Origin: Dyella amyloliquefaciens
GTDB taxonomy: Bacteria; Pseudomonadota; Gammaproteobacteria; Xanthomonadales; Rhodanobacteraceae
NCBI RefSeq assembly: GCF_004296575.1
Contig: NZ_SAYT01000009.1
Coordinates: 1 to 64,000 of the forward strand
Direction: 5' to 3'
DNA length: 64,000 bases
Part shown: piece after piece, positions 1 through 64,000 of the stretch
How positions within the stretch are numbered: the stretch's first letter is position 1
How the letters are laid out: each line of letters starts with the position of its first letter
Notes under the pieces: generated by a model
Seen by the model: only the letters and a program-made list of their open reading frames with translations
Databases searched by the model: none
What the model was told of the DNA's origin: nothing
Position numbers and translations under genes: made by a program

Positions 1-246
1 GGACTGGCTGGGCCGTAGGCCCGGCCAGCGCCACGCGGGGTGCCGTTCTCTTTGGTTACTTTCTCTTGGGCAAGCAAGAGAAAGTGACCCGGGCCGCGGC
101 AGCGGTCCGGAAGCCCGCGGCAGGCGAGCAGTCTTCCGGGGACGTTACATGCGGAAGCCGAGAGCAGAGTCACTGGATTCCCGCTTTCGCGGGAATGACG
201 GTGCGAACCGAGGCGAAAAGCGGTCGCGCACAGGGTGCGCTCCTAC
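1..246. repeat. Repeat-rich gene-free left edge
   Basis: No gene is supported in the first 344 bases. Bases 58-85 form an 11-bp perfect hairpin (ACTTTCTCTTG, six-base loop, CAAGAGAAAGT), a diverged copy of the hairpin core of the long dispersed repeat at 12.7 and 33.4 kb. Bases 171-200 are a palindromic element with core TTCCCGCTTTCGCGGGAA, followed by GATGACG-like flank typical of dRS3-like repeats. Bases 223-246 are a single REP-like element containing CGCGCACAGGGTGCGCTCC. The order palindrome, ACCGAGGCGAAA linker, REP, terminator recurs at 12.9-13.0 kb. Confidence 0.7.
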
Positions 247-260
247 AAAAAAGCGAGAGA

Positions 261-295
261 GAAAAAGAAAGGGCCCGCGAACATGTCGCGAGCCC
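261..295 (-). terminator. Rho-independent terminator of the S9 peptidase gene
   Basis: Read on the minus strand, a 10-bp GC-rich stem (GGGCTCGCGA pairing with TCGCGGGCCC, loop CATGT) is followed by a T-rich tract CTTTCTTTTTC. It lies about 50 bases beyond the stop codon of the minus-strand peptidase gene. A near-identical terminator follows parB. Confidence 0.8.
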
Positions 296-344
296 TCGCC
301 CATCTACTGCCCAAGAAGAGAGCAGATCAGAAAGCCAGCACCGC

Positions 345-2780
345 TTACTGCTTCACCGGCTTCACATACGTATTGAACAACTCATCAATACGACGGTACT
401 CGTCGTACCACGAATCCGGATGGACAAAGCCATGGCGCTCCATCGGATACAGCGACATCCAGAAATTGCTCTTGTGCAGCTCGATGAAGCGCTGGTACAG
501 GCGAATGGTGTCGCTGGTCAGCACGTTGTCGTCGATCAGGCCGTGCTGCATCAGCAGCGGATCCTGCAGCTTGTCGGCGTACATGATCGGCGAGCTGGTC
601 GCGTAGGCCTCCGGATCCAGCTGGGGATCGTTGAGGATGTTGGAGGTGTATTCGTGGTTGTAGCTGGTCCAGTCGGTGACCGGACGCAACGCGGAACCGG
701 CAGCAAACTCACCCGGCGCGCGCAGCAGCGCGATCAGCGTCATGAAGCCGCCGTAGCTGCCGCCATAAATGCCCACGCGCTTCGGATCGACGCCGCGGTT
801 CTTCACCAGCCACGCCTTGCCGTCGAGCAGGTCTTCCAGTTCCGGATGACCCATCTGGCGATAGATCGCAGTGCGCCAGTCGCGGCCGTAGCCATCGGAG
901 GCGCGGTAATCCATGTCCAGCACTACATAACCCTGCTGCACCAGCAGGTTGTGGAACATCTGCTCACGGAAGTAGTTGGAGTACGACAGCGTGACGTTCT
1001 GCAGGTAGCCCGCGCCATGCACGAAGATCACCGCCGGACGCGATGCGGCTGCACCGGCATCGGCCGGGCCGTAGTACTTCGACCAGATCGTGCCCGCGCC
1101 ATGCGAGGAGGGCACCGGCACGATCTGCGGCTGCAGCCACTGGTGCGCGGTGTACTCCGGCTTCATGGTGTTGGTGAGTTCGCGCGGCGCGCCACCGGCG
1201 GCATCCTGCACGGCCAGCTGCGCCAGCACGTAGGGCGAGGAATGCAGCACGGCAAGCTGGCGACCATCCGGCGACAGCGCGAAATCGTCCATGCCCTGGT
1301 ACTGCGTGAGGCGGGTCAGTGCGCCACCATTGGTCGGCACGCGGTAGACGTCATAGCTGTACGGCGCGACCTGGTTGGTGCGCAGGTAGAACCACTGGCC
1401 GTCCTCGCTGAGCACCGGATGGCTCACCTCAAACTTGCCGCTGGTCAGCGCCTTTGCCTTGCTGGCGAGCGACTTGGTGTAGAGCTGCGAGTAGCCGGTT
1501 TCTTCGCTGAGATACCACAGCGTGCGGCCGTCCTTGAGCCAGCCGAAATCGTTGAAGTTCCAGTTGATCCACGCGTTGTCGGTGAGGCGGTGCTGCGGCA
1601 CCAGCGCGTGCTTGTCGAAGTCGACGCTGGCGATCCAGCGGTCCTTGTTGTCGATGGCGCGCAGCTGGATGGCGACGTTCTGGCCGTCGTCGCTCCATGC
1701 GATGCCGCCGCCACCGCCGTCCTCGGCGTTGGAAACGATGCGCACGGCACGCAGGTCCGGCGCCTTCAGCGCCTTGGCTTCGTCGCTCTTGCCGTCCTTC
1801 TGCAGGGCCGCGATGGTCTTGGCGCGAATGTCCTTGAGCGGGTCGTCCTTGATGCCGGGCAGGCCGTCGGTCTTCAGCGGATAGAACTTCGCGGACTTGA
1901 GGTCCACCAGCACCAGCGACTGCGGCGCGGGATCGTCGCGGCCCACGTAGGTGCGCGTTTCCTGCTGCTCGGCATAGCCGGACTCGGTGACATAGTGGGT
2001 AACCTCGGGGCGCTTGCCGCCCTTGGCACCCTTGGGCTTGGTGACGACCACCATCCAGCGGCCATCGGGCGAAAGCTCGGTATCGGCCGGCTCGCCGCCT
2101 TCGCCGAGGTAGATCGGCTTGGGTGCGCGGCCAGCATCGGCGGCGATCAGTTCGTCGTCACGGGAGCGCTGGGCGTCCTTGTCCGACTTGTTCTCGCGCA
2201 GCGACTTGAACAGCGACAGCTGTTCGCGGCCCAGGCCATCCGGCTCCTTGGCCTGCGGGTCGTCGATGAAGCGCAGCACGGCGGCCGGCGCGGTCACGCC
2301 GCTGGCCAGGTCATAGGTGAACCAGCTGATGCCCTGGCGGTACTGCAGCGTGCGGCCGTCGCTGGAGAAGCGCGGCGAGGACTCCGCCTCCGTCGTCTGC
2401 GTCACCTGGACGCGACGGCCGCTGGTGAGGTCCAGCATGAAGACGTCGCCGTGGAAGATATAGGCGGCATGGCGATGAGAGCGGTCGAACACCGCCGGGC
2501 CTTCCGCCTGCGCCATCGCGGCCGGTTCCAGCTTCACGCTCTGCCCGCTGGCGGGATCGACGCGATACAGGTCACGCACCTTGCTGCCATCGCGCTTGAG
2601 TGCGTAGTACAGGCTGCGGCCGTCCGCGCTCCAGTAGGGCGACTCCACCGCGGCACCGATCCAGTCCGGATTGGCCATGACGGTTTCCAGGTCCAGCTGT
2701 CCGCCTGGCGCAGGTGGCGACATGGCAGCCGCGGGCAACGCGGCGAGGGCGGCAAGGCCAGCGAACAGCATTTGGCGCAT
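345..2780 (-). CDS. S9 family prolyl oligopeptidase-type serine peptidase, secreted
   Basis: An 811-residue serine peptidase of the prolyl oligopeptidase/acylaminoacyl peptidase group. The chosen start gives a signal peptide (MRQMLFAGLAALAALPAAA), so export to the periplasm is likely; the open frame continues upstream but lacks such a leader. The first ~550 residues contain repeated 'SPDG'-type blade motifs of a beta-propeller. The C-terminal alpha/beta hydrolase domain has GGSYGG (Ser about 675), an Asp in LIDDN (about 750) and His in ERHG (about 783), the expected triad. It stands alone, with a terminator downstream and a 259-base gap to the plus-strand esterase gene. Exact substrate is not predictable; a second S9 enzyme lies at 40.5 kb. 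Confidence 0.93.
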   Translation of the reverse strand: MRQMLFAGLAALAALPAAAMSPPAPGGQLDLETVMANPDWIGAAVESPYWSADGRSLYYALKRDGSKVRDLYRVDPASGQSVKLEPAAMAQAEGPAVFDRSHRHAAYIFHGDVFMLDLTSGRRVQVTQTTEAESSPRFSSDGRTLQYRQGISWFTYDLASGVTAPAAVLRFIDDPQAKEPDGLGREQLSLFKSLRENKSDKDAQRSRDDELIAADAGRAPKPIYLGEGGEPADTELSPDGRWMVVVTKPKGAKGGKRPEVTHYVTESGYAEQQETRTYVGRDDPAPQSLVLVDLKSAKFYPLKTDGLPGIKDDPLKDIRAKTIAALQKDGKSDEAKALKAPDLRAVRIVSNAEDGGGGGIAWSDDGQNVAIQLRAIDNKDRWIASVDFDKHALVPQHRLTDNAWINWNFNDFGWLKDGRTLWYLSEETGYSQLYTKSLASKAKALTSGKFEVSHPVLSEDGQWFYLRTNQVAPYSYDVYRVPTNGGALTRLTQYQGMDDFALSPDGRQLAVLHSSPYVLAQLAVQDAAGGAPRELTNTMKPEYTAHQWLQPQIVPVPSSHGAGTIWSKYYGPADAGAAASRPAVIFVHGAGYLQNVTLSYSNYFREQMFHNLLVQQGYVVLDMDYRASDGYGRDWRTAIYRQMGHPELEDLLDGKAWLVKNRGVDPKRVGIYGGSYGGFMTLIALLRAPGEFAAGSALRPVTDWTSYNHEYTSNILNDPQLDPEAYATSSPIMYADKLQDPLLMQHGLIDDNVLTSDTIRLYQRFIELHKSNFWMSLYPMERHGFVHPDSWYDEYRRIDELFNTYVKPVKQ

Positions 2781-3039
2781 GGAAGGCTCCACAGTCAAAA
2801 GGGCGGAGCATAGCGGCACGCGCGAGGCTGGCAAGCGCCGTTGGTATGGGTTCAAAGTAGCCACCTAGGCAGCTAGTCTTGTTGGCTAGCCTTGCCGCCC
2901 GGTTGCTTCCCCCACAGCACCGCGCGGCCTCACCTTGAACAGGTTCCCTGTCGGCTGAAGTGCAGGTGGCGCGTTGAGTGAGTTTCGTGGCGTGCCGCCT
3001 GGCAGGCTGTAAAGATCCCCCTTCCCCCGGCAGATCCCC

Positions 3040-3705
3040 ATGTCCCTTCCCACCGTCGAGATCGAAACCTCCGCCAACCCGACGCATAGCGTGATCTGGC
3101 TGCATGGCCTGGGCGCGGACGGCAACGACTTCGCCCCCATCGTGCCGGAACTGGTCGACCCGAACTGGCCTGCGCTGCGCTTCGTGTTTCCGCATGCGCC
3201 GGTGCGTCCGGTCACGGTCAACGGCGGCATGCCGATGCGCGCGTGGTACGACATCGTCGGCGTGGACCTGGTATCGCGCCAGGACGAAACCGGCATGCGC
3301 GCGTCCATCGCCAGCGTCGAAACCCTGATCGCTCGCGAGAACGAGCGCGGCGTGCCCACCAGCCGCATCCTGCTCGCCGGCTTCTCGCAGGGCGGCGCCA
3401 TCGCGCTTGCCGCGGGCCTGCGCCATGCCGACCGGCTGGCCGGCATCATCGCGCTGTCCACCTACCTGCCCATGCAGGGTTCGTTTGCGGAAGAGCGCAC
3501 CGCAGCCAACGCCGTGGCGCCGATCTTCTGGGGCCATGGCACCGGGGATCCGATCGTGCCGCTCACCCGCGGCGTCGGCTCGCGCGACCTGTTGCAGTCG
3601 CTGGGCTACCAGGTGTCCTGGCACACCTACCCGATGCCGCATTCGGTATGCGCCGAGGAAGTGACTGACCTGCGCAACTGGATGAGCGCTCGTCTGGCGG
3701 ACTGA
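3040..3705 (+). CDS. Alpha/beta hydrolase, carboxylesterase/phospholipase (EstB/YpfH family)
   Basis: A 221-residue cytosolic esterase. LHGLGADG near residue 21 is the oxyanion-hole region; GFSQGG holds the nucleophile (Ser116), with Asp170 (GTGDPIVP) and His201 (PMPHSV) completing the triad. Size and motifs fit Pseudomonas carboxylesterase II, which acts on short-chain esters and lysophospholipids. No signal peptide. The next gene (histidine kinase) begins 12 bases after the stop codon, so the esterase may be co-transcribed with the algZ-algR-like pair, as its close spacing suggests. Confidence 0.93.
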   Translation: MSLPTVEIETSANPTHSVIWLHGLGADGNDFAPIVPELVDPNWPALRFVFPHAPVRPVTVNGGMPMRAWYDIVGVDLVSRQDETGMRASIASVETLIARENERGVPTSRILLAGFSQGGAIALAAGLRHADRLAGIIALSTYLPMQGSFAEERTAANAVAPIFWGHGTGDPIVPLTRGVGSRDLLQSLGYQVSWHTYPMPHSVCAEEVTDLRNWMSARLAD

Positions 3706-3717
3706 GCCGGATCGCAG

Positions 3718-4824
3718 ATGCACCCACACGCATGCGGCATACTCCGCCGCATGAGGGAGTCCAACGACGATCCGCACGCGCCCATCCGCAAGGGTCCCCA
3801 CCCGCTGCCTGATTTCTGCAGCGCGCCGGTGATCTTTGCGCTGCTGGTGGTGGCCGCGGTCACCGTCACCGTGATGTGGCTGGCGCCCAACAACAGCCAT
3901 GGCTGGCGCGGCTACAGCGTCGGCACGCTGTTCGCCGAATGGCTGGCCCTGGTGATCGGCGTCGCGCTGTGCAAGCTCAGCCCCTGGCTGCAACGGCTGC
4001 CCGGCCACGGACCCTATGCCGGCGTGTGGCTGGTGATGGTGCTGATCGTCGGCGCCGGCAGCGTCGTGGTGCACTGGATGGACGGGGCGATGCAGATGCA
4101 GTTGCTCACGGACACCACCGGCGACTTCGTGCTCAACAACACCGCGATCGCCGCGCTGCTCGGCGCGGCGATGCTGCGCTACTTCTACCTGCAGGCGCAA
4201 TGGCAGACCCGCCTGGAAGCCGTGACGCAGGCACAGGTCGCGGCGCTGCAGGCACGCATCCGTCCGCACTTCCTGTTCAACAGCATGAATACCGTGGCGG
4301 CCCTCGTGCGCGTCGACCCCGCAGCGGCGGAGCGCACGGTGGAAGATCTTTCCGAGCTCTTCCGCGCAGCCCTGGGCGAACACAGCACGCGCGACGGCAC
4401 GCTGGGCGACGAACTGGGCCTGGTCGAACGCTACCTCGACATCGAACAACTGCGCCTGGGCGAACGCCTGCGCATACGCCGCGAGCTGCACGACCTGCCG
4501 GCGGACTACCCGTTGCCGCGCCTGCTGCTGCAACCGCTGGTGGAGAACGCGGTGCGCCACGGCATCCAGCCGCTGCGCGAGGGGGGCGAGATCATCCTGC
4601 GCGGGCACCGCGAAGGCGAGGGCATCCTGATCGAGATCGACAATCCACTGTCCGGCGTACCCACGCCGGGCGGCCACGGCCACGGGCTGGACAACGTGCG
4701 CCAGCGCGTAGCCTATCGTTACGGCGCACGCGGGCGCGTCACGGTCGGCCCGGTCGGCGATCGCTTCGTGGTGCGGCTGCAACTTCCCGGACAAGCAGGT
4801 TTCCATGCGCGTACTGATCGTTGA
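3718..4824 (+). CDS. algZ: LytS/AlgZ-type sensor histidine kinase
   Basis: A 368-residue membrane kinase. Four hydrophobic segments (about residues 36-55, 68-88, 103-120, 140-158) precede a His_kinase domain whose RPHFLFNSMN motif places the phospho-accepting His near residue 184, and an ATPase domain with the QPLVENAVRHG N box and GHGLDNVRQR G box. This layout matches AlgZ/FimS of Pseudomonas. The 3' end overlaps the response-regulator start by 20 bases, and hemC follows, the linkage seen for algZ-algR-hemC. The start is uncertain: a weak GGAT precedes this ATG; an internal ATG at 3751 is the alternative. Confidence 0.9.
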   Translation: MHPHACGILRRMRESNDDPHAPIRKGPHPLPDFCSAPVIFALLVVAAVTVTVMWLAPNNSHGWRGYSVGTLFAEWLALVIGVALCKLSPWLQRLPGHGPYAGVWLVMVLIVGAGSVVVHWMDGAMQMQLLTDTTGDFVLNNTAIAALLGAAMLRYFYLQAQWQTRLEAVTQAQVAALQARIRPHFLFNSMNTVAALVRVDPAAAERTVEDLSELFRAALGEHSTRDGTLGDELGLVERYLDIEQLRLGERLRIRRELHDLPADYPLPRLLLQPLVENAVRHGIQPLREGGEIILRGHREGEGILIEIDNPLSGVPTPGGHGHGLDNVRQRVAYRYGARGRVTVGPVGDRFVVRLQLPGQAGFHARTDR

Positions 4825-5509
4825 CGACGAACCGCTGGCACGCGCGCGCCTCGCCTCGCTGCTTGGCGAATGCAACGACGTCGAAGTCGTTGGCAGCGTC
4901 AGTGACGGCGACACGGCGATGGCCGCGCTCGGCGACCTGCAACCCGACGTTCTGCTGCTGGACATCAACATGCCCGGCCTCACCGGCACGGCGCTCGCGC
5001 AGCGCCTGGCCGGTCGCAAGCGCCCGCTGGTGGTGTTCTGCACGGCCTATGAGAACCATGCGCTGCACGCGTTCGATCTTGGCGCGGTCGACTACCTGCT
5101 CAAGCCCGTGCGCCTGGAGCGGCTCAACGAAGCCCTGCAACGCGCCAGCCAGCGCCTGCAGCAGCTGCCGCGCGAAACGGTGAGTTACCTGCACGGTCGA
5201 CTGCGTGGCGAGCAGGTGAGGGTGGCGCTCAACGACGTGATCAGCCTGCTGGCCGAGGAAAAGTACGTGGTGGTGCAACACCGCGGCGGGCAGCTGTTGC
5301 TGGAGGAGTCGCTGCGGCAGCTGGAAGAGGCCTACCCGGACCAGCTGATCCGCCTGCACCGCAATTGCCTGGTGCCGTCACAGCGGCTGGTCGGGCTCAA
5401 GACACTCGCCGACGGCCGTGTCCTGGCCCGCCTCAGCGGCACCGAATTCACGCCCGAGGTGAGCCGCCGCAACCTGCCTGCGCTGCGCAAGCTGTTGCGC
5501 ATGGGGTAG
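4805..5509 (+). CDS. algR: LytTR-family response regulator (AlgR-like)
   Basis: A 234-residue DNA-binding regulator. The receiver domain shows the acidic pocket (Asp7, Asp8), phospho-acceptor Asp53 in LLDINMPG and the KPVRLERL lysine. Residues from about 125 form a LytTR domain ([23 protein letters not shown]). The start overlaps the kinase gene by 20 bases, so the two are translationally linked. In Pseudomonas the orthologous pair governs alginate and type IV pilus genes; here the target genes are unknown and the symbol rests on architecture and the hemC neighbour. Confidence 0.9.
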
Positions 5510-5615
5510 CACGTGCGACCTCGTGCGACGCGCACGGGCACTGCGTTGGCGGCCTGATTACGCGACAATGTCGATCCCCGACGACGCATCGTGCGCCGCC
5601 TCCACCGAGAGCCCC

Positions 5616-6533
5616 ATGACGCCATCCATCCTGCGCATCGCCACCCGCAAGAGCGCGCTCGCCCTGTGGCAGGCCGAGCACGTTGCCGCCGAATTGCGCG
5701 CGACCCATCCCGGCCTGGTGGTCGAGCTGGTGCCGATGTCCACGCGGGGTGACGAGATCCTGGACAAGCCGCTGGCCACCATCGGCGGCAAGGGCCTGTT
5801 CCTCAAGGAACTGGAAGTGGCGATGCTGGAAGGACGCGCCGATCTGGCGGTGCATTCGCTGAAGGACGTGCCGGCCGAACTGGAACCGGGCTTTACCCTG
5901 CCCGCGATCCTGCCGCGCGCGGATGCGGCCGACGCCTTCGTCAGCAACGACTACGCGGATCTCGCCGCGCTGCCGCTGGGCGCCCGCGTGGGCACGTCCT
6001 CGCTGCGCCGCCAGGCGCAGCTGCGTGCCACCCGGCCCGACCTGACCCTGCTCGATCTGCGCGGCAACGTGGGCACGCGCCTGTCCAAGCTGGACGCCGG
6101 CCACTACGACGCGATCCTGCTCGCCTGCGCGGGCCTGGAACGACTCGGACTGTCCTCGCGCATCCGCAGTCGCCTCACCGCGCCGGACTGGCTGCCGGCA
6201 CCGGGTCAGGCGGCCATCGCCATCGAGGCGCGCAGCGACCAGCCGGCCGTGCTCGAACTGCTGTCCGCGCTGGACGATGCGCAGACGCGGCTGGCCGTGA
6301 CGGCCGAGCGCGCGATGAACCACGCCCTGGGCGGCAGCTGCACGGTGCCGGTGGGTGCCTGGTGCACCCTCACCGAACGCGGCTTGCACCTGCGCGGCAT
6401 GGTGGGTGACGTGAGCAGCGGACGACTGCTGCTGGCCGAAGCCCAGGCGGAAGGCGACCAGGCCGAGGCGCTGGGCAAGCGCGTGGCCGAGGCCTTGTTC
6501 GAGCAAGGCGCCGGCGCATTGCTGGGGCCGTAA
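5616..6533 (+). CDS. hemC: Hydroxymethylbilane synthase (porphobilinogen deaminase)
   Basis: A 305-residue cytosolic enzyme that polymerises four porphobilinogens into hydroxymethylbilane for haem synthesis. Diagnostic features: N-terminal [15 protein letters not shown], the VHSLKDVP catalytic Asp (84), [10 protein letters not shown] cofactor-binding arginines and GGSC (Cys242), which carries the dipyrromethane cofactor. The ATG at 5616 was chosen because the family start aligns there; an upstream in-frame extension has no homology-like sequence. hemD, which often follows hemC, is not present; the next feature is a REP pair and a convergent gene. Confidence 0.97.
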
Positions 6534-6544
6534 CCACCTTTGTT

Positions 6545-6664
6545 GTGGGAGCGCACCCTGTGCGCGACGAGCCCACAAAACCCGTGCGCGGAATACGTGA
6601 TCGCGACAGCCGGCTGAAACGATCACGCCACTGCGCTGCGGTCGCGCACAGGGTGCGCTCCCAC
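6545..6664. repeat. Inverted pair of REP-like elements
   Basis: Two copies of the 24-base element (core GGAGCGCACCCTGTGCGCG) face each other at 6545-6568 and 6641-6664, separated by 72 bases. They fill the gap between convergent hemC and the DUF481 gene. Such pairs resemble BIME arrangements and may stabilise or end transcripts from both sides. Confidence 0.85.
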
Positions 6665-6685
6665 AGCACGGCCGTCGCATGACGC

Positions 6686-7498
6686 TTAGAAGTTGTAGAC
6701 CAGATTCGTGGTCAGCAACGTATCGGTGTTGTCCGTGCCCGGCTGCACGTCGCTGTTGTAGCGCACCTGGTAGCCAAGCTTGAGCGCCATCTTGCGCGTC
6801 ATGCTGACCGACAGGCCGATGTCGTTCTGGTAGTACTTGTTCTTCGAACCCGCTTCGAGCAGCAGCGTGTCTTCGAGCGCGGTGTTGGTGGTGAGGCGGT
6901 ACTTGTAGTTGATCAGTCCGCGGCCGACCACTTCGCTCTGCGAATCCTGCTTCACCTTCACGGTTTCGCCGTTCACCGTCTCATCGATATCGGCCGGACG
7001 GTACTGCTTGTAACCGGGGCCGGCTTCGAACGACAGCTCGGTGCTTTCCGTCTTCAGCGCGATGTAGCCGTAGCCCACCGAGACGATGCCCTGCCACAGG
7101 TTGGCGCCGAAGTCGTCATGCTCGTAACGCGCCGCGGTCACGATGTAGCTGCGCGGATCGAGCTTGTAGCCCACCGAAGCGCCCGCGTCGTAACGATTGG
7201 CAGTGGTGGTGAGGCGATCGATCGTGTTGCCTTGCTGGTCCTGCACTTCGACATCGCCCTTGGAGCGCAGGCCGTTGAGGAAGAAGTTGTTCTTCCAGAG
7301 GTCGTTTTCCTGGCTGAGGCCAAGCTTGGCGTTGGCGTTCTCGGAACGGGAGTTGCCGTAGGAGGACGCGAAGCCGAATTCGCCTGAGCCGGTCCAGCCG
7401 CCGTTGTCGGCGGGGTTGGTGGCCGGCGCATCATCAGCCTGCGCGCCAAAACTCACCAGCGCCGCGAGCAAAGCGCCCGCCATCAGGGTGTTCTTCAT
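6686..7498 (-). CDS. DUF481 family outer-membrane beta-barrel protein (YdiY-like)
   Basis: A 270-residue exported protein. The start was set at the signal peptide (MKNTLMAGALLAALVSFGAQA). The mature part has alternating aromatic/polar beta-strand patterns with GEFGFASSYGNSRSENA near the N-terminus, a DUF481 hallmark, and ends with a C-terminal phenylalanine (TNLVYNF), as expected for a BAM-inserted barrel. The function of DUF481 proteins is not firmly known; in other bacteria they are acid- or salt-induced. A 112-base gap separates it from the upstream membrane-protein gene on the same strand. Confidence 0.88.
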   Translation of the reverse strand: MKNTLMAGALLAALVSFGAQADDAPATNPADNGGWTGSGEFGFASSYGNSRSENANAKLGLSQENDLWKNNFFLNGLRSKGDVEVQDQQGNTIDRLTTTANRYDAGASVGYKLDPRSYIVTAARYEHDDFGANLWQGIVSVGYGYIALKTESTELSFEAGPGYKQYRPADIDETVNGETVKVKQDSQSEVVGRGLINYKYRLTTNTALEDTLLLEAGSKNKYYQNDIGLSVSMTRKMALKLGYQVRYNSDVQPGTDNTDTLLTTNLVYNF

Positions 7499-7610
7499 GG
7501 TATTCGTTCCATTTTCGTTAAAATAAGGCAGCCGCCACCTTAGCGGAGCGGATTGAACTGCCAGTGAATCGGGCGCCTCACGCGGGGCGGAAATGGCGCC
7601 ACGGAGCCAA

Positions 7611-8513
7611 TCAGCGGCTGTCAGGGAGTGCCGCCAGGGCCCCATCATACAAACTAAGCTCGGTCGCCATACCGATCATGCAGCTCACCGCGGCCAGCAG
7701 GGTGATCGGCATCACCCCCCGGCCGAAGCTGGCCAGCACCAGTCCCAGGCAGGGAATGGCGTACGCCATCAGGGCCGCCAGATAGCGCCGCGGCTGCAGT
7801 TCGAAGCGCGTCCTGGGCCCCGGCATGTGAGGCAATACGGCCTGCCAGCGCAGGTTTTCGATCAGGCCACGCAGCAGCGCCAGCAGCAGCAGGCCGATGA
7901 TCCAGGGCATGGGATGGCGGATGGCGTCTTCGCCCTCCTGTGCTGCGACACATGACCACAGCCACAGGCCACCGCCATACGTGGCCGATACCACGCGGCT
8001 GAGCGGCAACTGCGTGGCCAGACGCTCGTCGAGGCCGGGCGCCTGCCGCCGCGCGTCGCCGCGGGCCGTGATGATGATGCTGACCAGGCTGCTCAGCGCG
8101 AGCGCCGCGCCGGTCAGTCGCGTGGCCCAGAACGCGTTGTCGCCGCGAACCAGACCGGCCACGGCCATCACCGGCAGCAGGGTCGCGAGGGCGATCAACG
8201 CATCACGGGTGGGCCGTGAGCCGCGTCCAATGATCCAGCCATGCCAGCTGGGCATCCACGGCGAATGCAGGCAGGCGGCGACCAGGCCCGCGATCGCCAG
8301 CGCGCCACCAAGTGCCAGCGCCACCAGCGCATCGCCACGGCCATCGGGAAATACGCCGACCGCCAGCGCGAGTCCGGCCAGCATCCACAGGCCGAAACCG
8401 TCGTGGCCGGATACCACCAGCAAGGTGCTTCCCAGCCGACGGCGTTGGACGAGTGGAGAGCCTTCGTCCGAGTCGAAGACGGCGTGCTGCTTGGTCGCGC
8501 GGCGCTGCTTCAT
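7611..8513 (-). CDS. Eight-span integral membrane protein, weakly DmsC-like
   Basis: About 300 residues with roughly eight hydrophobic spans (for example HDGFGLWMLAGLALAVG, LALGGALAIAGLVAACLH, ITLLAAVSCMIGMATEL). Length, span number and the motif LH..P...W.......SRDALIA-like stretch after span two recall the DMSO-reductase anchor subunit DmsC, but no DmsA/B partner is nearby, so this is only a suggestion. The start at 8513 (MKQRRATKQ) precedes a plausible cytoplasmic tail; an in-frame ATG at 8549 is possible. It is divergent from the WYL regulator at 8657, which may control it. Confidence 0.72.
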   Translation of the reverse strand: MKQRRATKQHAVFDSDEGSPLVQRRRLGSTLLVVSGHDGFGLWMLAGLALAVGVFPDGRGDALVALALGGALAIAGLVAACLHSPWMPSWHGWIIGRGSRPTRDALIALATLLPVMAVAGLVRGDNAFWATRLTGAALALSSLVSIIITARGDARRQAPGLDERLATQLPLSRVVSATYGGGLWLWSCVAAQEGEDAIRHPMPWIIGLLLLALLRGLIENLRWQAVLPHMPGPRTRFELQPRRYLAALMAYAIPCLGLVLASFGRGVMPITLLAAVSCMIGMATELSLYDGALAALPDSR

Positions 8514-8656
8514 GAGTTTTGTGTCTTTTGTGCGTGAAGGGCGGATCATGGATGCATCACCACGGCGTGATGCCATCCACTTCCACCATCCGATGTACTT
8601 GCGGCGACTGCCAACGGTGCGCATGCTACGCGGAGACAGCCGGCGAAAATCATTTC

Positions 8657-9640
8657 ATGGATCGTTACGAGCGCATTCTCACCCTGCACCGGTTGCTGAA
8701 ATCGGCGCACTATCCGGTGCCCCTGCCGCGCCTGATGGACGAGCTGGAATGCTCGCGCGCGACGCTGTATCGCGACGTGGCCTTCCTGCGCGACGCACTC
8801 GGCGCCCCCATCGAAAGCGCGGGCGGCGAACATGCCGCGTTCCGCTATGCGGTGGGCGAGGGCGAGCGCTTCGAACTGCCGGGCTTGTGGTTGACCTCCG
8901 ACGAACTCGCCGCGCTGCTCGCGCTGAACGAGCTGATCGGCCGCAGTGGTCCGGGTGTACTTGCGGGTGCGCTCGCGCCATTCAAGGCGCGCATTGAACA
9001 CCTGTTGTCCGACCAGGGCAGCGGCAAGGCCTTGCCAATCGAACGCATCCGCGTCATCGCGTGGGGCGAACGCAAGCTGGACCAGCAGGTGTTCCGCATC
9101 GTCGCCGGCGCGGTGCTCGAGCGGAAGCAGCTGCGTTTCCGCTATCGCGCGCGCACCACCAACGCCGACAGCCATCGCCGCGTGTCGCCGCAACGCCTGA
9201 CCCACTATCGCGACAACTGGTACCTCGATGTATGGGACCACGACCGCGAGGCGCTGCGCAGTTTCGCGGTGGATCGCATCGCCGAGCCGCAGGCGCTGGA
9301 AGACGCCGCGCGCGACGTGCCCGAGCAGGAACTCAACGGCGCGCTGGCCTCCAGCTACGGCATTTTCGCCGGCGCACCCAAGGCCTGGGCCACCATCCGC
9401 TTCTCGCAGCACGCCGCACGCTGGGTGGCTGACGAGCACTGGCATTCGCAGCAGAAGGGCGAATGGTTGACCGACGGTCGCTACGAGCTGCAGGTGCCCT
9501 ATTCCAACTCCAAGGAACTGCTGATGGACGTGCTCAAGTATGGTCCGGATGCAGAGGTCGTCGCGCCGCTGTCGCTGCGCGAAGAAATGAAGATCCAGCT
9601 GCAGCTCGCTCTGGGCGGCTACCAGCAGGCGCCGCGCTGA
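8657..9640 (+). CDS. YafY-family transcriptional regulator (HTH and WYL domains)
   Basis: A 327-residue regulator. The N-terminus (MDRYERILTLHRLLKSAHYP) followed by LPRLMDELECSRATLYRDVAFLRD is the DeoR/HTH-11-type winged helix of YafY proteins. The middle region contains the WYL domain core HYRDNWYLDVWDHDREALRSF and ends with a C-terminal WCX-like domain (YSNSKELLMDVLKYGPDAEV). WYL domains bind ligands, including nucleic acids or nucleotides, but the effector is unknown here. The divergent neighbour at 7611-8513 is a likely target by position. Confidence 0.9.
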   Translation: MDRYERILTLHRLLKSAHYPVPLPRLMDELECSRATLYRDVAFLRDALGAPIESAGGEHAAFRYAVGEGERFELPGLWLTSDELAALLALNELIGRSGPGVLAGALAPFKARIEHLLSDQGSGKALPIERIRVIAWGERKLDQQVFRIVAGAVLERKQLRFRYRARTTNADSHRRVSPQRLTHYRDNWYLDVWDHDREALRSFAVDRIAEPQALEDAARDVPEQELNGALASSYGIFAGAPKAWATIRFSQHAARWVADEHWHSQQKGEWLTDGRYELQVPYSNSKELLMDVLKYGPDAEVVAPLSLREEMKIQLQLALGGYQQAPR

Positions 9641-9767
9641 GCGCCTGCTTCTTCGGCACTTGAGGTCACGCACGCCAGGACGATGGCGTGCCCCGGCGTC
9701 GCCTCTTGCCATTACGACACGCCAGGGCGAGGCTAGCGCCATCGTCCGTCGCCCCGCCGTGCGTTTC

Positions 9768-10727
9768 ATGAAGCCCACCGACATCGCCGAATCCTCAGCC
9801 CTTCCCACCGATACGCTTGCCATCCGAAAACCGACCGTCGCGCTGGCACTTGGTTCCGGTGGTGCGAAAGGCCTGGCGCATATCGGCGCCATCGAGGAAA
9901 TCGTTGCGCAGGGCTACGACATCGTCGCCATCGCCGGCACCTCGATGGGTGCGCTGATCGGCGGCATCTATGCGATGGGCAAGCTCGACATCTATCGCGA
10001 ATGGGTCTCGGCGCTGGCCAAGATGGACGTGCTCAAGCTGGTCGACTGGACCTTTTCCGGCGGTGGCCTGATCAAGGGCGAGCGGATCATCGAGACCCTG
10101 CGCGAGCTCATCGGCGATGCGCGCATCGAAGACCTGCCGCTCGCCTTCACCGCGGTTGCCACCGATCTCGATCGCGAACGCGAGGTGTGGCTCACCCGCG
10201 GCCCGCTGTTCGACGCCATCCGCGCGTCCATCGCCATTCCCACGGTGTTCCGCCCTTACGTGCTCTCGGATCGCCGCCTGATCGACGGCGGCCTGCTCAA
10301 TCCGGTACCGGTGACGCCGCTGATCCGCGAGGCCGCCGATTACCTGTTCGCCGTCAGCGTGGATGGGCCACCGGACCTGAGCACGCCCGAAGAAGTGCCG
10401 GCCACACCCACCGAGGATCCGGACAGTTATCGCTCGCGCATCGGTGATTTCATCAGCAAGCTGATGCCGCAAGGCGTCGACAAGCCACGCGAACCCGGCA
10501 TGCTCGAACTGCTCACGCAGTCGATGGACCTGATGCAGGCCAACCTGTCACGCCTTCGCCTGGCGGCCTACGAGCCGGACCTGTTGATCCGGCTGCCGCG
10601 CAACGTCGCGAGCGTCTACGAGTTCTACCGCGCACGCGAACTGATCGAGATGGGTCGCCAGCAGGCCAGGACAGCGCTGGAAGGCTGGCAGCCGAACCAT
10701 CGCATCAATGGGGCCCGTGTGCCTTGA
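9768..10727 (+). CDS. Patatin-like phospholipase (RssA family)
   Basis: A 319-residue lipid acyl hydrolase. GSGGAKGLAHIG (residues 30-40) is the glycine-rich oxyanion loop, GTSMG holds the nucleophile Ser59, and IDGG the dyad Asp173. No signal peptide or membrane span is evident, consistent with cytosolic RssA-type enzymes. The chosen ATG begins about 20 residues before the conserved KPTVALALGSGG stretch. The 3' end overlaps the convergent DUF488 gene by 23 bases. Confidence 0.93.
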   Translation: MKPTDIAESSALPTDTLAIRKPTVALALGSGGAKGLAHIGAIEEIVAQGYDIVAIAGTSMGALIGGIYAMGKLDIYREWVSALAKMDVLKLVDWTFSGGGLIKGERIIETLRELIGDARIEDLPLAFTAVATDLDREREVWLTRGPLFDAIRASIAIPTVFRPYVLSDRRLIDGGLLNPVPVTPLIREAADYLFAVSVDGPPDLSTPEEVPATPTEDPDSYRSRIGDFISKLMPQGVDKPREPGMLELLTQSMDLMQANLSRLRLAAYEPDLLIRLPRNVASVYEFYRARELIEMGRQQARTALEGWQPNHRINGARVP

Positions 10728-11073
10728 GCCAGGCGTCGAGGTAACTCTTCAGCGCGACGGCGTTGTTGTGGTCTTCGTCGCGTGCGCCAAACAGCAGCGT
10801 GATGCGGCGCCGCGACGCCTTGCTGGCCAGCGGTTGCCAGTATTCCGCGGCATCGTCGAGTTCGGTCGCGTAGCGATGCCGGAATCCCTCCCAGCGTGCA
10901 GGATCATGGCCGAACCATTTGCGCAGTGATTGCGAAGGCGCCAGCTCCTTGGGCCATTCGTCCAGGGCCGCGTCTTCCTTCTTGAGTCCCCGCGGCCACA
11001 GGCGATCGACCAACACCCGATAACCGTCGCTCTTGGCGGCGGGTTCATAGACGCGCTTGACGACAATGCTCAT
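10705..11073 (-). CDS. DUF488 family protein (YeaO-like)
   Basis: A 122-residue protein with the DUF488 signature: KRVYEPAAKSDGYRVLVDRLWPRG at its start (written here only as a region, residues 5-27), then ELAPSQSLRKWFGHDPARW and LLFGARDEDHNNA. Members are small cytosolic proteins of unknown biochemical role; conserved Arg, Asp and His residues suggest catalysis or nucleic-acid contact. The start at 11073 is where the family N-terminus begins. It runs convergent to the patatin gene with a 23-base overlap. Confidence 0.88.
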   Translation of the reverse strand: MSIVVKRVYEPAAKSDGYRVLVDRLWPRGLKKEDAALDEWPKELAPSQSLRKWFGHDPARWEGFRHRYATELDDAAEYWQPLASKASRRRITLLFGARDEDHNNAVALKSYLDAWLKAHGPH

Positions 11074-11172
11074 GGGCGGGCGGCCTGCCAAAGCAAGGAT
11101 CATCAGCATACGCCGATGAAAAACGCGTTGACGGCTCGTTACCCGCCCGCATCGGGCGAGATGAACGTTGTC

Positions 11173-11889
11173 TTAGAGTTCTTCGACCTGGGTGACCTTG
11201 CCACGACGCATCAGCCACGCCACGCCGCGCAGATCCGCGATGCCGACCCACAGGCGATCGAGCATGCCGTACTTGGACGTGCCCGCCGTGCGCGGACGAT
11301 GCCCGACCGGCACGCTGGTGCTCTGGAAGCCCGCGCGCTTCACCAGCGCAGGCAGATAGCGGTGCATGTGGTCGAAGTAGGGCAGGCGCATGAACACGTC
11401 GCGATCGAACAGCTTCAGGCCGCAGCCGGTATCCGGCGTGGAATCCTTGAGCATGCGCGAACGCACCGCGTTGGCGATCTTGGACGAGATGCGCTTGTTG
11501 AAGCTGTCGCGACGCGTGGTACGCCAGCCGGCGAACAGGCGCACGTTGGCCTGGGCCTTGTCACGCTCGGCAAGCAGCTTGGGGATGTCGGCCGGATCGT
11601 TCTGGCCATCACCGTCCAGCGTGGCGATCCACGGCGAACGCGCCGCGCGCACGCCATTCCACACCGCCGTGCTCTGCCCGCTGCGGGTCAGGTGCCGCAC
11701 GATGCGCAGCTCCGGGTAATTCGGCTTCTGACCGGCAAGCACCGCCACGCTGTCGTCGCTGGAGTCGTCGTCCACGTACACGACCTCGAAGTCGACCTTG
11801 CCACGCAGGGCAGCGGCGATTTCGGCGAGCAGCGGCGGAATGTTGTCGCGCTCGTTGAATACCGGCACGACGACGGACAGTTGGGGCAT
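11173..11889 (-). CDS. Family 2 glycosyltransferase, polyprenyl-phosphate mannosyl/glucosyltransferase-like
   Basis: A 238-residue GT-A enzyme. MPQLSVVVPVFNERDNIP starts the nucleotide-binding fold, YVDDDSSDDS is the DxD-like first acidic motif, and ATLDGDGQNDPADIP the second. This layout matches dolichol/undecaprenyl-phosphate hexose transferases without C-terminal membrane spans, which make lipid-linked sugar donors. No other cell-surface glycan genes are adjacent, so the acceptor pathway is unknown. Upstream lies a 1.2-kb repeat block. Confidence 0.9.
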   Translation of the reverse strand: MPQLSVVVPVFNERDNIPPLLAEIAAALRGKVDFEVVYVDDDSSDDSVAVLAGQKPNYPELRIVRHLTRSGQSTAVWNGVRAARSPWIATLDGDGQNDPADIPKLLAERDKAQANVRLFAGWRTTRRDSFNKRISSKIANAVRSRMLKDSTPDTGCGLKLFDRDVFMRLPYFDHMHRYLPALVKRAGFQSTSVPVGHRPRTAGTSKYGMLDRLWVGIADLRGVAWLMRRGKVTQVEEL

Positions 11890-12039
11890 GGGGAAAGCCT
11901 TGTCTGAAGCAGGGGGCGCTTGGCGCCAGGGCGCCATTCTAGTGGGTGGAAGGCTTGGCGTCAGGTGTGGGGTGGACTGAGGGGTACGCATCCCACCGCA
12001 CTGGCTACCTGGCCAGGCTGTTGAGGCTCGGCGCTCATT

Positions 12040-12063
12040 GTGGGAGCGCACCCTGTGCGCGAC
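12040..12063. repeat. Single REP-like element
   Basis: One copy of the element with core GGAGCGCACCCTGTGCGCG in the gene-free 11,890-13,089 interval, without an inverted partner within 150 bases. Confidence 0.75.
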
Positions 12064-12122
12064 CGCCTTTGGCGTCGGTCATCAGTTCTTGTTGTCACTC
12101 GGCCTTCGGTAGCCATGCTATC

Positions 12123-12470
12123 GCCAGGGTGCCGCTTACGACGCAAAGCTAGTCCCTGTGGGACGCGGCGGGCGTTTCGATCCCCTGCCGGCGACGCGAA
12201 GCTAGTCCCGTGGGACGCTCGAGTCACTTTTCTTTTGCTGGCCCACGCACGCGCAAGAGCGCGTGCTAACGGCGAAGCCGGCCCGAAGGGCGGAGGGCAG
12301 GATGCCCGGAGTCAAAGAAAAGTAACCCAAAGAAAATGGCCTTCAGAGCCAGGGCTCATAGCGGTACGAGGGATAGAAGCGCCGGAGGACTGTGGCAAGC
12401 CGAATCAGAGGCGTGCTACCTCCAAGGGTGCGGCTACACCGCAACACGCCCATGCGCTGAGGACTTAAGG
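12123..12470 (-). repeat. Long dispersed repeat, inverted and expanded copy
   Basis: Read on the minus strand this stretch follows the same order as the 224-base repeats at 12,589 and 33,240: TTAAGTCCT, GGTGTAGCCGC, TTTTCTTTGGGTTACTTTTC, then CGAAACGCCCGC and GTAAGCGGCACCCTGGC. It is longer because the loop of the central hairpin is replaced by about 75 bases, and because a unit GCGAAGCTAGTCCC...GTGGGACGC appears twice (about 12,140-12,165 and 12,190-12,215). With the direct copy at 12,589 it forms a large inverted pair. Confidence 0.7.
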
Positions 12471-12504
12471 CAGGACTGGCGCACGACAAATGCACTCCGC
12501 GAAC

Positions 12505-12555
12505 CACCCCACTTCTCCCTCTCCCCTCCGGGGAGAGGGCTGGGGTGAGGGGACA
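12505..12555. repeat. CCCTCTCCC/GGGAGAGGG palindromic repeat
   Basis: The sequence holds CCCTCTCCCCTCC followed by GGGGAGAGGG and CTGGGGTGAGGGG, a widespread proteobacterial intergenic palindrome. A related copy in the opposite orientation lies at about 33,541-33,577. Confidence 0.65.
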
Positions 12556-12588
12556 ATCTCGCAAGAGCACTCAAAGGCACCAAAGCCC

Positions 12589-12812
12589 GCTTTAAGTCCT
12601 CACCGCCACGACGCGTCGCGGTGTAGCCGCTCGCCAGCGGCGGAGGCCGTCGCAATCAGGGCTCCGCAACCTTCCAAAGCTTTTCCCTACATATCGCTAC
12701 CAGCTCTTCAGGTCATTTTCTTTGGGTTACTTTTCTTTTGGACCAGCAAAAGAAAAGTGACTCGAGCTCCGGCAGGAGATCGAAACGCCCGCTGCGTAAG
12801 CGGCACCCTGGC
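12589..12812 (+). repeat. Long dispersed repeat, copy A (224 bases)
   Basis: Aligns end to end with 33,240-33,463, from GCTTTAAGTCCTC to GTAAGCGGC.ACCTGGC, with both copies 224 bases long and the last ~100 bases nearly identical. The centre is a perfect 12-bp hairpin, ACTTTTCTTTTG / CAAAAGAAAAGT with loop GACCAG. No reading frame is convincing in it. Function unknown. Confidence 0.78.
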
Positions 12813-12903
12813 CATAACGAAGCTACCAAAGGCCAAAGTCACGGGATGACTCGCTACGCTCGCCCCTTCGGGGCCGCCCTACGGGCGTTCTGCGCGCTAC
12901 GCG

Positions 12904-12978
12904 CTTGTCCTGCCTTCGCAGGAATGACGAGCATGAAGACCGAGGCGAAAGGCGATCGCGCACTGGGTGCGCTCCTAC
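12904..12978. repeat. dRS3-like palindrome plus REP-like element
   Basis: Bases 12,904-12,930 contain GTCCTGCCTTCGCAGGAATGAC, a diverged dRS3-like palindrome. After a GACCGAGGCGAAA linker, bases 12,955-12,978 are a REP-like copy (GCGCACTGGGTGCGCTCC). The parB terminator follows directly. The same order occurs at 171-295. Confidence 0.7.
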
Positions 12979-12988
12979 AGAAGACCGC

Positions 12989-13023
12989 CAAAAAGAAAGG
13001 GCCCGCGACCACGTCGCGAGCCC
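12989..13023 (-). terminator. Rho-independent terminator of parAB
   Basis: On the minus strand a 10-bp stem (GGGCTCGCGAC pairing with GTCGCGGGCCC) is followed by CTTTCTTTTT. It sits about 65 bases after the parB stop and closely resembles the terminator at 261-295. Confidence 0.82.
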
Positions 13024-13089
13024 CCATCTACCCATCCGCCAAAAAGGACCCCGAGGCGCAGCCAAGCCAGCCACCGCGCCAGCCATCCC

Positions 13090-13962
13090 TCAGCGAATCT
13101 TCCCCAGGATTCCATCCAGCTCGTCGTTGCTGTGATAGTGGATCACCAGCTTGCCCTTGCCGCCGCGGCCATGTGCCACTTCCACGCGGGTAGCAAAGCG
13201 CTCGGCCAGTTCGCGTTCCAGCGCATCGACGTTCGGATCGCGAGCGGGAGCGTTCTTGGCTTTGCCCTTGGGCGCGGTCTGCGCGCGACGAGCAGCTTCT
13301 TCCAGCTCGCGCACGCTCCAGCCGCGACGGGAGGCTTCCAGGGCAAGGCCTTCGGCCATGCTCTCCGGCAGCGTAATCAGGCAGCGCGCGTGGCCCATCT
13401 CCAGCTTGCCCTCGTCGAGCAGGCGCTTGATCGACACCGGTAGTTCGGTGAGGCGCAGCATGTTGGACACGGAAGCGCGCGAGCGGCCCACCGCATCGGC
13501 AGCCTGCTGGTGCGTGAGGTCGAAGTCGTCAATGAGGCGCTTCAGCGCGTCGGCTTCTTCCAGCGGAGTGAGGTCCTGGCGCTGGATGTTCTCGATCAGC
13601 GCCATGGCCGGCACGGCCACTTCCGGCACGTCCTTCACCAGCACCGGAAGCTCGTGCAGCTGCGCGCGCTGGGCGGCGCGCCAGCGGCGTTCGCCGGCGA
13701 TCAGCTCGAACATGTTGTTGCCGATGGCGCGGACCACCACCGGCTGGATCAGGCCCTGCGCGCGGATGGAGGCGGCCAGTTCGTCCAGCGCCTCGTCGTT
13801 CCAGTGGCGGCGCGGCTGGTACTTGCCGGGCTGGATCTGCTGGATCGGCAGCGTGCGCAGCTCGCCTTCCTGCTCGAGCACCGAGGGCTTGCCGGGTTCG
13901 TCGTTGCCGCCCAGCAGCACATCGAGCCCGCGTCCCAGGCCCCGTTTTTTCGCAGCGGACAT
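13090..13962 (-). CDS. parB: Chromosome-partitioning protein ParB
   Basis: A 290-residue CTP-dependent DNA clamp that loads at parS. Visible: the basic N-terminal KKRGLGRGLDVLL (ParA-stimulating tail), the RRHW..EALDELAASI and GERRWRAA CTP-binding boxes, ENIQRQDLTPLEEA, the helix-turn-helix LTHQQAADAVGRSRASVSNMLRL (about residues 150-172) and a C-terminal dimer domain ending ELDGILGKIR. It starts two bases after parA ends, so the genes form one operon. Two perfect parS sites lie at 61,842 and 62,466 in recF, about 48 kb away on the origin side. Confidence 0.97.
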   Translation of the reverse strand: MSAAKKRGLGRGLDVLLGGNDEPGKPSVLEQEGELRTLPIQQIQPGKYQPRRHWNDEALDELAASIRAQGLIQPVVVRAIGNNMFELIAGERRWRAAQRAQLHELPVLVKDVPEVAVPAMALIENIQRQDLTPLEEADALKRLIDDFDLTHQQAADAVGRSRASVSNMLRLTELPVSIKRLLDEGKLEMGHARCLITLPESMAEGLALEASRRGWSVRELEEAARRAQTAPKGKAKNAPARDPNVDALERELAERFATRVEVAHGRGGKGKLVIHYHSNDELDGILGKIR

Positions 13963-13964
13963 GC

Positions 13965-14831
13965 TTACTCCTGATGGATGTCGACGATGTCGTCGAGCGT
14001 CGCGTCTGAGTCGTCGTGCAGCATCGGCGTCACCACCTCGTTCGCGGCATCCTGCGTGGCCGCGTTCAACCCGCGCTCGCGACGGATCATTTCGCCGGCG
14101 AGGCCGATGTAGGCGATGGCGCCGCGTGAGCTGCGGTCGTACAGGTGGATCGGCTGCCCATGGCTGGGCGCTTCGGCGAGACGCACGTTGCGCGGAATGA
14201 TCGAGCGCAGCACCTTGTCGCCGAAATGCTGGGTGAGCTGCGCCGACACTTCGTTGCCGAGGTTGTTGCGCACGTCGTACATGGTGCGCAGCAGGCCTTC
14301 GATTTCCAGCGCGGGATTGAGGCGCTGGCGCACGGCCTTCACCGTGTCGAGCAGGCTGGAAAGGCCTTCCAGCGCGAAGTATTCGCACTGCACCGGGATC
14401 AGCAGGCCATTCGCGGCGGCCAGCGCGTTGAGCGTCAGCAGGTGCAGCGACGGCGGGCAGTCGATCAGGATGGTGTCGTAACGGTCGGCGATCTTTTCGA
14501 GCTGCTCCTTGAGCCGGCTCTCGCGCGCGATTGCGTCCATCAGCTTCAGCTCGGCCGCGGTGAGGTCACCGTTGCCGGGCAGCAGGTCATAGTTCGCCTC
14601 GGTGCGGACGATCGCCTTGTCGATCGGCGCTTCGTCCAGCAGCACTTCGCAGCCGTTGGGCTTGGCTTCGCGCTTGTCGACACCGGACGCCATCGTCGCG
14701 TTGCCCTGCGGGTCGAGATCGACCAGCAGCACCTTGCGCTTGGCGGCAGCCAGCGCAGCGGCGAGATTGACGGCGGTGGTGGTTTTGCCCACGCCGCCCT
14801 TCTGGTTGGCGACAGCGATGATGCGAGCCAT
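13965..14831 (-). CDS. parA: Chromosome-partitioning ATPase ParA (Soj)
   Basis: A 288-residue deviant-Walker ATPase that forms the DNA-bound gradient moving ParB-parS complexes. KGGVGKTTT (Lys11 and Lys16) is the deviant Walker A, LLVDLDPQGNAT the A' box and ILIDCPPS the Walker B. It is about 20 residues longer than typical chromosomal ParA because of an acidic C-terminal tail rich in Asp (DDSDATLDDIVDIHQE). rsmG lies 39 bases upstream on the same strand, matching the common rsmG-parA-parB order. Confidence 0.97.
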   Translation of the reverse strand: MARIIAVANQKGGVGKTTTAVNLAAALAAAKRKVLLVDLDPQGNATMASGVDKREAKPNGCEVLLDEAPIDKAIVRTEANYDLLPGNGDLTAAELKLMDAIARESRLKEQLEKIADRYDTILIDCPPSLHLLTLNALAAANGLLIPVQCEYFALEGLSSLLDTVKAVRQRLNPALEIEGLLRTMYDVRNNLGNEVSAQLTQHFGDKVLRSIIPRNVRLAEAPSHGQPIHLYDRSSRGAIAYIGLAGEMIRRERGLNAATQDAANEVVTPMLHDDSDATLDDIVDIHQE

Positions 14832-14870
14832 GTGTCGTCGTTACCGTGGACGATGGAAAAGGGGGCTAGA

Positions 14871-15506
14871 TTAGCAGCCTGTCCGGCCGAGCACGACGAG
14901 ATGCCGCTCACCGCCGACATCCGGCACATCGAGCGCATGGATGGCGCGGACCTCGAAGCCCTCCGGCACGCCGGGCAGCTCCTCCTCGGGATGCCTGCCC
15001 TTCATGGCCAGCCATATGCCGTCCTTGGTCAAAAGATGACCACCCCAGGTCAGCATGTCGTCGAGGCTCGCGAAGGCGCGGGCGGTGATGCAATCGAACT
15101 GGCCTTCCACCTCTTCCACGCGGGACTGCACCGCGCGCACGTTCTCCAGCTTCAGCGAACGAATGGCCTCGCGCAGGAAGCGGACCTTCTTGCCGTTGGA
15201 GTCGACCAGCAACACCTGGCGTTCCGGTGTGGCAATGGCGATGGGGATGCCGGGCAGGCCAGGGCCGGTGCCGAGATCCGCCAGCGTGGCGCCCTGTACG
15301 TAGGGGAGGATCGCCAGCGAGTCGACCAGATGCCGGCTCACCATCTCGGCCGGGTCGCGAATGGCGGTGAGATTGTAGGTGGCGTTCCAGCGCGCGAGCA
15401 GGGCCTGGTAGTCGAGCAACCGCTCAACCGCGCCGGCCGGCAGCTGCACGCCCAGCGCGGCGATGCCGTGTTCCAGCCGGGTTTGCAGGTCGTGGCGGGC
15501 GGTCAT
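14871..15506 (-). CDS. rsmG: 16S rRNA (guanine-527-N7)-methyltransferase
   Basis: A 211-residue SAM-dependent methyltransferase that modifies G527 of 16S rRNA. LADLGTGPGLPGIPIA is the SAM-binding motif I, and the N-terminal NATYNLTAIRDPAEMVSRHL region is diagnostic for RsmG/GidB. It precedes parA and parB on the minus strand with a short spacer. In many gammaproteobacteria mnmG lies upstream; here it is replaced by an SPFH gene behind a terminator. Confidence 0.96.
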   Translation of the reverse strand: MTARHDLQTRLEHGIAALGVQLPAGAVERLLDYQALLARWNATYNLTAIRDPAEMVSRHLVDSLAILPYVQGATLADLGTGPGLPGIPIAIATPERQVLLVDSNGKKVRFLREAIRSLKLENVRAVQSRVEEVEGQFDCITARAFASLDDMLTWGGHLLTKDGIWLAMKGRHPEEELPGVPEGFEVRAIHALDVPDVGGERHLVVLGRTGC

Positions 15507-15575
15507 GGCGGGAACACCTTGGAGAAACGGGGCCGCAAGTATCCGGGCGCGCAGCCGCTGACGCCAGCGTGGGCA

Positions 15576-15601
15576 AAGAAAAACCCGCCGAAGCGGGTTC
15601 T
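15576..15601 (-). terminator. Rho-independent terminator after the SPFH gene
   Basis: On the minus strand AACCCGC, loop TTC and GGCGGGTT form a 7-8 bp stem, followed by TTTCTTT. It separates the SPFH gene from rsmG, so rsmG-parA-parB should have its own promoter in the 15,507-15,575 interval. Confidence 0.8.
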
Positions 15602-15670
15602 AAAGGGTCTCCCCTGGGCGGGCGATCTTGTGGGCCACCTCGCCTTTTGGCCTGCCGGCTTGCTGCCCGG

Positions 15671-16129
15671 TCAGGCGAATTCCAGTTCCACGCGCGTCAC
15701 CATCATGCCGCGCTCGCGCAGGGCGGTGTTCATCACCTGCTTGAGGCGCGAACCCAGGTCGCGACGATCAGCGCTGAAAGCCTCGGGCTCCTCGCGCAGC
15801 GCGGCCAACGCGCCACCACGGATCAACTGATCGGCCTGCTCGATGACCGAATCGGCGCGCTCGGGCTCCAGCACCTGCCAGTAGACCGTGCCACGCACGT
15901 CATGGGCGTTCGGCAGCGGCTCCTGGAAACGGAGTACCTGGCCGCTGAGGTTGATGTGGTGCTCGACGTGGTCGACCAGGGGCAGCGTCATGTGGACGCC
16001 GGGCTGGAGCAGTCGGTAGGGCTTGCCGCGCCGATAGAGGCTATGCACCTGGTCGGCCGGTACGCGCTTGATCGCGGTGGCGAACATCGCGATCAGGGCC
16101 AGGACAACGAGAGTAATGAGTGCATTCAT
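15671..16129 (-). CDS. Short SPFH/Band 7 domain membrane protein
   Basis: A 152-residue protein with one N-terminal membrane span (MNALITLVVLALIAMFATAI) followed by the start of a Band 7/prohibitin domain (VPADQVHSLYRRGKPYRLLQPGVHMTLPLVDHV). Typical SPFH proteins run past 250 residues with a coiled coil; this one ends at the domain boundary (RGMMVTRVELEFA). It may scaffold membrane proteins or proteases such as FtsH, as family members do, but no partner gene is adjacent. It has its own terminator. Confidence 0.82.
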   Translation of the reverse strand: MNALITLVVLALIAMFATAIKRVPADQVHSLYRRGKPYRLLQPGVHMTLPLVDHVEHHINLSGQVLRFQEPLPNAHDVRGTVYWQVLEPERADSVIEQADQLIRGGALAALREEPEAFSADRRDLGSRLKQVMNTALRERGMMVTRVELEFA

Positions 16130-16490
16130 GGCATTAGCGAAAACAACGAGTTATGTGTGGATCTTCCGCATCGACTGTAGATTGATGGTACAGCCGATTG
16201 GGCCCCCTTAGATTAATCTCAATTTAACGACAACCTAAGGCCTTCTAACAACTGCACTTTTGGCGTATGTGTCTGATTTTGTGAACCAAGTGGCAGGCAA
16301 GAAGGGCATGCATCGACCGGGCCAAGTGGTGATTTATTCACCAACTTCGTCCTACGAAAGGTTAACGGCCGGCGAAAAATCGGCTTGAATGTTAAGCGCG
16401 CCCACAAAAAAGCCACCCCTTCCGTTGGCAGGGGTGGCTTCTTCAACGGCGGAGTCGGAGCAGCCTCTAGCAGGGCTGCTCCGGGGCGGA
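16130..16490. other. AT-richer gene-free interval upstream of the SPFH gene
   Basis: No gene is supported. Base composition is visibly lower in GC than the neighbours. Bases 16,324-16,347 form a hairpin, AAGTGGTGA / TCACCAACTT with loop TTTAT and one bulge. The right end is the pirin terminator at 16,405-16,441. The SPFH promoter presumably lies in the left part; a short unannotated RNA cannot be excluded. Confidence 0.4.
16405..16441 (-). terminator. Rho-independent terminator of the pirin gene
   Basis: A stem AGCCACCCCT / AGGGGTGGCT with a nine-base loop, followed on the minus strand by TTTTTTGTGGG. It lies about 50 bases after the pirin stop codon. Confidence 0.85.
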
Positions 16491-17324
16491 TCAGAACTTG
16501 CCGGCGCGAAAGTCCGCGATCGCCTGATGGATCTCAGCGGGCGTGTTCATCACGAACGGTCCGTAGCGGGTAACGGCCTCATTGAGCGGGTGGCCGGCCA
16601 CCAGCAACACGCGGGTTGCCGTGTCCCGGGCTGCGATGCGCAAGTCGCCACTACGCGACAGCACCGCCAGCTCGCTGCGGGCCACCGGTTCACCGGCCAC
16701 CTCCGCGTCCTTGCCGTCGAACACGTAGGCAAAGCCCGCGTGGCCTTCCGGCAGCGGAATCGTGACCGAGGCACCCGGTTGCACGGCGATGTCGAGGTAG
16801 ATCGGCTGCGTGACGATCTCCGCCACGGGGCCGGTCGCGCCAGCGAACTCGCCGGCGATCACCTTCACCTCGACGCCTTCCGCCGGACGCGCGACCGGAA
16901 TGCGCTCCGGACCGATGTCCTGATAGCGCGGTGCGATCATCTTGTCCTTCGCCGGCAGGTTCACCCACAGCTGGAAACCCCACATCAGGCCGTCTTCCTG
17001 CTCGGGCATTTCCGAATGCAGGATGCCGCGGCCCGCGGTCATCCACTGCACGCTGCCCGGCACAAGGTCACCACTGTTGCCGTGGTTGTCGTGGTGCTTC
17101 ATGTGGCCGGCGAGCATGTAGGTCACGGTCTCGAAGCCGCGATGCGGATGCTCGGGAAAGCCGGCGATGTAATCGCCCGCCTGGTCGGAACGAAACTCGT
17201 CCAGCAGCAGGAACGGATCGAGCATGTCCAGGCCCGGCTGGCCGATCACGCGCTTGAGCTTCACGCCCGCACCATCGGACGTGTCGGTGCCGCGGATGCG
17301 GCGAAGAATGCTGCGTTCGGTCAT
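16491..17324 (-). CDS. Pirin family protein (quercetinase-like bicupin)
   Basis: A 277-residue bicupin. The N-terminal cupin carries the metal ligands in FPEHPHRGFETVTYML and GRGILHSEMP (His-x-His, His, Glu), as in bacterial pirins and YhhW, which oxidise flavonols such as quercetin in vitro. The start at 17,324 has a good ribosome-binding site (GGAGA, nine bases before ATG) and matches the MTERSILRRIRG family start. It stands in a run of minus-strand genes with its own terminator. Physiological substrate unknown. Confidence 0.92.
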   Translation of the reverse strand: MTERSILRRIRGTDTSDGAGVKLKRVIGQPGLDMLDPFLLLDEFRSDQAGDYIAGFPEHPHRGFETVTYMLAGHMKHHDNHGNSGDLVPGSVQWMTAGRGILHSEMPEQEDGLMWGFQLWVNLPAKDKMIAPRYQDIGPERIPVARPAEGVEVKVIAGEFAGATGPVAEIVTQPIYLDIAVQPGASVTIPLPEGHAGFAYVFDGKDAEVAGEPVARSELAVLSRSGDLRIAARDTATRVLLVAGHPLNEAVTRYGPFVMNTPAEIHQAIADFRAGKF

Positions 17325-17486
17325 GGCTGGTCTCCAAGGATTTGGACTGCCCACCATGATGATGCTGCGCGTGCTTCCACCCAAGACATGAAACGGGAAC
17401 GGATTGTTCGCGCAGTGCGAGGAGTGGGTAACCGGAGAAGGGCGGTAACGCGCCCTTCCCTTACTCCTTTCCAATCACTCCCGCCC

Positions 17487-18164
17487 TCAATGCACCCAGT
17501 GCCCGCTACGGTGGCGCGGTGGCGGGGAGTGCGGTTCGCTCTCGCTGGTCACTTTCACTGCCGCTTCCAGTTCCGCCTCGGTGGCGGGATGCTCGTGCCA
17601 GTAATGGTTCACCGCGCCAAGCACGGTCGGCACCTGGGTCAGGCACTCGTCGTATTCCTCGTCGCTGAGCTTTTCGAACTCGGCATCCGCGTTGAGGATG
17701 CCTTCGTCCACTGCCAGCGCCATCACCGGACCGAGCATTTCCATCAGTTGTGGATCGTCGGCCAGGCGCTTTTCCCACAGGCCGGCGCGCAGGTCGATGC
17801 CGCGGCTGAAGCCTTCGCACCAGCCAGCGGCTGACAGCACCGGGCCGGTTTCGGTTTCCACTTCACCGAGGATGGGTTCGTATGCGTCAACGTCGAGTTC
17901 GGCGTTGATCGAGTCGTTGAGCTTCGCCAGCAAGGCGAGCACGCGGTTGCCTTCGGTCTCATCCGCGAACGGTTCGTGCAGCACTTCCGGCAACCACTCT
18001 TCCGGCAGCACCTGCAGCGGCCCCACCGCCAGCGCCGACAGCAGACCGTGCACGCCGTCCAGCAGCAAGTCGCCCTCGCCGACATGGGCGCGCAGGTATT
18101 GGTCCAGTTCCTCTAGTTCGTTGTCGTCCAGCGAACTGGGCCAGTCGGTCTTGGGTGTATTCAT
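17487..18164 (-). CDS. UPF0149/YecA-family protein
   Basis: A 225-residue acidic protein. LDQYLRAHVGEGDLLLDGVHGLLSALAVGP and the WCEGFSRGIDLRAGLW segment are characteristic of the UPF0149 (YgfB/YecA) family. The C-terminus ends in a His-rich tail (PPPRHRSGHWVH) that lacks the usual SEC-C zinc motif. Function is not established; the Pseudomonas relative YgfB affects stress-response transcription. xthA lies just 22 bases upstream on the same strand, so co-transcription is likely. Confidence 0.87.
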   Translation of the reverse strand: MNTPKTDWPSSLDDNELEELDQYLRAHVGEGDLLLDGVHGLLSALAVGPLQVLPEEWLPEVLHEPFADETEGNRVLALLAKLNDSINAELDVDAYEPILGEVETETGPVLSAAGWCEGFSRGIDLRAGLWEKRLADDPQLMEMLGPVMALAVDEGILNADAEFEKLSDEEYDECLTQVPTVLGAVNHYWHEHPATEAELEAAVKVTSESEPHSPPPRHRSGHWVH

Positions 18165-18186
18165 CAGCTACCCGTGTTTCGTTTTG

Positions 18187-18966
18187 CTAGATATCCAGAT
18201 CAACCGTTACCGGCGTGTGATCCGAAGGTCGCTCCCAGGTCCGCGGCGTGCGATCGATGGCAGCGGCTTTTGCGGCGGATTTCAATGCATCGCCGACCAG
18301 GATCAGGTCGATGCGCAAACCCATGTTGCGCCGGAACGCACCCTGGCGGTAGTCCCACCAAGTGTAGTGTTCACCGGCTGGTTCGAACAGGCGGAAGCTG
18401 TCGTGCAGGCCCAGGTCGGTGATGCGCTTGAGCGCCTCGCGCTCCGGCGGCGAGCACAGAATGTCTTCGCCCCAGGCGACCGGGTCGTACACGTCGCGAT
18501 CATCCGGCGCGATGTTGAAATCACCCAGCACCACCAGGTTCGGATGGCGCTCGATTTCGCGGGCGAGGAACTCGCGCATCTTGGCCAGCCAGTCCAGCTT
18601 GTAGGCGTATTTCTCGTCGCCCACTGCCTTGCCGTTGACCACGTAGAGATCGACCACGCGCACGCCACCGACGGTGGCGGCGAGAATGCGGCGTTGCGGA
18701 TCGTCCAGGTTCGGAATGTCGGTGACGACATCGCCGAACTCGCCATGCACGTCTGCGCGCGCGAGCAGAGCCACGCCGTTGTAGGTCTTCTGGCCGGAGA
18801 ACACCGCGCGATAGCCGGCCGCGGCCAGCTCATCGACGGGGAACTTCGCGTCTTCCAGCTTGGTTTCCTGCAACGCCACCACGTCCGGCTGCGCATCGGC
18901 CAGCCACTGGGTGAGGTGCGGCATGCGCACCTTCAGCGAGTTCACGTTCCATGAGGCGATTTTCAT
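18187..18966 (-). CDS. xthA: Exodeoxyribonuclease III
   Basis: A 259-residue AP endonuclease/3'-exonuclease for base-excision repair. MKIASWNVNSLKVRMPHL, LQETKLED (catalytic Glu), LGDFNIAPDDRDVYDP and the terminal PSDHTPVTVDL (catalytic Asp-His) are diagnostic. The start was set at the family N-terminus, 162 bases inside the longer open frame. prlC ends 52 bases upstream on the same strand. Confidence 0.97.
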   Translation of the reverse strand: MKIASWNVNSLKVRMPHLTQWLADAQPDVVALQETKLEDAKFPVDELAAAGYRAVFSGQKTYNGVALLARADVHGEFGDVVTDIPNLDDPQRRILAATVGGVRVVDLYVVNGKAVGDEKYAYKLDWLAKMREFLAREIERHPNLVVLGDFNIAPDDRDVYDPVAWGEDILCSPPEREALKRITDLGLHDSFRLFEPAGEHYTWWDYRQGAFRRNMGLRIDLILVGDALKSAAKAAAIDRTPRTWERPSDHTPVTVDLDI

Positions 18967-19018
18967 CGGCGCATTGTAACCGCGACCGCCGCCCGCGAAC
19001 GGATGGCGGTCGCGATGC

Positions 19019-21061
19019 TCATGCCAGGCCGTGGCTGCGCAGCAGCGCCTCGGGTTCCGGCGCTCGGCCGCGGAAGGCGACGAAGCTCTCCATGGCCGGG
19101 CGGCTGGCGCCCACCGCAAGGATTTCACGACGGAAGCGGTCGCCGGTAGCGCGGTCGATCACCCCGTGTTCCTCGAACTCGCCGAACGCATCGGCACTCA
19201 GCAGTTCGGCCCACAGGTAACTGTAGTAACCGGCTGCGTAGCCGCCCGCGAAGATGTGCGAGAACGCATGCGGGAAGCGCTGCCATGCGGGTGGATGCAG
19301 TACGGCGACGTCGTGGCGCACGTGCTCCAGCACCTCCATCGCGCGCGCACCCTTCGCCGGCTCGTACTCCAGGTGCAGCAGGAAGTCGAACATGGCGAAT
19401 TCCAGCTGGCGCACGAGGAACAGGCCGGCATGGAAATGCCGCGCCGCCAGCATGCGCTCGAACAGCTCGTCGGGCAGGCGCTCGCCGGTTTCGTAGTGAC
19501 GCGCGAACAAGTCCAGCGCTTCGCGGTTCCAGCCGAAGTTCTCCATGAACTGGCTGGGCAGTTCCACTGCGTCCCACTCCACGCCGTCGATGCCACCGAT
19601 GGACGGCAGCGCGATCTCGGTAAGCAGGTGGTGCAGGCCGTGGCCGAATTCGTGGAACAGGGTGAGCACGTCGTCGTGCGTGAGCAGCGCGGGGCGGCCC
19701 TCGGTCGGCGGTGCGAAATTGCAGGTGAGGAAGGCCACCGGCAGCTGCTCGTGGTCGCCATCTCGGAAGCGGGCGCGGCACACGTCCATCCATGCGCCGC
19801 CACGCTTGCCGTTGCGTGCATAGAGATCCACGTAGGCACCAGCGAACACGCGCCCATCCGCATCGCGCACGTCGTAGTAGAGAACGTCCGCATGCCACGT
19901 ATCGACGTCGTCGCGCACGCTGAGCGAAATGCCGTAGAGGCGCTCGGTGAGGCCGAACAGGCCGTCGATCACCGCCGGCAGCGGGAAGTAGGGCTTGAGC
20001 TGTTCCTCGTCCAGGTCGTACTGCTGCTGGCGCAGCTTCTCCGAGGCGTAGCCCACGTCCCAGGATTCGAGGTTGTCGAGCTTGAGTTCGGTGGTGGCGA
20101 AGTCGCGCAGCTCCACCAGCTCGGCGCGCGCCACCGGCTTGGCGCGTTCGGCGAGATCACGCAGGAACTCCATCACCTGGGCGGGTGATGCCGCCATCTT
20201 GGTGGCCAGCGATTCCTCCGCCGCGTTCGCGAAGCCGAGCAGCTGGGCTGCCTCGAAGCGCAACGCCATGATGCGGTCGATGCGTTCGCTGTTGTCGAAC
20301 TTGCCGGCGTGCGGTCCCTGGTCGGAAGCGCGCGTCTGGTACGCCCAGTACACGCGTTCGCGCAGGCCACGGTTGTCGGCGTAAGTGAGTACGGCCTGCA
20401 CGCTGGGCTGCTTGAGCGTGACGAGGTAACCCTCGAGCTTCTGCTCCTTGGCGTACTGGCGCAGCACCGCGCGGCCGGATTCGGGAATGCCGGCGAGGTC
20501 GCGTTCGTCGGTGATGTGCTCGTGCCACGCATCCGTCGCATCGAGCACGGCGTTGGAAAACTCGGTGGACAGGCGGCTGAGCTCCACGCCGATCTCGCGG
20601 AAGCGGGTGCGTGCCGGCTCTTCCAGCGCCACGCCGGACAGCCGGAAGTCGCGCAACGCGTGTTCCACCAGCGCACGTTCCGGGCGCGGCAGGCTGGCGA
20701 AGTCGGGCGCATCGGCCAGCGCCTGCACGGCCTGGTAGAGCGCGCGGTTCTGGCCCAGCTCGATGGCGTGGTCGGTGAGCTTTTCTTCCGCTGGTCCGTA
20801 GACCTTGCGCAGCGCTTCGCTGTCGGCCACGGAGTGCAGGTGGCTCACCGGCGCCCAGGCGCGGGCGAGGCGTTGCTCGAGACGTTCCTGCGGGAGCATC
20901 ACGCTGGCGAAATCGTGCGGCGCGCCGGGGGCGATCAGCGCATCGATACCGGTGCGATAGTCGGCCAGGATGGTGTCGATGGCGGGGGTGACCTGCTCGG
21001 GTCGGATCTGCGAAAACGCCGGCAGCGCGTCATCGGCCAGCAGCGGATTGTCTTGTTCCAT
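19019..21061 (-). CDS. prlC: Oligopeptidase A (M3 family metallopeptidase)
   Basis: A 680-residue cytosolic zinc peptidase that degrades short peptides, including cleaved signal peptides. The zinc site HEFGHG lies near residue 468, with the third ligand Glu about 28 residues later (GIDGVEWDAVELPSQFMENF region). Length and the N-terminal FSQIRPEQVTPAIDTIL match OpdA. The gene starts 383 bases from the divergent patatin gene; most of that gap is a nested inverted-repeat structure, leaving about 115 bases for its promoter. Confidence 0.96.
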   Translation of the reverse strand: MEQDNPLLADDALPAFSQIRPEQVTPAIDTILADYRTGIDALIAPGAPHDFASVMLPQERLEQRLARAWAPVSHLHSVADSEALRKVYGPAEEKLTDHAIELGQNRALYQAVQALADAPDFASLPRPERALVEHALRDFRLSGVALEEPARTRFREIGVELSRLSTEFSNAVLDATDAWHEHITDERDLAGIPESGRAVLRQYAKEQKLEGYLVTLKQPSVQAVLTYADNRGLRERVYWAYQTRASDQGPHAGKFDNSERIDRIMALRFEAAQLLGFANAAEESLATKMAASPAQVMEFLRDLAERAKPVARAELVELRDFATTELKLDNLESWDVGYASEKLRQQQYDLDEEQLKPYFPLPAVIDGLFGLTERLYGISLSVRDDVDTWHADVLYYDVRDADGRVFAGAYVDLYARNGKRGGAWMDVCRARFRDGDHEQLPVAFLTCNFAPPTEGRPALLTHDDVLTLFHEFGHGLHHLLTEIALPSIGGIDGVEWDAVELPSQFMENFGWNREALDLFARHYETGERLPDELFERMLAARHFHAGLFLVRQLEFAMFDFLLHLEYEPAKGARAMEVLEHVRHDVAVLHPPAWQRFPHAFSHIFAGGYAAGYYSYLWAELLSADAFGEFEEHGVIDRATGDRFRREILAVGASRPAMESFVAFRGRAPEPEALLRSHGLA

Positions 21062-21178
21062 TGAATTCCTCCAGTCGCGCCAGCGTGGCGACCCGATCTG
21101 GCGAAATCAAGCGCGCCGCCAGCGTCTAGCCAGCCTGCGCTCATGATTTGTCACATCCCCTGCCTAACCTTCCGGCAT

Positions 21179-21475
21179 GCGTAAGGCGACACTGGGCAAA
21201 TATCACCACCGTCATGATGTCTGGAAGGCCCGCTGGCGGCGCCGCACGGCGCCGACAAGACTGGCCGTCTTGTCAAGCCGGGCGGCGCCGCCAGCGGGCC
21301 TTCCAGACATCACCCCATCCATTCAAATCCAGTGCGTGGGGCCCGTCGTGTCTGTCCACAGGCCTTCGGTCCGTTGCCTCGACAGACAACCAGTCTGCCT
21401 TCGCCAACCGCCCTGTGCCCTGCGAACAGACAGGACGGGTGACGATGGCGATATTTGCCCAGTGTCGCCTTATGC
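21179..21475. repeat. Nested multi-stem inverted-repeat element
   Basis: Outer arms 21,179-21,213 and 21,441-21,475 pair over 35 bases with three mismatches. Inside, with only one unpaired base on each side, three helices sit edge to edge. Stem A (21,215-21,245 / 21,282-21,312) is a perfect 31-bp arm, closed further by CGGC/GCCG and a perfect GACAAGAC/GTCTTGTC hairpin with a five-base loop. Stem B is CCCCA/TGGGG (21,313-21,341). Stem C (21,342-21,355 / 21,426-21,439) has 14 pairs with one mismatch and inner hairpins such as CAGAC/GTCTG. The right outer arm contains the first codons of the downstream gene. Could be a MITE-like insertion, a structured leader RNA or a cruciform site. Confidence 0.85.
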
Positions 21476-23187
21476 CTGATTTCTCCGCTCTGCTGCGTCG
21501 AAGCGACGTGTTCGGGCACCTGGGGGACGAGGCGCTCGCCGCGCTGGCCCCTGAACTCCATTGGTTTTCGCTCCCCGGCGGCCGCACCTTGTTCCACCGG
21601 AATGACCCGGCCGATGCCTTGTACCTGGTGGTGCGGGGCAGTCTGGGCGTGTTCGACGGACCCACCGAACGGGTGCGCCTGGTGGCCGCCGGGGACAGCG
21701 TGGGCGAAGTCGGACTGATCACCGGCGAAAGTCGACAGCACACGGCCCGCGCCCTGCGCGATACCGAGTTGCTGCGGCTGGATCGCGTCGCCTTCGAGGC
21801 CCTGGTGCGCGAACATCCGCACGCCATGCTGGGGGTGGCGCGCCTGGCCATTGCGCGGCTGCAGGAACGCATGCGCGGCGACCAGCCTCCCGATGCGCCG
21901 CGCACCTTTGCGCTGCTGCCGGCGGACCCCGAGGTGCCGGCGCGTTCGCTGGCCATGCAGCTGGCGATCGAGCTTGAACAGTGGGGCAGCTGCCTGGTGA
22001 TCGACGCCGAGCACGGCGCCGGACGGGGCAGCGACTGGTTCGCCGAGAAGGAATCGCAGGTGCGCTTCCTTATCTATCTGGACAGCACCGGCGACAGCCA
22101 TTGGCGCCAGCGCTGCCTGCGCCAGGCGGATGTGCTGCTGTTGCCGGCCATGGCCTCGCGAGCGGCGCACCCCTGGCCCGAGGCCATGCCGCGCGACCCC
22201 GCCCTGGCCGGCCACCGCACACGCCACCTGATCCTGCTGCATGCCGGACGACAGCCCAGCCTGGGCGCCGCCCAACGCTGGCGCAGCCAGTTCAGCGGCG
22301 AGCTGCAGCACCATCATGTCGGCGGACGTACCGATATTGCCCGGCTGGCGCGCCTGGTCAGCGGCCACGCCCGCGGACTGGTGCTGGCCGGCGGCGGCGC
22401 CCGTGGCGTGGCGCACTTCGGGGCCCTGCGCGCGTTGCACGAGGCCGGTCGTACGTTCGATGCCGTCGGCGGTACCAGTATCGGCGCCATCATCGGCGCC
22501 GGGGTCGCCGCGGGCTGGGAGCTGGAGGAGATGGTGGAGGACTTCCACCGCCACTTCGTGGAAGGCCGCCCGCTGTCGGACTGGACCGTGCCGGTGGTGG
22601 CACTCACCCGCGGCCGGCGCGCGGCAAGCATGCTGCGCCACGCCTTCGGCGCACTCGCGATCGAAGACCTCAGCATGCCGTTCTTCTGCGTCTCCACCTG
22701 CCTGTCGGGCGAGGGCATGGTGGTGCATCGGCGGGGACCGCTGTGGCTGTGGCTGCGCGCGTCCAGCGCCATCCCGGGCGTCCTGCCGCCAGTGCTGAAC
22801 CAGGGGCGCGTCTATGTGGACGGCGCTCTGGTCGACAATTTGCCCACCGACGTGATGGCTTGCGATGGCATTGCGCACATCACCGCCATCGACATCCGTG
22901 CGGAGATCTCGCTGCTCACCACCGCCGAGGAGTTCGCGACGCCTCCCTGGTGGCAGCTGCTGTGGCGCAATCAGGACATCCGTCGTCCCGGCCTGGTGTC
23001 CACACTGGTACGCGCCGCCATGGTCAACAGCGAAGGCCCGAGCGAGCACCGACGCGAACGCGCGGACCTGCTCATCACGCCACCGCTGGAACACATCGGC
23101 ATGCTGGACTGGAAGGACTGGCAACGCGCGGTCGACGCCGGCTACGTGCACACCATGAAGATGCTGGAGAAACAGCAGCCACTGTAG
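21445..23187 (+). CDS. Cyclic-nucleotide-binding domain plus patatin-like phospholipase (NTE family)
   Basis: A 580-residue fusion. Residues ~12-140 form a cNMP-binding jelly roll (PADALYLVVRGSLGVFDG, GDSVGEVGLITGESR). A linker of about 165 residues precedes the patatin domain: GGGARGVAHFG (about 316-326), GGTSIG with nucleophile Ser345, and VDGALVDNLP with dyad Asp459. This order matches bacterial neuropathy-target-esterase-like lysophospholipases. The start at 21,445 has AGGACGGG six bases upstream; the alternative ATG at 21,472 lacks a ribosome-binding site. Both lie in the right arm of the inverted-repeat element, so folding could hide the start. Confidence 0.9.
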   Translation: MAIFAQCRLMPDFSALLRRSDVFGHLGDEALAALAPELHWFSLPGGRTLFHRNDPADALYLVVRGSLGVFDGPTERVRLVAAGDSVGEVGLITGESRQHTARALRDTELLRLDRVAFEALVREHPHAMLGVARLAIARLQERMRGDQPPDAPRTFALLPADPEVPARSLAMQLAIELEQWGSCLVIDAEHGAGRGSDWFAEKESQVRFLIYLDSTGDSHWRQRCLRQADVLLLPAMASRAAHPWPEAMPRDPALAGHRTRHLILLHAGRQPSLGAAQRWRSQFSGELQHHHVGGRTDIARLARLVSGHARGLVLAGGGARGVAHFGALRALHEAGRTFDAVGGTSIGAIIGAGVAAGWELEEMVEDFHRHFVEGRPLSDWTVPVVALTRGRRAASMLRHAFGALAIEDLSMPFFCVSTCLSGEGMVVHRRGPLWLWLRASSAIPGVLPPVLNQGRVYVDGALVDNLPTDVMACDGIAHITAIDIRAEISLLTTAEEFATPPWWQLLWRNQDIRRPGLVSTLVRAAMVNSEGPSEHRRERADLLITPPLEHIGMLDWKDWQRAVDAGYVHTMKMLEKQQPL

Positions 23188-23305
23188 GAGCGCACCCAGT
23201 GCGCGAAAAGCCAACGAAGCGCTGACGCCGTGAGCGGCATGTCGCGGAAACCTGAAACTGCAGCGATGATGCGATGCCGCGATCGCGCACTGGGTGCGCT
23301 CCTAC
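23184..23305. repeat. Inverted pair of REP-like elements (variant)
   Basis: Copies at 23,184-23,206 and 23,281-23,305 carry the variant core GGAGCGCACCCAGTGCGCG and its reverse complement. The first begins on the last codon of the patatin gene. They separate two co-directional genes, so they may attenuate read-through. Confidence 0.82.
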
Positions 23306-23341
23306 AGGTGATAAGACGGGCGACGGGGTTACCATAGGCGC

Positions 23342-23878
23342 ATGGATCCTCTACGCAAATACAAGGGCATCTGGCCCACCCTGCACCAGCGCGTGTACGT
23401 CGACCCGATGGCCAGCGTGATCGGCGATGTCGAACTCGCTGATGACGTGTCGATCTGGCCCGGCGCCGTGCTGCGCGGCGACGTCAACTTCATCCGTATC
23501 GGTGCGCGCACCAATGTGCAGGACGGCGCCATCGTGCATGTCACGCACGATGGTCCGTATACGCCGGGTGGCACGCCCACCATCGTCGGCGAGGGCGTCA
23601 CCGTCGGCCATGCCGCCGTGCTGCACGCCTGCACCATCGAGGACTACTGCCTGATCGGCATGCACGCGGTGGTGCTTGATGGCGCAGTGGTGAAGAAACA
23701 CGGCTTCGTCGGCGCGGGCAGCGTGATCCCGCCGGGCAAAGTGGTGGGCGAGGCCGAGCTGTGGCTGGGTAATCCGGCAAAGCGCGTGCGCGTGCTCACC
23801 GACAAGCAAATCGAGCAGCTGCACTACTCGGCCGACCACTACGTGCGGCTGAAGGACGAGTACCTCGCCGCGCAATGA
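23342..23878 (+). CDS. Gamma-class carbonic anhydrase family protein (YrdA/CaiE-like)
   Basis: A 178-residue left-handed beta-helix protein. Hexapeptide repeats (GDVELADDVSIWPGAVLRGD) and the metal-site histidines in IVHVTHDG and GEGVTVGHAAVLHACTIED fit the gamma-carbonic-anhydrase fold. Whether it hydrates CO2 is not certain, since many YrdA-type members show little activity. The stop codon overlaps the start of the following phosphatase gene by four bases, so the two are translationally coupled. Confidence 0.92.
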   Translation: MDPLRKYKGIWPTLHQRVYVDPMASVIGDVELADDVSIWPGAVLRGDVNFIRIGARTNVQDGAIVHVTHDGPYTPGGTPTIVGEGVTVGHAAVLHACTIEDYCLIGMHAVVLDGAVVKKHGFVGAGSVIPPGKVVGEAELWLGNPAKRVRVLTDKQIEQLHYSADHYVRLKDEYLAAQ

Positions 23879-24204
23879 AGCCGCGACGCGTATTGTTCCT
23901 GTGCAGTCGCCACCGGCTGCGCAGTCCTACTGCCGCGGCGGTGTTCGCGAACTGGCCCGACATCGAGGTCGATTCCGCCGGGTTGGCCGACGACGCGGAA
24001 ACGCCGCTATCCGCCGACCAGCTGGTCTGGGCCGACCTCATCGTGGTGATGGAAAGCCCGCATCGCCGTCGCCTGCAGGCGCGCCACGGATCGCAGCTGC
24101 GCGGCAAGCGCATGGTCTGCCTGGATATCCCCGACCGCTACGACCATATGCAGCCCGAACTGGTCGAGCTGTTGCTTCGCAAGGTGGGACCGCTGCTGCG
24201 CTGA
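23875..24204 (+). CDS. Small predicted protein-tyrosine phosphatase (COG4551 type)
   Basis: A 109-residue protein. LFLCSRHRLRSPTAA contains the C-x5-R-S phosphatase loop (Cys10, Arg16), and CLDIPDRYDHM carries the aspartates expected as general acid. It is shorter than classical low-molecular-weight phosphatases and matches the compact COG4551 type with the motif DSAGLADDAETPLS. It overlaps the carbonic-anhydrase-like gene by four bases. Substrate unknown. Confidence 0.87.
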   Translation: MKPRRVLFLCSRHRLRSPTAAAVFANWPDIEVDSAGLADDAETPLSADQLVWADLIVVMESPHRRRLQARHGSQLRGKRMVCLDIPDRYDHMQPELVELLLRKVGPLLR

Positions 24205-24208
24205 GCGC

Positions 24209-24745
24209 TTACTGCGCCGGGCCGCCCGCGGACTGCTGTGCCTGGATGACCGCGGCGCGCGCTTCGTCCTGATGGATCTGGATCTGCCGCTGCGCATCGA
24301 GCTTGCCGCCCAGTAGCGACAGGATGTAGTTGGTGCTGTCGAATTCGCGCAACAGTGACAGTTCGCGCTGCGCTTCGTCCAGGCTGTTATCGTTGATCGA
24401 ACGCTCCACGTCGGCCGACGCGGCCGGGAAGGCATCGTGCAGCTGTTCCATTGCCGCCTTGTTCTGCGGGTCGAGCTGAAGCACGGAGAGATAAAACTCG
24501 TAGGCGTTGCTGCCCGCCGGCGCCACCAGGCGCTGCTCGTTCACCGCCGTCTTGGCGAGATCGAGCAGGATCGTGACGCCACTGTCGTCCTTGCCATCCG
24601 AAGCCTGGCCGCCCGCGGAGGCAATGACCGAGGTCTTGCCGCCGCCCAGCCACCAGAACACGCCGCCCGCGACGGCGAACGCCGCGACCAGGGAAGCAAC
24701 CACAAGTACGCGCCGGTTCGGCGCAGAAGACACTGGACTGGACAT
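24209..24745 (-). CDS. Single-span membrane protein, shortened paralogue of the adjacent TonB-like protein
   Basis: 178 residues: a cytoplasmic N-terminus, one membrane span (VLVVASLVAAFAVAGGVFWW) and a periplasmic helical domain. That domain (QRLVAPAGSNAYEFYLSVL, LDEAQRELSLLREFDSTNYILSLL) is clearly related to residues ~60-170 of the protein at 25,207-26,211 (QRLLAPAGNNAFESYLAVL, DAEAQRQIELLARADPQNYTLTLL). The C-terminal TonB domain is missing and the protein ends in a Gln/Ala-rich stretch. It may interact with or antagonise the full-length paralogue. Function unknown. Confidence 0.8.
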   Translation of the reverse strand: MSSPVSSAPNRRVLVVASLVAAFAVAGGVFWWLGGGKTSVIASAGGQASDGKDDSGVTILLDLAKTAVNEQRLVAPAGSNAYEFYLSVLQLDPQNKAAMEQLHDAFPAASADVERSINDNSLDEAQRELSLLREFDSTNYILSLLGGKLDAQRQIQIHQDEARAAVIQAQQSAGGPAQ

Positions 24746-24868
24746 GGCACCGCTGCAGTGGAATACCGCGCGCAGGGCCGACTGTTCCTCAATCGCCCCG
24801 GCGGAACTGTCACATTAGCGACGCCAGATGTCAGCGATGTGACTTGTCTGGACGTCCAAACGCATCGA

Positions 24869-25159
24869 TCAGCTGAAGTGGCCGCCGATGATGCGGCCGT
24901 CCTTGTCCAGCTCGGGATAGTAGCGGCTGTTGTTGGTACGGAACTCCAGCGTGGTGACGCCGCCCGGCATCACCAGCAGCACGTCGGGATAGCGCGCGCG
25001 GAACTGATCGGGCGTCGGATGCGTCGCGATGAACGCATCGAACGCCTTCATGTCGGTGACGTAGCCGTGCACGACGACAGGCTCAGGCTGCGTCATCTCG
25101 TGGCAGCCGCCGAGCGCAAACGCCGTGGCGAGAACGGCGGTGATCAGCGAACGGTGCAT
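24869..25159 (-). CDS. Small lipoprotein sharing a domain with the LptM-like protein at 34.6 kb
   Basis: A 96-residue lipoprotein: MHRSLITAVLATAFALGGC gives a lipobox (LGGC). The mature domain (VVVHGYVTDMKAFDAFIATH, PTPDQFRARYPDVLLVMPG, LEFRTNNSRYYPELDKDGR) is about 70 % identical by eye to the C-terminal domain of the 120-residue protein at 34,568-34,930. That second copy is attached to an LptM head; this one is not. It lies between the two TonB-related genes on the same strand. Function unknown. Confidence 0.82.
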   Translation of the reverse strand: MHRSLITAVLATAFALGGCHEMTQPEPVVVHGYVTDMKAFDAFIATHPTPDQFRARYPDVLLVMPGGVTTLEFRTNNSRYYPELDKDGRIIGGHFS

Positions 25160-25206
25160 GGCATCTCTCCGTGACGGGCTCGCCGCGGATTATGCGCCTG
25201 GCGCAC

Positions 25207-26211
25207 TCAGAGGCGGAACTCGATGCGCTGGCGCACCTGGGAAACCACCGTCTTGCCGTCCTGCGCGCCCGGCGTGAACTGCCAGCGCGACACCGCAACG
25301 AGTGCCGCGCGATCGAACACGTAGCGGGGGTCGGCATCGGCGACGCTGGCGCCGGTGACCGAGCCGTCGGTCTGCACGGTGAACACCACATCGACCCAGC
25401 CTTGCCGCCGCGTGCGTCGCGCCTCGGCCGGATAAACCGGTTCGACACGCTTCGTCAGTACTGGTGCGGCATTACCGTTCGCGTCCGTCGAGACGGGACG
25501 GGCACGCACGGTCGACCGCGGCGCCGCCTCGACCGTGGTGGATTCCACCTGCAGTCGTGCAATGGCCTGCTCCGCCGGCGTGAGGGCCGTCGATGGCTTG
25601 GGGGCAGGTGGTGTCGGTGCGGGTTGCACGGCGGGTGCCGCCGGGACCGGGACCGGCGCCACGACATGGTTTGCCACCACGGCGGCCGGAGCTTCGCGCT
25701 TTGCTGGCTGCTGCGCCTGCTGAGCGATTGCATCGCGCCGTGCCTGCAACTTCGATTGCAGCAGGGTCAGTGTGTAGTTCTGCGGATCAGCCCTGGCGAG
25801 CAACTCGATCTGGCGTTGCGCTTCGGCATCGCTGCCTTCGTCGATGGTCTGTTCGGCAGCGTGCGCCGCGAACGGGAAGGTCTCGCGCAGGGCGTCCTGC
25901 GCCGCGCGATTGCCGGGCTCGCGCTTGAGCACAGCCAGGTACGACTCGAATGCGTTGTTTCCGGCCGGCGCCAGCAGACGCTGCGCAGCCAGGGCCTGGC
26001 GGGCGTGCTGCAGCAGTTCGTCGGTACCGGCGCCTTCGCGCACGATCGGCCCCGAGGCGGCCACCACGTCCTGGGCCGGTTCGTCAGTGCCAGCGCTGTA
26101 CTTGAGTTTCCAGAAGATCGCCGCAGCGGCAGCGACGATGAGGACGATGACGATCAACAACCCGTGGCGGACGACGCCACGATGACGATGGTGCGACGAG
26201 GCGGGTGACAT
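25207..26211 (-). CDS. TonB-family energy-transducer-like protein
   Basis: A 334-residue protein with a short cytoplasmic tail, one membrane span (HGLLIVIVLIVAAAAAIFW), a helical periplasmic domain (about residues 60-170), a Pro/Ala-rich linker (PAAPAVQPAPTPPAPKPSTA) and a C-terminal TonB domain (KRVEPVYPAEARRTRRQGWV, VSRWQFTPGAQDGK). TonB domains contact outer-membrane receptors and pass on proton-motive force through ExbBD, none of which is nearby. The extra helical domain and the adjacent TonB-less paralogue make this an unusual variant. Start chosen as the ATG nearest the membrane span. Confidence 0.85.
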   Translation of the reverse strand: MSPASSHHRHRGVVRHGLLIVIVLIVAAAAAIFWKLKYSAGTDEPAQDVVAASGPIVREGAGTDELLQHARQALAAQRLLAPAGNNAFESYLAVLKREPGNRAAQDALRETFPFAAHAAEQTIDEGSDAEAQRQIELLARADPQNYTLTLLQSKLQARRDAIAQQAQQPAKREAPAAVVANHVVAPVPVPAAPAVQPAPTPPAPKPSTALTPAEQAIARLQVESTTVEAAPRSTVRARPVSTDANGNAAPVLTKRVEPVYPAEARRTRRQGWVDVVFTVQTDGSVTGASVADADPRYVFDRAALVAVSRWQFTPGAQDGKTVVSQVRQRIEFRL

Positions 26212-26363
26212 GGCGGCAGACACCGGGGGAGGGAGGCCGACGCACCAGCGCGTCGACGGGCGCGCCACTTTAGTGAGGCCATGTTGCGAAGATGTTGCCT
26301 GCCTGCGCCAGTTGTGACGCAGCGCACACGCGGTTCTGACCGCCGCGTGTGCGCAACGCTTGC

Positions 26364-28130
26364 TCAGTGGCCCGGCAGCAGGCTGCTGTCCGGTGAGCCA
26401 TCAGGATGGGCAAACCAGGACACCCGGTTCTGGCCTCCGGGGCACCCCTTTCCATCGTCGTAGCTCGCCAGTGCGCCGGCCTTCGTGGTCAGCGATGTGC
26501 GATAGCAACCGCCCAGCGAATCCCGGAAGCGGAACGCCTGCGCGCTCTGCTGGCCGCTGTGGCTGGCTAGGGCGCCGCTGGCGTCGAACACCAGCGTGTC
26601 CGCGCTGTCGACACTGTTCTCGACATGGGAGTCGTAGAGCTTGATGCCGAACAGGCGACTCTCGCTATGCTGGCTATAGCCCTGGTGCACCGTGGATGCC
26701 GCGCTGAGGCTGCCATCGCTGGCCAGCTGCTGGTTGTAGTCGAGCGTGAAGGGGTAGCTGAAGCGCTGGCTGCGCTGCGCGGTGAGCAGGTTGCCCAGCC
26801 GGCTCTCGCTCACGCTGTCGGACCAGGTGCGCTGCCAGGTCTGCTGGCGATAGATGCTCGCGGTGATGGTGAAGGTCTGGCGATCGTCGAAGCCCACGCG
26901 TTGCGTCACCGAGCTGGTCACGCGCCCGTGCGAAGTGTTGGCATAGCCCTCGATCACGAAACGGCGATCCAGTTTCGTGGTGATGTCGCCAGCCGTGTTG
27001 CCGCTGCTGTCCGTGGCGAGCGTGCTGCCGATGGTCGGCGTCGGCGCCTGGTCTACCAGCGTGTTGCGCGTGACCTTGCCGGTGACCTGCTTGGCATGGG
27101 CATCGCGATAGACCAGCAGCGTCGCCGTGGCGGAGAAATAGCCGTTGGCACCGGCGACCTGCAGCGCCACCTCATGCGGATTGCCATCGCTGAGCTGGCC
27201 GGCGAATGGCGTGAGGTCCACGCGGTACGGCATGAAGTTCAGGGCCTGTACGCCAGGCGTGGGACGCCACAGGTAGGGATCGATGCCGCCGGTGTAGATC
27301 CACGGATACACCGGCGCCACACCGGCGGGCTGGCCGTCGATGCTGATTTCCGCCTCGCGGAAATTGCCCCCGCCGCATTCCTGCGCCTGCGCGGCATACT
27401 CATCGGGCACGCAGGTGTACCAGAACTCGTCACCGCTCTGGCTTTGGGTGAACACATCGAGATAGGCGCGCTCCATGTTGGTCGGCAGGGTGAGCGTCCT
27501 GGCCAGCTTGTCGCTTGATGAATTCAGCGAGGCCGTGCCGCCGACCGGATCAGCGCCCAGCGGATACACCGCATCAGGCACTTCTGCCGCGCGTGCGGCC
27601 GGCGTCGCCGGGTAGAACAGCAAGCGCGCACTGCCATGGATCACGCCGGTATAGGTGGCGTTGACCAGGTTGCCGATCACGGCCTGGCCCTGGCCCGCGC
27701 TGCGCAGCAAAGCCGAATAATCGGTAAGGTCGCGCTCCACATGCCATGCCGGGGACACCGCAGCCGAGGGTTCCGACGTGGTGCCGAAGAGGAGATTCAC
27801 ACCCGCCAGCCACAGCGTGGCGGTGCGGTCGTACTGGCGACCGGCCGTCACCGAGAAATCCGCTTCAAGCACCACCTTCGCCCACGCACCCTTGCACGAC
27901 GCAGGCGGCGCATAGCCATAAGGCCTCGCGTTGAAGTCGTCAAAACTTACGTTGGTGAACAAGTTCACCACGCACGGCTGACCCGGTGGTCGCGGCACCG
28001 TTGGGTCCGCTGTCACCACATTGTTCGAGCCAATCGCCGGATCTGCGCTGGCCGGCGCGACCGCGCCGCCAAGCAAGACCAGCAACGCAGCCACCGCCAG
28101 ACGATGACGGACAAATCCCCAAGGCACCAT
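26364..28130 (-). CDS. Peptide-N4-(N-acetyl-beta-glucosaminyl)asparagine amidase A (acidic PNGase, plant/fungal type)
   Basis: A 588-residue secreted protein with a signal peptide (VAALLVLLGGAVAPASA) and a strong ribosome-binding site (GGGGAGAG). The body matches the PNGase A family: FDDFNARPYGYAPP, ATLWLAGVNLLFGTTSEPS, EFWYTCVPDEYAA, FREAEISIDGQPAGVAPVYP and WIYTGGIDPYLWRP. PNGase A enzymes release N-glycans, including core alpha-1,3-fucosylated plant and insect types. Related acidic enzymes have been described from Dyella japonica, Terriglobus and Rudaea. A divergent outer-membrane protein gene begins 402 bases away; no other glycan-degradation genes are adjacent. Confidence 0.88.
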   Translation of the reverse strand: MVPWGFVRHRLAVAALLVLLGGAVAPASADPAIGSNNVVTADPTVPRPPGQPCVVNLFTNVSFDDFNARPYGYAPPASCKGAWAKVVLEADFSVTAGRQYDRTATLWLAGVNLLFGTTSEPSAAVSPAWHVERDLTDYSALLRSAGQGQAVIGNLVNATYTGVIHGSARLLFYPATPAARAAEVPDAVYPLGADPVGGTASLNSSSDKLARTLTLPTNMERAYLDVFTQSQSGDEFWYTCVPDEYAAQAQECGGGNFREAEISIDGQPAGVAPVYPWIYTGGIDPYLWRPTPGVQALNFMPYRVDLTPFAGQLSDGNPHEVALQVAGANGYFSATATLLVYRDAHAKQVTGKVTRNTLVDQAPTPTIGSTLATDSSGNTAGDITTKLDRRFVIEGYANTSHGRVTSSVTQRVGFDDRQTFTITASIYRQQTWQRTWSDSVSESRLGNLLTAQRSQRFSYPFTLDYNQQLASDGSLSAASTVHQGYSQHSESRLFGIKLYDSHVENSVDSADTLVFDASGALASHSGQQSAQAFRFRDSLGGCYRTSLTTKAGALASYDDGKGCPGGQNRVSWFAHPDGSPDSSLLPGH

Positions 28131-28532
28131 GACGTTCTCTCCCCGAGTCGTGCCCCCTGCGGCGCAGCACGCTATCACAGTGATGTGGTGGCGGTGTGTT
28201 GGTTATGGACGTCCAAAAAAAGTCTTTGCGATCGCTTTCGAAACCGTGATGGAAACGGCGACGTTTGCCACTGTGAAGAAATCGTCACTAAGAGGGCGAG
28301 CAACCTTTTGCCGTCGTTGGTGAACCTATGGAGGAAGGCTTCAAACGTAATGCACGCGCGATTGACGGTCGCCGTGCCTAAATGGCGAACGTTCTGACTG
28401 TTTCGCTTGCAAGTGAGGCAGGACCCTCCCGGGTCTTGCGTGGATCGTCGTCGTCACCGGTGGGTTGGACAGATCCGGTGGCGGTTACGAATGCGTTGGT
28501 TGACGACGGCTCCTTCCCTAGGGGGCAAGAGG
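28131..28532. promoter_or_regulatory. Divergent intergenic region between the PNGase and outer-membrane protein genes
   Basis: A 402-base gap with no supported gene. It should contain promoters in both directions. A hairpin at 28,418-28,439 (GCAGGACCC, loop TCCC, GGGTCTTGC, one G-T pair) lies about 95 bases upstream of the plus-strand start and would be in the leader of that gene. I could not assign a riboswitch class. Confidence 0.45.
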
Positions 28533-29489
28533 ATGTCACCGAACGTACTTGGGACGGCCGCGGTTTCGTTGCTGGCCTTGGCTGGAGCGATGCCCGTATC
28601 CGCCACCGCTCAGGATGCCGATGGAATCGGCACGGTGGCGTCGTATTTGCCGTATGCCAATGCACTGGGATCCAGCAGGACACCCCAGGTAACTACCGCA
28701 ACCTTCGGCCCCGCCTCCCTCACCGGGACGAGCTCGTTCACCCAGGCCAACCTGGTCGCCATGGGTGTCGCCGATGGGCACATGTTCCCCAACACCGGCT
28801 TTCTCCAGGTGTCGTCCAGGACGTTCGGACGCTGGACGGTCGCCTCCGCCATCGCCGTCCCCGATGTCACGCCTGCGCCGGCCTCAGTCTCCGCACCGAC
28901 CGCCTGGGATACGCCCCACTGGACGGACACGGATGATCCTCGCGTGGTGGACTTCACCCCATTCGCGGCCAGCTATCGAATCAGCGCGACCGACCGTATC
29001 GCCGTATCGCTGCAGATGAGCATGAGTACCCAGCCGTCGCGGGTTGCTCGCCTGATCACCGCGAGCGCGAACATATGGACGCTAACGCCCAAGGTTGCCT
29101 ACACCAAGATCGTGCCCTCGTCCGATGCCGGCGGCTCCACCGTGGTGGCTGTAGGGAGCTTTTCCCGGTCCGATACCGACGGCTACCAGAATGTCGCCGT
29201 CGGCCGCATCGAGGCGCTGGTGATGCATCGCAATGCCAGCGGCTGGGGCTACGGCGGCGTGGCCGCACTGATCCAGCAACCGTACGTCGACTTTTCGCCG
29301 GCGGCCGGAAGCTTGCCCGGGACGAGCATGAGCGCAGGAACGGCCATGGGTGTCGGTCCGCAGCTCAGCTGGAGCAGCCGCTGGCTGGGGAGCGGCCTCG
29401 AATTGCAGGCTCGCTGGATCTACGAGTTCCGCTCCCCGAACGGGCATCCGGACCAGCCGATGCTGGTGTCGGCGACCCTGCATCTCTGA
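28533..29489 (+). CDS. Outer-membrane transporter-like protein (SphA/phenol meta-pathway type)
   Basis: A 318-residue exported protein with a signal peptide (LGTAAVSLLALAGAMPVSATA), preceded by AGGGGGCAAGAGG. The rest is beta-strand-rich with glycine/aromatic patterns (WGYGGVAALIQQPYVDFSP, GVGPQLSWSSRWLGSGLELQ) and an aromatic-rich end, resembling the PF13557-type putative outer-membrane transporters. It is divergent from the PNGase gene. Substrate unknown; the family call is tentative. Confidence 0.72.
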   Translation: MSPNVLGTAAVSLLALAGAMPVSATAQDADGIGTVASYLPYANALGSSRTPQVTTATFGPASLTGTSSFTQANLVAMGVADGHMFPNTGFLQVSSRTFGRWTVASAIAVPDVTPAPASVSAPTAWDTPHWTDTDDPRVVDFTPFAASYRISATDRIAVSLQMSMSTQPSRVARLITASANIWTLTPKVAYTKIVPSSDAGGSTVVAVGSFSRSDTDGYQNVAVGRIEALVMHRNASGWGYGGVAALIQQPYVDFSPAAGSLPGTSMSAGTAMGVGPQLSWSSRWLGSGLELQARWIYEFRSPNGHPDQPMLVSATLHL

Positions 29490-29523
29490 ACCGGCATGCC
29501 GATCGATTAGGCCCCAGGCCGGA

Positions 29524-30354
29524 TCAACCGTAGCGCTTGTGCAACTCCCGATAGACCGGATCGGTATCCGGGCGCTTGCCGTGCCACAACTCGAACGCAT
29601 CGGCGGCCGTTTCCACCAGCATGCCGAGCCCGTCGAAGGCATAGCGGGCGCCAGCCGTACGTGCCCAGGCGAGGAAATCCGTGGCGGCCTTGCCGTAGGA
29701 AAGGTCGTAGCACAGGGCGCGATTGCCGACGATGGCGAAAGGCAGGTCGAGTGACTTGCCCAGCACGCCCGCGGACGTCGCGTTCACGATCAGGTCGAAG
29801 GCGCCGAGGTCGGCGAGGTCTTCCCAATAGCGCGTGTGGGCACGGACCGGATCGCCGATGGCGTCGGCCAGGGCATCGGCCGTTTCGGGCGTGCGATTGA
29901 CGATGGTGAGCGTTTCCACGCCGGCATCGAGCAGGGCCCAGGCAGCCCCGTGAGCAGCCCCGCCCGCGCCCAGCATGAGCGCCGTATGACCGCGCAGGTC
30001 CACCTGATGGCGCTCGGTGATGTCGCGCACCATGCCGTCACCATCCGTGTTGTGTCCGGCAAGGCGGCCATCCGGCAGCAGGGTCAGCACATTGGCGCTG
30101 CCGGCGCGGCGCGCTGCCTCGCTGCTCTCGTCAGCGAGCTCGAACGCGGCGGCCTTGTGTGGCAGGGTCACATTGGCGCCACGGCCGCCCGCAGCGAAGA
30201 ACTCGCGAACGGCCGCGGCGAAGTCCGCCGGTGCGGCATCGATGGTGCGGTATTCCAGGTCCAGCCCGAACTGACGGGCGAAAGCCTGGTGGATCTGCGG
30301 CGACAGCGAATGGCTGATGGGGTGGCCAAACACCGCGAACTGTCCTGCACTCAT
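29524..30354 (-). CDS. aroE: Shikimate dehydrogenase
   Basis: A 276-residue NADP-dependent enzyme of the aromatic amino-acid pathway, reducing 3-dehydroshikimate. VFGHPISHSLSPQIHQAF (shikimate-binding serines), VTLPHKAAAF (catalytic Lys about 66), NTDGDGM (catalytic Asp about 103) and the GAGGAAHGA Rossmann loop are all present. It stands alone on the minus strand and its stop lies 35 bases from the convergent outer-membrane gene. Confidence 0.97.
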   Translation of the reverse strand: MSAGQFAVFGHPISHSLSPQIHQAFARQFGLDLEYRTIDAAPADFAAAVREFFAAGGRGANVTLPHKAAAFELADESSEAARRAGSANVLTLLPDGRLAGHNTDGDGMVRDITERHQVDLRGHTALMLGAGGAAHGAAWALLDAGVETLTIVNRTPETADALADAIGDPVRAHTRYWEDLADLGAFDLIVNATSAGVLGKSLDLPFAIVGNRALCYDLSYGKAATDFLAWARTAGARYAFDGLGMLVETAADAFELWHGKRPDTDPVYRELHKRYG

Positions 30355-30521
30355 GCGAGCTCCTAGTGGCTTTGATACCCCTCCGGGTAGCCGGGCGGGC
30401 CTCCCATTTTAGCGGTACCGACTCCTTTGGGTGTCTGCGAAACGGCGTCGCGGTTGCCATCGCAGGTTTTGAGATGGGCGCCGTGCAGGCTTGGTCCATC
30501 GACACCCACGGACCGAAGCCC

Positions 30522-30776
30522 ATGCGCCCGAATACCTCCATCACCCATCACGAACGCCTGCTTGGTGCGGCCTTGCTGTGGCTGTTGGCCGGTAGCGCGC
30601 TACTGATCACCACCCTGGTACCGGTCCGCACGGAAACGCTGGGCTGGTCGCCGGCGTTCTGGCTGGTGGGCGCGCCCTTGGTGCTGCTGCTGACGCTGGA
30701 ACCGGCGCTGCCGCGCCAGTTGCTGCGCGCCATGCGCCCGCGCCGCCGTGCCGCTTCGCGACTGATCTGGAACTGA
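30522..30776 (+). CDS. Small two-span membrane protein
   Basis: 84 residues from the ATG at 30,522, with two hydrophobic spans (LLGAALLWLLAGSALLITTLV and PAFWLVGAPLVLLLTLEPAL) and a basic C-terminus (RAMRPRRRAASRLIWN). The open frame extends further upstream, but that part lacks coding character. No family is recognised. It is divergent from aroE and convergent with the ATP-grasp gene, with a REP pair between. Confidence 0.62.
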   Translation: MRPNTSITHHERLLGAALLWLLAGSALLITTLVPVRTETLGWSPAFWLVGAPLVLLLTLEPALPRQLLRAMRPRRRAASRLIWN

Positions 30777-30944
30777 ATTCACCTGGCAGTGGATCCCGCG
30801 GCGCGGAGCGCCGCGATGTGGGACGTCTTGCGATGGCCGGGATGGCGGGCACCTTCGCAGGAGCGGCGCAAAGGATGGCGCCGGCGTGACGGCAGCCCAG
30901 GGACGGGCTGCCGGAATAACCCCATGCTCATCGACGTCTTTATT

Positions 30945-31046
30945 GTGGGAGCGCACCCTGTGCGCGACGAATGCGAAGCGGTGACGCCTAATGTCGTGAC
31001 ACGGCAAGAAGGCAGCGTCGCAGTCGCGCACAGGGTGCGCTCCCAC
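30945..31046. repeat. Inverted pair of REP-like elements
   Basis: Copies at 30,945-30,968 and 31,023-31,046, in opposite orientation, fill the gap between the convergent small membrane-protein gene and the ATP-grasp gene. Confidence 0.85.
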
Positions 31047-31066
31047 AAGGGCCGCTACGGAAGGTC

Positions 31067-32551
31067 CTAGTCGACGATGCCCAGCCGCTTGCGCTCCATG
31101 CGTCGCAGGAATTCCTGCATGATGCGGCCATACAGCTCTTCGCCCAGGTAGGCGTCTTCCACGCCGGCATCGATCGACGGGTTGTCGTTCACCTCGATCA
31201 CCACCGGCTTGTCGCCAACCTGCTTCAGGTCCACGCCGTAGAGGCCATCGCCCACCGCCTGCGTGGCCTTGAGCGCCAGCTTCACCACTTCCACCGGCGC
31301 CTCGCGCACGGGAATGGTCTCGAAACCGCCGGATTTGGCCGTGCCCTTCGCGCCGTGGTTGTAGATCTGCCAATGGCCGCGCGACATGTAGTACTTGCAG
31401 GCGTACAGCGCTTCGTTGTTGAGCACGCCGATGCGCCAGTCGAATTCGGTGTAGACGAATTCCTGTGCCAGCAGCAGCGCGCTGTGCTGGAACAGCTCGG
31501 CGGTGGCCTTCCCCAGCGCCTGTTCGTTTTCCACCTTCACCACGCCGCGCGAGAACGAACCGTCGGGAATCTTCAGCACCAGCGGGTAGCCGAGGCGGGT
31601 GGCGACGTCCTTCAGGCCCTTGGCGTCGTCGCGATAGAGGATCTCGGTGCGGGGCACCGCGAGCTTTCGCGACACCATCAGGTCGTTGAGGAAGATCTTG
31701 TTGGTGCAGCGAAGGATCGATGCCGGATCGTCCATCACCACCATGCCTTCGCGTTCGGCGCGATGCGCGAAGCGATAGGTGTGGTTGTCGCTGGCCGTGG
31801 TCTCGCGGATGAACAGCCCGTCGTACTCGGCCAGGCGCTGGTAGTCGTTCTTGTTGATCGGATCGACCTCGATCCCCAGCTCCTTGCCCGCCGCGATGAA
31901 GGACTTCAACGCCTTCTTGTTCGACGGCGGCATCGCCTCGGCCGGATCGACCAGCATCGCGATGTCGTAGCGGAACTGCTTGCGCGCCTTGGGCTTGCGC
32001 CACAGCTTCTTGCTGAAGCGGTCGAGCTCCTCGGCGAACGCGTCTTCCTGTTGGTCCACCAGCGTGTGCAGGCCCACCGGTTTGATCGCACTCACCTGCC
32101 ACACGCGGTCGCGCTCGAACTCGATGCGCAGCAGCGGGCAAGGGAACATTTCGAAAACCTGACGCGCAAGATCCTGCAGCGCGGGATACGCGGTCTGCCC
32201 GAAGTAGACCAGGATGCCGAAGTCAGTGGTGTCGCGGCCACCGGCCGGCAGGAAGTGCGTGAGCTTGGTGCTGAGATCCTCGATGTCCAGGCCGTACAGC
32301 GAGCGGCGGCGCAGGTCGTTCACCGTGCGCACCGTGGGCATCACGCGGTGTCCGCGCGCCTCCGCCAGCAGCGAGACGTAATAGCCAGTGCCCAGGTACT
32401 TGTAGCTGCGGCACAGGTTGAGGACGTGCGTGCGTTCCTCGTCCACGCCTACCGGCTCGCGCAGGTAGTCCATGGCGGTGACGACGTCGACGGAGGGGTA
32501 GTAGGAACTCCAGTCGGAAGCTTTCTCGACGACGATGACGAGACGGGTCAT
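31067..32551 (-). CDS. RimK-like ATP-grasp ligase with RLAN N-terminal domain
   Basis: A 494-residue enzyme. The first ~180 residues (RLVIVVEKASDWSSYYPSVD, LCRSYKYLGTGYYVSLLAEA) form the RimK-like ATP-grasp N-terminal (RLAN) domain. The rest is an ATP-grasp fold with YPLVLKIPDGSFSRGV (ATP-binding Lys), AQEFVYTEFDWRIGVL and the metal-binding GVDLKQVGDKPVVIEVNDNPS. Such proteins are predicted to form amide bonds on peptides or amino acids, possibly modifying a protein or making a small peptide. A divergent GNAT acetyltransferase starts 193 bases away; RLAN ligases often pair with GNAT/peptidase C39 proteins. Confidence 0.9.
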   Translation of the reverse strand: MTRLVIVVEKASDWSSYYPSVDVVTAMDYLREPVGVDEERTHVLNLCRSYKYLGTGYYVSLLAEARGHRVMPTVRTVNDLRRRSLYGLDIEDLSTKLTHFLPAGGRDTTDFGILVYFGQTAYPALQDLARQVFEMFPCPLLRIEFERDRVWQVSAIKPVGLHTLVDQQEDAFAEELDRFSKKLWRKPKARKQFRYDIAMLVDPAEAMPPSNKKALKSFIAAGKELGIEVDPINKNDYQRLAEYDGLFIRETTASDNHTYRFAHRAEREGMVVMDDPASILRCTNKIFLNDLMVSRKLAVPRTEILYRDDAKGLKDVATRLGYPLVLKIPDGSFSRGVVKVENEQALGKATAELFQHSALLLAQEFVYTEFDWRIGVLNNEALYACKYYMSRGHWQIYNHGAKGTAKSGGFETIPVREAPVEVVKLALKATQAVGDGLYGVDLKQVGDKPVVIEVNDNPSIDAGVEDAYLGEELYGRIMQEFLRRMERKRLGIVD

Positions 32552-32744
32552 GACACCTCGGGCGGTTGGAAGTGTCGTCGCGTGGGGAACGAGGCGGCAC
32601 GGCGCAAGGGCCGCAGTGTGGCACAGGAATGGGCGTGGCTATGAAGCCGCCCTAAATGCGCCGAAGGTCACGATTGCCGCATGCGTCTCCGAGGTCTAGA
32701 GTGCGCCGCTTGGTCCACTCTGCGCTCGATGGGATCCGCCCCTG

Positions 32745-33218
32745 ATGACCCCCATGCCCGCGACCGCCGCCGTGCGCGTGCGCCGTGCCGAACTATCCGA
32801 TCTCGATGACCTGGTGGCGCTCGAGGAAAGCAGCTTCGCCACCGACCGCCTGAGCCGCGAGCAATACCGCCGGCATCTCGACAGCGAAACCGCCCAGGTG
32901 CTGGTCGCCAGCGCCAACCACCGCCGCTTCCTCGGCACCGCCGTGGTGTTCTTCCGCAAGGGCACGAAGGTGGCGCGGCTGTATTCGATTGCCACGCATG
33001 CGGAAGCGCGTGGCAAGGGCGTGGGTTCGGCCTTGCTTGAAGCCTCCGAGCAACTGGCGAAGCGGCGGCGCTGCAAGGTGCTGCGGCTGGAAGTGCGCAC
33101 CGACAACAACGACGCGATCCGACTTTACGAGCGGCTCGGCTACGTACGCATCGGCCACTATGAGCACTATTACGGCGACGGGGCGGATGCCTGGCGGTAT
33201 GAGAAGAAGGTGGGGTGA
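32745..33218 (+). CDS. GNAT-family N-acetyltransferase
   Basis: A 157-residue acetyltransferase. ARLYSIATHAEARGKGVGSALLEASEQ contains the acetyl-CoA pyrophosphate loop (RGKGVG, about residue 88), followed by VRTDNNDAIRLYERLGYVRIG, which resembles RimI-type enzymes. It ends right after the GNAT fold. In related genomes the partner of RLAN ATP-grasp ligases is a GNAT domain fused to a peptidase C39-like domain; that second domain is absent here, with repeats following instead. Confidence 0.87.
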   Translation: MTPMPATAAVRVRRAELSDLDDLVALEESSFATDRLSREQYRRHLDSETAQVLVASANHRRFLGTAVVFFRKGTKVARLYSIATHAEARGKGVGSALLEASEQLAKRRRCKVLRLEVRTDNNDAIRLYERLGYVRIGHYEHYYGDGADAWRYEKKVG

Positions 33219-33239
33219 TGCTCGCTCACGCGTGGCATC

Positions 33240-33463
33240 GCTTTAAGTCCTCTACGCCATGGCGCGTTGCGGTGTAGCCGCTGCCTGGCGGCGGAGGCGG
33301 TCGCAATCCGGGCTCCGGAAACTCCAAGGTTTTTCCCACCATTCCGCCGCCAGCTCATCAGGTCGTTTTCTTTGGGTTACTTTTCTTTTGGACCAGCAAA
33401 AGAAAAGTGACTCGAGCACCGGCAGGGGATCGAAACGCCCGCTGCGTAAGCGGCAACCTGGCG
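33240..33463 (+). repeat. Long dispersed repeat, copy B (224 bases)
   Basis: Aligns over its full length with copy A at 12,589-12,812, with the same central 12-bp hairpin (ACTTTTCTTTTG / CAAAAGAAAAGT). It lies just after the GNAT gene. The identity is highest from TTTTCTTTGGGTTAC to GTAAGCGGC. Confidence 0.78.
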
Positions 33464-33540
33464 CTAGCGCATCGGAGGCGACGAACGCTCTGACGCCTAA
33501 CCGTACTGGGATGGCAGGTCTGCCCGCTGAGGCTAGAACC

Positions 33541-33673
33541 GCACCCTCTCCCCAGCCCTCTCCCGGAGGGAGAGGGAGTGACAGCTCGCGTCATGAAAGG
33601 TGTTCGCACCCCACCCGGAGTACACAGGAACGAAGGCTTGGCGAGAGCCTTCGCGCACTGGGTGCGCTCCTAC
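33541..33673. repeat. CCCTCTCCC palindrome and single REP-like element
   Basis: Bases 33,541-33,577 contain CCCTCTCCCCAGCCCTCTCC and GGAGGGAGAGGGAG, the opposite orientation of the palindrome at 12,505. Bases 33,650-33,673 are a REP-like copy (GCGCACTGGGTGCGCTCC). With copy B they fill the 507-base gene-free gap 33,219-33,725. Confidence 0.68.
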
Positions 33674-33725
33674 AAGGGGAGTGGCTGGCGGCGAATAGCA
33701 TGTGCCGCCGGTCCCCGCAAAAAAA

Positions 33726-34409
33726 TCAGAACGGCTGCGCGATGCGCTGCTGCGTCGCCTCATCCGGCCGCGCCACCAGCGCGCCCGTACGCATCAGGCT
33801 CACCGTGTAATGCCCCTGGTCCACCAGCGGCAAATACACGCCACTGCCGAACAGCACGTCCACGTTGGGCACCCATTGCGGGTATTGCTTATGCAGGTTG
33901 AGCAGGTCGAACCCGCCGGCCTCGCCGAAATCGGTCACCGTCCGCGGCGCATGTGCCTCATCGTTGGGATCGTCATAGCGGCCGGAGACACGGTCCAACC
34001 GGTACAGCGGCGGCACACCCGACAGTAGCGCCGGCAGCTTCCACTTCAGCACCACGGCATCCACCCGCCATGCATCGCCCGCCACGGGTATCTGGCGGAT
34101 GGTGCCATCCGGCCAGTGCAGGATGAGCTCCCAGCGCTGCGGCGAGAGGATGCGGGATTCGATCTCCACCACCGGCGTCTCGTCCGCCAGCAGGCGATAG
34201 CCGCGCAGGGCGAAGCCCATGCCGGTCAGCACCAGGGTGAGTGCGAACCCGATCAGCACCAGCAAGGTGCGCCCTGCGGCGGCCAGGTTCTGGTGGTCGT
34301 GCAGGCGATTGCGCAGGATGACCAGCTGCACCAGGGTGAAGAGCAGGGCGATCGCTGCCAGGATCAGCAGGATCGTCGTGGGCAGACGCAGCAGCGCGGT
34401 CCAATCCAT
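33726..34409 (-). CDS. Two-span membrane protein of unknown function
   Basis: 227 residues from an ATG at 34,409 (MDWTALLRLPTTILLI). Two membrane spans (TTILLILAAIALLFTLVQLVI and TLLVLIGFALTLVLTGMGFAL) are followed by a ~150-residue periplasmic domain (VEIESRILSPQRWELILHWP, DVLFGSGVYLPLVDQGHYTV). The pattern fits a conserved xanthomonad membrane protein with no known role. The open frame runs 261 bases further upstream, but the membrane span supports this start. Confidence 0.75.
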   Translation of the reverse strand: MDWTALLRLPTTILLILAAIALLFTLVQLVILRNRLHDHQNLAAAGRTLLVLIGFALTLVLTGMGFALRGYRLLADETPVVEIESRILSPQRWELILHWPDGTIRQIPVAGDAWRVDAVVLKWKLPALLSGVPPLYRLDRVSGRYDDPNDEAHAPRTVTDFGEAGGFDLLNLHKQYPQWVPNVDVLFGSGVYLPLVDQGHYTVSLMRTGALVARPDEATQQRIAQPF

Positions 34410-34567
34410 CGTCGTGAGTTCAGACTTCCGTACCGCGCAGGGCGGCGACGAGGCCATGATAACGGCAGCCCAGGGGAGAACGTGGCGTGAATGCGCTTTT
34501 CCACGGCTGGCTCGCCACCATTTTGAGGCTTCCCTATACTCCGTCCGTTCCCTACGGAAACCCTGCG

Positions 34568-34930
34568 ATGCGTCGACTCCACCTGCTGCTTCCGCTGTGC
34601 GCCGGGCTGGCCTTGCTGGCCGGTTGCGGCAACAAGGGACCGCTGTACACGCCCAAGCCCACGCCGGCACCTGCCGCAGCGCCCGTGGCTCCCGCCGCGA
34701 AACCGGTCGCGCTGGCGCCGGGGGCGGTACACGGGTTCGTCAGTGACATGACGGCCTTCGACACCTTCATCGCCACCCACCCGACGCCTGACCAGTTCCA
34801 CGCGATGTATCCCGATGTGCTGCTGGTACTGCCTGGCACGGTCGCCACGCGCGAATTCCGCACCAACAACAGCCGCTACTTCGCCGAGCTGGACAAGGAC
34901 GGCCGCATCACCGGCGGCAAGTTCATGTGA
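34568..34930 (+). CDS. lptM: LptM-like lipoprotein fused to an extra C-terminal domain
   Basis: A 120-residue lipoprotein. LALLAGCGNKGPLYTPKP is the LptM (YifL) signature with lipobox LAGC; LptM assists assembly of the LptD/LptE lipopolysaccharide translocon. A Pro/Ala linker (residues ~28-52) leads to an extra ~65-residue domain (GFVSDMTAFDTFIATH, EFRTNNSRYFAELDKDGR). The same domain stands alone in the lipoprotein at 24,869-25,159. The stop codon overlaps the dapF start (TGATG), and lptM-dapF is the usual order. Confidence 0.85.
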   Translation: MRRLHLLLPLCAGLALLAGCGNKGPLYTPKPTPAPAAAPVAPAAKPVALAPGAVHGFVSDMTAFDTFIATHPTPDQFHAMYPDVLLVLPGTVATREFRTNNSRYFAELDKDGRITGGKFM

Positions 34931-35778
34931 TGAAGCTGCCGTTCTCCAAGATGCATGGCATCGGCAACGACTTCGTCATGGTCGATTGCCGCGCGCAGCC
35001 GTTTGCGCTCAGCGAGGCGCAGATCCGCGACATCGCCGATCGCCATACCGGCGTGGGCTTCGATCAGCTGATCAGCATCGAGCCGCCGCGCGATCCCTCG
35101 TGCGCGTTCTATTACGGCATCTGGAATGCCGACGGCTCGCCGTCGGGCCAGTGTGGCAACGGCGTCCGCTGCGTCGCGGCGTGGCTGCATCGCGCGGGCG
35201 AGCTGGCCGTGGGTGACACGGTGCGGGTGGAGAGTCCGTCCGGCCCGGTGACGGTGCGCCTCAGCGGTCCCAGCGAGGTGACCGTGGACATGGGCGTGCC
35301 GTCGTTTGATCCCGCGCTGGTTCCTTTCGCGGCGAACGCCGAGGCGGATGCCTATGCCATCGACGTCGGCGGCGAGATGCTGGAGATCGGCTCGGTCTCG
35401 ATGGGCAATCCGCACGCCGTGGTGGTGGTGCCCGACCTGCACGCGCCGTCGCTGTTCCACCTCGGCCCGCTGCTCACCACGCATGAGCGCTTCACGGAAG
35501 GCGCCAACACCGGCTTCGTGCAGGCGATGGGGCGCGACTACCTGCGCCTGCGCGTGCATGAGCGCGGCAGTGGTTGGACCCAGGCCTGCGGCACCGGCGC
35601 CTGCGCCGCCATGGCGGTGTTGCGTCGCCGCGGCGAGGTGGACGAGCGCGTCCGGGTGGAATTGCCGGGCGGCACGCTGACCATCGAGTGGGCAGGGCCC
35701 GGCCACACGTTGTGGATGACCGGTCCGGCCGCCTTCGTGTTCGAAGGCGAATGGTTGGATAGTTCGCCAGCACGTTGA
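34930..35778 (+). CDS. dapF: Diaminopimelate epimerase
   Basis: A 282-residue cofactor-independent racemase converting LL- to meso-diaminopimelate for lysine and peptidoglycan. FSKMHGIGNDFVMVD, the first catalytic Cys in GQCGNGVRC (about residue 74) and the second in QACGTGACAAM (about 220) are diagnostic. The ATG at 34,930 overlaps the lptM stop, implying translational coupling; a GTG three bases earlier is in frame. DUF484 follows after 64 bases. Confidence 0.96.
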   Translation: MKLPFSKMHGIGNDFVMVDCRAQPFALSEAQIRDIADRHTGVGFDQLISIEPPRDPSCAFYYGIWNADGSPSGQCGNGVRCVAAWLHRAGELAVGDTVRVESPSGPVTVRLSGPSEVTVDMGVPSFDPALVPFAANAEADAYAIDVGGEMLEIGSVSMGNPHAVVVVPDLHAPSLFHLGPLLTTHERFTEGANTGFVQAMGRDYLRLRVHERGSGWTQACGTGACAAMAVLRRRGEVDERVRVELPGGTLTIEWAGPGHTLWMTGPAAFVFEGEWLDSSPAR

Positions 35779-35842
35779 AAGCGGACACCCGGACATCGCA
35801 CACTCGGGCCTACGACGTATCGATCCTGTCGAGGTAACCCGC

Positions 35843-36526
35843 ATGTCCGACACCGCACTCGCCGAAACCTTGAGCGCCAGCGACGTGGCGGCCTATCTGC
35901 GCCGGCACCCGGAGTTCCTCACCGATTTTCCCGATCTCGCCGCCCAGCTCACGCTGCCGCGCGAACAGGGTTCGGTCGCCTCGCTGGCGGCCTACCAGCT
36001 GCAGAGCCTGCGCGAGAAGAACGCCGAGCTGGAGCGCCAGCTCGCCGGCCTGATCAGCATCGCGGCGGACAACGAGCGCCTGATGCAGCGCATCCACGAT
36101 CTCAACGTGGCCGTGCTGCGCGCCAGCACGCCCGCGGTGGCCGCGCGCAGCGTGGTGACGCGCCTGGGCGAGGATTTCCAGACCGACCACGTGCGCCTGG
36201 TGCTGTTCGGCAACATCGGCCTGCCGCCCGCGGACTGGCTGGTCCATGTACCGGGCGGCCGCGCGTCGATGCCGGAGTTCGCCGATTTCATCGCCAATCA
36301 CGAACCGATCGCCGGACGACTTTCGGCCGAGCGGCTGTATCGCCTGTTTGGCGACCGCGCGCCCGAAATCCGCTCCAGCGCGATCATGCCGCTGGGTGAA
36401 TTCGGCATCCTCGCCATCGGCAGCGGCGACGTGGACCACTTCCAGCCCGGCATGGGCACGCTGTTCCTCAAGATGATCGCGGCCACCGTCTCGGCGGCGC
36501 TGCGGCGCTCGCAGGAAGGCGTGTAA
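35843..36526 (+). CDS. DUF484 family protein (GAF-like)
   Basis: A 227-residue protein with the DUF484 start (VAAYLRRHPEFLTDFPDLAAQL), a coiled coil (QLQSLREKNAELERQLAGLI, about residues 52-75) and a GAF-like domain in the C-terminal two thirds. Its fixed place between dapF and xerC in gammaproteobacteria suggests a link to recombination or cell-wall growth, but its function is not established. xerC begins seven bases after its stop. Confidence 0.9.
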   Translation: MSDTALAETLSASDVAAYLRRHPEFLTDFPDLAAQLTLPREQGSVASLAAYQLQSLREKNAELERQLAGLISIAADNERLMQRIHDLNVAVLRASTPAVAARSVVTRLGEDFQTDHVRLVLFGNIGLPPADWLVHVPGGRASMPEFADFIANHEPIAGRLSAERLYRLFGDRAPEIRSSAIMPLGEFGILAIGSGDVDHFQPGMGTLFLKMIAATVSAALRRSQEGV

Positions 36527-36533
36527 TCCGGGG

Positions 36534-37418
36534 ATGAAACCGCAGGAGCAGGTCGACGCCTGGCTCGCCCGACTGGCGAACGAGCGCAAGGCGTCGGTGC
36601 ATACGGTGGAAGGCTATCGGCGCGACCTGTCCAAGCTGCTGCGCTGGATGGAAACGCAAGGCGTCACCCGTTTCGACGACCTCGAACCCAACCGCATGCG
36701 CGGCTTCGTGGCCGGCGAGCATCGTGGCGGCCTGTCGCCCAAGAGCCTGCAGCGCCTGTTGTCGTCCTGCCGCAGCCTGTTCCGTCACCTGACCCGCGAA
36801 GGGTCGCTCGGCCATGACCCCGTGGCGGGCGTGCACGGGCCCAAGGTGCACCGCAAGCTGCCTGAAGTGCTCGACGTCGACGAAGCCGGCACGCTGGTGG
36901 AGGCGCAGGGCGAGGGCGCCCTGAACCTGCGCGACCGCGCCATGCTGGAGCTGTTCTATTCCTCCGGCCTGCGCCTTTCCGAACTCACCGGCCTGCGCTG
37001 GATCGACCTGGACCTGCACGCCGGCGAGGTCCGCGTGCTGGGCAAGGGCAACAAGACGCGCATCGTGCCCGTCGGGCGCCATGCCGTGACCGCCTTGAGG
37101 GCGCTGGGCGAAACCGAAGGCGTCGTGCCCGAGCAGCCGGTGTTCAAGGGACGCGGCGGTGCGCCGATCAACCCGCGCACGGTGCAGCTGCGACTGAAGA
37201 AGATCGCGCTGCTGCAGGGCATGCCCAAGCGCGTGCATCCTCACCTGCTGCGCCACACCTTCGCCAGCCACATGCTGGAATCCTCCGGCGACCTGCGCGC
37301 CGTGCAGGAACTGCTCGGCCACGCCGACATCGCCACCACCCAGATCTATACCCACCTGGATTTCCAGCACCTGGCCAAGGTGTACGACGCCGCCCATCCC
37401 CGCGCCAAGCGGAAGTAG
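36534..37418 (+). CDS. xerC: Tyrosine site-specific recombinase XerC
   Basis: A 294-residue recombinase that, with XerD, resolves chromosome dimers at dif. The catalytic set is visible: Arg in [12 protein letters not shown], Lys in [22 protein letters not shown] (His-x-x-Arg), [15 protein letters not shown] (His and Tyr nucleophile). Its close spacing after DUF484 and the dapF-DUF484-xerC order separate it from integrase-type relatives. A REP pair follows before hslV. Confidence 0.96.
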
Positions 37419-37440
37419 GCCTGGCACCGCCGCTCTCCCT

Positions 37441-37576
37441 GTGGGAGCGCACCCTGTGCGCGACAAGCCTACGGAGCGGTGATGCCGCTCCCCATCCAGC
37501 AACCATAGCCTGTCGCGACAACCCTCTACCGAGGCCTCACCGCCGCGCCGCGGTCGCGCACAGGGTGCGCTCCCAC
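37441..37576. repeat. Inverted pair of REP-like elements
   Basis: Copies at 37,441-37,464 and 37,553-37,576 in opposite orientation lie between co-directional xerC and hslV, the widest spaced of the five pairs. Confidence 0.85.
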
Positions 37577-37654
37577 AGGGGGCAGACCGTGTGGCCGGTT
37601 GGATTTGCCCGCCCCGACCCCACCTCTGGCAGATTCGTACTCTCCGGAGCTCCC

Positions 37655-38188
37655 ATGGAATCCTTTCACGCCACCACCATCGTCTCGGTGCGCCGCAACG
37701 GCCGCGTCGTGATCGGCGGCGACGGCCAGGTCACCCTCGGCAACACGGTGATGAAGGCCAATGCGCGCAAGATCCGCCGCCTGGGCAAGGGCGACGTGCT
37801 GGCCGGCTTCGCCGGCGCCACGGCGGACGCGTTTACCTTGTTCGAGCTGTTCGAGCTGAAGCTGGACAAGCACGGCGGCAACCTCACCCGCGCGGCAGTG
37901 GAGCTGGCCAAGGAATGGCGTACCGACCGCCGCCTGGGCCGCCTCGAGGCCATGCTGGCGGTGGCCGACAAGGAAGCCTCGCTGCTGATCTCCGGCAACG
38001 GCGACGTGCTGGAACCCGAGCATGGCCTGATCGCCATCGGTTCGGGTGGCCCGTATGCGCAATCGGCTGCCTTGGCGCTGATGGAGAACACCGACATGGA
38101 TGCACGCGCGATTGTCGAGCGCGCGCTGAAGATCGCGGGTGATATCTGCATCTACACCAACCACAACACCACGATCGAAGAGCTGTAA
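37655..38188 (+). CDS. hslV: ATP-dependent protease subunit HslV (ClpQ)
   Basis: A 177-residue peptidase subunit of the HslUV proteasome-like protease. The precursor [14 protein letters not shown] is cut before the first Thr of TTIV, which becomes the N-terminal nucleophile (Thr7 in the precursor), so the propeptide is six residues. [20 protein letters not shown] is diagnostic. A GGAG ribosome-binding site lies six bases upstream. hslU follows after 129 bases that hold a dRS3-like repeat. Confidence 0.97.
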
Positions 38189-38213
38189 GCGCCTGGCGCG
38201 ACGGCCTTCCCCT

Positions 38214-38291
38214 CCGTCGCCCCGGCGAAAGCCGGGGCCCAGCGCCTTCAAGGCAAATCCACTGGATCCCTGCGTGCGCAGGGATGACGGG
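38214..38291. repeat. dRS3-like inverted pair between hslV and hslU
   Basis: Two palindromes, CCCCGGCGAAAGCCGGGG (38,220-38,237) and TCCCTGCGTGCGCAGGGA, face each other with GTCG and GATGACGG outer flanks and CCAG/CTGG inner flanks. This is the usual paired form of this proteobacterial repeat. It interrupts the hslVU operon leader. Confidence 0.7.
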
Positions 38292-38317
38292 CAAAAACCA
38301 AACCTTCCGGTGACCCC

Positions 38318-39658
38318 ATGTCCGAACTCACTCCTCGCGAAATCGTCAACGAACTCGACCGCTACATCATCGGCCAGCACGACGCCAAGCGCGCCGTGGC
38401 CATCGCGCTGCGCAACCGCTGGCGCCGCATGCAGCTGGAGCCGGGCCTGCGTGACGAGGTGACACCCAAGAACATTCTGATGATCGGCCCCACCGGCGTG
38501 GGCAAGACCGAGATCGCACGCCGCCTGGCCTCGCTGGCCAACGCGCCGTTCGTGAAGGTGGAAGCCACCAAGTTCACCGAGGTGGGCTATGTCGGAAAGG
38601 ACGTCGAGTCCATCGTGCGCGACCTCGCCGACGTGGCCTACAAGCTCACCCGCGAGCAGGCCATGAAGCGCGTGCGCTCGGTCGCCGAAGACCGCGCCGA
38701 GGACCGCATCCTCGACGCATTGTTGCCGCGCCGCCAGCAGCCGTCCGACTGGAGCCATGACCCGGCCCCGGCCAATGACGCCCAGAACGACACCCGCCAG
38801 AAGCTGCGCAAGCAGCTGCGCGAAGGCGCACTGGACGACCGCGAGATCGAACTCGACTTCGCCATGAATGTGGGCGTGGAGATCATGTCGCCACCGGGCA
38901 TGGAGGAGATGGGCCAGCAGCTGCGTCAGATGTTCCAGAACATCGGTGGCGCCAAGACGCAGCAGCGCAAGCTGGCGATCAAGGCCGCGCGTCCGCTGCT
39001 GATCGACGAAGAAGCCGCCAAGCTGCTCAACGAGGAAGAGGTGCGCGCGCAGGCGATGCAGGCGGCCGAGCAGAACGGCATCGTCTTCATCGACGAGATC
39101 GACAAGATCGCCCAGCGCTCCGAGTGGGGCGGCGCGGGCGTGAGCCGCGAAGGCGTCCAGCGCGATCTGCTGCCGCTGGTGGAAGGCTCGACCGTGTCGA
39201 CCAAGTACGGCCCGATCAAAACCGACCATATGCTGTTCATCGCCTCGGGCGCGTTCTCGCTGGCCAAGCCTTCGGACCTGATCCCCGAGTTGCAGGGTCG
39301 CCTGCCGATCCGCGTGGAGCTGTCCGCGCTGTCGGTGGAAGACTTCAAGCGCATCCTGCGCGAGCCGCACAACGCGCTGACGAAGCAATACGTCGCCCTG
39401 CTGGGCACCGAGGGCGTCACCGTGCAGTTCACCGAGAACGGCATCGACCGCCTGGCCGAGGTCGCTTTCCAGGTGAACGAACGGACCGAGAACATCGGCG
39501 CCCGCCGCCTGCACACGGTCATGGAGCGGCTGCTGGAGAAGATCTCCTACGAAGCTGCTGACAAATCCGGCGAAAATTACGTGATCGACGACGAATATGT
39601 GGATAAAAACCTGGGAACCCTGGTCAAGGACGAGGATCTCAGCCGTTACATCCTGTAA
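38318..39658 (+). CDS. hslU: ATP-dependent protease ATPase subunit HslU (ClpY)
   Basis: A 446-residue AAA+ unfoldase that feeds Hsl[21 protein letters not shown], Walker A GPTGVGKT (about residue 56), the pore loop GYVGKDVES, Walker [11 protein letters not shown] and a C-terminus ending in DLSRYIL, which docks into HslV, are present. The 3' end includes a perfect DnaA-box 9-mer (39,598-39,606), noted separately. Confidence 0.97.
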
Positions 39659-39694
39659 ACAAGGGGTCAGGCCCCAGCTGTTAAAATTGTGCCC

Positions 39695-40309
39695 ATGAGT
39701 AATGTGATCGAACTGAAGACCACCGGCCAGCGTGCCCAGCTGCGCGAAGCGCAGCAGAAGCACCAGCTGGTCCGGTTGTGGCGCGGCGAACTCGAACACG
39801 GCAGCTTCTGCGGTTACGTGGGCGGTGTCGGTCGCGAATTCTTCCTGCTGTGGGTGGTCGGCGACGGCATCACCTATGACGGCATGTATGTGATGCGCCA
39901 CCGGGACGTCTCCGAACTGGAGGCGCCCGACAAACATGCGCCCTTCATGGAAAAGGCGCTCGCCCTCAAGCACCTGCTGCCACGTCCTCCCCGGGGTTTC
40001 CCGCTGGACGATATCCGCGGCGTGATCCAGGCCGCGGCGACGCAGGCCCCGGTGATCGGCGTGCATGTGGACAGCGAGGACGAGGCCGAGGTCTGCTACA
40101 TCGGTCGCCTGGTCGGCGTCGAAGAAGACGGCTTCAACATGCAGGAGATCTCGCCGGACGCCGAATGGCTCCGCGAGCCTTCGTTCTTCTCGTGGGACGA
40201 GGTCTCCACCGTCAGCATCGAGGACGGCTACGCCACGTCGCTGCTTGCAGTGGCGGGTACGCCACCGCCGCTGGAGCAGGGCGACTCGGGCGTAGGGCAC
40301 GTGCAGTAA
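39695..40309 (+). CDS. Conserved protein with two Sm-like beta-barrel repeats
   Basis: A 204-residue protein without signal peptide or membrane span. Two halves look alike: GSFCGYVGGVGREFFLLWVV ... DGMYVMRHRDVSELE, and EVCYIGRLVGVEEDGFNMQE ... PSFFSWDEVSTVSIEDGYATSLL. The alternating pattern ending in a 'DV/EVS-x-(L/I)E' strand recalls small SH3/Sm-like barrel proteins of unknown role. A possible GTG start lies six bases upstream. It follows hslU by 36 bases, with its own terminator after it. Confidence 0.75.
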   Translation: MSNVIELKTTGQRAQLREAQQKHQLVRLWRGELEHGSFCGYVGGVGREFFLLWVVGDGITYDGMYVMRHRDVSELEAPDKHAPFMEKALALKHLLPRPPRGFPLDDIRGVIQAAATQAPVIGVHVDSEDEAEVCYIGRLVGVEEDGFNMQEISPDAEWLREPSFFSWDEVSTVSIEDGYATSLLAVAGTPPPLEQGDSGVGHVQ

Positions 40310-40320
40310 TCGAAAGCAAA

Positions 40321-40347
40321 AGGCCGGCTGAGAAGCCGGCCTTTTTA
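40321..40347 (+). terminator. Rho-independent terminator
   Basis: AGGCCGGCT, loop GAGA and AGCCGGCCT form a 9-bp stem followed by TTTTATTT, directly after the 39,695 gene; it ends the hslU-distal transcript. Confidence 0.88.
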
Positions 40348-40371
40348 TTTCCATCTCGATTTCGTTTCCCT

Positions 40372-40493
40372 GTGGGAGCGCACCCTGTGCGCGACAGCCC
40401 GGCGGAGCGAAACGCGTGGCATGGCCTGATCGCGAAAACCGGCAACCCCGGTTTGAATGCGGGTCCGCGGTCGCGCACAGGGTGCGCTCCCAC
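40372..40493. repeat. Inverted pair of REP-like elements
   Basis: Copies at 40,372-40,395 and 40,470-40,493 lie between convergent genes, just beyond the terminator at 40,321. Confidence 0.85.
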
Positions 40494-40511
40494 ATCAACG
40501 CCGCCAGGGGT

Positions 40512-42800
40512 TCAGCGCGTTGTCGCCGGCGCCGGTGCCGGCATCGGATCCTGCGTCGGCGCCTTCACCGCGCGCGTGGCCGGCGCCCCACCCTTCACCT
40601 GCTGCTGGAAGAAATTCTCGATCAGGTGATACACGTGCGTGCGCTGCCCCGGCAGGTTGAGGCCGTGCTTGGCGCCGGGGTAGGCCATGAACTGGAACTG
40701 CGTGCCGCGCTTTTGCAGCTCCGCCATCAGCTCGGTGGAGTTGAGGAACAGCACGTTGTCGTCCGCCATACCGTGCACCAGGTAGAGCTTGGCAGTGAGG
40801 CCATCGAGCCACGCCATCGGCGAGCTGCGCGTGTAGCCGGCATCGTTGTCCTGCGGACGGCCCAGGTAACGCTCGGTGTAGAAGGTGTCGTACAGGCGCC
40901 AGTTGGTCACCGGCGCCACGGCCACGCCCCCGGCGATCTGGTCGGACGCCTTGGCCAGCATCATGGTGGTCATGAAGCCGCCATAGCTCCAGCCGAATAC
41001 ACCGATGTGTTTCGCATCCACCCAGGGCTGCGACTTCAGCCACTGGATGCCCACCAGCTGGTCATCCACCTCGGCCGCACCCAGCTGCTGGTAGATCGGC
41101 GCCTCGAACACATGGCCGCGACGGGCCATGCCGCGATTGTCCAGGCTGAACACCACGAAGCCCTGCTGCGCCATGTACTGGTTGAAGTAGTCGCCCCATG
41201 TGTTGGCGACTACTTGTGCGCTGGGACCGCCGTAGTAGGTGTCAAACACCGGGTACTTCTTGCTCGGATCGAACCCGGCCGGCTTGTACACGCGGTAATA
41301 CAGCGTCTGTCCGTCGGCGGCCTTAAGCGTGCCGAATTCCGGCTTGATCAGGCTGTCGCGATACGGCCAGAACGGGTGCTTCTCGTCCAGCTTGTTCTGC
41401 TCGATCCAGGTGAGCTGCGCGCCGTCGGGTTTGTGAACGCTCACCTGCGGCGGGGTGTCGACGCTGGAGAAGTTATCCACATAGAAGCTGGCGTCATGGG
41501 CGAACTCGGCCAAGTGCGTGCCCGCGCCCTGACTGATGCGCACCGGCGCCTTGGCCGTGCTGCCATCCAGCCTCAGCGCATAGACCTGACGCTCCGGCAC
41601 CGCGTCCTTGTTGGAGCTGACATAGACGATGCCGCTGTGCTCGTTCACCGCCAGCAGGCCGTCGATAGGCCACTCGCCTTCGCTGACCGCGTGGCGGAGC
41701 TTGCCGTCGATGCCATACAGGTAGAGGTGGTGGTAACCCGTACGCTCGCTGCCCCACAGGAACGACTTGCCGTCCTTGAGGAAGGTGAGGTCGTCGTTGA
41801 GGTTGATCCAGTTGTCGCTGGTCTCGGTGAGCAGGGTGCGCTGCGCCAGCGTCTTCGCGTCGACCAGGCGCAGCTCGAGGCGCTGCTGGTTGCGCGGCAT
41901 GCGCTGGTAGGAGACGTGCTTGCCGTCCGGCAGCCAGTTCACGCGCGTGAGGTAGATGTCGGCGTCCTTGCCCAGGTCAATCCAACGCGGCTGGCCGCCG
42001 GTCGGCGCCACCAGACCCAGCTTCACCGTCACGTTGGGCGTGCCCGCGGCCGGATAGCGCTGGTCGATCACGTCGGTGTGGTCGGCGTAGAGCTCGGTGC
42101 GCTTGGTCACCTGCACGTGAGCTTCGTCGTAGCGTTCGAACGCGATGGAGGAATCGTCCGGCGCCCACCAGTAACCGGTGCTGCGATCCATTTCTTCCTG
42201 CGCCACGAACTCGGCCTCGCCGTTGTGCACGGTGCCGCCGCCATCGTGGGTGAGCTGCTTTGCCTCACCGGTGGTGAGGTCAGTTATCCACAGGTTCTGG
42301 TCGCGCACATAGGACACGTAGCGGCCCTTCGGCGAGATCTTCGGATCGATCACGTTGTCGCCCGTGTCCAGCGACTTGGGCGCGGCATCGGGCGTGGCCA
42401 GCGAATACACGTAGAGCTTGCCGCCGATGGGAAACAACAACTGCTTGCCGTCGGGCGACCACTGGTAGCTGACGATGCCATGCAGGCCCGCGGTGCGCTC
42501 GCGCTCGCGGCGCGCTTTCTCCGCATCGGAAAGCTGCTCGCCATTGGGCTCGAGCTTCTTCGAGTCGACCAACAGGCGCGTCTTGTTGTCCTTGAGCTGG
42601 TATTCCCACAGATCCAGCTGGAACTGGTCGTCCGGCTTGGCACGCAGGAAGGTGACGCGCGTGCCGTCGGGCGAGATCTGCAGGCCACGCGGCGCGGCGC
42701 CGGCAAGGCTGCCACCGTCGAAGATGCGTTCGATCGTGAGTTTTTCGGCCATGGTCGGCAGGGCCACCATCGTGAGGGCGGCAAACAAAAGGGCGCGCAT
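40512..42800 (-). CDS. Dipeptidyl peptidase IV-type S9 peptidase, secreted
   Basis: A 762-residue enzyme that removes Xaa-Pro dipeptides. A signal peptide (MRALLFAALTMVALPTMA) is followed by a DPP IV beta-propeller with the substrate-binding double Glu in GEAEFVAQEEMDRSTGYWW (about residue 200). The catalytic domain has GWSYGG (Ser605), ADDN (Asp680) and AKHG (His712). A Pro/Ala/Thr-rich tail of about 25 residues follows. Two perfect DnaA-box 9-mers lie in its coding sequence. It probably serves peptide nutrition in the periplasm. Confidence 0.94.
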   Translation of the reverse strand: MRALLFAALTMVALPTMAEKLTIERIFDGGSLAGAAPRGLQISPDGTRVTFLRAKPDDQFQLDLWEYQLKDNKTRLLVDSKKLEPNGEQLSDAEKARRERERTAGLHGIVSYQWSPDGKQLLFPIGGKLYVYSLATPDAAPKSLDTGDNVIDPKISPKGRYVSYVRDQNLWITDLTTGEAKQLTHDGGGTVHNGEAEFVAQEEMDRSTGYWWAPDDSSIAFERYDEAHVQVTKRTELYADHTDVIDQRYPAAGTPNVTVKLGLVAPTGGQPRWIDLGKDADIYLTRVNWLPDGKHVSYQRMPRNQQRLELRLVDAKTLAQRTLLTETSDNWINLNDDLTFLKDGKSFLWGSERTGYHHLYLYGIDGKLRHAVSEGEWPIDGLLAVNEHSGIVYVSSNKDAVPERQVYALRLDGSTAKAPVRISQGAGTHLAEFAHDASFYVDNFSSVDTPPQVSVHKPDGAQLTWIEQNKLDEKHPFWPYRDSLIKPEFGTLKAADGQTLYYRVYKPAGFDPSKKYPVFDTYYGGPSAQVVANTWGDYFNQYMAQQGFVVFSLDNRGMARRGHVFEAPIYQQLGAAEVDDQLVGIQWLKSQPWVDAKHIGVFGWSYGGFMTTMMLAKASDQIAGGVAVAPVTNWRLYDTFYTERYLGRPQDNDAGYTRSSPMAWLDGLTAKLYLVHGMADDNVLFLNSTELMAELQKRGTQFQFMAYPGAKHGLNLPGQRTHVYHLIENFFQQQVKGGAPATRAVKAPTQDPMPAPAPATTR

Positions 42801-42883
42801 GGGAACTTCCTTGGGCGACGCGTCGTACGTAAGAACAAGCGGCGATTAGAACGCGTCGAGCCCGGGGAAGCCAGCGATTTTCG

Positions 42884-42916
42884 GGAAAAAGCGACGCATC
42901 AGGTTCGATGCGTCGC
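42884..42916 (-). terminator. Rho-independent terminator of the GST gene
   Basis: On the minus strand GCGACGCATC, loop GAACCT and GATGCGTCGC form a perfect 10-bp stem followed by TTTTT. It is seven bases beyond the GST stop. Confidence 0.9.
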
Positions 42917-42923
42917 GGACAGC

Positions 42924-43622
42924 TCAGGCCTTGGCCCCCTGACCGAACAGGATCTTTCGCGCCGCCTCATCCGTGGTGAGGTCGAACTTGTCCTTGATCT
43001 GCTCGCCCAGTGCGTAGGCACGTTGGGTGGCAGGACGCGCGCGGATGGCTTCGAACCAGGTCTTCAGCTGCGGGAAATCCTCCAGCCGCATGCCCTGGTT
43101 TTCGTACCCCACGATCCACGGATACGCGGCCATGTCGGCGATGCTGTAGTCGCTGCCGGCGATGAAGGCGCGGCCTTCCAGACGCTTGTTCAACACGCCA
43201 TACAAACGGCGTGTCTCGTTGATGTAGCGGTCGATTGCGTAAGGAATCTTCTCGGGCGCATAGCGGTTGAAGTGGTGGTTCTGGCCGAGCATCGGCCCGA
43301 GGCCGCCCACCTGCCAGTACAGCCATTCCAGCACCGTGTTCTTCTCGCGCACATCGGCGGGAAGGAAGCGGCCGCTCTTTTCGGCGAGGTACTGCAGGAT
43401 CGCGCCGGACTCGAACACGCTGATCGGATCTCCGCCATCGGCCGGCGCGGTATCGACGATTGCCGGCATACGGTTGTTGGGGGAGATGGCCAGGAATGAC
43501 GGCTGGAACTGCTCGCCCTTGCCGATGTTCACCGGACTGATGGTGTAAGGCAGACCAGACTCTTCCAGGAACAGGGTGATCTTGTGGCCGTTGGGCGTGG
43601 GCCAGTAGTGAAGCTCGATCAT
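42924..43622 (-). CDS. yfcG: Glutathione S-transferase family disulfide-bond oxidoreductase (YfcG-like)
   Basis: A 232-residue Nu-class GST. HYWPTPNGHKITLFLEESGL, ISPNNRMPAIVD and WQVGGLGPMLGQNHHFNRYA are near-identical in pattern to E. coli YfcG, a glutathione-dependent disulfide reductase that lacks a catalytic cysteine. The start was placed at MIELHYW. It has its own terminator downstream and is divergent from the Spy-like gene. Confidence 0.93.
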   Translation of the reverse strand: MIELHYWPTPNGHKITLFLEESGLPYTISPVNIGKGEQFQPSFLAISPNNRMPAIVDTAPADGGDPISVFESGAILQYLAEKSGRFLPADVREKNTVLEWLYWQVGGLGPMLGQNHHFNRYAPEKIPYAIDRYINETRRLYGVLNKRLEGRAFIAGSDYSIADMAAYPWIVGYENQGMRLEDFPQLKTWFEAIRARPATQRAYALGEQIKDKFDLTTDEAARKILFGQGAKA

Positions 43623-43764
43623 GGGCGGTGACCTTGGTGCGGACGATTCATTGATGTTCGGGGCGATAGGCTGGGATTCAAGCAACACCGCCCGGACCGC
43701 GACGGGTCAACGCACCGCTCCGCACCCGCGTTCCCGCACTGGCCAATCCGACAGGAGAACGACC

Positions 43765-44199
43765 ATGCCACGTCAGTTTCACCTCGTCTTGCTTTCGCTG
43801 GGCCTCGCGCTTGCCGGCACGGCCTGGGCCCAGCAGGGCACGGCAACCACCGAACCCGCGGCCAAGCACCAACGTGCCGCCGATCCACAGCAACAGCTGG
43901 AACATCTCACCAAACAATTGCAGCTGACCTCCGATCAGCAGGCGAAGATCCTTCCCATCCTGCAGCAGCGTGACCAGCAGATGCAGGCGCTGCGCGGCGA
44001 CAGCAGCCTCAGGCCTGCTGACCGTCGCGCCAAAGCGATGTCGATCGTGCAGGACAGCACTGAGCAGATGGACGCCGTGCTCAACGATCAGCAACGGGCC
44101 AAGGCGAAAGCCATGCGCGAGAAGGCCATGGAGCGGATGGAGGAGCGTCGTGGACAGCATATGCCCGCGTCATCGAGCAGCAGCGGCGCTCACCCCTGA
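43765..44199 (+). CDS. Spy/CpxP-like periplasmic protein
   Basis: 144 residues with a signal peptide (FHLVLLSLGLALAGTAWA) and a helical, Gln-rich body: LTKQLQLTSDQQAKILPILQ contains the LTxxQ motif of Spy/CpxP periplasmic chaperones, followed by KAKAMREKAMERMEERRGQ. An AGGAGA ribosome-binding site is eight bases upstream. Likely an envelope-stress chaperone or sensor accessory, but no Cpx genes are nearby. Confidence 0.82.
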   Translation: MPRQFHLVLLSLGLALAGTAWAQQGTATTEPAAKHQRAADPQQQLEHLTKQLQLTSDQQAKILPILQQRDQQMQALRGDSSLRPADRRAKAMSIVQDSTEQMDAVLNDQQRAKAKAMREKAMERMEERRGQHMPASSSSSGAHP

Positions 44200-44296
44200 G
44201 CCTGATCGCGGCAGCGTCGCCCAGGCAGCGACGGTGCCGCGGCACTTGCCATCACGTATCCTCTTACGCTTTCCGTAGCATCGTGATGGAGCACCT

Positions 44297-45190
44297 ATGA
44301 CTCGCGTCGTCGTGGTCGGCAGCATCAATATGGACCTGGTGACGCTGGCACCACGTTTTCCCGCACCCGGGGAAACCATCCTGGGCGAGCGCTTCCTCAC
44401 CGTGCACGGTGGCAAGGGCGCGAACCAGGCCGTCGCCGCGGCACGACTGGGTGCCGAAGTCACGCTGGTGGGCGCCGTGGGCGACGATGCCTTCGGCGAG
44501 CAGCTGCGCGAAGGACTCGCGCGCGAGAACGTGCAGCTGGAGCATGTCGCACGCATCGCAGACAGCAGCAGCGGAACCGCTTCGATCACCGTCGCCGAAG
44601 GCGACAACAACATCGTGGTGGTGCCCGGCGCCAACGCCCATGTGACACCGGCGCAGATCGAAGGCGCACGGCTGGCGTTCGATCACGCTGACGTGATCCT
44701 CGTGCAGATGGAGATTCCGCCGGAGAGCGTGGAAGCCACCTTGCGGCTCGGGCAACGCGTGGGCAAGCCGGTGATCCTCAATCCCGCACCGGCACGGAAG
44801 CTGCCGGTGGAATGGCTCAAGCTCGCACGCTACCTCACGCCCAACCAGCATGAACTCGCCATCCTGCTTGGCGCGGATGCCGACGAGAATTTCCACTCGC
44901 TGATGCGCCGTTCGCCCGCGCCCGTGGTGCTTACGCGTGGAGGAGACGGTGCGTGGTTCCGCGAGGAAGGCGAGCCGGTGCATCAGGCCGGTTTCAAGGT
45001 CGATGTCGCCGATACCACCGGGGCAGGCGATACGTTCAACGCCGCGTTCGCCGTGTTTCTCCACGAGGGCTTGCCGACGGCAGCGCGCAAGGCCTGCGCG
45101 GCTGCGGCCCTGTCGGTTACCCGGCTGGGCGCGCAAGGTGGCATGCCCACGCGCGGCGAACTCGATGCGTTTCTGACCGCTCGCGCCTAA
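44297..45190 (+). CDS. rbsK: Ribokinase (PfkB family)
   Basis: A 297-residue sugar kinase that phosphorylates ribose at O5. VVGSINMDLVTLAPRFPAPG, VHGGKGANQAVAAARLGAEV and the anion-hole/catalytic-base motif DTTGAGDTFNAAFA (about residue 240) are diagnostic of ribokinase. No ribose transporter or Rbs regulator is adjacent. Its stop lies three bases from the convergent rtcA stop. Confidence 0.93.
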   Translation: MTRVVVVGSINMDLVTLAPRFPAPGETILGERFLTVHGGKGANQAVAAARLGAEVTLVGAVGDDAFGEQLREGLARENVQLEHVARIADSSSGTASITVAEGDNNIVVVPGANAHVTPAQIEGARLAFDHADVILVQMEIPPESVEATLRLGQRVGKPVILNPAPARKLPVEWLKLARYLTPNQHELAILLGADADENFHSLMRRSPAPVVLTRGGDGAWFREEGEPVHQAGFKVDVADTTGAGDTFNAAFAVFLHEGLPTAARKACAAAALSVTRLGAQGGMPTRGELDAFLTARA

Positions 45191-45193
45191 GTT

Positions 45194-46207
45194 TCAGGCG
45201 CTTACAGTCACGGCCCATAGATCCTCGCCGAGTTCATCGAAATCGATCTGCACCGGCAGGAATTTTTCGATTAGCGCTGCATTGGTACGCGAGTGCTCGG
45301 TGGGCGCCTGCGTGGTGAAGTTGCCACCGCCGGCCAGGGCCAGCGGCAGCAGCAACTGGTCCGCAAGATACGGTCCCACGGCCGCACCGCTTGCAAGGTA
45401 GGCACGCGCCTCTTCACTCACCCGTTCGCCGACGCGCTCAGCGGTCACACCGCGCTCGCCGAAGGCGGTGAACAACTCCGTGACCTCGCTGCACTGCACG
45501 CGCACCATCAGGGCATTGCCAGGTCCTGGAGAGCCGATGGCCTGACGGATATGGCGATGCTCATCCGCGATCGGCAGCCGGCGCCTCACGGCGTCGAGTT
45601 CGCGTTCGCCCACGCGTCCCGGCACCGAGGACATCAGTGCGGTCACAGACATACCGATGGCCTCGCCACGTTCGGGCACATGCAGGGGTACAGGCGCCTT
45701 GCTCGCCGAGATATCCATCAAGACAGCGCCGCCGCCGGCCGGATAGAAGCCGTGGCGCTCAAGGCGTAGATGCGCCTGCAGTCCCATGCGCCGCATCAGC
45801 GGGAGAAAACTGTCCACCATGAAGTCCGCACTGGGCGCCAGCGGATTGTGTGTGCCGCCTTCCAGCAGCAAGCGGGCATCGACGCGCGCCATCCACAACG
45901 CTGGCAGCACAGTCTGCACCACCAGCGTGGTGGAGCCCGCCGTGCCGATGGGCCAGTGATAGTCGCCACCACGCACGGCACCCGGCGTGAACTCCAGCGT
46001 GAGCGAACCAGGCTCGGCACCCGCGACGGTGGCGTTGCCCACGTCGCGGGCCGCCTGCACGGCCGTCAGGTGCTGGCGCATCAAACCCGGACGCGGGCGT
46101 TTCGCACGGATATGCTCCATGCGAAACGCCTCACCCGTGCACAGGCTGAGTGCGAGCGCGGTGCGCAACAACTGGCCACCGCCTTCCTTTCCGTTGATCT
46201 CCAACAT
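45194..46207 (-). CDS. rtcA: RNA 3'-terminal phosphate cyclase
   Basis: A 337-residue enzyme that makes RNA 2',3'-cyclic phosphate ends using ATP. EINGKEGGGQLLRTALALS is the diagnostic N-terminus, and the adenylylated His is expected in PTEHSRTNAAL near the C-terminus (about residue 305). The start was placed at MLEINGK, 17 bases after the rtcB stop. It is the last gene of the rsr-Y RNA-rtcB-rtcA unit, where it can prime ends for RtcB. Confidence 0.95.
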   Translation of the reverse strand: MLEINGKEGGGQLLRTALALSLCTGEAFRMEHIRAKRPRPGLMRQHLTAVQAARDVGNATVAGAEPGSLTLEFTPGAVRGGDYHWPIGTAGSTTLVVQTVLPALWMARVDARLLLEGGTHNPLAPSADFMVDSFLPLMRRMGLQAHLRLERHGFYPAGGGAVLMDISASKAPVPLHVPERGEAIGMSVTALMSSVPGRVGERELDAVRRRLPIADEHRHIRQAIGSPGPGNALMVRVQCSEVTELFTAFGERGVTAERVGERVSEEARAYLASGAAVGPYLADQLLLPLALAGGGNFTTQAPTEHSRTNAALIEKFLPVQIDFDELGEDLWAVTVSA

Positions 46208-46224
46208 CTTCCTGTCCTTAGCAC

Positions 46225-47445
46225 TCAACCCTTGACGCAAACCACCTGGCGCAAGGTATGAACGATTTCCACCAGATCCTGCTGTGCCGCCATCACGGCA
46301 TCGATGGACTTGTACGCGGCCGGTGACTCATCGATCACACTCGCATCCTTGCGGCATTCCACATGGGCGGTTGCCGCGCGATGTTCTTCCAGCGTGATCT
46401 GCTTGCGCGCTGCGGTACGGCTCATCACGCGTCCGGCGCCGTGGCTGCAGCTATGGAAGCTGTCCGCGTTGCCCAGTCCGCGCACGATGAAGCTCTTCGC
46501 GCCCATGCTACCGGGGATGATGCCCAGCTCGCCCTTGCGCGCACTCACCGCGCCCTTGCGCGTCAGCAGGACGTCCTTGCCGAAATGATGCTCGCGGTTC
46601 ACGTAGTTGTGGTGGCAGTTCACGGCTTCCGCCTCGGCATCGAAGGGCTTGTCGATAACCTTGCGCACGGCTTCCACGACGTGCCGCATCATGATGACGC
46701 GGTTGGTGCGTGCAAAGCGCTGCGCCCAGTCCACCGCGAACACGTAGTCGCCAAAGTGATCGCTGCCTTCGGGCAGGTACGCAAGGTCCTGGTCAGGCAG
46801 GTTGATCATCCAGCGGCGCATGTCCTGCTTGGCCAGCTCGATGAAGTGCGTACCGATGGCGTTGCCCACGCCGCGCGAACCGGAGTGCAGCATGAACCAC
46901 ACGCGCTGCTCCTCATCCAGGCAGACTTCCACGAAGTGGTTGCCCGTACCGAGCGTACCGAGATGGTTGAGGTTGTTGGTGCGCCCAAGCTTGGGATGCT
47001 TTTCCACGATGCGCGCAAAGTCTTCGTGCAAGCTGCTCCAGCCGTCCAGCGCGGCCTGCGGCGGCGTGGACCACGCCCCCTTGTCGCGCGCGCCCACGGT
47101 ACGACCGTGCGGTACGGCGCGCTCGATCGCCGAACGGATGCCGGCCAGGTTGTCGGGCAGGTCGCTGGCGGTCAACGTGGTGCGCGCGGCGATCATGCCG
47201 CAACCAATATCGACGCCCACCGCGGCAGGCACGATGGCGCCGACAGTCGGCACCACCGAGCCCACGGTGGCGCCCTTGCCCAGATGCACGTCCGGCATCA
47301 CGGCGACCCAGCGATGGATGAAGGGCAGGCGAGCGATGTTGAGCAGCTGCGCGCGCGCCTCGTCTTCCAGCGGCACGCCATGCGTCCACAGCTTGATCGG
47401 CACGGCGCCCGCTTCGTTGATGACGTTGTAGTTCTGCGATTCCAT
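46225..47445 (-). CDS. rtcB: RNA-splicing ligase RtcB
   Basis: A 406-residue GTP- and Mn-dependent ligase that joins 2',3'-cyclic phosphate (or 3'-phosphate) to 5'-OH RNA ends. VGVDIGCGM (metal-binding Asp79 and Cys82), TGNHFVEV, LHSGSRGVGN, GSMGAKSFIVRG and CSHGAGRVMSR, with the guanylated His335, are all present. Length matches the E. coli type. GGGAAG precedes the ATG. It follows the Y RNA array by 55 bases, and a perfect DnaA-box 9-mer (47,445-47,453) overlaps its start codon, probably by chance. Confidence 0.97.
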   Translation of the reverse strand: MESQNYNVINEAGAVPIKLWTHGVPLEDEARAQLLNIARLPFIHRWVAVMPDVHLGKGATVGSVVPTVGAIVPAAVGVDIGCGMIAARTTLTASDLPDNLAGIRSAIERAVPHGRTVGARDKGAWSTPPQAALDGWSSLHEDFARIVEKHPKLGRTNNLNHLGTLGTGNHFVEVCLDEEQRVWFMLHSGSRGVGNAIGTHFIELAKQDMRRWMINLPDQDLAYLPEGSDHFGDYVFAVDWAQRFARTNRVIMMRHVVEAVRKVIDKPFDAEAEAVNCHHNYVNREHHFGKDVLLTRKGAVSARKGELGIIPGSMGAKSFIVRGLGNADSFHSCSHGAGRVMSRTAARKQITLEEHRAATAHVECRKDASVIDESPAAYKSIDAVMAAQQDLVEIVHTLRQVVCVKG

Positions 47446-47500
47446 GTGGATAACTTCCCTGGAGGCCGGCGGTTCTGCGCCAGCCAGGTTTTAACAGGAT

Positions 47501-47629
47501 GCGACGACAAGAGTTGAGGAACCATCCCGCTCTATCCGCTGAGCTACACCGCCACAGTGTCGGCGGTGGCGGGAGTCGAACCCGCGGCCTGGAGCTTAGA
47601 AGGCTAGTAAGTCCCTCGGCATTCGCCGC
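47501..47629 (-). ncRNA. Y-RNA-like gene Y5 with permuted tRNA-like head
   Basis: 129 nt. Terminal stem GCGGCGA/TCGTCGC, internal loop AUGCC opposite eight bases ending UUG, then an 8-bp stem GAGGGACT/GGTTCCTC. The head reads, 5' to 3': an anticodon-loop-like stretch AGC-CTTCTAA-GCT (would-be anticodon TCT), T arm GCGGG-TTCGACT-CCCGC, 3' acceptor strand CACCGCC, loop GACACTGT, 5' acceptor strand GGCGGTG (7 perfect pairs), TA, and D arm GCTC-AGCGGATA-GAGC. This is a tRNA with its halves swapped. It is nearest rtcB. Confidence 0.85.
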
Positions 47630-47663
47630 GGTTGAAGCTGGTGTAGCGTTGGTTGATATGAGT

Positions 47664-47780
47664 GCGACGACAAGGCATGACGAACCGCATCTTGCTCTAC
47701 CACTGAGCTACGACGTTCCGAACGGGCAACGTCGGCAGGAGTCGAACCCGCGACACAGTAGGTCCATCGGCATTCGCCGC
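47664..47780 (-). ncRNA. Y-RNA-like gene Y4 with permuted tRNA-like head
   Basis: 117 nt. Terminal stem GCGGCGA/TCGTCGC, loop AUGCC opposite ATGCCTTG, then GATGGACC/GGTTCGTC (8 pairs). Head: a nine-base linker without any anticodon-like loop, T arm GCGGG-TTCGACT-CCTGC, acceptor CGACGTT, ten-base loop, AACGTCG (7 perfect pairs), TA, and D arm GCTC-AGTGGTA-GAGC. Spaced 34 bases from Y5 and 34 bases from Y3. Confidence 0.85.
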
Positions 47781-47814
47781 GGTTGAAACGTTTACTGCGT
47801 TGTTCGGTCCGGAT

Positions 47815-47945
47815 GCAGCGACAAAGAGTGACGAACCGTTCCTGCTCTAACCGTTGAGCTACGACGCAACCGAGGTTGACGTCGGCGGGATTCGAACCCG
47901 CAACCAGGAGCGTGACAGGCTAGTAGGTCCGTCGGCATTCGCTGC
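47815..47945 (-). ncRNA. Y-RNA-like gene Y3 with permuted tRNA-like head
   Basis: 131 nt. Terminal stem GCAGCGA/TCGCTGC, loop AUGCC opposite ACTCTTTG, then GACGGACC/GGTTCGTC (8 pairs). Head: GC-CTGTCAC-GC, which matches the anticodon loop of tRNA-Asp(GUC); T arm GCGGG-TTCGAAT-CCCGC; acceptor-like helix CGACG.CAAC / GTTG.CGTCG with a CTCG tetraloop and one bulged T; TA; D arm GCTC-AACGGTTA-GAGC. AGGA after the D arm can pair with TCCT before the T arm as a short anticodon-type stem. Confidence 0.85.
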
Positions 47946-47962
47946 CGAACCAGTACAAAAGG

Positions 47963-48065
47963 TGCAACGACAAGTGGTAACGAAACGTTTCCTGCAGTGC
48001 AGGAGGGGACTCGAACCCCTTCGCCCGAAGGCTTACCAGATGTAGTTCCGTTGGCATTCGTTGCA
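47963..48065 (-). ncRNA. Y-RNA-like gene Y2, compact form
   Basis: 103 nt. Terminal stem TGCAACGA/TCGTTGCA, loop AUGCC opposite ACCACTTG, then AACGGAAC/GTTTCGTT (8 pairs). The head has no D arm. It holds a UUCG hairpin (GCC-TTCG-GGC), a perfect T arm AGGGG-TTCGAGT-CCCCT and a minihelix CCTGC-ACT-GCAGG in place of the acceptor. Only 17 bases separate it from Y3. Confidence 0.83.
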
Positions 48066-48105
48066 GAACAAACTCCTTGATTCATTATTCTTGCGTGAGG
48101 CCTGT

Positions 48106-48129
48106 CCCGGCGGGCCTATTCCCACCGGG
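48106..48129 (-). other. GC-rich hairpin between Y1 and Y2
   Basis: On the minus strand CCCGGTGGG, loop AATAGG and CCCGCCGGG form nine pairs (one G-T). It resembles the hairpin at 48,333-48,358 in stem and loop but has no T-tract, so it is not a standard terminator. It may protect or guide processing of the array transcript. Confidence 0.6.
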
Positions 48130-48201
48130 TGTATCGACGCCATCCCTGGCAACCTCTCTGCGCATATCGTTTCAGCATTCCTTGCCGTAACGCGTGCAAG
48201 T

Positions 48202-48300
48202 GCAACGACAATCGTTGATGAAACGTCCTGCATTGCAGGCGGGGATTCGAACCCCTGGGCCCGAAGGCCTTATCCGTGTAGTTCCATCGGCATTCGTTGC
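48202..48300 (-). ncRNA. Y-RNA-like gene Y1, compact form
   Basis: 99 nt, first in the array. Terminal stem GCAACGA/TCGTTGC, loop AUGCC opposite AACGATTG, then GATGGAAC/GTTTCATC (8 pairs). Head: UUCG hairpin GGCC-TTCG-GGCC, T arm GGGG-TTCGAAT-CCCC and minihelix CCTGC-AAT-GCAGG. No D arm. The CGAAUG and UUGUCG strands resemble the Ro-binding helix of Y RNAs. Confidence 0.83.
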
Positions 48301-48332
48301 GAAACTGTTCTTCTGGCTCATCCGGAGCCTGG

Positions 48333-48358
48333 CCCCGGCAGGCTCATTCCTGCCGGGG
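48333..48358 (-). other. GC-rich hairpin between rsr and Y1
   Basis: On the minus strand CCCCGGCAGG, loop AATGAG and CCTGCCGGGG form ten perfect pairs, starting 24 bases after the rsr stop. There is no T-tract. A similar hairpin lies before Y2. Confidence 0.65.
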
Positions 48359-48381
48359 TAGAACACCGCCTTCCATGGCGG

Positions 48382-49932
48382 CTACAGATCCATCTCCTCG
48401 ATGCGCTCGACCCAGCGACGCGCCTGGTCACCTCGTGCAACGTCCGCCAACAGCGCGAACACCGCATCGCTGAAGCCACCGATGTGCGTGACATCCGGCG
48501 CTTCCTGCGCCTGGCTGGTCGCCGTCGGCTGCAGGTCGATACACACCAGGCGTGCCTTGGGGTTGCGCGCCTTCAGCGCGGCCCACTGACGCATCGTCTC
48601 GGTACCACCGCCGCGACGCGTATCCGCCCAGCTCTGGTTGTCCGACGCGATCACCACCAGATCGGGCGCGACGCCTTCGCGATTCAACAGCGCCAACGGC
48701 GCGCTGACGCTGGTACCGCCACCGACCATGCGGGCCATCTGCTGCGCCTGGGTCAGCACGCTGTCCCGGGCGTTGAGCTTCAGCTCGCGCACCGTTTCGG
48801 CGAAGGGAATCACCCGCGCCTTCGGGTTGCCGCGCTTGATGCAGGCGACCATCAAGGCCGCCACCTCCACACACGTCACACTGGTGGTGGCGCCACGGCG
48901 ATAGCCGGTGACCGGCGACGCCATGGAACCGGAGACGTCGATCGCCAGCGCTACGTTGCCTGCCAGCGTCGGCACCGACGCCGTTGCCACTTCCATCGCA
49001 TCCTGCAAGGCCTCGAGAATCGCCTCCGGCATGCTTCCCACCGCAGCGCGATACGCCACCATCAGCTGGTACGGGAACACCCGCGACCGCTTGATGGCTG
49101 CCGGATCACGCAGGCGCGCGGCTATCTGCTTCACCAACTGCTCGTCCTCGAACACGCCCTTGCGCAGGAACGTATTGAGGTTCATGCGCGTGGCCTGCCA
49201 CGAGCTGCGCGACGCCACCGCCTTCCAGTGCGTGCCCGACAACGGCATCGCCGTGAGGTACTGGAACGGCAGGTCCGGCACGTCGCCCGACGGATCGGCC
49301 TTGAACGCCTCGTACTCGCACACGATCGCCGGCAGCTTGTCCACCGCGCAGGGCTTGCCGATCAACCAGGCATACAAGGCCTCGCGCTCGGCATCCTGCG
49401 GCTGCGGGTGCACCATCCGGATCACGTCTGCCAGCGAGGGCTGCTCGCCGATGGCCGCCGACATCAACGCTTCCATCGACGCCCTGGTCAGCCAGTTCGC
49501 CACCAGGCGCTTGGGACGCGAGCCCAGTGACTTGCGACCGAGCACGCCACTGCGCACGATCTGGACGAAGTTGCGCAGCATGCGGCCGTTGTCGATCACC
49601 CGGTCGAACACCTGCTCCAGCAACGCGCCATCGCGACACGCCAGGTAAGCGAGCAACAACGCCGGCACGTCCTTCATGTGGGCGTGCTTGCGGGCATACA
49701 GCGCCACCTTGGCCACGAAGGCCGGCGATACCGCATCGCACATCCCGACGAGCGTATCGAGCTGGGTCTGCGCATCCGCATAGAAGGTGCCGTTGAGGCA
49801 ACCGGTGGTCGCATAGAGCGCGAGGGTCGCCTCGGGGCTGCGCTGGTAGGCGGCGCCGCCGGCTTCGTTGATAGCGCTGGCTCGGGCAACCCGGGCACCG
49901 CGAAAGCTTTGGAAGAGTTGAAGGTTCGACAT
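48382..49932 (-). CDS. rsr: Rsr, bacterial Ro60 orthologue (TROVE and vWA domains)
   Basis: A 516-residue RNA-binding ring protein. Residues ~1-320 form the TROVE/HEAT-repeat ring (LLLAYLACRDGALLEQVFDR, NFVQIVRSGVLGRKSLGSRP). The C-terminal vWA domain has an intact MIDAS: DVSGS (332-336), Thr407 in GGGTSVS and Asp431 in IASDNQSW. Ro60 proteins bind Y RNAs and misfolded RNA and can direct the exonuclease PNPase. The start at 49,932 (MSNLQLFQSF) lies 30 bases downstream of a sigma-54 promoter. The Y RNA array follows directly, then rtcB and rtcA. Confidence 0.95.
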   Translation of the reverse strand: MSNLQLFQSFRGARVARASAINEAGGAAYQRSPEATLALYATTGCLNGTFYADAQTQLDTLVGMCDAVSPAFVAKVALYARKHAHMKDVPALLLAYLACRDGALLEQVFDRVIDNGRMLRNFVQIVRSGVLGRKSLGSRPKRLVANWLTRASMEALMSAAIGEQPSLADVIRMVHPQPQDAEREALYAWLIGKPCAVDKLPAIVCEYEAFKADPSGDVPDLPFQYLTAMPLSGTHWKAVASRSSWQATRMNLNTFLRKGVFEDEQLVKQIAARLRDPAAIKRSRVFPYQLMVAYRAAVGSMPEAILEALQDAMEVATASVPTLAGNVALAIDVSGSMASPVTGYRRGATTSVTCVEVAALMVACIKRGNPKARVIPFAETVRELKLNARDSVLTQAQQMARMVGGGTSVSAPLALLNREGVAPDLVVIASDNQSWADTRRGGGTETMRQWAALKARNPKARLVCIDLQPTATSQAQEAPDVTHIGGFSDAVFALLADVARGDQARRWVERIEEMDL

Positions 49933-49961
49933 GGCCGTTTCTCCGTTTGCCCAGTGGATAG

Positions 49962-49977
49962 AGCAGGAGCCGTGCCA
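49962..49977 (-). promoter_or_regulatory. Sigma-54 (-24/-12) promoter of the rsr-Y RNA-rtcBA unit
   Basis: On the minus strand TGGCACGGCTCCTGCT matches TGGCACG-N4-TTGCW with one difference; the invariant GG and GC doublets are correctly spaced. Transcription should start near 49,951, about 20 bases before the rsr ATG. RtcR, encoded divergently, is a sigma-54 activator. Confidence 0.87.
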
Positions 49978-50049
49978 ACCACTTATCCAACAGTTATCCA
50001 ATTGTTTTAACTACAATTAATCTCACTTACCCACAAAACCGACCACAAC

Positions 50050-50061
50050 CAGGTCAACCTG
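50050..50061. promoter_or_regulatory. Candidate RtcR upstream activator site
   Basis: CAGGT-CA-ACCTG is a perfect 5-bp inverted repeat with a two-base centre, about 75 bases upstream of the sigma-54 promoter and 42 bases before the rtcR ATG. A second inverted repeat AGATA-N6-TATCT lies at about 50,075-50,090. Direct TTATCCAA repeats lie nearer the promoter. Which of these RtcR binds is unknown. Confidence 0.35.
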
Positions 50062-50102
50062 TTTATATACTCGTAGATAACTTTCTATCTTTTGGTCGCA
50101 CC

Positions 50103-51704
<1,602 letters not shown>

Positions 51705-51721
51705 GCCACCCTGAGCCGTGG

Positions 51722-54268
51722 TCAATCCGACGGCCCAGGCGCCAGCACTTCACGCTGACCGTTGATGCCCATCGACGATACGAGCCCGGCAGCTTCCATC
51801 GCCTCGACCAGTCGCGCCGCGCGGTTGTATCCAATGCGGAACTGGCGTTGCACGAAAGAGATCGAGGCACGGCGCGAGCGCAACACGAACGCGGCGGCTT
51901 CGTCGTACAACGGATCGAGTTCGGCATCGCCGCCTTCTTCGGCGAACAGCTCGCCGGAACCTTCGCTCGGTGGTCCCGCGAGGATCTCGTCCTTGTAGTC
52001 CGGCTCACCGTACAACTTGAGATGCGCCACCACGCGATGCACTTCCTCGTCGGCAACGAAGGCGCCGTGGATGCGCTGTGGATAACCCGTGCCCGGTGGC
52101 AGGAACAGCATGTCGCCCTGACCGAGCAGGCTTTCAGCTCCCATCTGGTCGAGGATAGTGCGCGAGTCGATCTTGCTTGATACCTGGAAGGCGACGCGCG
52201 TGGGGATGTTGGCCTTGATCAGACCGGTGATCACATCCACCGACGGTCGCTGCGTGGCGAGGATGAGATGAATGCCCGCGGCACGTGCTTTCTGCGCCAG
52301 TCGCGCAATCAGTTCTTCGATCTTCTTGCCCGCGACCATCATCAGGTCGGCCAGCTCGTCGATCACTACCACGATCATCGGCAATGTATCGAGCAGCTCA
52401 GGTACTTCCGGATGCACAGGGAAGGGGTTCATCAACGGACGTCCAGACGCCCGTGCCTCACGCACCTTCTGGTTGAAGCCGGCAAGGTTGCGCACGCGCA
52501 GGTCGGACATCAGCCGATAGCGGTTCTCCATCTCGCCCACGCACCAGGCCAGCGCGTTGGCGGCGAGCTTCATGTCGGTGACCACGGGCGCGAGCAGATG
52601 CGGAATGCCTTCGTAGACCGAAAGCTCCAGCATCTTCGGATCGATCATGATCATGCGCACGTCATCTGGCGTGGCCTTGTACAGCATCGACAGGATCATC
52701 GCGTTCACCGCGACCGACTTGCCCGAACCCGTGGTACCTGCGACCAGCATGTGCGGCGCCTTGGCGAGATCCGCCACCACCGGTTCGCCGGTGATGCCCT
52801 TGCCCATCGCGAGCGTGAGCAGCGAATCGGAATCGCGGTACTCGACGGAGTCGAGAATCTCGGACAGCGCAATCATCTGGCGCTGTTCGTTCGGCAGCTC
52901 CAGCCCCATGCAGGTCTTGCCGGGAATCGTCTCCACGACGCGAACGGACGTCCTGCCCAGGCCGCGCGCCAGATCCTTCATCAGGGCGACGATCTGGTTG
53001 CCGCGCACGCCCACGGCCGGCTCCACTTCAAACCGCGTGATCACCGGACCTGCCGATGCGCCGACAACGGATACCGGTACCTTGAACTCGCGCAGTCGCT
53101 GCTCGATCAGTTCGCCGGTTTCCGCCAGCTGTGCATCGTCAATGAGCGCGGTTTCGGAACGCGGCGCCGCCAGCAGGGAAAGCGGCGGCAACATGGCATT
53201 CGAAGGCTGGCGGGGTGGGGCAACGGGACGCGGCGATGAAACGACCACCTGCGCGGAAACCAGCTCGTCGTCGTTGGCCGCGATGCTGCGCCCTTGTACT
53301 GGCGCGGACGACATCGGTGCCGTGATCGGTACGACCTCCACCTCGAATGCCGTCTCGGTCGGTGGCGCCGTGGCGCTCAACATCGGTTCGGGCGTTGCCT
53401 GGATATCCACCGCCAGGGGCGGTGCAAAGGCGGTTGTTGCCGCGGGGACCATAGGCGGCGCCGGTTCTTCTGCGCGCATCGCAGCTTCGGCAGCTCGCGA
53501 CACGATGGACGACGCAGCGGGTGCGAATGCACTCGCACCGATGGTCGTCTTGGCGGTGGCACGGCCCGAAAGCATGGCCGGCGGGGAGGTGGCGCGCCCA
53601 TGCTTGGGCATCAACCACGGTTCGCGGATGACCGTTTCCTGCCGGGCGGCATGACGCGCACGGGACGGCCAAGCGGGGACGGTCGATTGCGAAATATCAG
53701 GGTCTGGCGCGGTACGCGGCGGCACCGGTGGCGCTGGTGCCTGGGTTCGGCGTTGCTCGACCGAAGGCGTGCGACGAGGCTTGTCGGAAGCGCTCTCGCG
53801 GCGACGCACCGCGCCGCTGGCGCGACGGCCGCTTTTCGTCTTGCCGCGTCGCGCCGCCATGCCGTCGACAGCGTGTTGAAGCAGGGCAGCAAGAACATCG
53901 ATGCCTGCAGAGATTCGCTGGAAGATCGCCCGCCAGCCAACCCCGAGATACCACGGCAGCGCGGCGGCGAGCACCGCCAGCATCACGCACGTCGTCAGCC
54001 ATCCGCCGAGCCATCCGCCAAGGCCATGCGAGAGCGCGCGGCACACCGTGCCGCCAAGCTGCGGATCATCGGTGTACTGGTCAACAACCAGCCCCTCGAG
54101 CGTTGCGCTGGCGACCAGCACCAGCAGCGCGCCCAGCCAGAAGCGGATCGTTCCCTGCCCGCCTGTGGATAACTTGCGGCGCGCGACCAGCGAATGGCCG
54201 AGACGCCAGAACAGGGGAGCCAACCAGAGGGTGGACAGCCCGAAGCCGCCAAAGAGAAAAGAAAGCAT
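51722..54268 (-). CDS. ftsK: DNA translocase FtsK/SpoIIIE family
   Basis: An 848-residue DNA motor. The N-terminus has about three membrane spans ([55 protein letters not shown]), fewer than the usual four, because the frame opens at what would be the second. A Pro/Ala-rich linker covers residues ~140-370. The motor has Walker A GTTGSGKS and [17 protein letters not shown]; the C-terminal gamma winged helix ([26 protein letters not shown]) reads KOPS sites. It coordinates chromosome dimer resolution with XerCD. A perfect DnaA 9-mer lies in each half of the gene. Confidence 0.93.
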
Positions 54269-54373
54269 GCCTGAGTGTTCGGAGCCGCAGCGTGCAAACT
54301 CAGCATGTTAGCGCCAATGCCTGATAAGCGTCAGCAGAAAAGCCCGTAACAGTCTGACGGAAATAGACTGGGG

Positions 54374-55714
54374 CTATTTTCCAATGCAGAACGAACTGAA
54401 GATCGCCCCCAGCAGGTCGTCGCTGGTATAGGTGCCGGTGATCTCGCCTAGGGCGTGCTGGGCCTGGCGCAGTTCTTCGGCGGCAAGCTCGCCGGCCTGG
54501 GTCAGGCGCAGCACTTCGTCTGCGCGATCGAGGTGGTACTCGACCTGTTCCAGCGCCAGCACATGGCGGCGGCGTGCGCTGAAGGCTCCTTCGCCACTGC
54601 CGGCGCCGGCCAGTTGCTTGAGGTGATCGCGCAAGGCGTCCAGGCCTTCGCCAGTTTTCGCTGACGCCCAGACCCAGATCGCTTCGTCGCGTTCTTCGTA
54701 GCGCGCACCGGCCTGGTCGATGTCGATCTTGTTGACCAGTACCAGGCGCTCGACGCTGGTCGGCAGGTCTGCCAGCAGCGAGAGATCGTGTTCGGCGTGC
54801 TGCGCATCGGTCACCAGCAAGGCGACATCGGCGCGCGCGAGTTCGCCGTGGGCACGGCGCACGCCTTCCTGTTCGACCGGATCATTGGTTTCGCGCAGGC
54901 CTGCGGTATCGGCGAGCTCAAGCGCAATGCCATCGAGGCTCAGGTGCTCACGCAGTACGTCGCGCGTGGTACCGGCAATGTCGGTGACGATGGCGCGATC
55001 GCTGCCCGACAGTGCATTCAGCAAACTGGACTTGCCGGCATTTGGACGTCCGATGATCGCGACTCGCAGGCCATCGTTGAGCCGCACACCACGTTGCGCT
55101 TCACGAAGGAGTTCGGCCTGCCGTGCGCGCAAAGCATCAAGCTTCTGCATGATCGCGGGATCGGCGAGGAAGTCGATTTCCTCTTCGGGAAAATCGATGG
55201 CTGCTTCGATGTGCACGCGCAATCCGATCAGCGACTGCAGCAGCTCGTGCACCTTGTGCGAAAACACGCCTTCCATCGAACGCAGGGCGGCACGCGCGCC
55301 CGCCTGCGAGCGCGCGGCAATCAGGTCGGCCACGGCTTCGGCCTGCGCCAGGTCGAGTTTGCCGTTCAAGAAGGCTCGTTCTGTGAACTCGCCGGGCCGG
55401 GCCAACCGCGCGCCCATCGCACAGACACGACGCAAAAGCGCATCGAGCAACACGGGGCTGCCGTGACCCTGCAGTTCCAGCACGTGTTCACCGGTGTAAG
55501 AGGCGGGGCCCGGGAAATAGAGCAGCAGGCCGCGATCGATCAATTCACCGTCGCGGTCGCGGAAAGGTGTGAAGTGCGCGCGACGCGGCTCCGGCTCGCG
55601 ACCGAGCAGCTCACAGGCAATAGCCGGCACGGCCGGGCCTGACACGCGCAGGATGCCGACACCGGCGGCGCCGGGTGCGCTCGCAATGGCGGCTATGGTG
55701 TCGGTGGAAATCAT
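54374..55714 (-). CDS. mnmE: tRNA uridine-5-carboxymethylaminomethyl modification GTPase MnmE
   Basis: A 446-residue GTPase that, with MnmG, modifies U34 of tRNAs. The start MISTDTIAAIASAPGAAGVG matches the family. G1 GRPNAGKSS, G2/G3 (IAGTTRD, DTAGLRE), G4 NKID and the C-terminal FCIGK with the essential Cys are present. It follows yidC on the minus strand, as near many origins, after a 400-base repeat-bearing gap. Confidence 0.97.
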   Translation of the reverse strand: MISTDTIAAIASAPGAAGVGILRVSGPAVPAIACELLGREPEPRRAHFTPFRDRDGELIDRGLLLYFPGPASYTGEHVLELQGHGSPVLLDALLRRVCAMGARLARPGEFTERAFLNGKLDLAQAEAVADLIAARSQAGARAALRSMEGVFSHKVHELLQSLIGLRVHIEAAIDFPEEEIDFLADPAIMQKLDALRARQAELLREAQRGVRLNDGLRVAIIGRPNAGKSSLLNALSGSDRAIVTDIAGTTRDVLREHLSLDGIALELADTAGLRETNDPVEQEGVRRAHGELARADVALLVTDAQHAEHDLSLLADLPTSVERLVLVNKIDIDQAGARYEERDEAIWVWASAKTGEGLDALRDHLKQLAGAGSGEGAFSARRRHVLALEQVEYHLDRADEVLRLTQAGELAAEELRQAQHALGEITGTYTSDDLLGAIFSSFCIGK

Positions 55715-55853
55715 GAATCGAATTATGCAGGGTGGTCGCGCTGCTGAGGAGTTTGGTTTGGCGCCTGCGGGCCGCGTGATCGTGTCCTTGCCCGCTTTTC
55801 TTTTCCCTGTGCGCGGCCGTACCTCGCACCGGTAAGCATGTTCTTCATTTTTC

Positions 55854-56011
55854 AGAGCGGGTGGCCAACTTCGGTAGCCACCCACCACTAACGCTCTGCC
55901 CGCGGCTTAATCGGCAACCTGGCTCCAACCCAGCCTTAGGCCAGGCCCAAGCCAGAACAACAACACCCGAAGACCGAGGCGAAAGGCCTCGCGCACAGGG
56001 TGCGCTCCTAC
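55854..56011. repeat. Stem-loop and single REP-like element between mnmE and yidC
   Basis: The 400-base gap 55,715-56,114 has no supported gene. Bases 55,854-55,897 hold nested inverted repeats (AGAGCG outer, GGGTGGC/GCCACCC inner). Bases 55,988-56,011 are a REP-like copy with CGCGCACAGGGTGCGCTCC, preceded by the same GACCGAGGCGAAA linker found at the two other composite blocks. The yidC terminator ends the gap. Confidence 0.65.
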
Positions 56012-56065
56012 AGAAAGAGGGGAGGTGAGTTGTGCCGACGAACGAGAGCCGCCTCCGTGGCGCAA

Positions 56066-56097
56066 AAAGAAAAAAGCCGCATCAGCGGCCTTTTTCT
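56066..56097 (-). terminator. Rho-independent terminator of the rpmH-rnpA-yidC unit
   Basis: AAAAAGGCCGC, loop TGAT and GCGGCTTTTTT, read on the minus strand, form a bidirectional-type terminator with flanking A and T runs, 18 bases after the yidC stop. Confidence 0.88.
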
Positions 56098-56114
56098 CCA
56101 ACCTGCGGCGGTAC

Positions 56115-57809
56115 TCAGTCTGCCTTGGCCGCGTCCGCGCGCTCCACGCTGCGCGTGATCAGCCACTGCTGCGTCAGGCTGGTCAGGCCGTTGACCACCC
56201 AGTACAGCACCAGGCCGGCCGGGAAGAACAGGAACATGAAGCCGAACACCACCGGCATCACCTTCATCATCTTCTGCTGCGCCGGGTCCATGCCCGCGGC
56301 AGCCGGCGTGAGCCACTGCGTGGCAAGCATCACCAGGATGTAGATCACCGGCAGCACGAAGAACGGATCGGGCGCGGAGAGGTCATGGATCCAGCCGAAG
56401 AACGGCGAGTGGCGCAGTTCCACGCTTTCCATCAGCACGCGGTACAGACCAAAGAACACCGGCATGGTGATCAGGATCGGCAGGCAGCCCGACATCGGGT
56501 TGACCTTCTCCTTCTTGTACAGCTCCATCATGGCCTGCTGCATCTTCATCTTGTCGTCGCCGTAACGCTCCTTGAGAGCGGTTACGCGCGGCTGCAGCTT
56601 GCGCATCTTGGCGCCGGAGCGGAACTGCGCGGCCGTGAGCTTCCACAGCGCGCCCTTCAGCAGCAGCACCAGCAGGATGATCGCCACACCCCAGTTGCCG
56701 CTGATCGCGTGCAGCTGCGACAGCAGCCAGTGCAGCGGCTGCGCCACCACGGTCAGCAAGCCGTAGTTGGTGGTGAGATCGAGGCCCGGCGCCACGGTGT
56801 CGAGCGTGCCCTGCAGCTTCGGACCGACATAAAGACGCGACGCAGTGGCAACGCTCTGGCCCGGGGCCACGCTCAGCGACGGACCCACGGCGCGGATCAG
56901 GTAGACCGGCTGGGCCGTATCCGGGTTGATCACGCTGGTGCTGTAGGTGTTGGCGTCCTGTGCACCCGGAATCCAGGCGACGAAGAAGTAGTGCTGCAGC
57001 ATCGATACCCAGCCACCGGTGATCGCGTGGTTCAGCGGCTTCTTGGCGAAGTCGGTGAAGGGCAGCGTGGACATCTTGTCTTCGGGGCTGTACCAGGCCG
57101 CGCCATAGAAGCTGTGCGAGGACGGGTCGCTGAAGTTCTGCCACCAGCTCTTCTGCTGGACGGGGGCCACGCGCTGCAGCTGCTCGTAGGCGTTGCCCTG
57201 CCATGCGGTGCTGCCGCCGTTCTCGATCTTCTGGTCGAGGTTGACCACATAGCTGCCGCGCTTGAGCGCGAAGGTCTTGGTGACCTTCAGGCCCGAGGCA
57301 TCGGTCCAGGTCAGGTCGACCTTGAGTTCGTCCTGGCCCTGCGCCAGCGCATAGCTGGTCTGCGCGGCCTGGAACACGGCGCGGTGATCGGGCGCCGTGC
57401 CCTGATTGCTCACCAGGCCGGTCTGCGCGACGAAGTACTGCGAACGCTCGTCATCGAGCAGGCGCACCGGCGCCGGGTCCGGGTCCTTCTTGGTGCGCGG
57501 CACCGAGGGATAGTTGAGCAGTTCCGAACGCACCACCGTGCCGCCGCGGGTATCCACGGTGAGGCGCAGCACGTCGGTGCTGAGGGTGATGAGTTGCGCG
57601 GACGCTTCGGTCGTCGTGCCCGGCACGGCGGCGGTCGCGGCCGGTGCGGCGGCACCTGGGACGCTGGCGTCAGCGGCGGGTACGGCTGCGCTGGAGGAGG
57701 AGGCAACGGCAGGCTGCGGCTGCGGGCCGTAATCCTTCTCCCAGGCCATGAACAGCAAGTAGGCCACGGCCAGCAGGGCGAAGATGAGGAACGTGCGCGT
57801 TTGATTCAT
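56115..57809 (-). CDS. yidC: Membrane protein insertase YidC
   Basis: A 564-residue inner-membrane insertase. The N-terminal span (TRTFLIFALLAVAYLLFMAW) is followed by an Ala/Pro-rich linker, the large periplasmic domain and the conserved 60KD_IMP core (LHAISGNWGVAIILLVLLLK, MSGCLPILITMPVFFGLYRV, FFPAGLVLYWVVNGLTSL). It inserts membrane proteins with or without SecYEG. The rnpA stop lies 57 bases upstream; yidD, which often sits between them, is absent. Confidence 0.96.
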   Translation of the reverse strand: MNQTRTFLIFALLAVAYLLFMAWEKDYGPQPQPAVASSSSAAVPAADASVPGAAAPAATAAVPGTTTEASAQLITLSTDVLRLTVDTRGGTVVRSELLNYPSVPRTKKDPDPAPVRLLDDERSQYFVAQTGLVSNQGTAPDHRAVFQAAQTSYALAQGQDELKVDLTWTDASGLKVTKTFALKRGSYVVNLDQKIENGGSTAWQGNAYEQLQRVAPVQQKSWWQNFSDPSSHSFYGAAWYSPEDKMSTLPFTDFAKKPLNHAITGGWVSMLQHYFFVAWIPGAQDANTYSTSVINPDTAQPVYLIRAVGPSLSVAPGQSVATASRLYVGPKLQGTLDTVAPGLDLTTNYGLLTVVAQPLHWLLSQLHAISGNWGVAIILLVLLLKGALWKLTAAQFRSGAKMRKLQPRVTALKERYGDDKMKMQQAMMELYKKEKVNPMSGCLPILITMPVFFGLYRVLMESVELRHSPFFGWIHDLSAPDPFFVLPVIYILVMLATQWLTPAAAGMDPAQQKMMKVMPVVFGFMFLFFPAGLVLYWVVNGLTSLTQQWLITRSVERADAAKAD

Positions 57810-57866
57810 CGCGGAGCAGATCCGGTGCATGCCACGACGCTTGGCCGCGGAAGAGGGTGGAAAAGG

Positions 57867-58265
57867 TCAACGCACGATTGTGCCGGCCGCATAGCCAGGC
57901 TTCAATGTGGCCTCGAGCCTCACGGAACGCAGTTTCTTCCAGAGCAGCTGCAATTCATCGAGCAGCTCGGGGCCCGGCAGGTGAACGGCCTGCTCGCGCG
58001 CCATCACCATGAGGTCGATGGGCGGAAGCTCAAGGCGGTGGCGCCGGAAAGATTCGCGCACCAGGCGCTTGATGCGGTTGCGATCGACCGCGCGCTTGGA
58101 CACGCGCTTGGAAATGGCCAGCCCCATGCGGGGTTGATCCAGGCCGTTCGGACGATAGCGCACAGAAAAACAGCGGCCGCCGAAGCGGCCGCTGACATGA
58201 CGCAGGGCAGCGAAGTCACCGGCGCGGCGAAGCCGCGCCTCGCGCGGCAGGCCGGCGGCACGCAT
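57867..58265 (-). CDS. rnpA: Ribonuclease P protein component
   Basis: A 132-residue basic protein that binds RNase P RNA. The RNR motif region VDRNRIKRLVRESFRRHRLE (residues ~63-82) is diagnostic, with FSVRYRPN and MGLAISKRVSKRA before it. The start at 58,265 was chosen because upstream codons overlap rpmH. It follows rpmH by 14 bases and precedes yidC. Confidence 0.95.
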   Translation of the reverse strand: MRAAGLPREARLRRAGDFAALRHVSGRFGGRCFSVRYRPNGLDQPRMGLAISKRVSKRAVDRNRIKRLVRESFRRHRLELPPIDLMVMAREQAVHLPGPELLDELQLLWKKLRSVRLEATLKPGYAAGTIVR

Positions 58266-58279
58266 GATGAGCGCGCCGC

Positions 58280-58417
58280 TTACGGGATGAGACGCTTGCG
58301 ACCCTTGGCGCGACGCGCGTTCAGGATCTTGCGGCCGTCGGCCGTCGCCATGCGGGCGCGGAAGCCGTGGGTACGGGCGCGCTTGAGCTTGCTGGGCTGG
58401 AAGGTTCGCTTCGACAT
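58280..58417 (-). CDS. rpmH: 50S ribosomal protein L34
   Basis: A 45-residue ribosomal protein, [20 protein letters not shown] then [20 protein letters not shown] and KRLIP; this is the full L34 pattern. It is read on the minus strand just upstream of rnpA and is preceded by a good sigma-70 promoter at 58,455-58,484. Confidence 0.97.
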
Positions 58418-58454
58418 GGCTTAGTCCGAAGTTAAAGTGATAAAAAGGTTGGAA

Positions 58455-58484
58455 ATTATGCGGGGTTACAAAGGGTGCTGTCAA
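58455..58484 (-). promoter_or_regulatory. Sigma-70 promoter of rpmH-rnpA-yidC
   Basis: On the minus strand TTGACA (58,479-58,484) and CATAAT (58,455-58,460) are separated by 18 bases, about 37 bases before the rpmH ATG. Confidence 0.75.
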
Positions 58485-58501
58485 ATCCCTGCTGAAAAGG
58501 G

Positions 58502-58545
58502 TTGACAGAAGCCTGTTGGCTTCCTGTGGATATCCATGTGGATAT
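58502..58545 (+). promoter_or_regulatory. dnaA promoter region with two DnaA-box-like sites
   Basis: TTGACA at 58,502-58,507 is a likely -35, followed by the inverted repeat GAAGCC-TGTT-GGCTTC. Two copies of TGTGGATAT (58,525-58,533 and 58,537-58,545) differ from a perfect DnaA box by one base and overlap the expected -10, which would suit autorepression by DnaA. Confidence 0.6.
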
Positions 58546-58630
58546 CCCTCCCATGAAGGAGGGTTCGTGCTGCTAGACTTGCCGGTCCACCCCGCGCGAA
58601 AGCGCTCCTTCCAGTGGTTGAAAAGTATCC

Positions 58631-59986
58631 ATGAGTGACCTGTGGCGGCGCTGTCTCGAGCGTCTCGAGGGCGAATTGAACGCCGAAGACCTGCACACCT
58701 GGCTGATGCCGCTGCAGGCGCGCGACGACACCCACGGTCTGCAGCTGTTCGCCCCCAATCCGTACACCCTGGACACGGTCCGCGAGCGCTACCTGGCGCG
58801 CATCGAGACGGTGATCAGCCAGCTGACCGGCCATGAGCTGACCGTAAAGCTCGAGGTCGGCTCCAGCTCGCCCCGCGCCACGGCCAGTGGCAGGGCCGCC
58901 AGTGCACAGCCCAAGGCTGCGCCGGCGCCCGCCCCGGTGGCGGTGGAACCGGTGGCCCCCAGCTTTACCCACAACCTGGACCCGCACTACACCTTCGAGA
59001 CCTTCGTCGAGGGCAAGTCCAACCAGCTGGGCAAGGCCGCCGCCATGCAGGTGGCGATGAACCCGGGCCGCGCCTACAACCCGCTGCTGCTGTACGGCGG
59101 CACCGGCCTGGGCAAGACCCACCTGATGCACGCCACCGGCAACCTGATGCGCGAGCGCAATCCGGACTTCAAGGTGCTGTACCTGCGTTCGGAGCAGTTC
59201 GTCGGCTCGATGATCGAGGCGCTGCGCACCAAGAGCATGGACGAGTTCAAGCGCCGCTTCCGCTCGGTGGACGCGCTGCTGATCGACGACATCCAGTTCT
59301 TCGCTGGCAAGGACACCACGCAGGAAGAGTTTTTCCACACCTTCAATGCGCTGTTCGAGTCCAAGCAACAGATCATCCTGACCTGCGACCGCTATCCGAA
59401 GGAAGTGGACAAGCTCGAGCCACGGCTGAAGTCGCGCCTGGGCTGGGGCCTGTCGGTGGCGATCGAGCCGCCGGACTTCGAGACGCGCGCGGCGATCCTG
59501 CTCTCCAAGGCGCACGACAAGGGCGTCGCGGTGGGGGAGAACGTGGCGATGCTGCTGGCCAAGCGCATCCGCTCCAACGTGCGCGACCTCGAGGGCGCGC
59601 TCAACACGCTGGCCGCGCGCGCCAACTTCTACGGCAAGCCGATCACCATCGACTTCGCCGAGGAGACGCTGCGCGACCTGTTGGCCACGCACGCCCAGGC
59701 GGTGACCGTGCCCAACATCCAGAAGACGGTGGCCGACTACTACCAGGTGCGCCTGCAGGACCTGTTGTCCAAGCGTCGCGTGCGTTCGCTGGCGCGTCCG
59801 CGCCAGATCGCCATGGCGCTGTCCAAGGAATTGACCGAACACAGCCTGCCGGAGATTGGCGAGGCGTTCGGTGGCCGTGACCACACGACGGTGCTGCACG
59901 CCTGCCGCACCATCAAGAAGCTGTGCGAAACGGACACGAGGATGCGGCAGGATTGGGAACAGCTGATCCGCATCCTTACCGGCTGA
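58631..59986 (+). CDS. dnaA: Chromosomal replication initiator DnaA
   Basis: A 451-residue AAA+ initiator. Domain I ([20 protein letters not shown]), a linker rich in Ala/Pro, the AAA+ core with Walker [10 protein letters not shown] (about residue 157), DDIQFFAGK Walker B region, and domain IV with the DnaA-box-reading signature [14 protein letters not shown]. It starts the dnaA-dnaN-recF-gyrB cluster, with oriC directly downstream. Confidence 0.98.
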
Positions 59987-60230
59987 GGCGGCTGTGCACT
60001 AAGTGCTTGAAAAGTACTGTGGCAACCTGTGGATAATAGGTGGACGATTTGGCCGGCAAAGTTATCCACATCTGGCCCACAGTCATCCAGCTTTTGGGAA
60101 CACAAGGTGAGAATCGCGCAAATGTTTGATTCTCAATGTTTTTTTTCGTTTTCAAAGTTATCCACGCCGCCTACCACCACTACAGAACTTCTTTTAAAAA
60201 CAGAAAAGCAGGTTTAGGGGAAGCGCATAC
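59987..60230. other. oriC: Predicted origin of replication oriC (dnaA-dnaN interval)
   Basis: A 244-base AT-rich gap. Perfect DnaA boxes: TGTGGATAA at 60,028-60,036 (minus) and TTATCCACA at 60,062-60,070 (plus); a one-mismatch box TTATCCACG at 60,158-60,166; a weaker TCATCCAGC near 60,084. Between them 60,119-60,157 is very A/T-rich (with an eight-T run), a candidate unwinding element. Position between dnaA and dnaN agrees with origins in related bacteria. Confidence 0.8.
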
Positions 60231-61331
60231 ATGCAATTCAGCATTCAAAGAGAAGCTCTGCTCAAACCGTTGCAGCAGGTCGTAGGCGTCGTCGAACGCC
60301 GCCAGACGCTGCCGGTTCTCGCCAACCTGCTGGTGAAAGTCGCCGACGGCAAAGTGTCGATGACGGGCACCGACCTCGAAGTCGAAATGGTGGCTACCAC
60401 GGCGGCCGATAAGCTGGTCGACGGTGAAATCACCATTCCCGCCCGCAAGCTGTTCGACATCGTTCGTGCGCTGCCCGACGGCGCGCAGATCGAACTGAAG
60501 CTCAATGGCGACCGCGTAGCCATGAATGCGGGCCGTAGCCGGTTCACCCTGGCCACGCTGCCTGCCACCGAATTCCCGACCATCGATGAAATCGAGTTGG
60601 TCGAGCGGGTCTCGCTTCCGGAAGAAGTTCTACGTGACCTGATGGAGCGCACTTCGTTCGCGATGGCGAATCAGGACGTGCGCTACTACTTGAACGGCAT
60701 GCTGCTGGATCTGCAGGAGCACACGCTGCGCTGCGTAGCCACCGACGGCCATCGCCTCGCCCTGAAGGAAACCAAGCTGGACAGCAAGGTGGCCGCACGC
60801 CGTCAGATCATCATTCCGCGTAAGGGCGTGAATGAGCTGGTCGGTTTGTTCGAAACCGGCGAAGGGCAGGTTGAGCTGGAGTTTGGCCGTAATCACCTCC
60901 GCGTCCGTCGTGGCGATGTCGTCTTCACCTCGAAGCTGATCGACGGCCGTTTCCCGGATTACGAAGCGGTGATTCCGCTTGGTGCCGACAAGCAGGCTAC
61001 GCTGGATCGCGAAGTGCTGCGTGGTGCCCTGCAACGTGCAGCGATTCTTTCCAACGAGAAGTACCGCGGCGTGAAGCTGGAACTGTCCCCGGGCAAGCTG
61101 CGCATCGTGGCGCACAACCCGGAGCAGGAAGAAGCCGTGGAAGAAGTCGAGGCAGAGACCGTAGTGTCGGATCTCGCGGTCGGCTTCAACGTCGGTTATC
61201 TGCTCGATGCGCTGGGTGCGCTGCGTGGTGATCGCGCTCGCCTCAACCTTCGCGATGCGCAGTCCAGCTGTCTGGTGCAGGAAGACGACAGCGACCAGGC
61301 TCGCCACGTGATCATGCCGCTGCGCCTCTGA
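60231..61331 (+). CDS. dnaN: DNA polymerase III beta sliding clamp
   Basis: A 366-residue clamp subunit. MQFSIQREALLKPLQQVVGV, RQTLPVLANLLVKV and the C-terminal RHVIMPLRL are typical. AGGGGAAG precedes the start. It forms a ring that tethers polymerase III and lies in the usual dnaA-dnaN-recF-gyrB order. Confidence 0.98.
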   Translation: MQFSIQREALLKPLQQVVGVVERRQTLPVLANLLVKVADGKVSMTGTDLEVEMVATTAADKLVDGEITIPARKLFDIVRALPDGAQIELKLNGDRVAMNAGRSRFTLATLPATEFPTIDEIELVERVSLPEEVLRDLMERTSFAMANQDVRYYLNGMLLDLQEHTLRCVATDGHRLALKETKLDSKVAARRQIIIPRKGVNELVGLFETGEGQVELEFGRNHLRVRRGDVVFTSKLIDGRFPDYEAVIPLGADKQATLDREVLRGALQRAAILSNEKYRGVKLELSPGKLRIVAHNPEQEEAVEEVEAETVVSDLAVGFNVGYLLDALGALRGDRARLNLRDAQSSCLVQEDDSDQARHVIMPLRL

Positions 61332-61372
61332 TGTCGGATAAGCGTTTGCCGATATCGGGCAAGCCGCATATG

Positions 61373-61405
61373 AACGCCGGGGTTGTCGCAAGACACCCCG
61401 GCGTT
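61373..61405 (+). terminator. Hairpin between dnaN and recF
   Basis: AACGCCGGGGT and ACCCCGGCGTT form a perfect 11-bp stem with an 11-base loop. It is followed by CTTGCG, not a T-run, so it may only attenuate or stabilise the dnaN message. Confidence 0.5.
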
Positions 61406-61426
61406 CTTGCGTCGAGGGCCCGCTGA

Positions 61427-62501
61427 ATGCGGTTGGAAAGTCTCCGTATCCAGGGCTTGCGGTGCCTGGCGGACATCACCGTGCCCTTGTCGCCGGGCGT
61501 GACGGTGTTCGCGGGCCCCAACGGAGCAGGCAAGACCAGCCTGCTTGAGGCCGCTTTTCTTCTTTCGCATGCGCGGTCTTTCAGGGCCGGCGCCAAGGAT
61601 GCCTTGCTTCAACGCGGGGCTGATCTGCTTTCGGTGTTCGCCGAACTGCGCCACGAGGATGGACAGTCCCGCCGATTGGGCCTGGGTCGACAAGGCGTGC
61701 GTTGGGAAGCCCGCATGGACGGGCAGGCGGTCACCCTCAGTGAACTGGTGGGGGAGTGCGCCGTCGTCTGCTTCGAGCCCGGATCCCACGCACTGATCGC
61801 CGGTGGGGCCGAGGAGCGACGTCGCTATCTGGATTGGGGCGTGTTCCACGTGGAACATGAGTTCTTTCTGGCCTGGCGTCGCTATCAGCGGGCACTCAAG
61901 CAGCGAAACAGTCTGCTCAGGGCTTCCGGCCCTGTTTCCGATGCCCTGTTCCTGCCTTGGGAGGCCGAGCTGGCGTCAACGGCCGCGGTCATCGACAGCC
62001 AGAGACGGGTTTATCTGTCGGCACTTCGCCCCCATATCGAACAAGCGATGGGAGCGCTGCTGCCCGAGCTGGGATCGCTTGAGCTTCGATACAAGCGCGG
62101 GTGGGCCGATGACGCGGAACTTGGTGATCTGTATGCAGCGCAACGCGGCCGGGACTTGGCCCGTGGGCATACAACGCTGGGATCCCACCGCGCTGACTGG
62201 GCGGTGGTATTCGAGCATGCACCTCAGCGAGAACATCTGTCCCGTGGGCAGGAGAAGCTGACCGCGCTGGGTTGCGTCCTGTCGCAGGCAGCGCTGTACG
62301 CCGAGCGGCGGGGGGAGTGGCCTATCGTCTGCCTGGACGACCTGGCCTCCGAGCTGGACAAGGCTCATCAAGCGGCTCTGGTCGGCCAGCTCAAGGACGT
62401 TGGAGCCCAAGTACTGGTCACCGGAACCGAGGTTCCGGAGGCCCTGCAGGACGGTTCGACCCACGTGTTCCACGTGGAACAAGGTGGTCTCAGGCCCCTG
62501 C

Positions 62502-62506
<5 letters not shown>
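61427..62506 (+). CDS. recF: DNA replication and repair protein RecF
   Basis: A 359-residue SMC-like ATPase for gap repair. Walker A GPNGAGKTS (about residue 31), the signature region SRGQEKLTALGCVLSQA and Walker B PIVCLDDLASELD are present. The gene contains two perfect parS sites, which encode VFHVEH near residue 142 and VFHVEQ near the C-terminus. Its end overlaps the -10 of a gyrB promoter. Confidence 0.97.
61842..61857. promoter_or_regulatory. parS: parS site 1, inside recF
   Basis: TGTTCCACGTGGAACA is a perfect 16-bp palindrome identical to functional parS sites of Pseudomonas. It lies about 1.7 kb from oriC and is expected to load ParB (gene at 13,090). Confidence 0.88.
62466..62481. 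promoter_or_regulatory. parS: parS site 2, at the 3' end of recF
   Basis: A second exact TGTTCCACGTGGAACA, 608 bases from the first. Its right end touches the -35 position of the promoter-like sequence upstream of gyrB. Confidence 0.88.

Positions 62507-64000
<1,494 letters not shown>

Follow-up and report, generated by a model that had tools for sequence, protein, structure and literature searches.

Two of five tandem Y RNA genes in Dyella amyloliquefaciens are predicted to encode circularly permuted tRNA mimics with a full anticodon arm

Two RNAs of the Y RNA array of Dyella amyloliquefaciens, Y1 and Y3, are predicted to carry a full anticodon arm, which appears to be the unusual element of this array. 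The inner domains of its five RNAs seem to be tRNA mimics of three types, a point missed by the original prediction for the DNA analyzed here, a stretch of 64,000 nucleotides (nt) that we call the window. Bacterial Y RNAs are known tRNA mimics, and the form described in print so far as read (excerpt of PMC8394870) imitates no more than the D, T, and acceptor arms. Since the present array holds armed as well as armless Y RNAs, it allows a direct comparison of the two forms. We number the RNAs Y1 to Y5 from the rtcB end (Table 1).

The original prediction had placed five tandem Y RNA genes on the minus strand between rsr and rtcB, and all five copies are indeed present there. Its description of the stem is exact for each of them, with all 7 terminal-stem pairs and all 8 second-stem pairs formed and, between the two stems, an internal loop with AUGCC on the 5′ side and exactly 8 nt ending in UUG on the 3′ side. 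The covariation that it noted in the terminal stem is real and becomes stronger among relatives, where pair 3 across 43 sequences is GC in 19, UA in 11, AU in 8, CG in 2, GU in 1, UG in 1, and unpaired in 1. The covariance-model search that it proposed was run, and the Rfam YrlA model (RF02553) matched Y1 to Y5, each aligned over model positions 1 to 114 (E values from 6e-17 to 7e-5). Y2 scored above the gathering score of 69 bits and Y3 and Y1 slightly under it, while Y5 (E = 1.4e-5) and Y4 (E = 6.7e-5, both in a search of 1,201 bases) fell far below; some members of the family receive too low a score from this model. These five matches, the covariation of both Y stems, and the location between rsr (the Ro60 gene) and rtcB together support the conclusion that Y1 to Y5 are bacterial Y RNA genes, whose products are predicted transcripts and Rsr ligands. 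Compared with shuffled sequences, single-copy folding of Y1 to Y5 gave z scores of −1.6 to −3.4 (−3.36 for Y5). The window contained no other Rfam RNA family at gathering score.

One expectation failed. A set of five had been thought unusually large, and this exceptional status is ruled out by the copy counts over 81 rsr loci (the window and 80 others), 52 of which have three to five copies (four copies in 23 loci, five in 15, and three in 14), as counted by a rough script that overcounted the window itself, giving six because of a single chance start. Reading the sequence directly, we also saw a G+C-rich hairpin between the rsr stop codon and Y5 (48333..48358, minus strand), with a comparable hairpin 3′ of rsr in several relatives by eye, and a second, similar G+C-rich hairpin between Y5 and Y4 (48106..48129, minus strand). 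These hairpins flanking Y5 have no T run and are perhaps processing or termination signals.

The array sits within an RtcR-type RNA repair operon, in the minus-strand order rsr, five Y RNA genes, rtcB, rtcA, with rtcR divergent and a promoter assigned by its consensus. The promoter-like site TTGGCACGGCTCCTGCT has one mismatch to the sigma-54 consensus. Sites of this type with two or fewer mismatches are no more frequent in the window than chance predicts (2 versus 4.04 expected), so it is the position of TTGGCACGGCTCCTGCT that carries weight. In gene set and order, divergent rtcR, and sigma-54-type site, the locus resembles the Salmonella rsr-yrlBA-rtcBA operon; it differs in having five Y RNAs of three inner types, where Salmonella has two RNAs, and in its Rsr, which is a distant member of the NCBIfam Rsr family (E = 5e-26, 91 bits against a cut-off of 900). 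The best solved relative of this protein is the Rsr of PDB entry 2nvo (E = 1.6e-26), and the nearest rsr is that of Dyella sp. ASV24 (91% identity).

Table 1. Features of the rsr-Y RNA-rtcBA locus, in positions of the window
Feature	Positions	Strand	Length	YrlA score (bits)	Description
rtcA	45194..46240	−			RNA 3′-terminal phosphate cyclase; NCBIfam NF003246, 425 bits (cut-off 352); start codon provisional
rtcB	46225..47445	−			RNA ligase; Pfam RtcB, E = 9.5e-129
Y1	47501..47629	−	129 nt	68.3	Predicted anticodon arm, loop CUUCUAA, triplet UCU
Y1 anticodon arm (tRNA 29-43)	47591..47605	−			AGC-CUUCUAA-GCUCC; partner nt 27-28 at 47526-47527
Y2	47664..47780	−	117 nt	74.2	Predicted permuted D, T, and acceptor arms, without anticodon arm
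Y3	47815..47945	−	131 nt	68.8	Predicted anticodon arm, loop CUGUCAC, triplet GUC
Y3 anticodon arm (tRNA 29-43)	47907..47921	−			AGC-CUGUCAC-GCUCC; partner nt 27-28 at 47841-47842
Y4	47964..48064	−	101 nt	32.5	Predicted half-tRNA mimic
Y5	48202..48300	−	99 nt	34.8	Predicted half-tRNA type, as Y4
rsr	48382..49932	−	516 aa		Bacterial Ro60 (TROVE/vWA) protein; Pfam vWA_Ro60 and TROVE
Sigma-54-type promoter-like site	49962..49978	−			TTGGCACGGCTCCTGCT; ∼30 bp before rsr
rtcR	50103..51704	+			Divergent sigma-54-dependent activator of RNA repair operon; NCBIfam NF038308, 819 bits (cut-off 650)

The prediction that the inner domains of Y1 to Y3 form a circularly permuted tRNA body, complete in Y1 and Y3, is well supported at the sequence level. 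In these two RNAs, tRNA positions 29 to 72 come first, followed by a hairpin loop and positions 1 to 28, and the Y stem lies between 28 and 29. The 5′ part thus runs from position 29 through the anticodon loop, the variable region (AGGCC in Y1, UGGUU in Y3), and the T arm to the 3′ strand of the acceptor; after the hairpin loop come the 5′ strand of the acceptor, nt 8 and 9 (UA), the D arm, and nt 26 to 28. Pairs 27-43 and 28-42 complete an anticodon stem of 5 bp that is interrupted only on its 5′ strand, where the permutation at 28/29 would let the Y stem branch out; every helix is nested. Relative to the Rfam YrlA model, which has no anticodon arm, Y1 and Y3 contain a 14-nt insertion; Y2 aligned without an insertion at this site. 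The D, T, and acceptor arms that characterize YrlA are present in Y1 to Y3. Y4 and Y5 combine a T arm, a hairpin resembling a long variable arm (GCCUUCGGGC in Y4), and an acceptor-like hairpin; they lack the D arm and are therefore counted as Y RNAs and not assigned to YrlA. A very short Y RNA (∼72 to 75 nt), whose only tRNA-like parts are a T arm and a short acceptor-like strand, stands first in the array of some relatives of the window (L010:6608, L011:6607, L012:6606, L087, and L099, minus strand), and other related Y RNAs have very long acceptor hairpin loops (44 to 162 nt versus ∼8 nt; L016:6832-7111, L038:6864, L063:7122 and 7314, and L075:6658), although some of these joins were possibly made by the script.

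ARAGORN called no tRNA anywhere in the window, and the canonical linear order with an open acceptor stem and a 3′ CCA end is absent from the Y RNAs. When applied to 45 armed RNAs (see below), it called one in native order and all 45, with the expected triplet, after de-permuting. It also called 393 of 450 de-permuted sequences with a shuffled anticodon arm; since it accepts shuffled arms nearly as often, it does not test the arm, and we dropped these calls as proof and rest no claim on them.

The architecture of Y1 and Y3 with an anticodon arm is instead well supported by comparison with relatives. Cores, defined by script as a T arm, an acceptor hairpin, and a D arm 3′ of a GAATG, were collected from the 80 rsr loci, the window, and the loci of an Rfam search of family genomes; 107 were found and 85 kept after removal of duplicates and of hits without a TAG-type D arm or TAC motif. 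Among the 57 cores long enough to hold an arm, 45 show it in exact register (3 bp between 29-31 and 39-41, a 7-nt loop, and a 5-nt variable region), a number that shuffled segments approach only distantly (mean, 3.2; maximum, 10). On a 6 × 9 grid, the next largest cell held 8, and the maximum of shuffled grids averaged 8.4 and reached 14. Out of register are the other 12 long cores and all 28 shorter ones, in which the available room is ≤8 nt (6 cores) or 9 to 19 nt (22 cores). Pairs 27-43 and 28-42, which played no part in the selection, are formed in all 90 cases (45/45 each), with GC/CG switches, compared with 65.9 of 90 when partners were shuffled (maximum, 76). The loops retain U33 in 42/45, A37 in 37/45, and a purine at 37 in 41/45 RNAs.

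A MAFFT alignment of 43 of these RNAs (two with acceptor loops of >30 nt were left out) pairs 98.8% of cells, including 100% in both anticodon helices, and shows both-side changes at all five anticodon-stem pairs; sliding the structure along the alignment lowers pairing to 34 to 49%. RNAalifold recovers the anticodon hairpin unaided, from an input set selected for having the arm. The arm is missing from minimum-free-energy folds of Y1 and Y3 taken singly, perhaps because its three junction-side pairs would need stacking for stability, a contribution that programs of this kind capture badly.

The arm was left unspecified in a second search pattern, which prescribed the Y core, the T loop, and nothing else apart from the spacing. 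Applied to 399 genomes from the family to which Pelomonas G514 belongs, which we take to be the Burkholderiaceae of GTDB, it gave 31 hits in 29 genomes, all 31 in exact register; this sample partly overlaps that of the rsr loci, with some of the same species. Elsewhere the pattern hit 3/369 genomes of the window's class (in a slightly stricter version), 14/147 of its family, and 6/188 of the class of a Luteolibacter. Register was found there in 3/7, 12/23, and 3/6 hits, respectively, or 18/36 in total, one of these 18 being a Y4-type RNA that passed by chance; the pattern also picks up armless Y4-type RNAs. Judged by record titles, armed RNAs occur in loci of proteobacteria, acidobacteria, verrucomicrobia, and planctomycetes.

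Within the arm, the frame of the loop is kept, loops of real tRNAs are slightly favored, and the triplet is variable. Of the 45 distinct tRNAs examined in the window's own genome, tRNA-Arg(UCU) has the loop of Y1 and tRNA-Asp(GUC) that of Y3, both being identical 7-nt anticodon loops in standard numbering. Among the 45 armed RNAs, 19 have a loop equal to that of one of these tRNAs of the window's genome, versus 7.8 under a column-shuffle null (P = 0.0002, per sequence), and among distinct loops the excess is smaller, with 8 of 34 versus 3.7 (P = 0.0066). An enlarged distinct set, drawn from the 45 armed RNAs, the 31 Pelomonas-family hits, and 7 from the other three samples, was compared with a second tRNA set; here 10 of 46 loops matched real ones (P = 0.018), and in the Pelomonas family alone 5 of 17 (P = 0.115), a modest enrichment in tests that are inflated by relatedness. 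Natural anticodons are not enriched, with 35 of the 46 distinct loops having one and ∼31 expected from uniform triplets, and A34 occurs in 12 of 46 loops compared with 1 of 61 real loops. Triplets beyond the natural anticodons and the frequent A34 argue against decoying of specific tRNAs. That the loops are copies of specific host tRNAs thus holds only in part, being weak on the enlarged set. In the Pelomonas family, 23 distinct arms carry 13 triplets, with entropies of 2.00, 1.37, and 1.48 bits at positions 34 to 36, compared with 0.43 at 33 and 0.81 at 37; positions 46 to 48 are invariant.

Recent capture of Y1 and Y3 from tRNA-Arg or tRNA-Asp was considered and is not supported by alignments with the genome's own tRNAs, others of which match the two bodies equally well or better: Thr, Gly, and Pro tRNAs score at least as high as Arg(UCU) for Y1, and for Y3 a Met tRNA is best and Lys equals Asp(GUC). 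Unlike those tRNAs, Y1 and Y3 are permuted, with a hairpin-closed acceptor and no CCA end. Circular permutation also occurs in certain tRNA genes of archaea and algae, whose products mature into working tRNAs; in the Y RNAs, by contrast, an Rsr-type Y stem keeps hold of the ends. YrlA itself has been described as a circular permutation of a tRNA (excerpt of PMC11472068). It imitates the D, T, and acceptor arms, DusA and TruB modify it, and in company with Rsr it directs PNPase to structured RNA (excerpt of PMC8394870). Y1 to Y3 share with YrlA (RF02553) the Y stem, the place next to rsr, and the permuted D, T, and acceptor arms, and Y1 and Y3 depart from it by their full anticodon arm, as Y4 and Y5 do by the absence of a D arm and the hairpin resembling a long variable arm. 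Descriptions of an anticodon arm in bacterial Y RNAs were absent from the literature matches listed, whose coverage lay outside the primary Y RNA papers. We regard Y1 and Y3 as an anticodon-armed variant of YrlA-type Y RNAs, and as a new one provisionally.

What the arm might do is a matter of two close readings. In the widest form of the first, to which we give somewhat less than an even chance, armed Y RNAs would serve as bait or competitor for anticodon nucleases. The Y RNAs would be made once RtcR senses broken tRNA and would be held by Rsr, and Y1 and Y3 would present their anticodon loop, as competitor or sacrificial bait, to enzymes that attack such loops, the arm making a YrlA-like mimic a full nuclease target. 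Because the long Y stem joins both ends, a cut loop would stay put, open to resealing by RtcB. The armless Y2, Y4, and Y5 would have more ordinary Y RNA roles, such as Rsr gating or nuclease tethering. In favor of bait, the genes share an operon with rtcB and rtcA beside rtcR, and in each of the five loci that have a pair of armed RNAs, the members of the pair carry different triplets, although three of these loci are from Dyella relatives and thus not independent. The Salmonella operon responds to tRNAs cut in the anticodon loop (excerpt of PMC7790460). Against bait, according to the same excerpt, the anticodon nuclease that induces the Salmonella operon leaves YrlA uncut, and YrlA has been proposed to be a competitive inhibitor, though the YrlA model is armless. 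The variable triplet would be expected if the nuclease recognized the frame of the loop and not the triplet, or if the triplet were not under selection. A more specific version, in which nucleases bind or cut the loop, Rsr holds the ends, RtcB reseals a renewable bait, and triplet hypervariability is the trace of an arms race, seems unlikely to us. Since the armed form is found in register across several phyla with a variable triplet, the idea of a bait or competitor is directly testable.

The second reading, which we hold possible with slightly less confidence, is that the arm is a structural part or a relic of tRNA ancestry, kept because without a stacked stem and a U-turn loop the tRNA-like body would be incomplete. 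The RNA would then act only as a Y RNA (a gate of Rsr and a tether for PNPase or other partners), and its triplet would drift freely. The high variability of positions 34 to 36 beside retained U33 and A37 is as expected from this, as are the common, unnatural A34, the armless Y2 in the same array, and the armless Rfam model. Less easily accommodated are the exact register in 45 of 85 cores of an arm that can be missing (28 of the 85 are too short for it) and the slight over-representation of real loops.

Third, armed Y RNAs might be substrates or sponges of enzymes that modify or bind the anticodon arm of tRNAs, for example of the TruA or MiaA type. A37 and positions 38 to 40 are usual sites of tRNA modification (for part of this, see also the excerpt of PMC8394870), and according to that excerpt DusA and TruB act on YrlA, which is known to be modified in its D and T loops; the link to rtcB and rtcR and the varying triplet would be left unexplained, and we consider this quite improbable. 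That the arm is a chance hairpin in an unstructured linker, as might be suspected from a stem of only 3 bp and from single-sequence folds in which the insert is open or has other partners, is hardly credible given the exact register, the five covarying pairs, U33 and A37, and the 31 of 31 hits in the Pelomonas family.

How widespread such arrays are is shown only roughly by the Rfam YrlA search, in which 4 of 147 genomes of the window's family exceeded the cut-off, 103 had matches at an E value of 0.01, and 14 had hits of >50 bits; its score alone was rejected as too blunt a measure of spread, since 9 of 14 control genomes matched as well. Across the 12 genomes assigned to the genus of the window, YrlA hits of >50 bits were confined to the genome from which the window comes, as were hits of the second pattern, suggesting that the array comes and goes. 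In four acidobacterial loci (L022, L053, L073, and L085), Y-RNA-like genes flank rsr on both sides, according to the rough counter. In Pelomonas G514, contig C17 carries an array of 28 tRNA genes in which all twenty amino acids are represented (L213:8974-13269), ∼7 to 11 kb past the Y RNA of the rsr operon (G514:C17:100946); this tRNA array might replace cut tRNAs.

Some jumbo phages encode a TROVE protein with a tRNA-like partner, according to a phage review (excerpt of PMC7824862). We found viral contigs of up to 392 kb, some of >200 kb, with several Y-RNA-like genes that have other tRNA-like bodies; examples among loci L161 to L175 are L173 (plus strand, 4685-7900), L164 (reverse complement, 3813-13300), and L163 (plus strand, 1206). 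In L173, seven Y-RNA-like starts crowd into ∼3 kb; L163 includes one RNA with an arm, whose loop is CAUUUAA. The inner domains of these viral RNAs resemble other tRNAs, presumably with Glu/Gln-type D arms and a Leu-type D arm with a long variable arm.
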